Part shown: positions 1-64,000 of the stretch, piece after piece
Layout of the letters: the number at the start of each line of letters is the position of its first letter
Numbering within the stretch: position 1 is the stretch's first letter
NCBI GenBank assembly: GCA_015680905.1
Contig: CM027380.1
Coordinates: forward strand, 107,494,501-107,558,500
From: Coptis chinensis
Lineage: Eukaryota > Streptophyta > Magnoliopsida > Ranunculales > Ranunculaceae
Direction of reading: 5' to 3'
Length of the DNA stretch: 64,000 nucleotides
Position numbers and translations under genes: made by a program
The notes under the pieces: generated by a model
Databases searched by the model: none
Told to the model about the DNA's origin: nothing
What the model saw: the letters and a program-made list of their open reading frames with translations, nothing else

Positions 1-140
1 TATATTTTCACAAATATATTTTAACGGTTTATTTTCATATTTTGTTTACTTTCAAAAAATATATATATAATTCTATTTTTAACAAAGTAGATATCATTCA
101 CTCTAAAAAATGAAAACCTGTTACCCAAACATCAAATTTT
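1..140. repeat. Left part of duplicated segment B, copy 1
   Basis: Seen directly: this stretch is nearly identical to 29263-29474, apart from a much longer AT microsatellite in the other copy. In the other copy the sequence runs straight on into what here lies at 6856 onward, so the two halves of this copy were separated by the LINE. No gene is visible in it. Confidence 0.9.
129..140. repeat. LINE target site duplication, left
   Basis: The 12 bases ACATCAAATTTT are repeated exactly at 6856-6867 and occur once at the empty site 29463-29474. Confidence 0.92.
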
Positions 141-358
141 TTATTCAACAGTATAGCCTCTCCTGTGGGCGATAACAGAGTTTCTCTTTTCATATTCTAA
201 TCTTTGATTTCTCTTACCTCTTGTAACGTCTTAGACTCATCGCTTTTAATTCTCCGCTAGGAAGAAGGATACTCCCTTGCTTCCTCCTCTCTATTTCTTT
301 ATGTTAGTTTGGAAGAGCGTTGATGGAAACTAGAATGGAACAGCATCAAGATACATAG

Positions 359-2677
359 ATGATACTGGAAGGAAACAAGAGAATAGAGGAGCTTCAGCAG
401 AACATGTTTAATCTATTCTTCAGGAAAAAACTACAAAGGGTGATTGAACTGGACTGCATCAATGGCCCAGATCAAGTTAATGGACCGCTCACACTCATGG
501 GTAAAATATATGGAGGGCACAAAATACAGCTAGAAGATTTAAGTGAAGAAGTACATAGACTATGGCAAACAAAGAAAGAAGTTTGCTTGGAAATGGTGGA
601 TAGAGATCATATCCGAATTACGTTTGAAGAGGAGAGTGAACGAGCACATGTTCTGGCAAATGGGCCTTGGAACATATATGGGTACATCCTCTCGATTAAG
701 GAGTGGAGGGGAAATCAGCGGATGGAGGATTATAACTTTGATTTTGTTAAGTTTTGGGTACAAATATGGGATCTTCCGAAGGCACGAATAAATCAAGCAA
801 ATGTATGGAAGATTGGAGCAGAACTGGGGTCAGTGTGTGAAGTTGATCTCTCATGCCCACCAGAGTTTAACCAACCTGTTGCTAGAGTGAAGATAGAAAT
901 GGACATTAAAGAACGACTAACAAAGGAGCAGGACATCAAACTGGAAACAGGGGATAGCCTGGTAGTTAGATTCAAATATGAGAAGCTTGAAATCTTCTGT
1001 TACTTCTGTGGCATCATAGGGCATGACCAATACAACTGTCGCATCAGGGCACAACATAGATATGATATATCAAAGTATGGAGGAACACCAGCAGTTATCA
1101 AACCTTTCTTCTCACATCAACTGAAAGCACCACAGTTCTTTAATGGCATAGCCTTTACAGGGAAGCAGAGGGTCACCATAGTAGGAGAACCACAGAAGCT
1201 AAGAGTGGAAGAGACGCCGGCTTCTCCGACTACTGGGGGTAAAGGGTACGGACTGAGAGCTAGACAAGACAGATGGAGCACTGCCACATCAGGAAAATCA
1301 GAGGCTAATCGAGACAAAAAAACGGCTAATACCCAGAACCATAGTCAGAGGAACCAGGGAATGGAAATCACAACGGCTAGTGTACAGCTGGATGCATCCA
1401 CAACGGATAGAAATCAACACAAGGGAGCCCACCCTATGGTTGAAAGGATAGTTGGGCCCAAAGGATATGGGCCAGAGAAAGAAGGGATAGGGATGCTGGG
1501 TCGTGGACAAGACAAAGAAAGAGGCCAGATGGTTGTTTTTGAAAGGCAGGAAAATAACATGGGCCAAATAAAGGAAAATCTAATGGGCCGGGACACACCA
1601 AAAGATGTAGTAAAGAGGGGAGGAGTGTGGATATCGGACGCAATACAAGAAAATATCGAGACCAAGAATCAAGGCTTACAACCTGGAGCACAATATAGTC
1701 AAATCAGGCATGATGAAGGTAGCAGGATACGCCGCCCTCAAAACCCACAATACCTACACTCAGCTAGTTCCAAGGAAAAGCTCAGCAAAACCAAGGAGAT
1801 CCAGCATGAGAAAGAGGAGATATCCAGTGTGCGAAATCATAAAACAGACTTCCAATTCCAAAGCAAAGCGACGCGTGGAAGAGGATTCAAGACAAAGGTA
1901 TCTCGAGGCAAAAAGCAAAAGAAGAGAGTGCAGACCAGTTTAAATGCGCTAACAGAGCTGGAAGAAAATGAAGAGGAGTATAATGGAGTAAGGAACATAG
2001 GAAACAAAAGAAAGGGAAGTCTGGAAGTAGAAATTTACCAACCCATGGCAGGTGAGGGAGAGTATAAATGGCTGAGAAGGAGCATTCGAGAGGCAGTAAA
2101 GAGATCAAAAAGTGCAAAGATACAAGCAGATGAAATGCGAAGCAGAGGAGAAGGACATAAACTTATCCCAATAGGAACACAAATCGTTCCGGTTTCCAGT
2201 GGGTCGAGTGAGTCTCAAGGGGAGCAAGGGGGGTCTGATGAAGATGGCATGAATACATCCTCAGAACCATATACAACAAACTCAGAAGATCTAGAGTCAG
2301 AATCGGACGAGGAGGTGGATACAGAAAACTCTGAAGACATGGATGATGAGATACAGTCTGAGGTTGAACACCCAGAACAAGAAGTTATCAACTATGAGGC
2401 CCAAGATATGGCTGGCCTAGAGGAAGATAGTGATGGGTTTGAAATACAACCCATACCTCTTGCCATGGACGATTCTACAGTGATCAGGAAGATTCAGAAC
2501 AAAGAAAGTACAGAATCAGAACTAGGTGGGGAGACACAAGTAGGTATGGAGGGGAGCAGTAAGAAGCAAGACTACAGCAAGAAAGAAAGTGAGAACAGCA
2601 TAAACAGTGAGGGTCTGTTAGTTTCTCCCTCAGGGCTCGCGGTGGCTGTCCCCTCACAGCCGCCTATGTCTTCATGA
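359..2677 (+). CDS. LINE ORF1 protein, RNA-binding zinc-knuckle protein
   Basis: Uninterrupted 772-residue ORF. The N-terminal 200 residues match the DUF4283-type domain of plant LINE ORF1 proteins (the segment around GPWNIYGYILSIKEW). It is followed at about residues 212-226 by a CCHC zinc knuckle, CYFCGIIGHDQYNC, spaced C-X2-C-X4-H-X4-C. The C-terminal half is low in complexity, rich in Lys, Arg, Gln and Glu, and ends in a strongly acidic stretch. The family binds element RNA as a chaperone in the ribonucleoprotein. The stop overlaps the ORF2 start in an ATGA (2674-2677), which suggests coupled re-initiation for ORF2. No nonsense or frameshift change is seen, in contrast to ORF2. Confidence 0.9.
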   Translation: MILEGNKRIEELQQNMFNLFFRKKLQRVIELDCINGPDQVNGPLTLMGKIYGGHKIQLEDLSEEVHRLWQTKKEVCLEMVDRDHIRITFEEESERAHVLANGPWNIYGYILSIKEWRGNQRMEDYNFDFVKFWVQIWDLPKARINQANVWKIGAELGSVCEVDLSCPPEFNQPVARVKIEMDIKERLTKEQDIKLETGDSLVVRFKYEKLEIFCYFCGIIGHDQYNCRIRAQHRYDISKYGGTPAVIKPFFSHQLKAPQFFNGIAFTGKQRVTIVGEPQKLRVEETPASPTTGGKGYGLRARQDRWSTATSGKSEANRDKKTANTQNHSQRNQGMEITTASVQLDASTTDRNQHKGAHPMVERIVGPKGYGPEKEGIGMLGRGQDKERGQMVVFERQENNMGQIKENLMGRDTPKDVVKRGGVWISDAIQENIETKNQGLQPGAQYSQIRHDEGSRIRRPQNPQYLHSASSKEKLSKTKEIQHEKEEISSVRNHKTDFQFQSKATRGRGFKTKVSRGKKQKKRVQTSLNALTELEENEEEYNGVRNIGNKRKGSLEVEIYQPMAGEGEYKWLRRSIREAVKRSKSAKIQADEMRSRGEGHKLIPIGTQIVPVSSGSSESQGEQGGSDEDGMNTSSEPYTTNSEDLESESDEEVDTENSEDMDDEIQSEVEHPEQEVINYEAQDMAGLEEDSDGFEIQPIPLAMDDSTVIRKIQNKESTESELGGETQVGMEGSSKKQDYSKKESENSINSEGLLVSPSGLAVAVPSQPPMSS

Positions 2678-5600
2678 CGATACAAGCCTGGAACTGCCGG
2701 GGGATAGGCACCACCATGGCGGTTCAACAACTAAAGGACCTGTTGGGAAAGTTCGAAGTTGATATTATGTGTCTGTCTGAAACTAAAGCAAGTCAAGAAG
2801 AAATAAAGAAGCTTAGTAAACAACTGAAGTTGAGTGGGTCTTTTGCTATTCCTGCGATAGGAAGGAGTGGAGGTCTGGCAATCTTGTGGAGGGAAGGAGT
2901 GGAAATGGAAATTCTTGGAGCATCACGACACCAGGTTACAGGTAAACTTGTCAATTATTTCCATAAAGAACCTTGGTTTTTTTTCTTTTGTTTATGGAGA
3001 ACCTATTGCGCATAATAGGAATAAAGTTTGGAATGAGCTAAGAGGAATAGCTCCTTTGATCCCTGGACCTTGGATTTTATTTGGGGATTTTAATGCAATT
3101 GCTAGTCTAGATGAAAAAATAGGGGGAAAAAGTAAAATTACAAAAAGCATGGAGGAGTTCAATGGCCTCATAACTGATCTGGGGTTGGTGGATTTAGGTT
3201 TTAAGGGCCCTAAATACACCTGGAGCAATAATAGGAGGACTCAAGATCACATCTTGGAAATGCTTGATAGAGCCTTGGCGACGCCTGAATGGCTAGTTGC
3301 CTTCCCAAATGCCCAGATCAGGACCTGGGCAAATGCTACCTCTGACCATATTTCCCTTTTTATAAATCTGGCCAATAAAGTAGGAAAGCTGCCTAGACCT
3401 TTCAAGTTTTTTGATATGTGGCTTAAAAATGAGGATTGCTTGGATGTTATTGAGAGAGCTTGGAATTCGATAAAGGTTGATCTTCCAGATATAACCTTTA
3501 TAAACAAGTTGAGGAAGACCAGGAAGGATCTTAGTTTGTGGAATAAGCATGTGTTTGGGAATATCTTCACCAATATAAAGGCCACCCAAGCCAAGCTCAA
3601 CTCTGTTCTGTCTAAGCCTTTCAGTACAGATAATTATACTAAGGCTAAGAAGCTTAAAGAGGAGCTCCAAGATTGGTATATCAAAGAGGAGGATTTTTGG
3701 AAACAAAAGTCCTCTAATACTTGGCTAAAAGATGGTGGGAGAAACACAAAAAAATTTCACCTATCCACTATATACAGAAGAAGGAAGAATAACATAGATA
3801 AGATTAGGAATAATGAGGGGGACTGGCAGGAAGGTAGAACAGAGGTGGGCAACTCTCTTAATCAATATTTTAAGGAGATCTTCACCTCTGATCAACCTGA
3901 GACCAATGAGGATATCCTTAATCTTTTCCAACCTTGTGTCACCCTCAAAGAGAATGAAAGTCTCATTGCTACGCCTACTGCTGATGAGATATGGGCTGTG
4001 GTCAAGAAGATGGGGAGCCTCAAGTCCCCTGGACCTGATGGGTTCCAAGGCATTTTCTATCAGAAGTGCTGGGAAACTATTGGGTCAACAGTGATTGACT
4101 TTGTTCAGGACTTCTTTAACCTGGGTTCCCTGAACCCTGAGTTCAATGAGACCTATATAGCTTTGATCCCAAAGGTTGCCAACCCTGATCATGCTTCAAA
4201 ATTCAGGCCTATCAGCCTATGTAACTTTGGGTACAAGATAATCTCCAAAATTCTGGCCAGTAGACTGAAATGTCTGATCAATAAAATCATATCCCCATTC
4301 CAAGGGGCTTTTATTAAGGGCAGAAGGATTGGGGATAATGTTGGCCTGGCATGTGAGGTCTTTCACAACATGAAAAACATGAAATCTAAAAGGGAGGGCT
4401 GGATTGCCCTCAAGCTTGACATGGCCAAGGCCTATGATAGGGTGGAATGGACCTTTATAGACAAAATCTTTGAGAAGCTTGGTTTCAATGAGAAATGGAG
4501 ACAAATGATATACCAGTGTGTATCTACTGTCTCATTTCAAGTCATGCTTAATGGATCTCCTCTGGAGAGATTCAGCCCTGAAAGAGGAGTTAGACAAGGG
4601 GATCCCCTATCCCCATATTTGTTCATCTTGGTCTCAGAAGCTTTATCTAGAATGGTGGCCAAAGCTGAACAAGAGGAAAGGGTCCATGGGATTAAAATCA
4701 AAAGACATTCCCCTGCCCTCACTCATCTGCTATACGCAGATGACTTGATCCTGTTCACCAAAGCAAATGTGGCAGAGAGTGGAAACCTGAAGAAAATACT
4801 AGATGATTACTGTGCTGCCTCAAGGCAAAAAATTAACTATGAGAAGTCTAGTGTTTTCTTCAGTAGAAATGTCAACTATAGACAAAAGATGAAACTCAAG
4901 AGGTATTGGAAAATCAGAAATTTCTCCCCAAAAGAGAAGTATCTGGGGGTGCCAATTATGCTATCAAGGAAAAAGTCTGAGGACTTTGATTACTTGGTAG
5001 ACAAGATTCACACTAAGATAAAAGGCTGGAAAGCAAAGGTGTTGTCCCAAGCTGGGAGAACAACTCTTATCCAAGCAGTGGCTCAGACCATCCCTTTATA
5101 TGCAATGTCAACTTATTTGCTCCCTGTGGCTACTTGCAATAAGATTGACAGAGTATGTAGAGACTTCTGGTGGTCTGGAAAGGATCAAATTAAAAGTGTC
5201 CATACCAAAGGGTGGGACTACATATGTCAACCAAAACAAGTTGGAGGTTTGGGGTTAAGAAAGGCTAGAGACATGAATATGGCTATCCTTGCAAAGTTAC
5301 CATGGAAGGCTGCTACTGATGTATCCTCCTTGTGGACAAGAACTTTGTTCAGCATATATGGGAAGAACTGGATAGGAGATGTGGACAAACCCCCTGATGA
5401 AGCTTCCTGCTTTTGGAAAGGCATACACAAAGCCTTCAATGCCATAAGTGGGGGTTTAATATGGAGGATTGGGAATGGGGAAACTACCTCATTGCTGAAA
5501 GACCCATGGCTAAAATGCAAAAATAAGCATGTGACCTTGGAAGAATTGGGGGTGGCAGACCCTAGACTGCAAAACAAGGCAGTCTCGGAGCTGTTTTTGG

Positions 5601-6795
5601 CTGACAAAAGTGGGTGGGATGAAACCAAGATAAGGAGTCATTTTGATCCTTACTTGTGCAAACACATCCTGGATATCAAAGTTAGACCTGAGCATGCCTT
5701 GGCTGACAAGATGAAATGGAATGGGGACAAGTATGGGCATCTAACTGCTAAATCAGCATACAAATTCCTTAAACCAGAGGGTGAATTGGGACAAAGTTCA
5801 AGCTGTAATCCTTACACTCTCAACCAGGTGTGGAAATCTCCACTACCAGCTTATATTCAGCTGTTTCTATGGAAGCTATATATGTATATGCTTCCAATGG
5901 GAGACATGCTGGCTGAAAGAAAGATAAGGGGATTTCTCATGCCCATATTGCCTAAGGGATTTAGAAACAGCTGAACATCTGCTCTTTACTTGTGACTGGA
6001 CAAGAACTGTGTGGTACATCTCTATGTTAGGGCTGAGGATACCACAACACCTTCCTCTCAGACAGAGATTGGACATTCTGGTCTTGTGGAGTTGCAGTAA
6101 AGACAAAGATCAAGTGCTGGTTGGGATACATATGGCTTTCATACTCTATCACATCTGGACTTCCAGAAATGAGCTCAAATTTGAAAACAGAAAGCCTAAC
6201 AGAGAAAGAATTCTCAGGGAGAGCAGCAGACAGGTAGACACTTGCTACAAGGCCTTCAGAGAAGAATATCTCACCCCTAACTCTAGCTCAACTTTACTTA
6301 AAAATAGTTTTGAGGAAATGTTTCCTATTATTCCAAATGATATATAGTATTATAATAAGCTTTGATGCATCTTATCACAGGGAGTTGGGATGGGCAGGAG
6401 CTGGGGCAGTAGCATCGGACAGTGAAGGATGCATAGTTGGAGCAGCTGTCAGACGCTTTAGAGCCTTAGGAGCAGGCGCTGATGCTGAGCTGGAGGCAGC
6501 TGAAGTTGCGGTTTTGCTGGCAAGGAGGCTTAGGAAACCACTTTTTGTGTGTATAGGAGACAACAAGGAAGTGATTAGATCACTACAAGGTCACTCATGT
6601 CGATGGGAATGGGAAGCTATGAAAAACTATATAACCGCATTAGTACCTGGTTGTAGCTCTGTAGTGTTTAAATGGATTAGTAGGGATTATAATGGGGATG
6701 CAGATTCCCTAGCTGCTTGGGCCTATCAGCAGCTAGGAAACTCTGATCTTCCGAGTTGTATGGTTGATGCAAACTGCGTTCCAATGTTGGTGTGA
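2674..6795 (+). pseudogene. LINE ORF2 polyprotein (EN-RT-zf-RVT-RNase H), frameshifted
   Basis: The start ATG at 2674 overlaps the ORF1 stop. Domains in order: an APE-like endonuclease (AWNCRGIG, LSETK, FGDFNAI and a C-terminal SDH); a reverse transcriptase with the YADD catalytic box near 4732-4745; a zf-RVT domain around 5830-6010; and a C-terminal RNase H (FDASY, AELEAAE, GDNK and NGDAD, keeping the acidic residues) at about 6355-6750. The frame changes three times: in the T-run near 2977-2990, near 5920-5943 and near 6340-6355. The reading of each domain is clear on both sides of each break. Plant L1 lineages often carry this RNase H. Sequencing errors could mimic such single-base shifts. 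Confidence 0.93.
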
Positions 6796-6837
6796 TGGTG
6801 GTTTGGTTAATATAAATATAATAGTATGATTTGCACC

Positions 6838-6854
6838 AAAAAAAAAAAAAAAAA
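6838..6854 (+). other. LINE poly(A) tail
   Basis: A run of 17 A residues directly before the right target site duplication marks the 3' end of the LINE. Confidence 0.9.
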
Positions 6855-6855
6855 C

Positions 6856-8580
6856 ACATCAAATTTTGAAGAACTCATTTTGAAGCGATAAAGGTCAAGG
6901 TAATAAAGTATATGGGTTTTTGAGATTGGGTTCTTAAGAAAGAGCAATAAAGGACTTTCTTGTTTCAAGTATTAGAATTCAGCATTCAGGAGGAACAAAC
7001 AAATTTAACAAGTTTGAGATTGCTGAATGTTGAACGCTAAAATATCATTGGATGCTTAAACTATTTAAAAAAACAAACAAGTTTTTGAACCTCTTAATGC
7101 TTAAAACTTAAGTTTAAGAGGCTATGAATGCTAAATCCAGAAAAAACAAACACCCCCCTAGTCAAACTATACCAACGCAATTTGCATATTTCTTATATCT
7201 TACTATATTAGAAAAATATGGGGTACCAGGAATAGTGATTTGGTGTCACGTTGTGTCCGTCACAGGGGAATTTTCGTTATTTTCGTCCCTTAACAAAACT
7301 TCTCAACAACTCTCTCTCTCCAATTAGGATTAGAATTCAATCTATTTCTCTTCGAACATAATCAAGCATCAAACCAATTGGAAACCCAAACGTCATGGTG
7401 TTCTCTGCAAGCTTTTCAAGGGATATCCAGTTCTATCATTGTTTTCGAAGGTAAGTTTGGTTTTTACAATTTGGGCATTGTGTAGTAAACTTAAATTTGA
7501 AGATAAGTTGAGATTTTCAGTTTGTTTTTGATGAATTTTATTGAAATTTATGTTGTTCTGTTATATAACGTTGTTAAGTATTTGATTTATTGCATTTTCA
7601 GTATAGGTTTGTCGTAACATTTGTGTAAATTATATTTTTGGTTTGATTCAAGTGGTGAGTTTCCTATAGAATGGTTGAAGAATGGGATAATAAGGAATTA
7701 GTCAACAGGTATTTCACTATCTTTCCTTCTTCGTCCTTTTGCGTTAATTGATGTTCTATCATTTTGTGATTCATTACAGTTAGTACGGTCTATGGTCAGT
7801 TCTCACCACTTTGATTTGTATTAGTGATCAGTAGTGAGCAAGTTGCTTTGTACTTGGACAATCTGCATTAAGTTACTTTGTAGTTTATATAAGTACTTTT
7901 TTTTAGGCTTTGAGCTAAAATCAATGTCAAATATATTACGCAATTAGATTATCTTTGGTTTGCAACTTTTAGTAAATGGAAAGAATTTAATGGAAAGAAT
8001 TTAAGAACGTAGATTACTCATAAGAAACATATGGCGTGATTAACCAACTCGCAACTCCGATGACCTGCGTTGGATGAAGTACTTTATGCAACTCAGTGTC
8101 ATTGCAACTAAAGTGTGCATGCCAATATGTCACACACAAATAGAATATAAAATACAATTGAGTGTTAAATCACCTCTTTGCCCCCATTTAGTCTTCTCTT
8201 CATAGCCACAAGTCCACAACTAATAACATGTGGCCTCATTTACGAGAGTTGTAAAATTAGTGCCTTGAGAAAATCCACCTTCTTCCATGAGTGTTGAAGT
8301 CAGGTAAATTCTAGTAGTAGCTTAATATTCCGATTGATTAACCAAGTCCATTTAGCTTACTGGTGTTCCATCATGGTGTCATCACAATGTTTTGGCGATA
8401 TGTGCAGAAATATCTGAGAGGTGCGTGACGAGATTTTGACCTTTGGCACCAATAACCAATTCAAGGTTGTTGCACACTTGCATTGCTATTGGGTAAAATT
8501 TTGGTGGGGAGACAAAAAGTTTGTTTTCTTATCAAATTTGGGTTTTCTAAAAGCATATTTTTCCGGAAACCATCAGAGTT
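6856..8580. repeat. Duplicated segment B, copy 1 (right part)
   Basis: Near-identical to 29463-31170. The first 12 bases are the right LINE target duplication. Homology stops abruptly after the CCGGAAACCATCAGAG block (about 8580 and 31170). The segment includes the first 1.4 kb of a Helitron (from 7198). Differences are scattered substitutions and small indels, so the duplication is fairly recent. No complete gene is visible; an ATG at 7395 begins a short open stretch ending at a good donor (AAG/GTAAGT, 7449-7454), but I do not recognise it. Confidence 0.93.
7198..8580 (+). mobile_element. Helitron 5' portion, 3' truncated by duplication breakpoint
   Basis: Begins TCTTACTATATTAG after an A, a typical plant Helitron 5' end. 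It is homologous to the first 1.37 kb of the complete Helitron at 29805-33088. The 3' hairpin and CTAG end are missing because the duplicated segment ends near 8580. Confidence 0.7.
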
Positions 8581-9159
8581 ACTAATCTCATTTAAAACAG
8601 GCTTACCATTAAAAAAAAAAAAAAAAAAAACACGACGGGTGCATCTGTTTCATTAGTAAGTTTATCAACGTAATATAAGAACTCAAACATAGGAACATAG
8701 CTGTAATAGTAGGCTGAGATGTGCAATTCCTTTTTTTGACCCAATAGAACAAGTTGACGGGACAATAACATTTACACTTTTGGGAGACACATGTAAGAAA
8801 CCACTACAAAGTTTAACCATGGAAGTATTTGAACACGCAAGAACACATGAGATAATTTGAAAGCGCGATTTAATAAGTTTGATTCCGCCGCTTCACAAAG
8901 ATGGAGAGCGGTGAAGACATCCGAGCAGTGAAGTACTGAAATGAAATAAGCTCATGCTGCTGAACTTTGAGAAAGTAACTGAAGCTTCAAATGACTCAAA
9001 AGCCAGGTGCAGGCTAGCTCGCAACTCGCAACACAAGATAGAATTCAACTAAGGAGTCCTCAAGAGACTCGAACTTGAAGCATCTACTGTCAGCTTTCTC
9101 AAACTAAGGGTCCCAAACAGACTAGAACTTAAAAGCAAATGTAGTATGATTTCAAGAGT
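8581..9159. other. Intergenic, contains a dispersed repeat
   Basis: No gene seen. Holds an A-run at about 8610-8630. Positions 8931-9065 match 44760-44895 closely (block GTACTGAAATGAAATAAGCTC onward), a third locus related to this neighbourhood. Confidence 0.7.
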
Positions 9160-10207
9160 TAAAATGCTTAATTACCTCATTTTGATACATCATCAAAATT
9201 ATCTCCAACACAAACTCCCTCGGCGCCTATTAATGCTGTTCACAATAACTTTCACAGTGAAGCGGAACTGAAGAAATGAATTGTAACCATTAAAGTGCCG
9301 TGCTCATACAATACAGATCAATATATTGGACACAGGCCGTCAGCCAATACATCTAACTCTATTGACAGCTAGACACTAAAACTGACTCTGATGTCAGCCA
9401 TTACAGCTGGATAATTCAACTACTTCAGCAGTTACAACAGAATTCTGTTATGTTTGTTACAAAAAGAGTCACATCTTTGATTCTAGTAGAAGAATGGGAT
9501 TGGATCCTAGGGAGTTTGCACTGACATTATCACACCAAGATTGATGAAAGGACCTTGAGGAAAGCATGTTAACTCTTTTAAACTGCATTAAAATGTAGAG
9601 TGGCAGCAGAGACCATATACTGACAAACTTAATTTACAGCATCAGAGAGATCATCTGGCTTTTTCCATGTAAGGTATTGCAATATACCAACAAGCTGACA
9701 GACAAAACACAGAATGGTAAACTTAAAAGACATACTTAGAGGTGATTAAATTATAAAACTTACATTTAGACCAAGATCCATATAGTTAAACAGCGAGGGT
9801 GTACTGTTAGAAAAATGAGACAAGAACACCTCTTAAAAGTCAATGAGCCTCCATTGGCAAAGCTAAGGAAATTGCAATCTCATAGAATCATATAATTTAC
9901 CCACGTGTTTATGTAACCAACCAGTTACCATCGACCTGAACAATTGCCTATATTACATTCTACAATTTCACATTCTTAGATCCATCCTTGGAAGAAATAT
10001 TTGAACCTTGAGTACCCAACCTAATTTGGTACTCCTCAAAGAGTTTGGGTTCCTCGTGCTGAAACTTGATCACATACTATGCCAAAAACACATCTTCTGC
10101 TTCTCTTAATGCCTTACCTATAACATTATAACGTATTAGACCCTTTGAGATAAGCATTTGAAGAACATAACATCTTGGAAAGACTCTCTTTTCCAAGCTT
10201 AAATTAA
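9160..10207. repeat. Duplicated segment A, copy 1 (mTERF 3' region)
   Basis: Close match to 26868-27905: the 3' flank and 3' end of the mTERF gene. Homology stops inside the mTERF coding sequence at about 10207. Segment A lies after segment B here but before it at 26.9-31.2 kb, as expected for successive units of a tandem array. Confidence 0.88.
9960..10207 (-). pseudogene. mTERF C-terminal fragment, pseudogene
   Basis: Minus-strand relic of the last 80 or so codons of the mTERF gene at 27660-28838. It reads from LEKRVFPRCYVL through to GSNISSKDGSKNV with several substitutions. An in-frame TAG replaces the Lys codon in the segment FLAKYVIKF. A 14-bp duplication just after the end moves the stop to 9960-9962. 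The upstream four fifths of the gene are absent, because homology ends abruptly at about 10207. It is not expected to make a functional protein. Confidence 0.9.
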
Positions 10208-10717
10208 TAATTTAATAGCAACCAATAGATTGGGTATTTATCATAGTTGCCTCGTCATTATCATCCAGAACCAATATTCAAAACTATGAGGCTCACACGA
10301 GTCTTGATGTTTCATTTTATCTTTACTAGGGCAAAGTCTTCCGTTAAAGTTTGTTCTTGAAAGAGCATATTCTCTCCAAAATATGCTCTAGCATGACCTC
10401 AAACTTGTTGTAATGTGGTATTTGTTTTGTTTTGTAATAACCCTCACCTTTCCAATGGTACTCCACTGAATTGCGACCAACAATAGAACAACTGTTGCAA
10501 TGTGGTATTTGTTTTGTTTCAAGCTTACATTCAAATTATGAATGTTCAGCTTCAGGGGGAGTGTAAGAAGTAAGGAGAAGTAAAGTCACAGTCTTGTTCC
10601 GAGATAGGTCAGGTGTCTTACTTTGTTACTCACCTCTCACTACCTGAGTGAGGGGTTATGCACGCACTTAAGTAGCAAGAACATATGCCTTCAAACTTCA
10701 GGTCTCTGGCAACTAAC
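10208..10717. other. Intergenic, no gene seen
   Basis: AT-rich sequence between the mTERF relic and the MIP relic. A short direct repeat (TGTTGCAATGTGGTATTTG, near 10491 and partly near 10409) is present. I see no coding or RNA signature. Confidence 0.5.
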
Positions 10718-11747
10718 CTGACGCTGCAGTTCAGTTGCCGCAAACATCTTTTTTGCACAATTCATTGACTGCACAAGTTTTTCAGGAATCACTTCACCAG
10801 TCAAATAGTGTTTAGCAAATGTTTTTAGGAATCGATAATCCCATGCATAGTACCTGGAAAAAGCGCAAAAACATTACCTGCATGACATCAAATAGTAAGT
10901 GGATCTTCTACATTGAACAAGTGTATACTTAAGAACCTACAATGTAAGTGGAAAAGAGAATGAACTGAAGGGAAAACAAATAAAAAATGGAGAAGGAAAC
11001 CTCTTTATGTTTAGGAATCACTCTTCTGGGCATACAATTATAGAAATCATTTCATGATGACTGGTCAAACCTTGGGCGGTTGGGCACAAGGTCTTGGGTT
11101 CCATTTGCACCTTTACCAGGGAGTAGAGAATTTAAGGGGTTAGGGAATAATGTTCCATCTTCCAACTCTTTTAGGAAATGTCAAATCATGATGAATTCGA
11201 CTCTTTTTGTCTTTTTGTTTTTTTATTATTTATGTTCCGGTTGATTAGCACGGGAGAAATTCCATGGACTCTTTTTTTTTTTTTTTTTTTTGTGTGTGGA
11301 GATTTACAAGCATATGTATACATTTACCCACTTTAAGATACAATCACAAGAGAATTTTCATGACAACTTTCTTAGGAGGCAAAGAAATATTTTTATGCTA
11401 TAAGAGACCTCAGAAACAATTTTAAAACGAGAGAGTTAACAAAAGCAAATTACTCACTTGAAAAGATGTGATGGTGTTTCAGCCAAATCAATAACTACTC
11501 TGACTCGCGAGAAATGTTGGTAGTCCTGTAGGGTTGACCGAATGTCAGCAAGAAAAGAATGTCATAATGGATAATTTGGAAAATTTGGAAAATTTAGTGG
11601 TACCAAAGGGAGAATGCGTACCGTTCTCGAAAGAAGAGAATGAAGGGCATGCCCAAACTCATGGAACAGAGTTACAACTTCCCCATGGTTCAGCCTTGCT
11701 ATTGATGAGCCGGATGGAGCAGAGAAATCACAAACAAGAGCTACAAT
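10718..11747 (-). pseudogene. Mitochondrial intermediate peptidase (M3 family) fragment, three exons
   Basis: Three minus-strand exons in the right order and phase: 11622-11747, 11458-11525 and 10718-10853. The first encodes the zinc-binding helix LFHEFGHALHSLLSRT (HEXXH motif of M3 metallopeptidases). The second reads DYQHFSRVRVVIDLAETPS and the third YYAWDYRFLKTFAKHYLTGE. Splice sites are intact (for example GTACGC donor at 11621-11616 and CAG acceptors). The family removes octapeptides from imported precursors in the mitochondrial matrix. The N-terminal two thirds and the C-terminal exons are not found nearby, so this is a gene fragment. In the second exon the usual Gly-Thr before Arg is changed to Arg-Val, and a usual Glu near its 3' end to Lys. 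Confidence 0.88.
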
Positions 11748-12140
11748 CTGCAGTGGACGTACAAAATGGTCATTTGAATGTTACACACTTACACTCTTAT
11801 ATAATAGGGACACAAGTACAAATTTTCTACACATTGAGTTAAGTAAAACTGATAGAAAACCTACTGAAGTGTCCATATTTGCCTTAAACACAATAAGAGA
11901 TGGTAACCGACATGGACAATTACTATAAACTAGGTATCATTTTAAAATAATTTGCAAAACTAAGCGTAAGCACTGACGGCACCTATGAACTATTGTAAGC
12001 ACTGACATATAAACAACCATATGATACAACTTTTTGTTTTTAATCGGTGAAGTTATATGTACTATATTGATAATGTTAGAGTTCTAAGAGGACATCTTCC
12101 TGGATTTTTGGGGAACTTTGTACTATGTAAAACCTTGTTA
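11748..12140. other. Intergenic, no gene seen
   Basis: No additional MIP exon and no other coding signature could be found in this stretch. Confidence 0.4.
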
Positions 12141-12425
12141 TCAAAGACCATTAATACTGAGTAGTTGAGAATGCTCCCAGTGACCCACGTCAGCCTCCCT
12201 TTTTTCTCTCACACTGACACATCAGATTTTATCTAAAAAAATGAATTCTACGCTCTTTTTTGGCAATTTCAATTGTTAGAAGCTCAAAAAATCTTGAGTA
12301 GTTGAGAATGCTCCCAATTGACCCACGTCCCCCCATTTTTCTCTCATATTTGAATGTAGCACATTTTTATCTAAAAAAATGAATTCTACGCTCTTTTTTG
12401 GCAATTTCAATTGTTCGTAGCTCAA
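12141..12425 (+). mobile_element. Helitron-type 5' end, tandemly duplicated
   Basis: Starts TCAAAGACCATTAATACTGA after an A and aligns with the 5' ends of the Helitrons at 23804 and 34131. The block containing GTAGTTGAGAATGCTCCCA (12161) recurs 137 bp later (12298), so the terminal region is tandemly doubled. No matching hairpin plus CTAG 3' end is visible before the copia element at 14446, so the element is probably truncated. Confidence 0.5.
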
Positions 12426-12746
12426 AATACATAAAAATCCAAAATAGATAAATAGATAAAAACCTCTTTCTTAAATCTTATCTCCTCTCTTCAAACTTCT
12501 CTCATTCTTCTTTTCTTCCAAAATTAAACTAAAAATGATAGAGTGATGTCAAAATTTAAAAACTTTTTCCTCTCTCCCCACTTTCACTCACTTCTCTTCT
12601 CATCAAGGTATCCTTCATTATTTTTTTTCTTTTCTTGATTTTATGTATTTGTTAATTAGGCTAATAATAATCAACTAAATCCGTGTTTTTTTTGTTTAAT
12701 TTTTTAATTTTAATTACACAGAATTCAGAATGAGTCTTCTAAGGTT

Positions 12747-13055
12747 ATGAAAAAAGTTAGGTTTTGTGTGGAAGAAGAAAATGTTGTTGACACACCGGTT
12801 CGAATGACGAGGTCTAGAAAGGGTATTGACTTAGTTGTGTTTTCGCCATTGCCGAATGCCAAGAAGAAAACAAAAAGAGGACGGAAAAAGGATGGGAATG
12901 ATGATTCTACTGCTGTAGTTTTGTCAGAGAGTATTAGTGAGGCACCAGTTCGAATGACGAGGTCTAGAAGGGGTACTGACTTAGTTGATCTGTCGCCTTC
13001 TCCTGTTGCGAGGAAGAAAACAAAAGGAGGACGGAAATTGATTTCAAGAAGTTGA
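12747..13055 (+). CDS. Small basic protein with two internal repeats, hypothetical
   Basis: A 102-codon ORF of unknown function. It holds two copies of a unit (PVRMTRSRKGIDLVVFSP and PVRMTRSRRGTDLVDLSP) that arose by a 150-bp tandem duplication. Each ends in a basic RGRK or GGRK cluster resembling an AT-hook or nuclear localisation patch. The upstream region is T-rich with a plausible acceptor (ACAG at about 12718-12721), so this may be an exon. It lies downstream of a Helitron 5' end and may be captured host sequence. I do not recognise the parent gene. Confidence 0.35.
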   Translation: MKKVRFCVEEENVVDTPVRMTRSRKGIDLVVFSPLPNAKKKTKRGRKKDGNDDSTAVVLSESISEAPVRMTRSRRGTDLVDLSPSPVARKKTKGGRKLISRS

Positions 13056-14025
13056 AGTTAAGAAAATGGGACTTGCTTGAATCACTTTTGAGAATAAGTG
13101 CCTTGCAATTGTTCTTCTGTGCCGGTGTTCCAAACAGTGATGCTATTGTTGCCTTAGTACCAGAGAGAGTGTTTGTGTTCGAACTGTCTTTCTTCAGTAG
13201 TTGTGAAAGTGTGTAGGAGTTGCTCTTTTTCGTCCTCACTGATGTCATTTTTGCACTGATACAAATTTTTTGTTCTTCATGTACAAGGATAGAAAGCTAT
13301 GTGTAGTTATTTTGTTGCTGGCCTTGAGGTAGTTACAGGTAAAAGATGTCCAATTCACAACCTATAGCACAAACCCATTCTGGTAAGATTGCAGTGGAGC
13401 AGGAATGTTAACAAATAACATGTCCAAAACACATGTTCTGCTGCTCACAGGCACTAACACAAAGAGCTTTATACAGGAAGAGTACGAGACTAACCGTGTC
13501 CTGCTGCTCTAATAAGTTACTTTTACGTATAAATGACATGTTGTATAGTTATACAGACATACTGAGTTACAGCAAAAGGTTAAACATGTCTACAGGCTCC
13601 ACTTTGCCAAATGACCAACAGGTCATAACCCCCCAACAACATTCAAACACCTAAATGAGCAGGTATGTGGAACCATTATCCTTTTCCTATCAGGCACACA
13701 CACGAACTGCAATACTATGTAAAATGATATGACATTTTATAGTCGTGCAGACAAAGCAAATAGAAGTGTGCAAAGAGAAAGTACAAAAACTCACTTTCAC
13801 AACACATAACTACATGTGAATGGTCAAATATCGACCACAAGTTTACAAACTGGCTGATTGAAGATCACAATATCAAGATATTTATTTATTTAGTCATAAT
13901 ATAACTGGGAGTCAAGATGTCAAATCATTCAAGGCCATCTGATAAGGTGAGGGACCCAGGTCTCCGGAGCCATGGAACAAGGTATCCAGCATATCACAGC
14001 TGACACTGCCGACCAGCACCTCACC
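13056..14025. other. Intergenic, no recognisable gene
   Basis: No conserved coding motif seen on either strand. The last 8 bases (14018-14025, ACCTCACC) are the left target duplication of the following hAT MITE. Confidence 0.45.
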
Positions 14026-14182
14026 CAGGGGCGGATGCAGGATTCAACAATAGGGGGGCTACTAACACTAATTCTCACTACTTTTTTTTTTGGAGTGAAT
14101 AGTTACCACTGTACTTTTGGGTTTTAAGCAAAGTTAGGGGGGGGCTACAGCCCGGGTCAGCCAACTCATAGATCCGCCCCTG
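14026..14182. mobile_element. hAT-type MITE, 157 bp
   Basis: Terminal inverted repeats CAGGGGCGGAT at the left and ATCCGCCCCTG at the right. Flanked by a perfect 8-bp target duplication ACCTCACC (14018-14025 and 14183-14190). Length, TIR type and 8-bp duplication fit a non-autonomous hAT element. No coding capacity. Confidence 0.9.
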
Positions 14183-14445
14183 ACCTCACCACATAATGAT
14201 CATTTGGGCACATGAGAAACAACCAAAGCCACTTGGCTACACCCCCACATGCTGCTTGACCCAGTCAGTAACTGGAACAAAACAGGCTTATCCTACACAC
14301 AGTTCGGTAAATTGAACAAAATTAGGCTTATCCTACACGTAGTTCAGTAAATGGTCTATGTTCTAAACTGCATTTATAGATATCTAATTTGGATAGACAT
14401 TCTCGATAGATCCAACAAAGCAAGTGTGAGTAGGGACGTTTTCTG

Positions 14446-15105
14446 TGTTGGAGTTATCCCTCACATGAGGAGAGAAAACTTGAATGAAACGGCAAACTCG
14501 ACATCCCGAGGAGTCGGGTTTCCGGATAGAAGCGACTTCGCTCGAGTTCCAATAACATAGGGCGACCAGCTCAAAGTGAAGAGCCAGCAAATTCGGCTTC
14601 AGTCTTGTAGCGACTTCGCTCACAGCCATTAGCCAAAAGCATAATTTTTTGGGCCTTGCTACAAGATTACATGCGAAATTTGGTTTTTGGAGATAAAACC
14701 AAAAATCAAGGTTTTGGAAAACCTAACCAAACAAGTCAGAAGGATTGGAATCCAGACTAAAAACAAAAAGAGAGAGAACCTTTACAGAGAGACAACCCCT
14801 CGTAAAGAGATAAAGAGTGATCTAGTAAGGTGAGACCGTAAGGAGAGATTGTAATCTTCCTTCCCACGTTATTAAGAACCCGACTCTTGTGGAAGTAGGC
14901 ATCATTGGCGAACCACGGTAAATCTTTGTGTTGTGGTTTGCTTTTACTGCTTTACATTATTATCTGTTGTTAATAGTTGTTTAGCGAGTTGGGCATGTTA
15001 GTATAGGCGGTTTGTGATATTTGAGATTTATCCGGAGTTGAATTGTGTTCATACAAGTTATCACGTGTAGTGGGGAACCGATTGGTATTGGTGTAATCCC
15101 CAACA
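14446..15105 (+). repeat. copia 5' LTR
   Basis: Begins TGTTGGAGTTATCC and ends CCCCAACA. Matches the 3' LTR closely over its last 300 bp; the first half has many small gaps. Confidence 0.9.
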
Positions 15106-15107
15106 AG

Positions 15108-15119
15108 TGGTATCGAGCC
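15108..15119 (+). other. Primer binding site
   Basis: TGGTATCGAGCC two bases after the LTR resembles the usual copia site TGGTATCAGAGCC complementary to initiator tRNA-Met, with one base missing. Confidence 0.85.
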
Positions 15120-15229
15120 TTGGTTAGAATAGCTTTAGGGTGTTATCGAATCTTGGTCGGAAGGTGTTTGTAAATTCAGAGAAGATTTGAGGTTAAATAA
15201 CTTGTAGAGATGGACCATTAAAGTGAACA

Positions 15230-18200
15230 CTTTCGTATGATGAGTCCGAATAGGAAGAACTACACCATCCGGAAAGCCAAGATGGAAGACTTGCTATACC
15301 GCAAGGACTTGGCACTTCCCATTGAGAATGAGGGAGTAAAACCAAGAACCACGATGAAATTTGAATGGAAAAAGCTTGACATAAAAGCTATTGGGTACAT
15401 TCGACAATGGATAGGCGGCGGTGTCTTTCACCATGTGGCTCAAGAGACTGACCCCTATGGAAGAAACTCGAAGACCTTTTATGAGGAAGAAGTCGGGTGG
15501 AAACAAAGTGCTAGTCGTTAAGAAGTTTGCGCATTACCGGCGAAGTAAGAAGGTTCTTCAATGTCCGAAAGCATCTTAATGAAGTACGAATATCATCAAT
15601 CGGATGCATTTGATGAAGATCAATTTGGGAGACGAAGTTGAGGCTTTGTTTCTATTAGGCTCTCTACCCGAAAGTTGGGAGACATTAGCGGTTTCTACAT
15701 GGAGCGACCAAGGATGGAATTGTTATCATGGAGATGGCTACCACGTCTTTGTTGAATGAGGAGACTAGAAGGAGTGCAAGAAGCTGCTCTTCTCACCTCG
15801 AGGTCCTTTCACAGAGAAACGGGGAGAGGTCGAAGCGAGAAAACCATCTCGCTTAGAGGTGATGACGAAGTAAATCTAGGGGTGAAGCTAGAACTCTAAA
15901 GCCCGAGAGAGGCAATGTTACTATTGTGCCACCAAAGGCCACTACGGATATGAGTCGCGAGAACGAAGAGGGATGAGAAGAATAACCGCGGTACATGAAG
16001 ACATGGTGCGAGGAACGGAAACACAAAGGCGGAGATACTCACCGCACTAGTCGGCGACCTAGTGGGAATTGGTCGTGTGGTGTGTCCGCCTTAGTACCTC
16101 ATGTCGATACGAGAGAGTGGGTGATAGATACAGGAGCATCCTATCACGCCATTAATCCGATTGGGGATTCTTCACTACCTACCGTGTGGTGAATATGGTG
16201 AAGTGAAGATGGGTAATGTTGGTGTCTCGAAGATTATAGGCATTGGAGATGTTCATGTACAAACCAATGTCGGCTACACCTTGACACTCAAGGATGTAAG
16301 ACATGTCCCCGACATACGGTTAAGCCTAATTTAATTTTGGGAAATTAGATGGCGATGGCTTTGTAAACTTCGTTTGGTAGCGGGGTATGGAAATTGAAAG
16401 CGAGAGGTTCCATTCAGTAGCAGAGGAGGAAAGAAAACTTGCTCTCTTTACAAAACACAGGCTAGTTTGTGTAAAGTAAAAGCGAGAAGCGAATCTGCGA
16501 GAAGAAGAAGCTTCATCCGAACGCGGGCACTGAGAGATCGTGGTCACATGGGCATAAAAGGGATGGAAGTTCTTGCTAAGCAAAAGGCCATGCCGGACAT
16601 TAAAGGTACACATTTAAATACATGTACTCATTGTTTGGTAGGAAAGCAACACAGGGTGTCTTTCCAAAGATTCCGAATCTCACGAAAAGGACATCGTCCT
16701 CGAACTAGTGCACACTGCACTTATGTGGTCCTATGAGTGAAGTCCCACCGGGAGCTTCAGACTTCTTGACATTCATTGATGATCGTCAATAAAGATATGG
16801 GCCTATAGTCGAAGACCAAGGATGAAGTACTTGGCGTGTTTGAGAAATTCCACAAACATGGTGGAAAGAGAGACTGGGAAGTTGTTGAAGTGTATTCGCC
16901 GGATAATGGGGGTGAAAGTACATTGGGCCATTTGAAGAGTATTGCGAGTCATGGGATTCGTCATGAGCGCACCGTTCCCAAGACACCGCAATGAATGGAA
17001 TAATAGAGAGAATGAACCGTACCATTGTAGAGAGGATAAGATGCATGCTATCTCACTCTAAGCTACCTAGAAGCTCTTGGGTAGAATGCAATGCGTCTGT
17101 GTACCGTGCATGTGATCAACCTGTCACCGAAGAAAGCCTCCGAATAGTGATTATCGAGGAGAGAGTATGGTCGGCGAGATGTTGATTATGGATACTTGGG
17201 GTATTTGGGTGCAGGGCATTTGTGCATATTCCGAAGGATGAGAGATCCAAGCTTGATGACAAAGCCAAGCAGTGCATTTTTCTGGGTTATGGAGATGAAA
17301 AGTTTGGTTACAAACTCTATGATCCGATCAACAAGAAGGTAATCCGAAGTCGAGATGTTGTGTTCTTAGAAGACCAAACCATAGCAGACTTTGAGGAGGG
17401 TTTGAAGCACGATCTTTCACCAATGATCTTGTTGATTCAGAACCAAAAGTTCCTACTGTGGAACGTGCAGAAGGCATTGAGAATGCAGAGAACCATGAGT
17501 TTGAAGCTCATGATGAGAATCCTATTGCTCATGATGGGATAGAACCTATTGGTATAGAAGATGCAGATGAGATGCATGAACCACCACCAGAGCAAGCAAG
17601 AAGTGTATCCTCCCGAGGCACCGCCAGATGGGGCAAGGAGGTCCGACAGGAGAATAGCTTCAACGGTATCCACCACATAACGACGCGTGCTACTATCGGA
17701 TGGTGGAGAACCTATGTACTATCAAGAGGCACTTGAAAGTACAGACAAAGAAAAATGGTTGAAGGCCATGCATGACGAGATGGATTCTTTGCATAAGAAT
17801 CACACTTATGAGTTAGTTGAGAAACCCACAGGGAGAAAAGTTCTCAAGAATAAGTGGATATACAAAGTCAAGCATGAGGAGAACAATCCTCACCCAAGGC
17901 ACAAAGCTCGCCTTGTTGTGAAGGGATTCGGTCAAAGGAAAGGGATTGACTTTGATGAGATTTTCTCTCCTGTAGTGAAGATGACTTCTATCCGGGTGGT
18001 ATTGGGTATGGCCGCAAGTATGAACCTAGAGGTTGAGCAGCTAGATGTCAAGATGCTTTTCTTCATGGAGACCTTGAAGAAGATGTCTACATGGACCCAC
18101 GGAGGGGTTTGAGGTCAAAGGCAAAGGAGCACCTAGTATGCAAGTCGATAAAGAGCTTGTATGGATTGAAGCAAGCACCGAGACGATTGGTACATAAAGT

Positions 18201-19260
18201 TTGATTCCTTTATGGCGAAGCAAGGATACAAGAAGTCCGCTTAGATCATTGTGTGTTTGTTCGAGATTTCGGATGGGGATTTCATTGTGCTATTCTTGTC
18301 TTTGTATGTGGATGATATGTTGATAGTTCAGCCCAAACATCAACAAGATATCCAAGAAGAAAGACTTGAGTAAGTCCTTTGAGATGAAGGATTTGGGTCA
18401 AGCAAAACAGATATTTGGGATCGCGGATCACTCGCATTGAAAAGAGTGGAAAGTTGTGGCTTTCTCAAGAAAGCTACATTGAGAAGGTGTTGAAGAGATT
18501 CAACATGGATCAAAGGCGGCCGGTCGGTTGTCCGCTTGGTGGCCAGCCCGCATGACCAAAGAGATGTGTCCTAAGGGTGAGCATGAGCAGAGATGGATGG
18601 AAAAGATTCCTTATGCATCCCATGTGGGCGTTTGATGTATGTCATGGTGTGTACTAGGCCGGATATTGCTTTTCGCCGTTGGGGTGGTAAGCGATTTACA
18701 TCAAATCCGGGTAAAGAACATTGGGAAGGTGTTAAGTGGATATTGAGATATCTCAAAGGCACTTCCAAATCATGTTTGTGCTTTGGTGGAAGTAAGCCCT
18801 TACTTGAAGGCTACACCGATGCGTACATGGCGGGTGATGTTGACTTCGATGAAGTCCACCTCCGGTTATCAGGTTACTTTTGCGGGGGGGCGGTTTCTTG
18901 ACAATCTAAGTTGCAAAAGTGTGTTGCCCTCTCCACTACGAAGCGAAAGTATATTGCAGCCACCGAGTGTTGCAAAGAGTTGCTATGGATGAAGAGGTTC
19001 TTCGAACTAACTAGGGCTAAAGCGTAAAAACAGTTTGTAGTTATGTGTGATCGGCGCCATCCACTTGAGCAAGAATCCGAAGTTTTCATTCTAGATCCAA
19101 GCACATACACGTGTGTTATCATTGGATTAGAGAAGTACTTTCGAAGACAAGCATTTGTGTATCGAGAAGATCCATACCGACAAGAACGGGTCGGATATGA
19201 TGACCAAAGTCTTTACCGAAGGTAAGTTTGATGTTTGTTGTGCTATTGCGGAATGGCGTT
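15230..19260 (+). pseudogene. copia gag-pol, multiply frameshifted
   Basis: Recognisable pieces in order, scattered over all three frames. A gag zinc knuckle (CYYCATKGHYGYES) lies near 15915. The aspartic protease site WVIDTGASYHA is near 16120-16155. The GAG-pre-integrase and integrase zinc region (HMGIKGMEVL and CTHCLVGKQH) is near 16545-16650, with further integrase pieces near 17000-17350. The reverse transcriptase start (EKWLKAMHDEMDSL) is near 17750, the second RT motif (YVDDML) is near 18305, and RNase H-like pieces follow near 18800-18990. Nearly every domain junction is broken by one- to few-base indels, more than substitutions would suggest. The element is not autonomous as read. 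Confidence 0.88.
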
Positions 19261-19312
19261 AAACCTCCTCCTATTGATTTGGCAATTGCATGGAGGTAGC
19301 CCCCCACCGTTG

Positions 19313-19326
19313 ACCGGGAGGGAGAT
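19313..19326 (+). other. Polypurine tract
   Basis: Purine-rich GGGAGGGAGA immediately before the 3' LTR, the expected plus-strand primer position. Confidence 0.7.
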
Positions 19327-19991
19327 TGTGGAGTTATCCCCCTCACATGAGGAGAGAAACCGGAGCCGGACAAACGGGCAAACTCGACATCGAGAGTCCA
19401 TTAGGCCAGAGGCGACACTCGCTCGAGTTCGATAAAACATAAAATGACTGACATTTCAAAGTGGCCAGCGCCAGACAACTTCAGTCTTATTGCGACTTCG
19501 GCCAGAGTGAAAGAGCGCTTTCACGGGCATAATTTTTGTGAATGGCCTGCTACAACACCCGCGAAATTTGGTTTTGGAGATAAAACCAAAATCAAGGTTT
19601 TGGAAAACCTAACCAAACAAGTGGGAGGAAGGATTGGAATCGGACTAAAAAAAAAAGAGAGAACCTTTTAGGAGAGACAACCTCAGTAAAGAGATAAGAG
19701 TGATCTAGTAAGGGTGAGAGACTGTAAGGAGAGATTGTAATCTTCCTTCCCACGTTATTAAGGCCCCGACTCTTGTGGAAGTAGGCATCATTGGCGAACC
19801 CACGGTAAATCTTTGTGTTGTGGTTTGCTTTTACTGCTTTACATTATTATCTGTTGTTAATAGTTGTTTAGCGAGTTGGGCATGTTAGTATAGGTAGTTT
19901 GTGATATTTGAGATTTATCTGGAGTTGAATTGTGTTCATACAAGTTATCTGTGTAGTGGGGAACCGATTGGTATTGGTGTAATCCCCAACA
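19327..19991 (+). repeat. copia 3' LTR
   Basis: Begins TGTGGAGTTATCC and ends CCCCAACA. Homologous to 14446-15105. Confidence 0.9.
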
Positions 19992-20092
19992 TCCTGTTGG
20001 TGTTTAATATGACCTAACAGAACACTTCTGAAAATAGGAACATCGCATTGATTTCAAAGAGCCCAAAAACTTAAATGCCGAGACACATGAGG

Positions 20093-20400
20093 TCATTGTT
20101 CATACTTACCAGTGTTTGTGTAGAGACACATGAGGTCATTGTAGCAGAGAGGAGTTGAAGCAAAACCATTTTCTTTCATTTTCTGCAGATGGGACACGGA
20201 TTTATCAGTTAGGCCTGCTCTGACATAACAATTCAAGAGCGCGCCATAAGTTTTATCAATTTTGTCTTCGTCGCTCAAACTATTGAAGTAGCTCTCAGCA
20301 GAATCCAAACCTCGGACTCTTCCAATCAGATCTAACTGCAAAGACGTTCCCACGATGAAAATGTGCACTCAACTTTCTTTTCCATCCATTCAGAAACCTG
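20093..20400 (-). pseudogene. P-class PPR protein exon, broken
   Basis: Minus-strand exon reading LDLIGRVRGLDSAESYFNSL, then TYGALLNCYVRAGLTDKSV and GFASTPLCYNDLMCLYTNTG. These are pentatricopeptide repeats of the mitochondrial P-class type (SAE-YF, YGALLNCY). The 3' end has a good donor, CTG/GTAAGT, at about 20107-20102. Just upstream, VSEWMEKKV after a CAG acceptor is in a different frame, so one frameshift separates the two. No other PPR exons were recognised. The copia element inserted about 100 bp past the donor, in what would be the following intron. PPR proteins bind organellar RNA. Confidence 0.8.
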
Positions 20401-21043
20401 AGGAACAATGTAACCATGCGAAAAGGTCATGTTAAAAGTAACTTAAAATATATCAAATGAATAATTAAACAAGAAAACAATAGTATAGCTACTAACATGA
20501 ATACGCGTTCTAACTTATCTCACACTCTCATATGGATGACTCTCTCTTTTTCTGACCATAGACTAACAGTCTTGAGCACTTTTATCAATTTTGTTTGTCA
20601 GCACCTTACGTAGGACCACTGAAAACACTGCTTTCCCAAAGAGCTAGCTACTTATTTCCTTTTCAGGCCAACAACAAACAGATACTGTGAAAGACTCTGA
20701 GACTTCTGTTTTTACCCATTAACACACATATAACATTGCGCATCTGAAGACTTGGAATGTCTTTCCCTTACCCGACTTGCCTCATGTTGATGCTGGACCT
20801 ATTGGTAGTTGGAGAGGGTGTTTTGGCAATTGAATTTGACCAGAGCAGAAAAAGCATGTATGTGGCCATACTCTCCCTCCATGTTGCAGGACATGAATGA
20901 ATACTTAAATAATATATATAAGTGATGTACGAACCAAATGGAATAGCATAGGCCTACGCTGAGTACGTACTTTTTAGTCACTCTTTTGTTGGCTTCCAAA
21001 ACTAAAATGATATGTTAATGTCATCTCATTTTGATTATTACCA
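20401..21043. other. Intergenic, no gene seen
   Basis: AT-rich. No coding motif or RNA gene recognised on either strand. Confidence 0.45.
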
Positions 21044-21850
21044 GGGGAGGAGATTTTTGTCATGCTTTCTAACAATGAGCTCCTTTTATTTTGCAGTGTC
21101 CTTTGTGAAGATGAAAAACAAGCGGTTCTTTGTGAAGAGTCAATTGCAGCAACTTGCCGGACCTATGTACAGAGAACCCCTTTGTCCATGGTGCTCTTAT
21201 TGTGTCAACCATCCTTAGTAGTCCGGACTTAAAGAGCCCGTGGCTGCGAGGAAGTCAAGGTAACCCCTAAGTTCTAAGCGGTTCACAATATTATCTTAAA
21301 TTCTTAATTGTTAACTATAATATTTTTTCTCAAGTGCGGGGGAGGAGATTTTTGTCATGCTTTCTAACAATGAGCTCCTTTTATTTTGCGGTGTCCTTTG
21401 TGAAGATGAAAAACAAGCGGTTCTTTGTGAATAGTCAATTGCAACAGCGGCTTGCCGGACCTATGTACAAAGAACCACTTTGTCCATGGTGCTCTTATTG
21501 TGTCAACCATCCTTAGTATTCGGACTTAAAGAGCACTGTGGTGAAGGAAGTCAAGGTAACCCCTAAGTTCTAAGCGGTTCACAATATTATCTTAAATTCT
21601 TAATTGTTAACTATGATATTTTTTTCTCAAGTGCAGTGAACATAAGCTGTTCTATTCACCTTTTAAGGATTTAATTTGGAATTTGGTCTAACGTGGCTGA
21701 AGGAAGTCAAGGTAACCCCTAAGTTCTAAGTGGTTCACAATATTATCTTAAATTCTTAATTGTTAACTATGATATTTTTTTCTCAAGTGCAGTGAACATA
21801 AGTTGTTCTATTCACCTTTTAAGGATTTAATTTGGAATTTGGTCTAACGT
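21044..21850. repeat. Tandem repeats, 295-bp and about 152-bp units
   Basis: A 295-bp unit starting GGGGAGGAGATTTTTGTCATG occurs at 21044 and again at 21339. A shorter sub-unit containing GAAGTCAAGGTAACCCCTAA recurs at about 21249, 21546 and 21699. Within each long unit a segment after TTTTGCAG stays open in two frames (for example VKMKNKRFFVKSQLQQ), suggesting an old exon was duplicated. I do not recognise the protein. Confidence 0.85.
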
Positions 21851-23803
21851 GTCTCTTGACAATGAGCTCATAGATGTTTTATATTTGGAAATATAAATTG
21901 CTTTTGTCATGTTATTACCTACTTGATATCAAATTGCGGGTTAAGTTCTTAATTCGACATTCAAAATAAAACAACCTTTTTCTACAGCAAAATGTGACAT
22001 TAAAGGATTTAAATCCACGTGTTGAAATTCACTATAGTAACCCATCCACTTTGCATCAATTCTTGCTTTTGATCCTTTTCAAATGACTCTTGGCTATTGG
22101 GACCTTTGTTTTTTTTTTTTTTTGTTTTTAAATATTGTGTGTATGAAATGTTTTACTTATTAGGCTATTACTAACTAATATTAAGTTAAGTATGCATATC
22201 CATAAAATATATGACATATCCGTCATCTTCTTACGTGTGCATTGAGTCGGCTCTCTTGCATCCATAACCCGCCGCATGGAGTCCGGTTCTCATTTTACTG
22301 TTTAAATTTTAAACTTGGATATTACATGTTTGTTCATTTGATGCTTTTGCTTCTTTACATTTCTTAGTTTCAATATGTTACAAGATTTCATGGCTTTGTA
22401 TGTAATGATAGATGATGCAAAAGGATCAGATATCATGTTGGAAGCAGTACTAGAAGCAGAGGTAGCACAAAATGCGAAACAGTTTCTTGCGAGTCTTCTT
22501 AATTAGTTCTTATTTTCCTGCATATCTTTAAGCCTCTTCGTTGTTGAATTGGTCGTAGTCTCATTGAAAATGTGGATCCATCCACCGTGAATCGCAGGTA
22601 TAAGGATTTGTTCTGATCGATAAACATTGGAGTTGTATTATAATTTCGTATTCTCGAACACCGATTGCCATAAGCGGGTAAACATTCTAAAGGTAGAATC
22701 ATGGACTGTAAGGAAACCAGTTCAATTATTTATGTTTGTCCACTTTAAACTATATTATTTTCAACTGCCTGGCCTGGACATAGACATGGCCGACTCATAT
22801 TGTTTGCAAGATAAGGAACAAATTCTTTTGATACCTTAACCTTAGGTTCATCAAAGCTGTTGCTCCCTTAGAGAGGGTGTTTTACAAGGTTTTGTGTAGC
22901 GCTCTAACAAGAAAATTATCTATAAAAGAAAATTGAAAGTAAGGATGGTATATGTCACAGATTGTTCTAAGGCATTTGTTATCTCGCTTCATATTACGTG
23001 TACGACATCATTTTTTGCCTTTGATTTTAGGTGGGCTGCTGCTTTGTATTTTTGGCCCTCGCATACTTATGTCGCAGTGACTACTACTCTTTGGAGGGTA
23101 TGGATTCTTTCCAAATTAAACTAACTGCATGCAGTAGACAGATTTGGGATTTGATTCCCTTTTTAGTTAGGAAATGCTTTTGCGCACATGATGGTGTGCA
23201 TGTTTACACAGGATGGTGTGCATGTTTATTTGTTTGTGGGTCGTGGGTGGTTGCAGTTAATTTGTCTACCCTTTAAAAAAATTATATAGTTCCATGGCCA
23301 CTTTACACTCCAACACAGGCAAACAAGAAACAACACCCCCAATTTCCCATTTCCATAGTCGTAAACAAATTCAATAGAGGCAGGGTGTGTTCTTTATAAA
23401 ATTTTAAATTTTATTTTTATATCAACAAAATTAAAAATAAAAAAATGTTCTGCCAAAAAAAGTAGGGTCTTTCCTACTCTATCAACCTTTTAAAGTCCAC
23501 CCTTCAATTCAAAGCCCATAGACAACTTTTTGAAATACTTTTAGCCCAAATTACAAAGCCTAGATCAAGCCCATACTTTAATCATTTTACAATAATTCTA
23601 CAGAAAAATCTCCCCCTCTTCTCTTTGGAAGCTCTGATCAACCGTATGCAGGTATTAAACCTCTTTCTCCTTTCAAGTCATCGTCTCTTTCTTGCATTTA
23701 TATTTATATTTAAGGAAAAAGTACAAATATTTGATAGTCGTAGTACTGTTTGTTTATACCATGCATAGGTTGAAACCCCATTATAATACATCTATTGTTA
23801 TAC
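21851..23803. other. Intergenic, no recognisable gene
   Basis: Only short open stretches without known motifs. A T-run is at about 22109-22125 and a short direct repeat (GATGGTGTGCATGTTTA) at about 23190-23230. Confidence 0.45.
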
Positions 23804-24220
23804 TCATGATTGACCATGAATACTGAGTAGTTGAGAATGCTCTCAGTGAAACACGTCAGCCCCCTTTTTATTCAAATTCATGCCATTTTCAATTGTTCGT
23901 AAAAAAACCAAAAAAACAGAAAGTACAAAAGAAAAATCTCTCTCTTCCTCTTATCTCCATTTTTAAACAAAAAGAAACCTGAAAAGTGAGAGCTCTCCAA
24001 AGTAGTAACTCAGGAACCCTAACTTACTACAAGGATAGCAAGGTTTGAGAGCTTGCAATCTCTTTAAAAAAAATAGAAAAACATAAACTCTTCAAACAAA
24101 GTCTGCAATTAATCATTAGCTATCAATATACATATATTATTTATTCAAGTGGACTTTAGGCTTTTGAGTCATTAGCTATTTATGTAGCAAGTCCGGCCAT
24201 AGGCCGGGCCAAATGGCTAG
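23804..24220 (+). mobile_element. Small non-autonomous Helitron, about 0.42 kb
   Basis: The 5' end (TCATGATTGACCATGAATAC) aligns with the Helitron ends at 12141 and 34131; an alternative start is TC at 23791, which follows an A. The 3' end has the hairpin CCGGCC-ATA-GGCCGG (24193-24207), then AAATGG and CTAG, with a T following. No coding sequence. Confidence 0.75.
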
Positions 24221-24860
24221 TATTCTTATACATATTGAGTGATACAAGGCCAAAACTAAACATCAAAAGAAGAAAAAGAAAAATATGAAAGTTAAAGGAT
24301 ACATCAAAAGAAAGAAGAAAAAGAAAAATAAACAGGTGCAGATCAAATGTCCACATGACAATTGCCCAAAAGAGAGTCCCATCTAAACACAAAAATATCA
24401 AAAGGAGTATCCCTCCACTCCTCCCAAACCAATGCCCAGTGAGCCACCAATTGAAATAACTATCTGATCCACACTTCACTTTATCCTCAAAGTGCCTTGA
24501 TTGCCTTCTATATCTCTCCACCACAAACCCCACCCCACATAATCGCAGAGGGCAGGAAATCCCATGATTACCCTCTGAAGAATGCACCCTCAATCCCCGG
24601 GAAACTAAGAGATCTTCCACTGACCGGCGCGCAACTCAAAATACCCATTTAATCCAAGATTGATGGACAAAGTAACAACATACCTTCCAAGAGTAACACG
24701 AATGAAAAGGTGATTGACTGACTCCCCATTAGACAAGCTGTCAAGCCAACAATTGACAATGATTTTTTTTCCACTTACGAAGGTTGTCTATGGTAAGGAT
24801 TTTATTCAAAGTTGCACACCACGTACAAAAAGAGACTTGGGATGGAATTTTGGACCTCCA
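24221..24860 (-). pseudogene. LINE ORF2 C-terminal (zf-RVT) fragment
   Basis: On the minus strand the segment KIPSQVSFCTWCATLNKILT, then IDNLRKW, then GESVNHLFIRVTLGRYV reads as the zinc-binding reverse-transcriptase domain found at the C terminus of plant LINE ORF2. It is followed by a decayed tail. Frameshifts and stops interrupt it, and the endonuclease and polymerase are absent. Its distal end abuts the small Helitron at 24220, which may have truncated it. It belongs to a different LINE family from the element at 141-6855. Confidence 0.72.
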
Positions 24861-25189
24861 AATAAATAAGTAAGGAAAGCTAAAATAGGACGAGCACGCT
24901 GATTTTCCGAACGTGTGAACACATGGAAAAATAGAAAGACTTGGAGAAGTTTCCGTTCTTGCCAGTAGACCACAGTTGATTATCTAGATACAACTTAAAG
25001 CTACATAAAATCTTCGATTCTGTAAGATAAACCAGCACATGTAACTGTACAGTAAATTATTCAAGAGGAATGAACAATTATTCTAGCAGTATATATGAGA
25101 ACACTGATAGATTTAACTACTCCAATATACTCCAAGTATATATGAGGTATACTAGGAGTTACATTGAAAAAAGACCCTAGCACGAAGGC

Positions 25190-25470
25190 TCATCAACCCC
25201 GAAGGGAACCTACCTTGTCCAATGAAAACTTGTTTTTGCTCCCTGGTCCACCTATTGTAGCAGCACCCTGTCTCTAGACCAAAAACTCACCTAGTCCAAA
25301 GGCTCATCACGTACATAATTACACAAGAAACCAAAAACTCACCTAGTCCAAAGGCTCATCACGTACATAATTACACAAGAAATTAATTCCAACCAACACT
25401 TAGCGAGATTCGAACTTGCAACCTTTCCCATGACGAAAGGAGTACAGAACCAATTGAGCTAGAAGCCTTT
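25190..25470 (-). mobile_element. tRNA-derived SINE
   Basis: The minus-strand head contains an A-box-like TAGCTCAATTGG (25461-25450) and a B-box GGTTGCAAGTTCGAATC (25423-25407) at tRNA spacing, followed by a non-tRNA body. There is no matching 3' acceptor stem, so this is not a tRNA gene. The body includes a 52-bp tandem duplication (25279-25330 and 25331-25382). The exact 3' end is uncertain. Confidence 0.75.
25279..25382. repeat. 52-bp tandem duplication in SINE body
   Basis: Two apparently identical copies beginning CCAAAAACTCACCTAG, at 25279 and 25331. Confidence 0.9.
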
Positions 25471-25497
25471 GTGTATTACTACTACGTCTATAGGTCC

Positions 25498-26428
25498 TAG
25501 GGGTGACTTCGGATCGGATTAACCTCCTTCGGAATTTTTCCAACAAAATTTCGGAACCTAATATGCTAGCCAAATCCGATCCAATTTTTTTTCGGATTCA
25601 AAATATATTTCCAATTTCGGAACTTTCGAAAATTTCAGAATAACTCGGAAATTTCAGAATACTTGGTAAATTTTTAAAAATCTCTTTACTTTTAATTATT
25701 TTTGGAATATCATACGCCAATGTTCATTGTAGGGAGAGAAAACCATGTCCACAACACCAATGTACCAACAACAATACGCACTTGTTTACTGAGAAAACCC
25801 ATTTTCATTCAAACAAGTGATCCAAGAAAAAACGAAAAAGAACCCGAACCACCACCAATAGCAAGCATTGCATTACATTTGAGGTCCGGATATTTGTAAT
25901 GTTTCAATCTTTTTTTTGTGTGGAAATTGAAGCATGAAGTGTTTGCATAAATAATGGATTATGGTCTTGGACTCAAGTAGCTTTTACATAATATTCTATC
26001 TATGGAATTTGGCTTTTGGATTGGTGCGGGCGTCATTGTATGACTCAATGACATTTTTTTCATATCATTGTTGTTATAGCAGACGGTGTAATGGCGGTAG
26101 AAATTGGTCCAATTCAAGTGGGAAGAAGCTTGGCTAGGTTATGTTTTGTTTTGTTTTGGAAGTAAAAAACTAGTAAAAGAATGAACGGTCGAGATCTAAT
26201 TAAGTGGATAGTGAGAGAAGTATATATTTTCGGAATAAATTGGCAATAATATCGGAAATTTCGGAATTTTCGGATCGGATCGGATTTTAGAATTATATCC
26301 AACCGATCCAATTTTTTCGAATTTTCGAAATCGGAAAATCGCCCATGAAAAAAACTACACCCAGAGCCAGACCAATTTCGGGTCGGATTTCGGAAAAATC
26401 GGAAATTCGGCAAAAAGAAACACCCCTA
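25498..26428. mobile_element. hAT-like non-autonomous element with TTTCGGA subterminal repeats
   Basis: Ends TAGGGGTG and CACCCCTA, flanked by ATAGGTCC (25490-25497) and ATAGGTCA (26429-26436), which match at 7 of 8 bases. Both ends carry many copies of TTTCGGAA and ATCGGA motifs in opposite orientation, as expected for transposase-binding subterminal repeats. No transposase coding sequence seen. Confidence 0.75.
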
Positions 26429-26436
26429 ATAGGTCA

Positions 26437-26867
26437 TTAGGTCCATGTTTTCTATGCTAATTCACTTCAAGTGTGGAATAGGTGAAAAAGATTGAATCTG
26501 ATTAAGAAACTGAGTGAGGAGGATGAAACATAGACAAAACGGAAAATTACATAAGCTGATAAAAGAAAGAAACAGAAATGATATATTAAACAACAATTTC
26601 TACATGGTCTTCAATTCTGGAAACTTTCTCCAACACCAATTACACCACAAAAAATAATCGCCAAACAGAAATCTATAGAAACGAGACGAGAAATAAATTT
26701 CAGCCCCTGGTTCAAGTAAGCATCTATTCAAATTTTCGAAACAGTGCATTGTTGTACAGTAGTAACATATTGAAGAACCAGTCTCCTAACCAAGTAATAT
26801 AAACTTAAAATTATCCTTACACCAGTCCTTGGATCCAACTTGAAAATATGTCAGTACTCACTTTAAT
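26437..26867. other. Intergenic, no gene seen
   Basis: AT-rich sequence without recognisable motifs, upstream of duplicated segment A. Confidence 0.4.
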
Positions 26868-27905
26868 GTTGAATTACCTCATCATGATACCTGACCAAAA
26901 ATATCACCAAGACAACGTCTTCGGCTCCTATTAATGCTCGACCAATGCAGTTCACAATAACTTTCACAGTTTAAGTGTGACACAGAACTGAAGAAATGAA
27001 TTGTAATCATTGAACTGAAGTGATCTTACAATACAGGTCAATATATTGTTTACAGGTCATCAGGCAATACATCTAACTCTAGTGACAACTAGACACTACA
27101 ACTAACTCTAATGCCATCTATTACAGCTGGAAAAATCAACTGCTTCAGCAGTTACAACTAGGTTATGTTTGTTACAAAGAGTCACATCTTTGATTCTAGT
27201 AGAAAAATGGGATTAGATACTAGGGAGATTGCACTTACATTATCACACCAGATTGATGAAGGGACTTTAAGGAAAACATGTTAACTCTTTTTAACTGCAT
27301 TAGGATGTAGAGTGGTAGGAGAGACCATATACTGAAAACCTTAATTTACAGCATCGAGAGATCTTCTGGCCTTTTCCATGTACGGTATTGCAATATACCA
27401 ACAAGCTGACAGACAAAACACAGAATGGTAAACTTAAAAGACATGCTTGGAGGTGATTAAATTATAAAACTTACATTTAGACCAAGATCCATATAGTTAA
27501 ACAGCGAGGGTGTACTGTTAGAAAAATGAGACAAGAACACCTCTTAAAAGTCGATGAGCCTCCATTGGCAAAGCTAAGGAAATTGCAGTCTCATAGAAAC
27601 ATATAATTTACCCACGTGTTTTATGTAACCAACCAGTTACCATCGACCTGAACAATTGCCTATATTACATTCTTAGATCCATCCTTGGAAGAAATATTCG
27701 AACCTTGAGTACCCAACTTAATTCTGTACTGCTCAAAGAGTTTGGGTTCCTTGTGCTGAAACTTGATCACATACTTTGCCAAAAACACATCTTCTGCTAC
27801 TCTTAATGCCTGACCAATACCATTAAAACTCATTAGACCCTTTGAGATAAGTATTTCAAGAACGTAACATCTTGGAAAGACTCTCTTTTCCAAGCTTAAA
27901 TTAAA
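26868..27905. repeat. Duplicated segment A, copy 2
   Basis: Partner of 9160-10207. It contains the 3' flank of the mTERF gene plus its last 80 codons. This copy continues into the rest of the gene. Confidence 0.88.
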
Positions 27906-28838
27906 GACAGTCGCGTTCCTGACAAAATCATCCCTAGTCCAATTCAGGTTATTCATGAAGAAATTCACTACTAAATTGATCTTCTTCACTGAAACGGCCA
28001 TTACGAAGGGGTTCTTCTTGAACATGGAAAGAACCTCGTCTTCTGACCAACCAAAACTCTTATAAGCCTCCAATTTCGAGTCCCATTTAGGCTTCTTCAT
28101 CCCCACAAGCACATGTAATCCTCTAACGAATACATTACTTGACGGACTAAAACCCATATTCTTGAGTTCTAATACACTTGCATTAAGCTTGTCTGATTGA
28201 AGACATAGAACTCCAGGGTTATTGATAATCAATTTTGAGATCAAAGATTTCGACATACCATGATCTTGAAGGACGGCAACATTTGTTCCCATTTTGTCCT
28301 GTAAATTAGTGGACCACTTTAACCGTTGAAGAATAATGGCAATGCCATCATCTGTGGGGGCAAGGCTTCTAAGGAAATTGATGGAAGGGATGGTAGAATT
28401 CTCTAAGCTACTTCTCAAGAGATGTACGTCCTTGGATAGTAGTTTACCAAGATTGGGTCCTGAAATGCCAATGCTTTTGAAATATTCAAGCTTTGGCTTT
28501 AACCTTTTCTCGGGTTTCAAGAGAAGTTGAGGGTGGCCAATGATGACTTTTGAAATGTGGCTATCAGTGAAACCATAGGATTTGAAGAGATAGATAACTG
28601 AGTCAAGTTTAGCTGTTTTGGATTCGTTGAGAACAATTTTTTTGGAAGTTTTGAGAGCTGATTCTGGGGATAATCCACATGAGTTAATGAGATACTCTAC
28701 TGTGAAATTGGGTCTTGAGACGATACTAGAAATGAATCTAGTGAGTTGGGTTGTTGATATCAGGGTGGGTCTTAAATGTGAAGCAACACTCGTAGTAGTG
28801 TTAATTCTACTATGAAGTACAACTAAACGTTGCAACAT
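27660..28838 (-). CDS. mTERF family protein, organelle targeted
   Basis: An intact single-exon 392-codon gene, the usual length and structure for one plant mTERF subfamily. The N-terminal 45 residues are rich in Arg, Ser and Thr and poor in acids, which fits a mitochondrial presequence. Helical mTERF repeats follow, for example FLFKSYGF-like spacing at YLFKSYGFTDSHISKVI, then HPQLLL, LEYFKSIGISG, LKNMGFSPSS and YKSFGWSEDEVLSMFKKNPF. Conserved Pro residues mark each repeat. Family members bind organellar nucleic acids and act in transcription, splicing or translation. A truncated paralog with an internal stop sits at 9960-10207. Duplicated flanks suggest a tandem mTERF cluster extending beyond the window. 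Confidence 0.93.
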   Translation of the reverse strand: MLQRLVVLHSRINTTTSVASHLRPTLISTTQLTRFISSIVSRPNFTVEYLINSCGLSPESALKTSKKIVLNESKTAKLDSVIYLFKSYGFTDSHISKVIIGHPQLLLKPEKRLKPKLEYFKSIGISGPNLGKLLSKDVHLLRSSLENSTIPSINFLRSLAPTDDGIAIILQRLKWSTNLQDKMGTNVAVLQDHGMSKSLISKLIINNPGVLCLQSDKLNASVLELKNMGFSPSSNVFVRGLHVLVGMKKPKWDSKLEAYKSFGWSEDEVLSMFKKNPFVMAVSVKKINLVVNFFMNNLNWTRDDFVRNATVFNLSLEKRVFPRCYVLEILISKGLMSFNGIGQALRVAEDVFLAKYVIKFQHKEPKLFEQYRIKLGTQGSNISSKDGSKNVI

Positions 28839-29262
28839 TTTAACAGAATTGAAAGTGAAATGATACGGTCTTCTTTCTTTCGAGGTCGACCTCTAATCTT
28901 CCTCGGTCATCTCTTTCACTCATAGCTTCAGTCTATTATTAAAAACCCTAAACCCCAACCTGAGACTGAGAGGCTGAGAGCATAAAATATCACGATATAT
29001 TTGAAATATCGGGACCAGGATCTAATGACATCCAATATTCCAAACAATGTTTCTGATATATACCAGGGCAGCCATTCGGCAAGGAATTACAGTTTCGAAT
29101 AACTTGGCTCTGACTGCTGAATATAAATCATTCGTACAATTTTACCCATACTATCTATTTTAAACGCTAACTTGATTTCTTGTAAAACAAAATATATATT
29201 AGATTTGAGGAGGGGAGATGGATTATTGAAGAAAATAAATGATAAATAAACTTATTTTAAAA
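28839..29262. other. mTERF upstream region
   Basis: Minus-strand 5' flank of the mTERF gene. No unambiguous TATA box or other element could be assigned. No other gene seen. Confidence 0.4.
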
Positions 29263-29357
29263 TATGTTTTCACAAATATATTTTAACGGATTATTTTCAT
29301 ATTTTGTTTACTTTCAAAACATATATATATATATATATAATTATATATATATATATA

Positions 29358-29406
<49 letters not shown>

Positions 29407-31170
29407 CTATTTTTAACAAAGTAGATATCATTCACTCTAAAAAATGAAAACATGTTACCCAAACATCAAATTTTGAAGAACTCATTTTGAAGCGATAAAG
29501 GTCAAGGTAATAAAGTATATGGGTTTTTGAGATTGGGTTCTTAAGAAAGAGCAATAAGAGACTTTCTTGTTTCAAGTATTAGAATTCAGCATTCAGGAGG
29601 AACAAACAAATTTAACAAGTTTGAGATTGCTGAATGTTGAACGCTAAAATATCATTGGATGCTTAAACTATTTAAAAAAACAAACAAGTTTTTGAACCTC
29701 TTAATGCTTAAAACTTAAGTTTAAGAGGCTATGAATGCTAAATCCAGAAAAAACAAACACCCCCCTAGTCAAACTATACCAACGCAATTTGCATATTTCT
29801 TATATCTTACTATATTATAAAAATATGGGGTACCAGGAATAGTGATTTGGTGTCACGTTGTGTCCGTCACAGGAATTTTCGTTATTTCCGTCCCTTAACA
29901 AAACTTCTCAACAACTCTCTCTCTCCAATTAGGATTAGAATTCAATCTATTTCTCTTCGGACATAATCAAGCATCAAACCAATTGGAAACCCAAACGTCA
30001 TGGTGTTCTCTGCAAGCTTTTCAAGGGATATCCAGTTCTATCATTGTTTTCGAAGGTAAGTTTGGTTTTTACAATTTGGGCATTGTGTAGTAAGCTTAAA
30101 TTTGAAGATAAGTTGAGATTTTCAGTTTGTTTTTGATGAATTTTATTGAAATTTATGTTGTTCTGTTATATAACGTTGTTAAGTATTTGATTTATTGCAT
30201 TTTCAGTATAGGTTTGTCGTAACATTTGTGTAAATTATATTTTTGGTTTGATTCAAGTGGTGAGTTTCCTGTAGAATGGTTGAAGAATGGGATAATAAGG
30301 AATTAGTCAACAGGTATTTCACTATCTTTCCTTCTTCGTCCTTTTGCGTTAATTGATGTTCTATCATTTTGTGATTCATTACAGTTAGTACGGTCTATGG
30401 TCAGTTCTCACCACTTTGATTTGTATTAGTGATCAGTAGTGAGCAAGTTGCTTTGTACTTGGACAATCTACATTAAGGTACTTTGTAGTTTATATAAGTA
30501 CTTTTTTTTAGGCTTTGAGCTAAAATCAATGTCAAATATATTACGCAATTAGATTATCTTTGGTTTGCAACTTTTAGTAAATGGAAAGAATTTAAGAACG
30601 TAGATTACTCATAAGAAACATATGGCGTGATTAACCAACTCGGCAACTCCGATGACCTGTGTTGGATGAAGTACTTTATGCAACTCAGTGTCATTGCAAC
30701 TAAAGTGTGCATGCCAATATGTCACACACAAATAGAATATAAAATACAATTGAGTGTTAAATCACCTCTTTGCCCCCATTTAGTCTTCTCTTCATAGCCA
30801 CAAGTCTACAACTAATAACATGTGGCCTCATTTACGAGAGTTGTAAAATTAGTGCCTTGAGAAAGTCCACCTTCTTCCATGAGTGTTGAAGTCAGGTAAA
30901 TTCTAGTAGTAACTTAATATTCCGATTGATTAACCAAGTCCATTTAGCTTATTGGTGTTCCATCATGGTGTCATCACAATGTTTTGGCGATATGTGCAGA
31001 AATATCTGAGAGGTGAGTGACGAGATTTTGACCTTTGGCACTAATTACCAATTCAAGGTTGTTGCACACTTGCATTGCTATTGGGTAAAATTTTGGCGGG
31101 GAGACAAAAAGTTTGTTTTCTTATCAAATTTGGGTTTTCTAAAAGCATATTTTTCCGGAAACCATCAGAG
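29263..31170. repeat. Duplicated segment B, copy 2 (LINE-free)
   Basis: Matches 1-140 joined to 6856-8580. The LINE target sequence is present once at 29463-29474, so this copy keeps the pre-insertion state. An AT microsatellite is expanded here. Confidence 0.93.
29316..29403. repeat. AT microsatellite
   Basis: Nearly pure (AT)n with two ATAATTAT interruptions. It is about 10 bp long in the other copy (near 60-70). Confidence 0.95.
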
Positions 31171-33088
31171 TGCTTTGTACTAGAAAACCATTGCGTCACA
31201 TTGGAGATGAATTTATCTTAGGTATTTAGGCGTCAATCAGAATATTTGCTAGGATTAGTTTTTTGTGCAGCTTACTACATAAAATTGGCCACTATATGTT
31301 TCGGTTTTCCAGTATTTACAAATCTCATACAGCGGATATTAGTATGAGATAAGTAAACAATATGATAGTATAAAGGACTATCTACACTCTACTTATAAAT
31401 GCGATTTTATTTCCGCTACAAAGAAGCTTCTGTTTGTTAATAGATATCTTGTGTGGCTACGTGCATTAAGAAATACTACAGTGAATATTTATTATGAAAG
31501 AATTATCTGTTCATTGTATAGTTATAATGTAATCTATTGTTGTTTACAAGTTTTCTGCCCCCCTTTTCTTATAGCTGCAATTTATTAATGGAAATATCAT
31601 ACGATTTGTTATCTACTTGATATGTAAATTCAATAATTATAAGTACCTTAGCGTTGCTTCTTCCTGTGTTATTGTCCTTCTCAACTTTCTACCTGTGTAA
31701 GTTTTCCTATAGTTCCTAAAAAAAGTCAATATGAGTTAATTTACCACTTAAAAGTTTGGGAACTTAAGTTGCTATTAATCAACTATTATGAGAATTCATT
31801 ATGCTTTGTCCTTGCTATTTTTCTTGGTTGTTAGATCAATTTGTGATGCATTTTGGTTTATTTTTAGAATTCTTTGCAATGCATAACTTATCTGTTGCTT
31901 AGGTTAGGGGGATTAGAGTTAGTTGGATTGTTCTTAAGAGCTAGAGGATTGGTAGCCCCTCGCATCATAAGTGAGTTTTTTTGTTCTTTGGATATGATTG
32001 AATATGAGCCTCCCTCTAAAGTTCAGTCTTATGGAGTAACGTAATTGTAATTGTTGTATTTGGGTTATTTGTAATTGGTAATTGCAGGGGTCTGCCTTGA
32101 TGGTTGCAAACATTTTTGCAAGCTTGCTGATTACCCTGTTATGAGATGCTTGAAGAGATGAACCACAATTTAATTTTCTAGGACAATCAGATAGCGTGCA
32201 CTTACTTTCGAGCAACAAAAAATTGATTATAGACTGAAAGGCAATAGCATGCTGAAACGAAAAACACTTTGAATTTGACTTCATAGTATTGAATTTTTGT
32301 ATTTTATCAATAGTATAGAAATCAAACTCAATGAAATTCTAATTTTTTCTTGGGTTTAATGGTCACAATGCTTATGCAGAAGTGACCGCCGTTCTCATTT
32401 CTTAGCTGACCCATCATGCAAAATAAGGTATGCCGTTTGAGTGAGTGCGCCTGCTGACTCTAAGCTTCATTCCTTTGATGGATTGTGAGATTTCTAAAGA
32501 ACGGTAAATTGTGAAACCGTGCATCGCCCAAATACTAAAAAATAATGTCGTGCCACTAACTTATGGTCTGTGACACCTTTGTGGATATTTAGAAATATCC
32601 ATATTTATTGTGGTTTACGCTTGTTGGGTGATTGATCTACTTGATAAGGATATACATTTAAGAATGCAATGTACTCTTTTGTGCTGAGCAGAAGCAATTG
32701 TGAAATCCAATACTCTTCTACATGAAATGATGACGTGTCTGGTGTTGCCAAACCATACATTTTTGGTGTGCTAATTTGTGGTAGATTCGTTTTCAAGACA
32801 TGGTTGGTTTTTAGAGACTCATTACCGCAACGTATTAGTTTTACTTAGTTGGAAAAAAATATATAATATCATTTACAGATGCAAGTAGTTTTATGTTCTG
32901 TGCTTTGGAACTTATGAAATTTAGAGAAAGTTATCCGTGTCTGTATGCTTTGTTGTTGTATAGTTTTCTTGAACTGTGTTTGTAATTTTGTATGCAAGTG
33001 TGAACTGTTGAATTATAAGGGAAAGATGCTGGTTAATTTGCTTTACTTATGTTGAGATTCACATGCAACGCATGTGCACGATTGCTAG
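29805..33088 (+). mobile_element. Helitron, non-autonomous, 3.3 kb
   Basis: Starts TCTTACTATATTATAAAAAT directly after an A. Ends with a perfect 7-bp-stem hairpin CACATGC-AAC-GCATGTG (33060-33076), then CACGATTG and CTAG, with T following. These are the classic plant Helitron ends and A/T insertion site. No Rep/helicase coding sequence is recognisable. A short exon-like ATG segment with a GTAAGT donor lies at about 30000-30060, identity unknown. The 5' 1.37 kb is duplicated at 7198-8580. Confidence 0.85.
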
Positions 33089-33279
33089 TAATAAATATAA
33101 AAGGATAGAAAACTCATAAGCATGCATTGCTTATGTTCCTTGTAGTACATAATAGTACTGTATACATGGGACATAAGTATGGCCAACATGGGACATAAGA
33201 ATGGCAGGGGCGGCTCAAGATAATCGGGGCCCTAAGCAAAGTTCGAATAGGGAATCTTCTATGATTAATATATACTAAT

Positions 33280-34094
33280 AAAAATTGTTATATTTTTTTT
33301 ATTTTTTTTCTCACAACATCTTATTGATTTGTTTACGTTATTTCATATGATTCCAACTTTTTCTTTTTGTCTTTATTGAATAGTCTTCACACAAACTTGA
33401 AACTTCAATTGATTTATTTAACAAAAAATTGCAAATAGAAAGAGATAATGTAGAATAATTATATACCAAATAAAACAAATATAGAAAGAAAGAGAGATTA
33501 TATGGAAAACCCATAAAAGGCAAAAATATGATATAGATAAGATTGAATTGTTGGCGTTATATATACTTGATTATTTGTTATAGGGTAATGAAGAACTTTA
33601 ATAAGTTATGGAAGCGTGCTACTTTTTGTTGGAGAAGGTGAGGGAACCGAAGGAGTTTAAGTGTTTAACACTACTTCAACAAATAAAAATTGTTATATCT
33701 TTTTAAATTTGTTTTCTCACAACATCTTATTGATTTGTATACATTATTTCATATGATCCCAGCTTTTTCTTTTTTTTTCTTGAATAGTCTTCGCACAAAG
33801 TTGAAACTTTAATAGATTTATTTAAGAAAGAATTGCAAATAGAGAGAGAGAATGCAAAATAATTTTACACCAAATAAAACAAATATAGAAAGAAAAAGAG
33901 ATTATTGGGAAAAACCAGACAAAAAAATGATATAGGTAAGATTTAATTGTTGGTGTTATACTTAATTATTTGTTATGGGGTGATGAAGAACTTTAATTAT
34001 ATTAGTTATGGAGGTGTGCTATTTTCTGTTGGAGAAGGCGAGGGAACCGAAGGAGTTTAAGTGTTTAACACTACTTTAACAAATAAAATTTGTT

Positions 34095-34110
<16 letters not shown>
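33280..34110. repeat. Tandem repeat, about 410-bp units, third partial copy at 42310-42560
   Basis: The block from CTCACAACATCTTATTGATTTG to AAGTGTTTAACACTACTT is present twice in tandem here. The part from ACACCAAATAAAACAAAT to AAGTGTTTAACACTATTT occurs again at 42310-42540 on the far side of the Helitron. The repeat array therefore predates the Helitron. Confidence 0.85.
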
Positions 34111-34133
<23 letters not shown>

Positions 34134-34671
34134 AAAACCATTATTGCACAGTGGGCGAAAATGCTCATCTGCGATTTCAGGAGGCCACATCAGCACAATT
34201 TTTAAGTAGGTACCCAAAGTTAATTAAAAAAAAAGACAGTATTTTAATTATTTACAATTCAGCCCTTACTAAAAATTATACCAAACGTTGGATTTGCTCG
34301 AGATTGGTTATATGTTTTTGAGATCCATAAAATCATGAGAAAACAATTACACGCCAATCAAAATTATGATTCGTGATATACCTACGGAACATTAAAACAC
34401 ACAAAATGAAAAAAAAAAAAAACCCCGTCGCCTCAAACTAGAATCCTCAAAAAATGAAAAACCTTCAGCTGAGAAAACCTTCCCATCGCCTCAAACTCCA
34501 AATCCTAAAAAAACCAAAAACCTTCAATTGAAAATAGAAAACTAACCCAAAACTTTTTTCTTCTAATTCTTAAGTTTATGATCCGAGCTATCAACATTCA
34601 TATCTCTCTATAGAGGGTTGGCAGAGCCCGAACGGTTTTATTCACTTCCCGAAGTGAGTTAAAAAGAGAGT

Positions 34672-34917
34672 ATGGCTAAATCTTGCAAAGGGTTGGCAAT
34701 GGAACTGGTAAAGTGTCTTAGTGAATCCGACTGTGTTAAGGTAACACCTCTTTTGTTTCTATAACCAAACAGCTTATTCAGTTGATAAAAATTTGGTATG
34801 TTATTGTAGGTTGAAAACAAATCATATAGGGAGTGTGCAGGTGAAAAGACGCCATCCATATCCACTGAGTGTGTCGGGTTAAGGGAAACTTATTTCAATT
34901 GCAAAAAAAGAGGCCAG
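34672..34917 (+). pseudogene. COA5/PET191 cytochrome c oxidase assembly factor fragment
   Basis: Exon 1 (34672-34740) encodes MAKSCKGLAMELVKCLSESD followed by CVK. Exon 2 (34810-34917) encodes VENKSYRECAGEKTP and then ECVGLRETYFNCKKRGQ. The spaced cysteines are those of the twin-CX9C-type COA5/PET191 family, an intermembrane-space protein needed for complex IV assembly. Start codon, donor (AAG/GTAACA) and acceptor (TGTAG/G) are all intact. The short last exon encoding the basic C terminus was not found, so the copy is incomplete. It lies 540 bp inside the Helitron 5' end and brings its own 5' leader. Confidence 0.88.
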
Positions 34918-34970
34918 GTATGTTTCCTTTTTCCCATTCTTTTGAGATTTCGGTCGATGGCCAATTCCCA

Positions 34971-35462
34971 TTTTCTTCATTTGTTTCTCATTTACACATA
35001 TTTACAATGAAGAGACAAAAAAACAATGATGTGGCTCATGTATAAGTTTTACGGCCGTATGTTTGCCACTACAGACAGTTGAAGTAGGCAAAGAGTGACT
35101 TTGAGAACTCTTGCTTTAAGGATGTCACTGAAAATGTTGACTATGAGTGCTTTGTGATTGTATTCATTTGTAATTAGAGGCAGGAGTTTCGAATTTGACA
35201 AAGTACATTGTGTGTTTTCTTCATTTGTTTCTCATTTACACATATTTACAATGAAGAGACAAAAAAACAATGATGTGGCTCATGTATAAGTTTTACGGCC
35301 GTATGTTTGCCACTACAGACAGTTGAAGTAGGCAAAGAGTGACTTTGAGAACTCTTGCTTTAAGGATGTCACTGAAAATGTTGACTATGAGTGCTTTGTG
35401 ATTGTATTCATTTGTAATTAGAGGCAGGAGTTTCGAATTTGACAAAGTACATTGTGTGTTTT
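34971..35462. repeat. 244-bp tandem duplication
   Basis: The unit at 34971-35214 is repeated at 35215-35458 with no difference that I could see by eye. The second copy continues a few bases with TTTTC. Confidence 0.92.
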
Positions 35463-35545
35463 CATCTATAATCATAAACTAGATATTTAAGAGTTTGTTC
35501 GTGGTCGTTGGCCAACCATTTTTACTTCTAGGACTACGTTGGTCA

Positions 35546-35784
35546 CTAATAATAGAGTCCTGTGTTATAGAGGGATGATCGTTTAGTGTGAGCAAGTGGC
35601 TCAAATTTTATAGTAACAACAGATTTGAGAGGATGAGAACTGGATACAGAAGGGGATTTGATACTTGAGTTTCCACTTAACCTGGATTCTGGGCCGTCGT
35701 TGGTTTTATCCAGTAAACTGCTGCCATCCGTTTCATTCATCTTAAACACAATGCCAGAGGTTTGAGGATCTTCATGTTTAGGAT
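35546..35784 (-). other. Possible captured exon, unidentified
   Basis: A minus-strand open segment begins right after a good acceptor (CCTTACAG) and reads DPKHEDPQTSGIVFK, then a Ser-rich tail. Composition and the splice site suggest an exon of an unrecognised host gene. It is opposite in orientation to the other captured pieces. Confidence 0.3.
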
Positions 35785-37497
35785 CTGTAAGGTTAAAAAG
35801 AAAGATTATTGTGATGTTATTGATACAAATCATAACATATTTATAAATGCTACATGGTTTGATAAGTTTTCTGCTCTTATCATATGGTGATCATGTGGTA
35901 TATATAAGCTAAGGTGGAGATTGTTGTTAGAGAAGGTGATCAAGATGGTTGAACTATTGCGTCTACAATTAGCGAGGTTAGCGCATCTGATTTGGTTCTA
36001 GGTCTCCATGATCAAAGTTTTTTACATAGGTAAGTCAATTTGGATTTTGTCAATTGTATATACAAATGTGTTATGAGTTTCATTTTTGAGTTTGTTAAAT
36101 GAATCATCACTAATTAGGACGTTTTAATGTTTGATTTAGAATGTTCCCCTTTTTTATCCACGATTACAATTTCTATTGATTCGTGACCAAAGCCTTTTAA
36201 TGCTTCGAGCTGAGCATTATTGGTTCTTATTGAATGTGATGTGAAACCTGTATATAGGAAGGAGAAGGGTATCGAAGTCAAGTCAATCGATATTACTAAG
36301 AGGATGTGCACAACTGCACATGCATGTCACTAATGGTTAGACCCATTAATTTAGGATCTTCGCACCGGTTTTTCAAAAGTAGCCGGTGCACACGTGGTAT
36401 TTTAAGAAAATTCTGCTCAAGGATCATTATATGAGCAATTATTATAGACACTACCCTGTCCCATGGTATATGTTTGGGCTGGAGGATTGAGATTTGATTT
36501 GGACTCAAGTTTCTTTTCCGTGACACAACAATCGATTTTATTGATAGATTTCTAAATGGATTTATAGATAATTATCTAAAATAACTCTGTTTTACAATTG
36601 TTTTTAGATAAGACAACGCTCTTTAATACCAAAAGGAATGATATACAATGTAGGAGGCCTCAGCAAGTGAAGCTGGACTGGGTCTTGGCGCGCGTTAGTG
36701 GAAGCAGTATGTTGGTCTCTGTCTCTGAGAAACACTTTTGGCATGTAGAAAACATTGTGTCAGAGTATTAATGATTAGGCCAATGAAATTACTCAGTGAT
36801 CGTCTCAAGCTCATTATAGTTGCAATTTGCATTGGACTTTCACGATTAGTCTGCTACTCTGAATTTGAAATTCGCTGGTACAGCTGATAGCCTGATACAT
36901 TGCCACTGATATATATAGCACGATGTTACCTACATGGGTACCTACATAACTACAAATAGCACACACACTTAACATACACGATACACTTAACACACTTACC
37001 ATATATTCCACAGAATTACATAATTGGGTACTTTTGTTTGCCTGATTGGACTCCACATGGGCATGCGGCATAACATACAGATACTACCTGTGGAATGTAG
37101 TAGTGGTCAGTCTTTCCATCTTGGACTTAAACAGCTGTATATCAGTTTCACCACTGTAAAGTATCGGGAGGATGTTCTGAAGGACATACCTATTGACTGC
37201 AGGGTTTTAGAGAAACTTTAAATATCTAAGGGAAATATTGATTCTTTCGTTATGTTAATATTTTTCTTCCTGATGTCGCAATTTATTGTAATCAAGGTGG
37301 TTTTATAAATGACATTAGTTCGAAAGTAGTAATCAGGAGGATATGTCTGAATTACTGTGCTCATCTAACTATTGCATACTGATTTCTATGGGGGTATGAG
37401 TGTATGACCCACTCCCCCACCACAATACGAGTGGGAGAGGGGGGGAAAGATTAAGAGTTTCTTCATTTAATAATTTCAAATATCTGACAGTAATAAA
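35785..37497. other. Helitron interior, nothing identified
   Basis: A few exon-like stretches with donor sites (for example before GTAAGTCAATTTGG near 36030) but no protein I recognise. Confidence 0.35.
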
Positions 37498-39328
37498 ATG
37501 ATTCTGACAGGAAAAATTTATGAACTGGAGCAGGCTACTTCACCAAAAGGAGAGCATTTGGGTGGTGTCAGTGCGATCTGTGCAAGGGGGAACAGAATGA
37601 ACAAAATGTTACATATTCCAAAAGGAAACTATTCCTATATGTCTAGAAACTATTTTAGCCCTGTTGTGCATCGCATCTTTCTCTCATGTCAGAGCAGTAT
37701 GAAGCGAAATGCTGAATTGGAGCAGCCTCTCTCTACCTACACAAGATTCTGCAAAAAGTTTCACAGCGGTGGTCTTAAACGAAGAATTCAAGGAAGATGC
37801 GAATGCTTTCTTTCTTCAGGTACATTTAGTGCCACTTGGGCAGCCAAGAAGGATGGATAAACTTGGCATATATGGTACACAATGGCAGCAGATTGAGTAC
37901 CTTAAGGCAACTAAAACACGGACCAACTATAAAGCAGAGCCATATGACATAGAAGGACCGAATTTGGACTCAATGGAATTTTCAGAAGTCCCAGATGTGG
38001 GAAAACTTCATCTTGGCAGGAGAAATTCCCAAAACGTTGGGTGATTGTACTACTATGTTTTTCAGCATTTCTCCTCTGCAATATGGATCGTGTAAGCTAT
38101 ACCCTGGAGTCCTTACCTTCGTCTGTAGTTACCATTGACTGTTGAACCTACAAATTGTGCGTACTCTGCATTGTGTATAATATAAACTATCCATGGCAGG
38201 TGAATATGAGCATTGCCATACTTCCGATGTCTGCAGAGTACAACTGGAATCCTGCAACTGTTGGTCTAATTCAGTCATCCTTTTTCTGGGGCTATCTACT
38301 CACACAGGTCTGGCTTGGTATATGACCTGAAACTATACATGAACAGATATGGGATTAAATTTTGCTAATCCATTTGCAGTTGCGATTTTGTAGTTCAAAA
38401 ATGCAATGAACTACAGTTGGTTGAGTTTTGTAGACCTGCTGAAACTTATGTGGGATATCCTAATCTACGTAATTGGCCACTGGAACTTTTTTCAATTTCT
38501 TACATGTGGAAGACAATATTATGTAATACTCACACAAAACAACTGCAATTTATTTAAGAATTCTGAGAGTTAACTAATGTACGGAAAAGAAAGTGGAATT
38601 CAAGAAACCAATAAACTGAAATAATTCTCAAAAGCATTTCTAAGTAGCAGAATCAGCAACGTAATTTTTGTAGTACCTTGGTTTCGTATCTCTTCTTAAA
38701 ATCGAAGATGACTCACTGGAGGAGTGGAGGACAAAAAGCAGAAGGTTATAGATGTACCTTTGATAAAAGTACAATGGGGTAGCAATTCTTGACTGTTTCA
38801 CCAGCATATAGGCTTTTATATACCTATACCAGTCACATGATCACCATAGAAGTACTTATGCTCATACTTTTAGTTCTATATACACGAGGCTTAAGTCATA
38901 GGCTGCACATTGTATTATATGAACTGTTTGTGACTGAAATATACATGTATTTGTATTCTCATGGATCCACCTAGATACCGTTGCATTTTTTCTGATTGGT
39001 ACAATCTTTATAACTTTGAGAAACTTGCACAAATTACAGAGTACTTCATTGTATGTCTATATATACATGTGTGTATCAAACACATAAGAAATGGAAGTAA
39101 TAATGGTTTAATTCCCTGCATAATTTTGATAGATCATATGTGCCAAGCTTATAAGAAATTAAGTGATGGATTAAGCCTTCGTACTTCTGTTTATTTATCT
39201 TCCTATTTTTATATAGATCGCTGGACGTACTGGAATGGTTAAGAACTTTATTTTAGGCGCTCTTCATACTTCGTTAACATGTCTTCCTGTTTTTCAAATA
39301 GATCGCTGGAGGTATATGGGCAGACAAG
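37498..39328 (+). pseudogene. PHT4/ANTR plastid anion transporter fragment
   Basis: Best exons: one ending 38091 encodes FPKRWVIVLLCFSAFLLCNM followed by DR; 38200-38307 encodes [20 protein letters not shown] and then [16 protein letters not shown]; 39302-39328 encodes IAGGIWADK. These are consecutive segments of the first membrane helices of chloroplast sodium-dependent phosphate/anion transporters of the major facilitator superfamily. The exon at 38200 has intact acceptor and donor. Part of the last exon start is duplicated at 39217 with changes. Earlier material at 37498-37860 may be the transit-peptide exon with frameshifts. Later transmembrane exons are missing. Confidence 0.85.
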
Positions 39329-39416
39329 ATTTAGATCTAATTTTATTTTATTTTTATAATTTAATCTTTTTTTTTTTCTGCTGATTTATAAATAATCGAT
39401 TGTTGGTTTGCGAGAT

Positions 39417-40113
39417 ATGGCGGGATTAGCACCGAAGGATCTCGATTCGATGGTAGTCGGTATGATTCAAGATGAATGATTTGTATGTTTTAATTGGATT
39501 TATATATTTGAGCTTTTATTATTGGATGTGGAATATGATATTGTATTTTTGGGTTTTGATTGGATGTGTGTAGACTCATCCGACGGGTTTTGATGCAATG
39601 AATTTGCAAGAGAACCTTCTCGGGGAATTTATGCTTATGGTAAGTATCGATTCGCCTTTCGAGTTTTCATAAGCATGTGAGATATTTTCTTTGGGAGTTT
39701 GAGAAATATTGAATAATATTTTTTTAGCCGGGTCTTGGTTGAATTTACAAGGAAAATCGAGTTTGTTGGTTTTTTTTTGAATGATTATTTGGCGGTATGT
39801 GTTGCATAAAATTTTGCTCTCATCATTGTTGCATTATTATCCGTTGTAAATAGGTGTTTTGCATATTATAATCGCATCATGAGTAGCTCTTGGTTCTCCT
39901 AGAAATAAGAATTCCATGTGATTTACTTTTCTTTTTGTTTTGTAGGTTTTGAGAAGCCCTCGCTATTCAAAGAAAAAGGGGAATGTACCCTTCGCAAGGG
40001 GCTTGATGTGATCCAACAAGCACAACGGAACAGAAAGATCGCTACTCCCTCCTACACGATAGCATCAAGATGTTTGTATCTTGGATGAGGCCGATGAAAT
40101 TCTCTCCAAAGGT
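39417..40113 (+). pseudogene. eIF4A DEAD-box helicase fragment
   Basis: Starts ATGGCGGGATTAGCACC at 39417 (MAGLAP, as in plant eIF4A), decayed in the rest of that exon. Exon 39574-39639 reads FDAMNLQENLL and then, after a one-base loss, IYAYG. The next exon, from 39946, continues FEKPS, then KGLDVIQQAQ, and jumps to IKMFVLDEADE followed by FKDQ. The Q-motif region and DEAD box are recognisable. The ATP-binding loop and most of domain 1 between them are deleted. eIF4A unwinds mRNA 5' leaders in cap-dependent initiation; this copy cannot. Confidence 0.87.
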
Positions 40114-40907
40114 TTTAAGGATCAGTCATTCCTTTTATCCCTTGGACTCTTTGTGTATGTTATCATTAATTATAATTTTGTCACGTCTTTCAAAAAATTA
40201 TAGGGTTTACATTTGGCACATATAATAATCAGCCTGTCATTGAGAGGGAACATGAATATGATCATTTAGATGAACTGTATGTATGATCATTTAGGCAAAA
40301 TCGTGTATGTGCACCTCAATTAGTAAATTAAAAATGACATTTGGAATAGGAAAAAAAAAAAGAATACAGTTTTATCAAAAAATTAGCACAATAAGGATTT
40401 AAGCTTACGTGGCCACCATGAAAAATGCCAACGTCTCTTTCTTTAATTTCTCCTCATATATATCATCATTAGCTGCATAATCATCCTAATGAAAAAATAC
40501 ACATAATTAAAGCATGACACGCCAAACTTTTAATAGATTTGACATCCCATAGAGATAGACAAAATACATGTAAGACATACCGGTCAACTACTTTGACAAG
40601 CTGTTTTTCGTACCTAGCCTTAATCTCTTACGCCAATCTTTGTCACAAAAAGTGATTCAACAACATATACATAGTATTATTACAACATATACATAGTATT
40701 ATTCTTATTTTTTATAAACAAACTTGGAAGTGATTAGTAATAGAGAATGAAGATGGTTGTGAACTTAAATCAAATATATCATTCTACTAACAATCATAAC
40801 CTATACTAACATTCGCCATTGCCACCTCCATATTTTTGAAGAAAATAATAGTTCAAACAAAAATTTCAATTTGAGTCCACTATACAATATACTACATCTT
40901 TCTGCAG

Positions 40908-41306
40908 CCTGATAGACCAGATGAAATTGATAGAGTAGAAGCCGCTGGTGGAAGAGTCATAAATTGGAATGGCTATAGAGTACTTGGAGTGCTTGCTACT
41001 TCTCGATCCATAGGTATGTCCAATGATTTATCCTTTAAGAAATGGAATTAGTCTTACTTCCTGCTGTTTATGCTATCTTCTGAACGTAATTAAGATCTAA
41101 ATATGATGAATGTAGGCGATCAATACTTTAAACCGTATGTGATTTTTGTACCGAAGGTCAGCATAACAAAGCGAACGGAGAAAGACGAGTTTGTCATATT
41201 AGCAAGGGACGGTTTATATGATGTTATGTCAAATGAGATGGCTTGCCAGGTTGTAAGGCATTGTCGAAATGGTCAAATTGGGAGAACATTTGCAAATTCC
41301 ACCAAG
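40908..41306 (+). pseudogene. Clade A/PP2C-type protein phosphatase fragment, two exons
   Basis: Exon 40908-41013 encodes [20 protein letters not shown] and then [15 protein letters not shown]. Exon 41116-41306 encodes DQYFKPYVIFVPKVSITKRT, EKDEFVILARDGLYDVMSNE and MACQVVRHC. These match adjacent exons of plant PP2C phosphatases (the consensus reads SRAIGD and LASDGLWDV). The metal-binding region shows ARDGLYDV in place of ASDGLWDV, so selection seems relaxed. The splice sites are intact (ATAG/GTATG donor, TGTAG/GC acceptor). The N-terminal catalytic half is absent. This is the last gene fragment before the Helitron 3' end. Confidence 0.9.
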
Positions 41307-41826
41307 GTTGTAGTTTTATAATTTTCTTCTACTTGAGTTTTGAAGTTTCAATTTTGAAAAACAAATTGTACAATGATACTTTCCATATGTATTTATGTTT
41401 CCATTTTCGGCTTCAAAAGGGTACCAACTCGAACTACTCCCGTGGAGTAATCTTATGGTCCAACTCAAGCAAAGCATGTAAGCGTTTAGAAGAGATTCAC
41501 CTTATTAGCGATCTGACACAATTACATCCCAAAAAATGCAAATAACGATTGAATGTCCTCGACTACTAGGTGAGCGATAATTTTCATTCTTTCTTTTTAA
41601 GAAGCTTTCATGCTTTGGTAGGACTCAAAGTATAAGAGTTCACAAATAATTCACGTTGTTTGTTTGTTTTAGAAAAAGGACGAATATTACAAATAAGGTT
41701 CACTCACAACTGCTGTGGTGATGGAGGTTTTCACCGGACCCGCAAGTAAACCAAGGCCGATTGCCTAAGTAAAAACTGAATGTGGATCTTTAGTTTTGGT
41801 TATGTTGCAAATTGGCATTTTAAAGT

Positions 41827-41903
41827 TGATCTTTAGCTCCATAGAAGAGCACTTGAATGTGAAATACATCCCAAGAGGCGGTGGTTCAAATCCACCAAGA
41901 TCC
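41827..41903 (+). tRNA. tRNA-like sequence, probably decayed
   Basis: GATCTT at 41828 can pair with AAGATC at 41897-41902. A D-arm-like AGCTC...GAGC and a TTCAAAT loop with a perfect GGTGG/CCACC stem are present. The anticodon arm is about 7 nt longer than normal (CTTG...CAAG around 16 nt). It lies inside the Helitron. A non-functional tRNA or tRNA-derived piece is more likely than a working gene. Confidence 0.3.
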
Positions 41904-44759
41904 CTGTACTATTGTCCATAATTTGAGTAGTATATTAAGTAAGATTCGTCATTGGTTTTTAACAGATATTATGTAGTTATTATTCTTTTAGATTGTTGAA
42001 ATGTGAGGTTCGACTAATTTATTTTTTTTATATTTTTTTCAGAAAATTTCAGATTTTCCTTTTTTTTTTTTTTTAAGCTATAAAGGTTCCCTAATGATCT
42101 ATCATTCCATCTCACTGTTTTTCTTCCCGTTTTTTACATCCCCATGTCGCCAAAATGGACTAAGCCAGTTAAGTATAGTTGACTCTAATAATTTTATAAA
42201 AATTAAGCCTAAAATACAGGTAAACCCAAACGTTTAAAGCATACAATAAAACAATCCCGGCCATGCCGGGTGAAATGCTAGTATATATATAGAGAGAGAG
42301 AGAGAGAGAGTTCTACACCAAATAAAACAAATATTGAGAGATAGACAACGAGATTATAGAGAAAAACCATATAGAAAACAAAAAAAATAATATATGTAAG
42401 ATTGAATTGTTGGCGTATATATATACTTGATTATTTGTCATGGGGTGATGAAGAACTTTAATTAGTTATGGAGGTGTGCTATTTTTTGTTTGAGAAGGCG
42501 AGGGAACTGAAGGAGTTTAAGTGTTTAACACTATTTTAACGTGATTTTATGGTTTCCAATTTGCCAATGTAAAAACGTTTATCCAACAGTTAAAAATAAA
42601 TGAAAAACAATAGTGGGTTTTGGTTTTAATTTTTTCCTTTATTTCAATGGCTGGATTATATTGTGGGGGGCCTTGGGCTACGGGACCCTAAGCGGAGGCC
42701 TACTTTGCTATATGGTTGAGCCGGCCCTGACTGTACGTAAGATTAATTTTCATGACCAGAGGTAAGAGCAGTATCCCAGACTTCAAACTTGGTAAGAGCT
42801 GTATCCCAGCTGATCTATATCCAATGTATATACAGAAGAGATTCCATTAATGGGAAAATTGAGGTACAAATAGTCAATGTATATAGCTTTAAGCGCAAAA
42901 GTTCCACTTGATAACAAAAAATACAAGTTTGAGATGAAGTATTTAGTGCATGTTAATGAAACTTGATCAGCATTCATTTTTGTTTACAAATGTCAAAAAT
43001 GCAAAATATAGAAAAAAATTAGTGTATATTGCTGCTACGGTGTAAAACCAATTCATAAATGGTTGCGAACTGCATTCCATAGCAGTGGTAATTCTGTTCT
43101 TCCCCCGATTCCTGGTTAACCTCCGACTCAACGGCCTCAGCAACTTCCTTGTCGGCCTCAGGCCCTCAGCAACTTCAACTTCCTGGTCAAAGTTTGAAAG
43201 TTATACATGGAAAGGGTATGACGAGGATTAATACAAAGAACCATTGAAATGTATGATCCGATATATAATCTCAAGATTGCAGTCCACGATTCCATTGCCG
43301 TTTAGAGAGTCTCCATTTGACTTTTCAAGATTTGATGGAACGCCGAAATAATGCGTTCATTGCCCTAATGGTAATTCTGGTTGGAATTGTGATTAAGTTC
43401 GCTTTGTATCATTGAGCCCCGACCGGGAAGGCCGAGGCCGACCGGAAGAAGTTGAAGTTGCTGAGTTGAGAAGGGTTAAGGGAACATACAAAGTACGTAT
43501 ATTGGGAGCACCTCTGCTAGCGTAGCAGTCTTGTTTGTAAGTTGTAACTCCTCAAAGATTAGGTTCTCTCTTCTATTTTTTTTTTTTTTTTAGTTTCTCT
43601 GTTTCTTTTAAACTAACCTTAAACCCTTGGTTTTTTTTTTTAAATAGAAAATACCGAAATAGAAAACTTCCAGGAGACCGAATATAACCGTACTGTTTGA
43701 ATTGGTTTTGTTTTTTTGTTGGCTGGGCTGCTTAAATCAGTTGGGTCAATTGGTTTTGGGTCAATCTAATATTTGGGCTTTTATTTCTTTAGGTCAATCT
43801 AATGTTTGGATACGGGCTTTATTAGATAGTGGGTGGAGAATTAGGGGCCTTATTTTTTTTGTCAACAAGGGGGGGCCAGTCGCCTGCTTTGGTTGCCCCC
43901 CCAGAGCCGGCCCTAAAGAATGGCCAACTATAGTAAAATTAGGAACCATTTTGTAGAAAATAGAGTGGAGTAAAACGACACTAAAAAACTTCCAGATGCC
44001 AAATAATGCCAACAGGAAACAAAAATACTTCTTCATCAGCTTCACTTGCAGTTACATGTATAATTCTACATAAACCAAGATCACACCATGCCAAACATAT
44101 AACAAATTTAGAGATGTCCGCGGCTGACTCCCTGCAGCAGTCATAGGCAGATTTCCACCATTCTTGAAAGTTTTTCTTTCCTTCTCTTCATTTACTGTGA
44201 TTGTTCTTGGAGACATCAACTTCCTTCGCTGTAATGAAGCTTTGCATATTCCAACCACAAATGTTCATCATAACCATTTCCCCTGAAACGAAGAAACTTT
44301 TTGCCCATTCCTGATTCCTCAAGCCTACATTAGGCATTAACAATATAAACAAACAAGCCAAACACAGATTCCACAAAGCTTAAAGCAATAACATAGAATG
44401 ATAAGGGGGTGTTTTTTGAAATTTCCCATATCAAAATTTCACTACAAAGTCGACAATGAACACTTACCAATGAAGTTTCGTTCCATGCCTCCTTTTTGTT
44501 TTAAAAATGAAACAACTGACCGGTGAGAGGAAGTGAGGAACCATAAACTGATGGAAGGGAAACCCCAATTTCAAAACGGATATTGTATGCCAAATTGCTA
44601 AACCTCATACAATATTTCTTTCTTTCTAGTTTTACAAAAGGGAAGGCACAAGCAAATGAACAAATGAAAACCAGGCCCACACTAGGAACGAGGATGGAAG
44701 ACCATAGACTACAGATCTATTTTGGTTTAAAGCATCAGAGGCCCAACCGCCCAAGTGGT

Positions 44760-44895
44760 GAATTACTGAAATGAAATAAGCTCATACTGCTGAACTAGTG
44801 AACTTTGAGAAAAGTAACTGAAGCTTCATATGAATTCAAAACCAGGTTAGCGCAAGTCGCAACACAATATAGAATTCAACTGAGGAATCCTCAAG
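44760..44895. repeat. Third locus of mTERF-neighbourhood repeat
   Basis: Matches 8931-9065 with scattered differences (TACTGAAATGAAATAAGCTC and onward). Confidence 0.8.
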
Positions 44896-45109
44896 TGAGA
44901 ACGATAAATTTTAGGGAAAAATAACTCAGGAACCCACTATTTCAAAATTAGGAGTCCTCAAGGACAAAATAAGTTGGCGCGGCCCTTTTACTTTTTTTAA
45001 ATGCCAGTTATGCCATTCCGTTCAAATAATCCTCAAGTACAAATGGCCTAGATTTAAAATAAATATTTTCCGATTTTACTTTTTCTGTCATTTTACTATA
45101 AATAATGAG

Positions 45110-45330
45110 TGTTCATATATTCTGTTGGTGTATGGACAATGATTGTTCATATCCAAATAGGTGAATGTACCTTATACAATATATTGATGTATAAACATTC
45201 AATGATCATATCCAAGGACTATGAACATTGAATGTCCATATCCAATCAATATTCATACCCAAAGACTATGAACATTGAATGTTTATACCCAAAGGACTAT
45301 GAACATTTAATGTTCATACTAAATATATCG
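45110..45330. repeat. Degenerate minisatellite with palindromic units
   Basis: Units built around GACTATGAACATTGAATGT recur at about 45217, 45263 and 45295, with more decayed copies upstream. Each contains a GAACATT-AATGTTC-like palindrome. Confidence 0.75.
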
Positions 45331-45669
45331 TCGCTTCCTCCTCTGGGGTGTTTAATTATTTCGCATTATGATATATTTGACATTTCATCTACCCGATCCG
45401 TCTTTTATTTCGCCAAGGGTATACTTGACCTTTCATCTACCTGGTCCTTGTGAGTTACGAAAAAAAAGGTGTCCTCAAGAATTACTTTTTCGGCAGTTTT
45501 GTCCTTGAGAGCCACTTTCTGTTAAAAAAATAGACAAGCCTTTCCTACATAATTACAATTAGAATTCAAAAAAATCATGTTAACTATTGAACTCGAGGGA
45601 TGGGTTTCAAGACTTTAAGACTTTAGAAGAAAAAAAACCAATGCACAACCTGGTTTGCATACTTTACAC

Positions 45670-45870
45670 ATGTATTGTGGTAGTAGTGTTTGCATGTGGT
45701 GTACACATATATAGTAGTGTTTGCATATGTGTTATGCACATATATAGTAGCGTATAGTAGTGTTTACATGTGTGTTATACACATGCATAATGGTATGTGC
45801 ATGTTGGTATACACATGCAACTCATATCATACATGCATAATGGTGTTTGCATGTATATAAGAGAAAATCA
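45670..45870. repeat. Degenerate minisatellite, TAGTGTTTGCATGTG units
   Basis: Repeated TAGTAGTGTTTGCATGTGTG followed by a matching ACACAT half, giving small palindromes such as CATGTGTGTTATACACATG. Confidence 0.75.
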
Positions 45871-46020
45871 TAATTGGTATTAATAAAAAGTAACTTGATG
45901 GCATCGGCCTGAAAATGACATTATTAATGATAGAGGCTGATATCAATCCATTTTTGTCTTAAAACCGTAATTATTGGTCCACTAGGCCTAAAACCAAAAT
46001 TATTGGTAAATCTATGTGTT

Positions 46021-46187
46021 TGGGCCTAAAATTATGATTACAGTCGGCCTTAAAAGTTGGAAGCCCAGCCCATGGTTAGTCACTTTAGGGTTTTGGGAGA
46101 CTACTATATAAAAAAATGTAATAAGCATTCTAGGGTTTTAGGGCTGCATCTTTTCTGTCTCTCTTGCTGAAACCCTCAACAAGAGAA
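46021..46187 (+). promoter_or_regulatory. RPL38 promoter and 5' leader
   Basis: Contains site II-like motifs (TGGGCC at 46021 and a GCCCAGCCCA pair at 46063-46072), a TATA box (CTATATAAAA near 46104) and telo-box-like TAGGGTTTTA at 46131-46140. A pyrimidine-rich start region (TCTTTTCTGTCTCTCTTG, 46149-46166) and AAACCCT just before the ATG complete it. Site II plus telo-box is the known combination for plant ribosomal protein genes. Confidence 0.8.
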
Positions 46188-49578
<3,391 letters not shown>

Positions 49579-50269
49579 AGGAGTGGAAGGAGATGGATGC
49601 CGTGATGGGATTGTTATGGTGCACCTGTGTTCACTTTGTTGAATTGTTAATGAGTTATGACTTAAGTTTTGATTTTGAATTCTAGACAGCAGAGATCGGA
49701 ATGGAAAATACCGTTGGGATAATTTCTTTAATTTCTCAGATATATGGATATTATGTTGATTGGTTATGAGAAGGCTCCCTTCCCCGTAGCTGTATTATAT
49801 TCCAATGATGCTATATGAAGGCCAATGTGGGGGGGAATGCCAATGTAGTTAATAACTGTGGTATGATTCTTCATTTTTATCATATTACCCCGTAAATGAT
49901 ATCACTCCGTAAAAGGTGGGTTTAGTTAAACGGGAAAAGTTGGTCTTATGGCCATCTCAATATAAGCAAGCCTGTAACCTATTTTGGATTACAGCTAGTA
50001 TAAATTCCAATATTGTATTTTGTTTTGGTAACTAATATATATATCCTATATCTTCCGGGCATACCATATCCTTCCTCAAATTATGATTCCTCAAATTATG
50101 AAGCTATATTATGGTGATTCTGAACATCTTATATTTAGGCCAATTTTTGAAGATATTGTTCATCCAATTATATTATCAATGTCCATCACGTGCTTATCTA
50201 TTTATTCACTTGAGAAATATGATGAATTTGTAATTATAGTTGCTAGAAATGACATAAAAAAATTAATTC

Positions 50270-50675
50270 TGCCATGGGCTCGGTGAGTCCTACGACCCTA
50301 CTTCTGAGCTTTGTTCACTTGAATGTGAGAAACATAAATTGCGTCTACATCCAAGCCTTTCACATCGGCATTACTCTCTGCATTCTTAAGCAGGTCCAGA
50401 ATAAACTTTGCATATTTAGCAGGCCAACCTCCCTGTCCATTTTAGTGGCAATTCTTCCCCTGAGCAGTTCGTTCAACACCCCTGCAGAAGCGACGGAAGG
50501 GAATAGCTTGCTTATGAGCCAAAACATCCTCCAAATACCCTTTGGCCTTAATCAAGGCCATCTTTCTGATTGAATGGGCAGTTTCCCGTGTATTCTTGAA
50601 ATGAGCCCGAAGATCGGATTCCCTGTCCTTGCATGATTTGGTACGATTATCAGGCTCCTTCGAGTACTTCACCAT
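50270..50675 (-). pseudogene. Ribosomal protein L17 processed pseudogene, copy 1
   Basis: An intronless minus-strand copy. ATG at 50675 begins [20 protein letters not shown] and continues through [26 protein letters not shown] and [15 protein letters not shown] to a stop. The same protein continues in another frame as [20 protein letters not shown], then [19 protein letters not shown], an in-frame stop and RAHGRIN. Cytosolic RPL17 genes normally have introns, so this is probably a retrocopy. The C-terminal 35 or so residues are missing here but present in the duplicate at 62.7 kb. Not functional because of the frameshift and stop. Confidence 0.9.
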
Positions 50676-50747
50676 TGGTGCTTATGCTTCTGCCTGTTTT
50701 CTTCTCTTAATGACGATATGCTAGTAGTGAAAAAAATCGAGGGAAAA

Positions 50748-53700
50748 TATAACACCCCGTGTTTTATTTCTTTTATTTTCCTAATAATATTAATATTTAT
50801 AATAATAATAATGTAAATAAATAACAGAGATAAGATATCCAGTAGTTTTTGGATAAAAGCCCTAAGAAAGTAGATAGGTTTAAAACCCTTGTTTTCGAGG
50901 AGGTTTTAAAAACTAGAAAATAGGGGTTTCTCACGTAGAGTTTTTTTGGGAAAAACAAAACGAGAGTTTTAGAAAAAAAGGAGAGTTTTACTGAGAGAAA
51001 AAAAAAAGGGGGGTTTGAACAAGAAAGATCGTCCGGTTTAGATGCGACGCATTGAGGGGGTTTTCTCTTAACGAAAAATTTGTTCGGTTTATAAAAAGGA
51101 GTAGTCCAAGTTTTTTTGTTATATGTGTTTATGCTATTCATCCCAAGAATCTTGTTTTCAGAATTGAAATAATGGTGTCGACCGAAGTTATACCTAATGT
51201 CACAAGATCATAAAAACGTTAAGGTGCCGAACTCGTTAATGGTGCGCAGACTATGTTAGATACTTTTTTAAAACAATACAAGATAAATAAAACTATGACG
51301 AAGTTTAGCATTGAGATATCGAAGACTCGACAACCGGTGGTTAAGGGCGTGAAACCTCGGAACCCAAAACGCTTTTTCTTGTTTTCATTAGAGTTCGGTG
51401 TCAGATAGTTTTCTTGAACTTTTCGTTGTTGGGTTGGTATATGTTGTGGAATGGTGAAACTGTGCGTGGTGAATTATTTAGATTTGTTTGAGAGTGGGAG
51501 TGCCGTGAAGCCTTGAAACAACCATTAATGGCGTTCGACCAAGACCCAAACCATTCCGATTATTTTATGTGTTGTGTGAATGTTTTGTTGTTTGGATTTT
51601 GTCGGGTTTGATTGTTTTGTTGTGAGGTTTTGTTAATGGTTGTTTGGGTGCTGGGGAGGGGATGATTGGAGCTCTGTAGAGCATCAATGGTGTCGATTTG
51701 GATTTTTTGCAGTATGATGAAATCGTGTTTTGGTAGTATAGATAGGTAGGGGTTTGACAAAGGATGCAAACCGCTGGGTTCCTTTTGTGTAGAGGTGGCC
51801 GGTGGTGGCTGTTATGGTGGTCGGTGGAGGCTGGAGAAAAGGAGTGAAGAAGATGAACAGTACATCACGATTTGGGCTTGGGCCAAATCGTGATGGGCTT
51901 ATATGTTTTGTTTGGTTTTAAATTTTTGGACTTCACTTTAGACTATGGGCCTTAGGATTTGGGCTTTTGGGTTTTTGGAGTTTAGGCTAGGTTGACCGAT
52001 ATTGACTGTTGACCAGAGTGGACTCTGACTTTGACAAGAGTGGACTTTGACTTTGACCAGGGTTGACTTTGACCAATTGACCCGAAAATTTGACTTTTTC
52101 TTAAAATTATGATTCGGTCTATTAGGATAAGTCTAGGACTATTAGCATGTTTGACCTTAGGCTAAGACCTTTATAAATATACTTGTGTACGTGTATTTAT
52201 TGCTTTGTGATTTTTCAGTCTTCTGCGATACACAACGTTATGACACTTATACATTCATGAAATCAATAACGCGTAAACCAAAAATAATTGAATCAAGATA
52301 TTCCTACGTTCTCTGAAATAATCTATGCAATAAGGTACAATAATGCGTAAATAAAACTTACCGCACCCTTTTAGAACTCTCCACACCTCAAGTTTTGGAA
52401 TTTGAATTTATGACTGATGAAGTCATATGTTAGGTGAGCATTTATTGAATGTGCCATAAATGGCCCGTTAGTGTTATATAAGGGTATTCATTGAATGTGC
52501 CATGAATGACCGGGGTATTCATTGAATGCCATGAATGAATGACCGATGGTTCGATCAGCCCTAAAAAGAGGAACTAAGGTATTCGCCTTGGGGTTAGTTG
52601 TATTCCTCGAGTGTGCGGGAATGTAGGATTGGGTATTCCTTGAATGTGGCGAAGGAATGACCCGGGGCATTCATTGAATGTGCCATGAATGGCGATTAGT
52701 GATTTGATAGTATTATTTTGAATGTGGCGGGAATGACCTAAGGTATTCATTGAATGTGCCATGAATGACCCGAAGTTTTTGCCCAAAGAGAGGCCGTGAA
52801 ATATATGTATGAAAGCAGGAGATGGCTATGATATTGTGGTATTCGATTGGGAGAGAGGCACACGGGAATGTGTGATTCGGCAAATGTGTGGAGTGCAAAA
52901 TCGTGGAGTAGGTACTAAAGGGTGGGTGTATAAGAAAAGTAATTGATTAATTGATAAGAGAAATGGATTTGTTTATCTGAGTGTACTTGTGTTTACCTTT
53001 GAATACATATAGAATATCTACATATGTTATATATACAAGTTCTAACTTTCTTTGCAAGGAGGGTAGGACTTAATAATATTTTCAGGTAGAGGGACGCGGC
53101 CCCTACCCTTATACAAATGGCGGACATCGGTAAGTGTAATTCAATGGTTTAGATATTAAAACGAGTTTATTATAATGAGTTATATAATGGAAGTCTTCTT
53201 TGGGAAAAATATGCTTGGGTTAAAATGGCCGAACCATTGCCTTCAAGTCGTGAATGATTAAGTTATGGGATAATATAAAGTGATTCTTGAATAATTAAAA
53301 ATTATGATAATGGTTTTATGTGGTTAGTCTACTCATACCAAAGAAATTTCATTTTTTTCAACCCATGTTTGCTTTGTTTTTAACGTGGGTGTGTTCTTAA
53401 GGAACATAGGTAAAAAACGATGGAACCGCGTGTGATTGGGATTCGTTGTTTTCTTTTAGGTCCGATTCTTTATTGGAAGAATGTAATAATGTAGTTTTCT
53501 TTTCATATTATACATGAGAATACGATGTTGAGGACCGTTATTCTTAGAATCTTATATTGATGATTTTTATGGAAGATAGACTTTGCATAAAGTAATAAAA
53601 GAATTTTGGAGATTATTTTTGTTGTTAAGATTCTTTATGATGTTGGTTTTAGGTTTTGGCGTATGTTGTATCCACCCCGGCCATAGCCCGGGTTTTTAAA

Positions 53701-53778
53701 CAACCAAAAGTGATGTTTGAGATATTTATATTTCAAATATTCATTTTTTTTAATTGTTTAGAAAATCGGGCTGTGACA
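50748..53778 (+). mobile_element. Probable solo LTR of a large LTR retrotransposon
   Basis: Starts TATAACACCCCGTG and ends GGGCTGTGACA, the ends typical of long plant Ty3/gypsy-type LTRs (TGTAACACCCCG...TGTGACA), with the first TG decayed to TA. Flanks GAAAA (50743-50747) and GAAAG (53779-53783) agree at 4 of 5 bases. At 3.0 kb it is long but within the range of Tat/Ogre-like LTRs. It holds a minisatellite and no gag-pol. It interrupts the region after the RPL17 pseudogene. Confidence 0.55.
52435..52770. repeat. Minisatellite inside the putative LTR
   Basis: Degenerate units of about 30 bp with the core GGTATTCATTGAATGTGCCA and TGAATGACC, at least six recognisable copies. Confidence 0.88.
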
Positions 53779-53868
53779 GAAAGAGTCGACGAATTGATAT
53801 TTGTTTCCTTTTTCCCTCCCTTCTCCATCTTTTTTTTATTAAATTGGAAAATTTAAATTATATGGCGC

Positions 53869-53962
53869 CAGCTGTATTAGTGATGGCTGGTAAAGGGAAG
53901 TATGGGAAATTGGAAAAATGGCCATTGGCAAAAGCAAAAACGCCCTTGACAATAGTTTTGAA
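53869..53962. repeat. Short dispersed repeat, inverted copy at 62110-62218
   Basis: GTATTAGTGATGGCTGGTAAA through GGCCATTGGCAAAAGC and onward is the reverse complement of 62110-62218 with substitutions. Confidence 0.8.
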
Positions 53963-54341
53963 GACATAAGTTGCACCTACTCATAACTCATTGCAGCTTG
54001 GATAGGTCAAAACTTTCTGTACTGGTTAGTAACTTTTGGATAGAGAATGTGCTAATGTGATGCACTTTACTCGCAATTGACTCTTGACTTTTGTGGTATC
54101 CCCAGTCCCTACTTCCTCTGTCCCACATGCATATTGTAGCATAACGTCAATAATGGATTTGCTTTGGATGGTTCACATTGCATGCTCGAGTCCAGTCTCA
54201 GTTAAGGATGTGGACTTGACTTGGAAAGCTGTTCGAGCTCCGTTGTATCTCTCATTCATTTGGTTATCCTTCCCATTAGTTTTCACACTTCAAAATCTAC
54301 AAGAGCAGCCTACGCTTCTTGTATCTCATTTCATAAAAAAC

Positions 54342-57026
54342 ATGACTCAGGAGATACTTTCTGCTGTCGTGGACCAGTTGGCCTTAATCATCCGAATAGA
54401 AGTTGCACAGGAGGTGCAGTTGGTGGTGGGGGTTCGTGAAGAATTAAAAAACCTCGAGACTAAGCTCCGTTCGGTTGAAGCGGTGCTTGAAGATGCGGAA
54501 AAGAAGGAAACACATGATAATGCAGTAAAGATTTGGTTGGGAGAGCTCAAAGATGTGATGTATGATGCAGATGATGTATTGGATGAATGGAACACACGAA
54601 TTCTCATTTCTGCTAATGGTTCTCACGTTGCCAACAGCGTGCTTTCCTACTTGTTATCTTTGTGTGCTTGCTTTAAACATGTTGGTGTACGCCATGACAT
54701 TGCTCATAGGATTAAAGGCATAAGAGAACGCCTAGATGTGATTGCTCTCAATAAGGATCAACTAAGCCTCGTTCAGAGTCATAATCACGAAGAACCTCGA
54801 CAGCTCACTAACTCTGGTGTGGATGTATTGGATATATATGGTCGAGATTACGACAAACAAGAGATAATAAGCATGCTACTTTGCGAGACTAGCCAACAAG
54901 AAACTCGGGTTCATGTACCTATCTTGTCAATAGTTGGTATTGGCGGGTTTGGTAAGACAACTCTTGCGCAGCTAGTGTTTAATGAAGGAACTATAGCGAC
55001 CACCTTTGAACTGAAAATATGGGTTTGTGTTTCTGTACCTTTTGATCTTGAAAGGATTGCCAGAGAAATCATTGCACAAGCTACTAGAGAGAAGCTACCA
55101 GAAAATGTGGTTGGGTTGGAACTTCTACATCAACATTTGTGTAACTCAGTGAAGGGAAAACAGTTTTTGTTCGTGCTAGATGATGTTTGGAATGGAGATT
55201 TCGATCGTTGGGAGTCATTGAAGTTAGCTTTGGATGGTGGCGAGCGAGGAAGCAAAATCATCGTTACCACACGTAACGAAGCAGTTGCAATGATGATCGG
55301 CTCAATTTATATACACAGGCTTGCACAGTTGTCAGACAATGATTGCTGGCACATATTCAAACAAATAGCTTTTTGGGGAAGATCAAAAGAAGAGACTGAA
55401 AGATTGAAGGGAATTGGACAAGAAATTGCAAAGAAATGCAAAGGTGTTCCACTAGCTGTCAAGACATTAGCAAGTCTAATGCGATTCAAACGAGCAAAAC
55501 AAGATTGGACGGATGTATTACAAAGTGACATTTGGGAAACACAAGAAAAAGGTTTTTTACCTGCTCTTTTGTTAAGCTATCACGCTTTGCCGTCAGTTTT
55601 GAAACGATGCTTTATGTACTGTGCAATCTTTCCAAAAGACCATAACATAGAGAAGGACGAGGTGGTGAAGCTATGGATGGCTCAAGGTTATCTCGGTTAT
55701 GATAGAGCAAGAGAGCTAGAGAGGGTTGGTGTAGAGTTATTTGATGCTCTGGCGATGCGATCATTCTTCCAAGATTTTAAGAAAGACGATGATGGAAACA
55801 TTATTGAATGTAAGATGCATGATCTCGTACATGACTTTGCCGAGTTCCTCACAAAAACTGATTGCTCTGTTTTGGTGAATAATGAGAAAATTACCAGTCA
55901 CAAGATTCGTCATTTGACAGTTGATAATATAGAGAATCCATCTATCTATGAGGCGAAGAAGTTACGCACGCTGTTAGTAGGAAAAGCATCCAAGTCGGTA
56001 CCTCCTGCATTACACCAGTTCACATATCTTAGGACCTTAGACTTGAGTACTGATGCATACTATCGTCATCCTGGCCTTGAAGTACTTCCAAGTGAAGTGA
56101 GTAGATTATTACATCTTCGGTACCTTGATTTGTCAAAAACAAGACTGAAGGAATTGCCTGAGACAATGAGAAGTCTAGTTAATTTGCAAACATTGAAGCT
56201 TAACGATTGTTATAATCTTTGCAAACTGCCAGAAGGAATTGGAGAACTTTCTAACTTAAGACATCTGGAAGTTGAATACACTTGGAACCTAAAGTATTAT
56301 CCGCGAGGAGGCATTGAGAGATTGCGTCAGCTTCGAACATTAAGTAAGTTTGTTGTGAGTGATGGAAACATCAAAGGCTCCGTGATTGGGGAATTAGGAA
56401 ATCACAATTTTCTAAAAGGAAGGCTATGTATTACGGGGTTAATGAATGTAAAAAGTGTGAATGAGGCCAAGCAGGCAGAATTGCATAAAAAGAAAAACAT
56501 TTTAGAGTTGGAGTTGGATTTTGAATATTTAGATATTGGAGACGTCAGCAGCGAAGAGGAGATACGAAGGATGGAAGGTGTTCTTGAAAATCTGGAACCA
56601 CATAAAGAAAGCTTGGAACGATTGCATATGCATAACTATGTTGGCTCCACGCTCCCTTCTACTTGGATGATGTCCAATATTACATACTTGTCCCTTTTTT
56701 ATTGCCCAAATCTGAAGGTGGAACCGCACTACCATTTTCCTCTTCGGCTTGAAACTCTGGAATTATACGACGATGTAGGTGTTCTTTCAAAATCGTTAAT
56801 GTCCCTCACCCACAACAACAACCTCAAGTCTCTTATTATCTATAATTTTCCGCATTCCTCTCTCCCCCAAGAACTAAACCAACTCACGTCACTTCAACAA
56901 TTGATTTTTAATTCATGCGAATTCCTTGATTTCAAGTACTCACCATACTTCGCAAATTGGAAATCAATTACTGCCCTATTATTACTAGGAGAGAACTTAG
57001 TAGAGAGGAGGACTGGAGCATCTTAA
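54342..57026 (+). CDS. CC-NBS-LRR disease resistance protein (CNL)
   Basis: An 894-residue intracellular immune receptor of the RGA type. The ATG at 54342 is preferred because it begins MTQEILSAVVDQLA, the usual Rx-type coiled-coil start; the frame is open upstream to 54084 but does not look conserved. Positions: coiled coil 1-150; P-loop GIGGFGKTT at 199; RNBS-A around FELKIWVCVS; kinase-2 LDDVW at 279-283; GSKIIVTTR; GVPLA at 368-372; CFMYCAIFPKD; MHD at 492-494; then leucine-rich repeats from about 560. A one-base shift in GAGAGGAGGAC near 57010 replaces the expected EDWSILTHIPNIEIEGKDI terminus, still readable to 57100 in another frame. The LRR domain is short for the class. The NB-ARC motifs are all intact. 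Confidence 0.93.
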   Translation: MTQEILSAVVDQLALIIRIEVAQEVQLVVGVREELKNLETKLRSVEAVLEDAEKKETHDNAVKIWLGELKDVMYDADDVLDEWNTRILISANGSHVANSVLSYLLSLCACFKHVGVRHDIAHRIKGIRERLDVIALNKDQLSLVQSHNHEEPRQLTNSGVDVLDIYGRDYDKQEIISMLLCETSQQETRVHVPILSIVGIGGFGKTTLAQLVFNEGTIATTFELKIWVCVSVPFDLERIAREIIAQATREKLPENVVGLELLHQHLCNSVKGKQFLFVLDDVWNGDFDRWESLKLALDGGERGSKIIVTTRNEAVAMMIGSIYIHRLAQLSDNDCWHIFKQIAFWGRSKEETERLKGIGQEIAKKCKGVPLAVKTLASLMRFKRAKQDWTDVLQSDIWETQEKGFLPALLLSYHALPSVLKRCFMYCAIFPKDHNIEKDEVVKLWMAQGYLGYDRARELERVGVELFDALAMRSFFQDFKKDDDGNIIECKMHDLVHDFAEFLTKTDCSVLVNNEKITSHKIRHLTVDNIENPSIYEAKKLRTLLVGKASKSVPPALHQFTYLRTLDLSTDAYYRHPGLEVLPSEVSRLLHLRYLDLSKTRLKELPETMRSLVNLQTLKLNDCYNLCKLPEGIGELSNLRHLEVEYTWNLKYYPRGGIERLRQLRTLSKFVVSDGNIKGSVIGELGNHNFLKGRLCITGLMNVKSVNEAKQAELHKKKNILELELDFEYLDIGDVSSEEEIRRMEGVLENLEPHKESLERLHMHNYVGSTLPSTWMMSNITYLSLFYCPNLKVEPHYHFPLRLETLELYDDVGVLSKSLMSLTHNNNLKSLIIYNFPHSSLPQELNQLTSLQQLIFNSCEFLDFKYSPYFANWKSITALLLLGENLVERRTGAS

Positions 57027-57790
57027 CCCACATTCCCAACATTGAAATTGAAGGGAAAGATATTAAAAGCAGAAACTGAGTTCTTCTGGCGGAAAATTCG
57101 TTTTTCATTTTTGATTACACAATTGAACGAAAACATGAAGAAGATGAAGATTTGGTGTTTTACAAAAGCCCAATTGAACGAGAAGAAGAGGTCCTTCCCT
57201 TTTTCTTCATTTCAGTATTCATTAATTATTTATTTTTTCAATTAATAATAAACCTTTTTCTCTCTGTAGGCTTGCCATCTGTTGTATTTATTATCGAAGG
57301 ACCTTCTGGGACAGTTTTAGGCATGTGCTCAGATGTTCATTCCAGTAACTTCACCTTTTCTTGGACAAATTCTGCTACTATTTCTGCTGACATTGTCATC
57401 TTCCTTTCAGGTTATTTTCAAGTTTGTCGTCATAACTGTACTTGTGATTGCTGAATCTGCAGAGACAAGTGCATAAAGACGGTAATACTAAACTGCTTCT
57501 ATAATTTTCTATTTTCTTTTAATCTATATATATGCTACTTTTGATAAAAATAATATTCGTATTTCAGATGTTGCGTAACCGCAAAGTTGTGCGTGTGCTC
57601 CCTCAATTGTGCTAAAAATGACTGCAATGCAGTACTCCGTGCTAGGTATATTTATCATCGTATTAGAGTTTTTAGTGGAATGGGATGTGTTGTAGTGTGC
57701 ATAATAATTTTTCATGTTGCTGGATTTGGCATGCTTTCTTGGTTATCATGATTAAACTTGATACTGAAGTGTAGTCTTTACATTTTGCAG

Positions 57791-58752
57791 AGCAAGTTAT
57801 TGATGGACTTGATAGAGCTGTCATGACAATGAAGAAAGGGGAGGTTGTAGAGTTGACTATTGCTCTAGAATATGGTTTCGGTTCATCTGAATTCAAGCAA
57901 GAATTGGCTGTTGTTACCCCGAATTCAACATTATACTATGAAGTTGAGCTTGAATCCTTTGTCAAGGTATCTTCAGTGTGATTTCTCTTTGTACGGCTCT
58001 TGCATTGTGCTTGGTATGAGTGAGTTTAAAATTTTCCTTTTCTTTCAATAGGAGAGAGAATTGTGGGACATGAACACACCTGAGAAAATTGAAGCCGCTG
58101 GTAAGAAGAAAGAGGAAGGAAATGATGCATTCAAAGCTGGAAAATATGCTATGGCGACTGAAAATCTCCTTGTAATCAGGCTGGAAAATTTATTGAATAT
58201 GACACCAACTTCAGTGAAGAGGAAACAAAACAGTCCAAGGTTCTGAAGGTAAGCTGCAATCTGAATAATACAGCTTGCAAGCTGAAGCTAAAGGACTACA
58301 AACAAGCAGAGAAACTATGCACAAAGGTAACTGCGGATTAACTTATGCCTACGACTCAAATCACATCAAACCAAGGGGCCTGATTATTAATGTTGCGATA
58401 ATAATTTTGGTTGGTGCTAGAACTTGAGAGTAGAAATGTTAGGGCACTCTATAGACATGCCCAAGCTTACATTCAGCTGGCTGATTTGGACCTTGTTGGG
58501 ATCGATATTAAGAAGGTGTTGGAAATTGATCCCAGCACAGGTATGTATTGTGCCTTTTTATTGTACCGGCCAATTCATTGATGTCCAATGTCTCTTGACA
58601 AAATGTATGTTGGGGTGGAATCTTTGTGGAATCAGGGACGTAAAGCTGGAGTATAAAGTCTTGAAGGAGAAAAATGAAGGAGTTTAATAAGGACACTCAG
58701 TTATGGCAACATATTTACCAAAATGAGCAAATTAGAAACCCTTGATACTAAT
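57791..58752 (+). pseudogene. ROF1/FKBP62-type peptidyl-prolyl isomerase and TPR co-chaperone, fragment
   Basis: Plus-strand exons: 57791-57966 (EQVIDGLDRAVMTMKKGEV to NSTLYYEVELESFVK, end of the last FKBP domain); 58052-58326 (linker and TPR 1-2, reading LWDMNTPEKIEAAGKKKEEG to CNLNNTACKLKLKDYKQAEK); 58414-58540 (LELESRNVRALYRHAQAYIQ to KKVLEIDPST); 58636-58752 (DVKLEYKVLKEK to TKMSKLETLDTN). The family binds Hsp90 through its TPRs and acts in heat stress. Defects: a frameshift near 58165, loss of the AG acceptor before 58414, and a frameshift in the A-run near 58672. The N-terminal FKBP domains are missing. It begins about 700 bp after the NLR. Confidence 0.9.
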
Positions 58753-59201
58753 GTAAGTTGCTGCCCTTTAATAAAAAAATGTGAGGGTCACTTTTCTTTG
58801 GTTCAAGTTGACCGTTCTCCTGACAAATATTATCTATCCGCAGAAAGCAGCAGCGTAGGCAGCAGATCTCAAGCGTTGACAGTGAGGTGTGATATGATGG
58901 ACAACTGTGTTCAGTTTATTGGATGTCTTCTGTTTACAGTTTACTGGGTTGTGTGTCTGGTTGATGTCTTAGTAGTTAGAGCCGCAACGTTTCTTAATCT
59001 TTGTAGTTGGTAGGGTTACATTCTTGAGTCTAGAGTCTTTGTAAAACTCTTCTGATTATTGATAAAAGGTTGTTTTCGTTACGTATTTCCTTGGCTTTAC
59101 TAGCTCCCCCCTCTGCTCTAGGGCCGGTGTCTTCAAATTTAGTGTGTTATCTGCTTGGTTTTTTTCCCTTTGAAACCAGATTTCATTTGTTAGGTACTTA
59201 A

Positions 59202-59229
59202 ATGATCTCGTACATGACTTTGCCGAGTT
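59202..59229 (+). repeat. 28-bp exact copy of the NLR MHD-motif sequence
   Basis: Identical over 28 bases to 55819-55846, the codons for HDLVHDFAE in the NLR. Homology does not extend to either side. Confidence 0.9.
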
Positions 59230-59271
59230 ATTTTTTTTTTAATTATTAAATAATTACATTTTATGCTGCAG

Positions 59272-59389
59272 GTGTTGTGACTATGCACTTCTGATACTCA
59301 AGTACTGGGAAGATGCACCAGAAATACAACGAGCGGCAGATCTTTATGAAGATCTAATAAAGTGTTGTGTAGCAGACGCAATTAGTGAG
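59272..59389 (+). pseudogene. CLASP microtubule-associated protein, single exon
   Basis: An exon of 118 bp between CTGCAG and GTATTA. It reads CCDYALLILKYWEDAPEIQR, then AADLYEDLIKCCVADAISE. This matches a TOG-type HEAT repeat of plant CLASP proteins, which stabilise cortical microtubules. The exon is open and both splice sites are intact. No neighbouring CLASP exons were found in the window, so it is an isolated fragment, perhaps transported with the ROF1 piece. Confidence 0.8.
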
Positions 59390-59459
59390 GTATTATTTTT
59401 TTGGTTGGTGGGTTATGACTACAATTTTATATCAGAATTGTGAATGCTAACTAAGACAT

Positions 59460-59658
59460 AGGGGGTGTTTGTTTTTTTTGGTTTTTGTAATTGCTTACTA
59501 CTTATTCACTATGTAAGTGGTGGACCATTTTTTTTTTTTTGGTATATTTTTGCTAGTTATAAATGCCAAAAGTGTAAATAGCAAAACTTGACTTACATAA
59601 ACTTATAAACTTATAAGTAACAAGCACTCATAGTAGAAAAAAAAACAAACACCCCCTT
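59460..59658. mobile_element. Short TIR element (GGGGGTGTTTGTTTT ends)
   Basis: Left end GGGGGTGTTTGTTTTTTTT and right end AAAAAAAAACAAACACCCCC are inverted repeats enclosing about 200 bp. No clear target duplication is visible. A similar right end only (ACAAACACCCCCCTAG) lies at 7146 and 29753. Confidence 0.65.
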
Positions 59659-59885
59659 AGTTCTTTAAAACAGGTGACTTTTAAACTCTTAACCAGTGCA
59701 TACTCTCAACCTGAGAATGATTAGCAATTTTGAAATTGTAGCTAAGATTTTACTTGATTTGCATCTTTTTTTAGTAAGGTTTTTGGTGGTGGAATCCTTA
59801 AACCAAGGTGGTGAAATGCAAGGAGAGTGTACAATTGCCAAAACACTGAAGACTCTCGTGATTGGATCAAATACATGGTTGTGCC

Positions 59886-59987
59886 CTAGGAAGCACGGAT
59901 ACGGATACGCGACACGGATACGACACGGATATGCGGACACGGCATTTTTCAAAAATATAGGATACAGATACGTCATGGATACGTTTG

Positions 59988-60025
<38 letters not shown>

Positions 60026-60470
60026 CACCAAATTCAAATTAAAATGGCAATTCTACTTCATAAAATGACCAATTCAAACACATTAAGCAGCAACTTTGTA
60101 TAAGTGTATAACACTGCAAGCAAATGCCAACAAAAAAGTTCAAAACAATACAATAGATTTGTCAATCAAGTTGTCCAACTTCAACTAAGTCACCTTCTAC
60201 ATCTTAATTCACTCCATCTTTATTCTCTTGCATCTCTTCTTATCTTGGATTTTATTTCACTTTTTTTTTTTTGTTGAAGTTCCAAAAAAAATTTGTGAGA
60301 TTACTATTCCCGCGTATCCCCCGCGTATCCCCCACGTATCGGAAATTAAAAAATTAATTAAAAAATCAGATACTCCAAATCGCATATCCGAGGCGTATCC
60401 GGGCGTATCCGTGTCGGATACGTATCGGACACGGATACTTCACCCATATAGAAGTATCCGTGCTTCATAG
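59886..60470. mobile_element. hAT-type MITE, 585 bp, same family as in RPL38 intron
   Basis: Terminal repeats CTAGGAAGCACGGATAC and GTATCCGTGCTTCATAG. Flanked by a perfect 8-bp duplication GTTGTGCC (59878-59885 and 60471-60478). The paralogous empty site is at 48390-48397 (GTCGTGCC). GATACG and CACGG motifs are repeated near both ends. A (TA)n tract is at 59994-60021. Confidence 0.95.
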
Positions 60471-61643
60471 GTTGTGCCATTAGCATGCAACTTGGGAATA
60501 TCATCTGGTTTCAGAAAAAAGGGCCTTGGGAAACTCTTTGGAGAAATAAATGGAAATAACATTAAGGAGTGTGGGATTGAGCAAACTATGGCGCTTGATT
60601 TGAACAAAAAAACAGAAAATCATAGAGAGGGAACATGAAGATAATCATGTAGACAAACTGGATGCATCGCTAGCAGTGACGTAGTTGCTAGTGATAGAGT
60701 AGGGGTAGAATATTGGGATTTCTTGTCTAACTATTGGTTTGTAGTTAGTCGAGAGTCTGTATTTGGGTCGTCCATAGGGGTACTTTTTCACTGAGGTGTT
60801 CCTTTGAACGGGAACTACATTTTGGGAGGTGTATGGTCTTCCACTGTTTGCACCATGTAAGTGAGTTTCTCACTTTTGTATCCCATTTACACCCTAATCA
60901 ATAAAATTAACTTTAAAAAAAAAAAAAAAAAAAAAAATTTTAAACCTTGTCCAGGATCCATCCCCTATTTTAGCTCAACTTCTATCCTTAAAACTTTCCA
61001 ATTTTTAGAGGGGAACTGAGATTCCAGTAAGATGATTGAAAAATCTGGTTACAATGAGATATAAGCTTGGACTGTGCTTGGCTCTAAGGAGATGGAGATA
61101 AAGCTGGTCATCTCTGTGTTTATAGGAGGTTTATTAAGAAAACAACTTCCCACATTTACAAACAAAGTTGCTTTCATTGTTAGTCTCCAACAAACATGAT
61201 GTGCGTCGTTTCTTTGTCCCTCCTTACTCTATTTCTCTCTTAATTATCTGGCGTGTACCCTCCTTTGAATAGCTAAGCATCTAATAGCCTGTAAACCAGT
61301 AGTTCTTTTTGAACAACTTATGCATCTATTGACTTGTGAACCATGCTACAGTTTTACTGAAACCAAGCTGGTCACGAGTGCATTCTGAATTTCTGATGGT
61401 GCAACATGTTTTGATTTGCAAAAGTTTTAACATTAAGGCATCCAAATAATGTTATTTCAATTGCAGTAGTGTAGCACTTTTCTTTCTGCCATGAGCCTTT
61501 CCTTATGCCATGAAACCCTCTACGTACAATATGTGCAAACTGCAAAATTGAAGTAAATTTTCTAGGATGTTTGATGTGTCTGATTCTGGTTTGTCATCTC
61601 TGTGACTTTCTGAGTGGTGTTTCTGATTTTTTCTATTTTGCAG

Positions 61644-61666
61644 GTTTGAGCGTGCAAGACCTTTGA
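61644..61666 (+). pseudogene. RPL38 exon 3 copy
   Basis: A second copy of the last RPL38 exon (GT then LSVQDL and stop) with an intact TTTGCAG acceptor. Exons 1 and 2 are not present upstream, so it is orphaned. Confidence 0.92.
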
Positions 61667-62109
61667 AGGAGTGGAAGGAGATGGCTGCCGTGATGGGATT
61701 GTTATGTTGCAACCTGTGTTCACTTTGTTGAATTGTTAATGAGTTATGACTTAAGTTTTGATTTTGAATTCTAGACAGCAGAGATCGTAATGGAAAACAC
61801 CGTTGGGCTAATTTCTTTAATTTCTCAGATATATGGATATTATGTTGACTGGTTATGAGAAGGCTCCCTCACCCTTAGCTGTATTATATTCCAATGATGC
61901 TATATGAAGGCCAATGTGGGGGGGGGGAATGCCAATGTAGTTAATAACTGTGGTATGATGCTTCATTTTTATCATATTACCATATTACTCCGTAAATGAT
62001 ATCCCTCCGTAAAAGGTGGGTTTAGTTAAACGGGGAAAGTTGGTCTTATGGCCATCTCAATATAAGCAAGCCTGTAATCTAATTTGGGGTTTTTAATCTT
62101 TAAAAGGAA

Positions 62110-62218
62110 AAGATATTTGGTCCGCCTATTGCCAAAGACATTTTCGCTTTTGCCAATGACCTTTTTTCCATTTTCCCATTATGTCCTTTACCAGCCTTCA
62201 CTAATAACAGTTAGTGTA
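62110..62218. repeat. Short dispersed repeat inserted in duplication copy 2
   Basis: Absent from the corresponding place in copy 1 (about 49990). Inverted relative to 53869-53962. Confidence 0.8.
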
Positions 62219-62714
62219 AATTCCAATATTGTATTTTGTTTTGGTAACTAATATATATATCCTATATTCCTATATCTTCCGCGCATACCATATCCTTCCT
62301 TCCTCAAATTATGAAGCTATATTATGATGATTCTGAACATCTTATATTTAGGCCAATTTTTGAAGATATTGTTCATCCAATTATATTATGTCCATCACGT
62401 GCTTATCTATTTATTCACTTGAGAAATATGATGAATTTGTAATTATAGTCGCTAGAAATGATTTTACGTGAATGGCAATATGCAATATGCATTTTTTTAT
62501 AAAAGAAAGTAGGGTACAATAATTTTGAGAAAAGGTTTTAGTACACCAAAAATTAAAAATAACTCCCCACTACTGCTACTAGCCTACTACTCGAAAGGTT
62601 TTTGGCTCAAACTAAGAGATGACAACATCTCCAGATGGATCTATCATAACATAAATTTGAGGACCAAGAAAGGGAGAAAGTCGCCAAGCAACTATCTAAT
62701 CTCTATTCTTAAGA

Positions 62715-63310
62715 AGATAATGCACGACTCTGTAAGGTCTTCTTTGCCTTCCTTGGGGCCAATTGAGTTTCAGGCTCCTTCTCAACTGGTTCTTCCCTCT
62801 TAGACAAAGTCAACTCCATATAAAAAAATGACATATAAAAAAATTAGTTCGCTACTCCGAGGATATCTTTATAGGGGCGAGATCCAAGACCGTTGGATGT
62901 GTGATCTAACGGTCCTAAAATAAAAAACAAACTAAAGTTTTTTTCTTTCTTTTTGTTTTTGATTTTCAGACAGCTATCACACATCCAACGGTCTCGGAAC
63001 CAATATTCTCGTGGTAGCCCAGGCCTAAGAAAATTAATTCTGCCATGGGCTCGGTGAGTCCTACGATCCTAATTCTGAGCTTTGTTCACTTGAATGTGAG
63101 AAACATAAATTGCGTCCACATCCAAGCCTTTCACATCGGCATTACTCTCTGCATTCTTAAGCAAGTTCAGAATAAACTTTGCAGATTTAACAGGCCAACC
63201 TCCCTGTCCATTTTAGCCAAAACATCCTCCAAATACCTTCTGGCCTTAATCAAGGCCATCTTTCTGATTGAATGGGCAGTCTCCCGTGTATTCTTGAAAT
63301 GAACCCGAAG
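62715..63310 (-). pseudogene. Ribosomal protein L17 pseudogene, copy 2, interrupted
   Basis: The minus-strand duplicate of 50270-50675. Positions 63030-63310 encode parts from [12 protein letters not shown] to RAHGRIN, but about 70 bp in the middle (around TRFCRGV) are deleted. Positions 62715-62826 encode the C terminus (MELTLSKREEPVEKEPETQL, then AKK) that is missing from copy 1. Between the two lies about 200 bp of foreign sequence with a 17-bp inverted repeat. The two copies thus preserve complementary parts of one ancestral retrocopy. Confidence 0.88.
62887..62994. repeat. Inverted repeat in the RPL17 copy 2 insert
   Basis: AGACCGTTGGATGTGTG (62887-62903) and its reverse complement (62978-62994) flank a T-rich centre, suggesting a tiny TIR element or its remnant. 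Confidence 0.75.
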
Positions 63311-63329
63311 ATGGGATCACCTGTCAAAT

Positions 63330-64000
63330 TGGCTGGCCCCGCCTTCAAAATATTATTGTGTGAGGTTTGAGCGCCGGGCCAGTCCTACCTTATTTACCTA
63401 GAGGGCTGAGCTGGGTCGGGTCGAATTAATGTTTAAATTTCAAAGTTTTTACCCACTCTTTAATCATTTCGATAGGGTTTGAGAGCCAAACCTGAGGGGA
63501 GTGAGGGCAAGATACTATGTTATACATTTAATTTACAAAATAAATTTATAAACATTAGTTAAAAATGATAAAATCGAATACACTTCACTATTAAACCTTC
63601 AAACTATTAAAAAAAACTTATTAAAATTGTATTAGTCAATTAAGTTCAGTTAAATTTATTTCATAAAATATTATAATGAAATTATAAGATTGACAAACTT
63701 AATAGATAAACGTTCTTTAAGTGATTTTTTGCATATTAATGCTAAAATAAAATATATAGTAAAAAAAATTATTAAAATATATATAATAAATGTTAAGGGC
63801 CTAATGAGGGCTGGGCTTAAGAGAGGGCTTAAATTTCAAAGTTTAGGCTTTTACCCTCCTCTCAAAGGCTTGAGGGTCAGGATAAGCCTAGCCCACGAAT
63901 GTGTGAGGGCTTTATTTTGAAAGTTTTTTCAGTTTATGGGCCGGGTTGGGGTGGGCGGGTTGAGAGTTTGACCGAGATTTTGACACCCTAAGATGGGGCA
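63330..64000. other. Repeat-like sequence at window end
   Basis: No gene seen. Blocks such as TAAATTTCAAAGTTT (63434 and 63829) and GGGCTGGGC/GGGCCGGGTTGGG motifs are repeated at both sides, suggesting a transposable element that continues beyond the window. Confidence 0.4.

Follow-up and report, generated by a model that had tools for sequence, protein, structure and literature searches.

The 64,000-nucleotide stretch of Coptis chinensis DNA that we analysed (here called the window) contains an inserted element of about 8.15 kb. Our analysis points to a plant Helitron, in all likelihood a non-autonomous one, which took in pieces of genes as genomic DNA over several rounds (probability of about 0.92). 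Its movement would have been by rolling-circle copying, driven by the RepHel protein of an autonomous relative. COA5, a PHT4/ANTR-type transporter, eIF4A and a group A PP2C would have contributed pieces, acquired as genomic DNA in several capture rounds, and after capture at least the eIF4A piece would have decayed as a pseudogene. Any transcript from the element would be a by-product; a new protein function or a working new gene made from the captured pieces is not indicated. The features are listed in Table 1.

Table 1. Features of the element, its flanks and a related element, in window coordinates.
Feature	Positions	Strand	Basis or detail
Probable short Helitron, 414 bp	23807..24220	+	Relatives of both ends; starts TG, not TC
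Left flank	33274..34130		Two units and start of third of ~404-bp tandem array, ending in (TA)15 microsatellite
8,151-bp Helitron, no transposase detected	34131..42281	+	Ends and interrupted tandem array
5' terminal region	34131..34197	+	TC start after A, subterminal motif AATGCTC...CACATCA; motif scan and alignment
COA5/PET191 exon 1	34672..34740	+	Carries the ATG; phase-0 GT donor at its end
COA5/PET191 exon 2	34810..34917	+	Ends at GT donor (phase 0)
244-bp tandem duplication	34971..35458		Two copies, 100% identical
Possible fifth captured exon	35549..35785	-	Open frame; pyrimidine-rich tract and AG before it
Putative N-terminal coding exon of transporter	37706..38091	+	Ends CGT|GTAAGC; internal frame changes
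Transporter exon 2	38200..38307	+	36 codons; both boundaries in phase 0; off-consensus donor GTCTGG
Transporter exon 3 start	39302..39331	+	Match ends after IAGGIWAD
eIF4A pseudogene fragment	39417..40131	+	ATG piece, exon 39574-39639, exon from 39946, DEAD-box piece 40078-40131
Group A PP2C exon fragment a	40908..41013	+	
Group A PP2C exon fragment b	41116..41306	+	
tRNA-like sequence near 3' end	41827..41904	+	38.8 bits (Rfam cut-off 29)
3' hairpin and CTAG end	42256..42281	+	6-bp stem, 3-nt loop, 7 nt, CTAG before T; hairpin scan
Right flank	42282..42540		Remainder of third array unit

Terminal structure and related ends

The preliminary description had placed a TC 5' end after A and a hairpin plus CTAG 3' end before T, and both were recovered. 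A|TC is present at 34131, and the other end reads CCCGGCCATGCCGGG + TGAAATG + CTAG|T at 42256-42282, with the hairpin itself at 42256-42270, 11 nt from the 3' end of the element. According to the excerpted text of PMC3288121, the Helitron 3' hairpin sits 10-12 bp upstream of the CTRR end. Strict sites of a hairpin with CTRRT numbered two on both strands of the window (24217 and 42278), compared with 0.17 per dinucleotide shuffle (five matches in 30 shuffles). Terminal inverted repeats were not found between the ends of the element: when the first 12 bases were set against the other end in reverse complement, one agreed, and the best local inverted match (6/7 bases) is not terminal.

Because no Helitron transposase domain was found, the element is probably non-autonomous, as had been proposed. 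Of the 62 stop-free stretches of at least 45 aa, 57 were scanned (53 whole and four in part), and none gave a Pfam transposase domain, whether Rep, helicase or other; the weak DEAD-box match belongs to the eIF4A piece.

We found no second copy of the 8.15-kb element in the 64-kb window, and relatives of its ends do occur there. The motif AATGCTC...CACATCA lies at three places (12170, 23836 and 34160) and in none of 50 shuffles; since it was picked after its sites had been seen, the shuffle result is not independent and the ranking of positions is the better test. When both strands were scored against the 5' end, 12141 ranked first among 127,807 other positions (score 32, next unrelated 21); it is in the same register as 34131 and likewise A|TC. 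For the 3' end, the best other match among 278 oriented CTAG sites (the element's own counted) ends at 24220 (score 19, next 8), the last base of the 414-bp element. The 5' end of that element ranks only 32nd by direct score, a point that counts against the Helitron reading.

These relatives bear on whether the element could be composite, made from two Helitrons that nested or fused, with the 5' end of one, the 3' end of the other, and a cargo that partly belonged to the second. Helitrons with multiple termini and nested Helitrons are known in maize (excerpted text of PMC3288121), and a fusion could supply fragments of several genes. However, a loose scan of 34131-42281, which old or diverged internal ends could escape, found no further hairpin and CTAGT site, and relatives of both ends are probably together on the 414-bp element, so that we regard a composite as unlikely. 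The preliminary description had named ends from different elements as a possible objection; the window leans against it through the probable 414-bp element, on which we infer that the two ends are paired, neither an empty site nor a second copy having been seen.

Captured gene fragments and the predicted chimera

Four gene fragments with legible splice sites had been described, and all were confirmed on the plus strand: COA5/PET191, an ANTR/PHT4-like MFS transporter, eIF4A and a group A PP2C. Introns with GT/AG are retained in them, and therefore the fragments were captured as DNA, not as mRNA. All four genes are incomplete. Because of this, and because the eIF4A is broken, a normal syntenic block of four genes is unlikely.

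The COA5 fragment matched Pfam Pet191_N (E = 2e-16) and had no PDB match at E up to 1; its exons 1 and 2 are open in frame. The last COA5 exon did not appear among the tblastn matches listed, which extend to E = 0.5; the 15-residue query is weak. Three matches at other sites in the tblastn fragment search (E 0.21-0.36) were taken as chance and dropped. The transporter fragment matched Pfam MFS_1 (1.6e-9) and, in the PDB, VGLUT2 (1.4e-10); we presume the name PHT4/ANTR over those of other members of the same MFS group. The stretch at 37706, the upstream part of which has no Pfam match, is presumably the N-terminal exon of this gene. A 24-bp stretch over the acceptor of transporter exon 3 is duplicated, which gives a second exon-like start at 39217.

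The eIF4A piece is a pseudogene, with frameshifts and a loss of about 100 codons before the DEAD-box piece. Its match to eIF4A-I in the PDB reached 9.5e-11 for a query joined across the deletion, and 2.7e-5 and 0.2 for single stretches; the N-terminal piece had no Pfam match and the DEAD piece fell below the Pfam cut-off. The PP2C fragment matched Pfam PP2C (1.9e-28) and PP2C 37 in the PDB (5.9e-32). Compared with PP2C 37, it has ARDGLYDV for ASDGLWDV and LATSR for LAMSR, at positions that we take to be conserved.

The cargo had also been described as lying all in one orientation. This holds for the four identified fragments, an agreement that is within chance, and it may fail for the possible fifth piece on the minus strand. 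That piece had no Pfam or PDB match, and its codon score of 6.6 equals the median of shuffled maxima in a test that is weak, since neither the confirmed exon of PP2C (7.8) nor the highest-scoring stretch (8.8, at 37706-38041) reached the 95% null of 8.9. A universal-stress-protein-like piece at 35908-36300 was unsupported, one part of that stretch being without a Pfam match.

It was proposed that read-through could splice these exons together. A chimera from COA5 to PP2C via native splice sites is possible on paper: a promoter lying within or ahead of the COA5 leader would give a transcript and protein from spliced COA5, transporter, eIF4A and PP2C exons. The predicted chimera uses those exons in which both splice sites survive (exons 1 and 2 of COA5, exon 2 of the transporter, exon 2 of eIF4A, and exons a and b of PP2C) and would be 162 to 220 aa long. 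All 4 combinations tried, which begin with the open COA5 exons and include or leave out the transporter and eIF4A exons, are open and reach PP2C in its native frame, and the first stop comes after 162, 184, 198 or 220 aa, shortly past 41306. Maize Helitrons yield chimeric and read-through transcripts, as reported in the excerpted text of PMC4528327.

Several observations weigh against such a product, which we consider very doubtful. Inclusion of transporter exon 3, of its duplicate start or of eIF4A exon 3 closes the frame prematurely, after 105, 150 and 138 aa respectively, and the donor of transporter exon 2 is off consensus. A search for GTRAG donors only, at the ends of the two third exons, found none for transporter exon 3 and one at 40570 for eIF4A exon 3. 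The PP2C changes noted above also count against the product. By arithmetic, the chance of frame agreement at three joins is at least 1 in 27, and phase 0 introns are common, which raises it above that value; chance phase agreement could thus account for the 220-aa open frame. A four-gene exon-shuffling product that is both transcribed and translated, joining the COA5 cysteine-rich domain, a transporter helix, an eIF4A exon and part of a group A PP2C in one 220-aa frame, would be more doubtful still.

Comparison with other gene-capturing elements

Four unrelated functions in one element had been called a notable case. This view is not supported, as multi-fragment Helitrons are common; the arrangement is familiar from maize and Brassica, and multi-gene capture by Helitrons is already established. 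ZmhelA1, a putative autonomous maize Helitron, has eight predicted gene fragments (excerpted text of PMC3288121), and 35.25% of 1,793 gene-capturing Helitrons in Brassica napus have at least two fragments, according to an excerpted report. The Coptis chinensis element resembles the maize gene-capturing Helitrons of the PMC3288121 excerpt in its TC/CTRR ends, its hairpin at the 3' end, its position between A and T, and its several unrelated gene fragments, the likeness of the ends being one of type; it differs from ZmhelA1 in that four fragments were identified here. It shares two or more fragments per element with those excerpted Brassica napus cases, whereas the captured genes are known here from the element's fragments alone.

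As a kind of element, it offers no new principle. It documents multi-gene capture within well-defined bounds, and the window that holds it also has related ends; the exact exon coordinates allow testing whether the mixed cargo of a Helitron splices into one frame. No Helitron with the same four-gene cargo was found in the part of the literature searched, which says little.

Pack-MULE and CACTA elements are also plant DNA elements with host exons. These carry terminal inverted repeats and duplicate their target site; in contrast, such repeats were not found in the Coptis chinensis element.

Insertion site and other internal features

The element interrupts the third unit of the tandem array. 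Two units lie at 33274-33678 and 33679-34080, and the third resumes at about 42287-42289 and runs to 42540; 42287-42540 agrees with the first two units at 212 of 243 and 214 of 235 positions. Array homology stops at 34101, the TA repeat extends to 34130, and homology is back at 42289, the predicted element lying between. As a control, array unit 1 was aligned with free end gaps to the final and the initial 250 bp of the element, giving 73/92 and 93/118 matches; this is not a fair comparison, as the flank differs by aligned length and not by percentage. The flanks were also considered as LTRs and this was rejected, both being units of the array.

The third unit is about 104 bp short at the insertion point (57 versus 160-161 bp between the same anchors), which the TA microsatellite occupies. 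In these two respects the site is not a clean empty one. The insertion falls between A and T inside the TA repeat, where a target duplication would not be recognisable. Some other DNA insertion, or an assembly artefact in the TA microsatellite, would suit this location, the imperfect empty site and the perfect identity of the 244-bp duplication, but it is extremely improbable given the TC start, the hairpin-CTAG|T end, the relatives of both in the window and the lack of terminal inverted repeats.

The tRNA-like sequence near the 3' end was not called by ARAGORN at default settings. At lowered thresholds, ARAGORN gave differing models for this stretch, with Cys, Ser and Lys among those listed.

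Insertion into a tandem array

The flanks of the Helitron (34131-42281, plus strand, 8,151 bp) consist of units of a tandem array that repeats about every 404 bp. We found that the third unit is interrupted by the element. Its portion to the right of the element agrees with unit 1 at 212 of 243 positions and with unit 2 at 214 of 235. Thus, the insertion is shown independently of Helitron motifs, with limits of 34101-34131 and 42281-42289. The segment bounded by shared anchors measures 160-161 bp in the other units and 57 bp, mostly TA microsatellite, in the third, a loss of about 104 bp. The insertion site lies in this TA repeat, where a target duplication would not be distinguishable.

Features in and around the element
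Feature	Position	Strand	Remarks
Array unit 1	33274-33678		left of element
Array unit 2	33679-34080		left of element
Array unit 3	from 34079; resumes 42289-42540		split by element
COA5 exons	34672-34740, 34810-34917	+	open; Pet191_N E = 2e-16
Exon-like open stretch	35549-35785	-	preceded by pyrimidine-rich tract and AG
Transporter exon 2; exon 3 start	38200-38307; from 39302	+	MFS_1 1.6e-9, pieces joined
eIF4A pieces	between 39417 and 40131	+	PDB eIF4A-I 9.5e-11, joined query
PP2C exons	40908-41013, 41116-41306	+	Pfam E = 1.9e-28; PP2C 37 5.9e-32
tRNA-like sequence	41827-41904		38.8 bits, cut-off 29
LINE-like element	359-6795	+	ORFs: DUF4283/zinc knuckle, reverse transcriptase, RNase H-like
mTERF gene	27660-28838	-	
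CC-NB-ARC-LRR disease resistance gene	54084-57026		980 codons open

Ends of the element and related ends

The element starts with TC after A. Its 3' terminus is CTAG, before T, and seven bases separate this from an upstream hairpin region of 15 nt (CCCGGCCATGCCGGG). Folding of the terminal 52 bases at the 3' end exceeded that of 200 of 200 shuffles (z = -3.2) and folding of the terminal 32 bases that of 198 of 200; the same test gave no comparable fold at the 5' end. Terminal inverted repeats were absent (1 of 12 bases match). A strict scan for a hairpin plus CTRRT on both strands of the window returned two sites, 24217 and 42278, against a chance level of 0.17 per shuffle (n = 30 shuffles). 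A looser CTAGT scan (0.23 sites per shuffle by chance) returned both again and one more at 33085-33089, which follows a 7-bp hairpin immediately before the array and is possibly the 3' end of another Helitron.

The preliminary description had raised the concern that the two ends might come from different elements. The motif AATGCTC, 8-30 bases, CACRTCA, which was derived from the element's 5' end and its relatives and picked after the sites were known, has three occurrences in the window (12170, 23836, 34160) and none in 50 shuffles. The three 5' ends that bear it align with their starts in register. The start at 12141 (TC after A) ranked top of 127,807 other positions compared with the element's 5' end (score 32; next unrelated, 21), and that at 23807 (TG, not TC, after A) only 32nd. 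Scored against the element's 3' end, the oriented CTAG sites (278, its own included) have their best other match at 24220 (score 19; next, 8). Because the start at 23807 is in register and the best 3' match lies at 24220, 23807-24220 is probably a 414-bp Helitron relative with both ends related to those of the large element. This relative, whose unity we infer, speaks against the concern.

After the Helitron-like 5' end at 12141 (A, then TCAAAGACCATT...), the end region is duplicated in tandem (138 bp); a 3' end belonging to this start was not found.

Captured fragments and other contents

Each of the four fragments named from the sequence was matched in Pfam or PDB. The Pet191_N match of the COA5 piece spans 54 of 67 profile positions, and the last COA5 exon was not found. 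The nearest solved relatives of the transporter piece, which is probably PHT4/ANTR, are vesicular glutamate transporters; its match stops after IAGGIWAD in exon 3. Single eIF4A stretches gave 2.7e-5 and 0.2 against PDB eIF4A-I. The frame shifts at 39621, where FDAMNLQENLL and RGIYAYG meet in different frames, the first-exon ATG is out of frame with the matching stretch, and the match skips from residue 85 to 187 of the query. Because of these frame changes and this jump, the eIF4A fragment is a pseudogene. The PP2C exons join in frame and cover profile positions 142-239 of 255. Compared with PP2C 37, ASDGLWDV has become ARDGLYDV, LAMSRAIGD has become LATSRSIGD and VIPDPEV has become VIFVPKV, at presumably conserved positions.

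All four named genes lie on the plus strand, as first described (1 in 8 by chance), but the possible exon at 35549-35785 lies on the minus strand; it had no match in Pfam or PDB and a codon score not above the null. The tRNA-like sequence received no ARAGORN call at default. A 244-bp stretch inside the Helitron is present in two tandem copies (34971-35458, 100% identity), which are either very recent or an assembly artefact. No transposase domain was detected in the stop-free stretches of at least 45 aa that were scanned (57 of 62: 53 whole and 4 partly via exon-joined pieces), and beyond the named cargo the domain scans gave weak matches only, under family cut-offs.

Predicted chimeric frame and known cases

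Downstream of COA5, the transporter exon 2, eIF4A exon 2 and PP2C exons have both acceptor and donor. When COA5 exons 1-2 were joined onward through the captured exons' own splice sites, all four combinations remained open into the native PP2C frame and reached their first stop codon after 162, 184, 198 or 220 aa; this open frame was spotted post hoc. With random phases, three joins would be compatible about once in 27. Phase 0 introns are in excess, so that chance agreement is more frequent than this. The COA5-transporter-eIF4A-PP2C frame is a prediction and not evidence of a gene. It would permit the read-through chimera proposed earlier, but the frame closes at 105 aa with transporter exon 3, at 150 aa with its duplicate start and at 138 aa with eIF4A exon 3.

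Published work places the element among known cases. Maize Helitrons have acquired several gene fragments stepwise, with eight predicted in one putatively autonomous element (PMC3288121); chimeric and read-through transcripts are also on record there (PMC4528327). Capture is reportedly rarer in Arabidopsis and rice, unlike maize (PMC2575219). Among the gene-capturing Helitrons of Brassica napus (n = 1,793), 35.25% hold at least two fragments (PMC11986588). A bat element gave experimental backing for the read-through capture model (PMC4778049), and a 2026 review regards such capture as established (PMC13317346). Because multi-fragment capture is on record in maize and Brassica napus, the element at 34131-42281 is a further case of a known kind, and four functions in one element do not make it the notable case first suggested.

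Elsewhere in the window, 6856-8579 and 29463-31171 are direct repeats of about 1.7 kb (98% identity, spacing 22.6 kb). The segments 9163-10207 and 26865-27904 are 88% identical, and the latter overlaps the 3' end of the mTERF gene. A dispersed duplicate occupies 48220-50627 and 59710-63325, with pieces 89-98% identical and the second copy longer.
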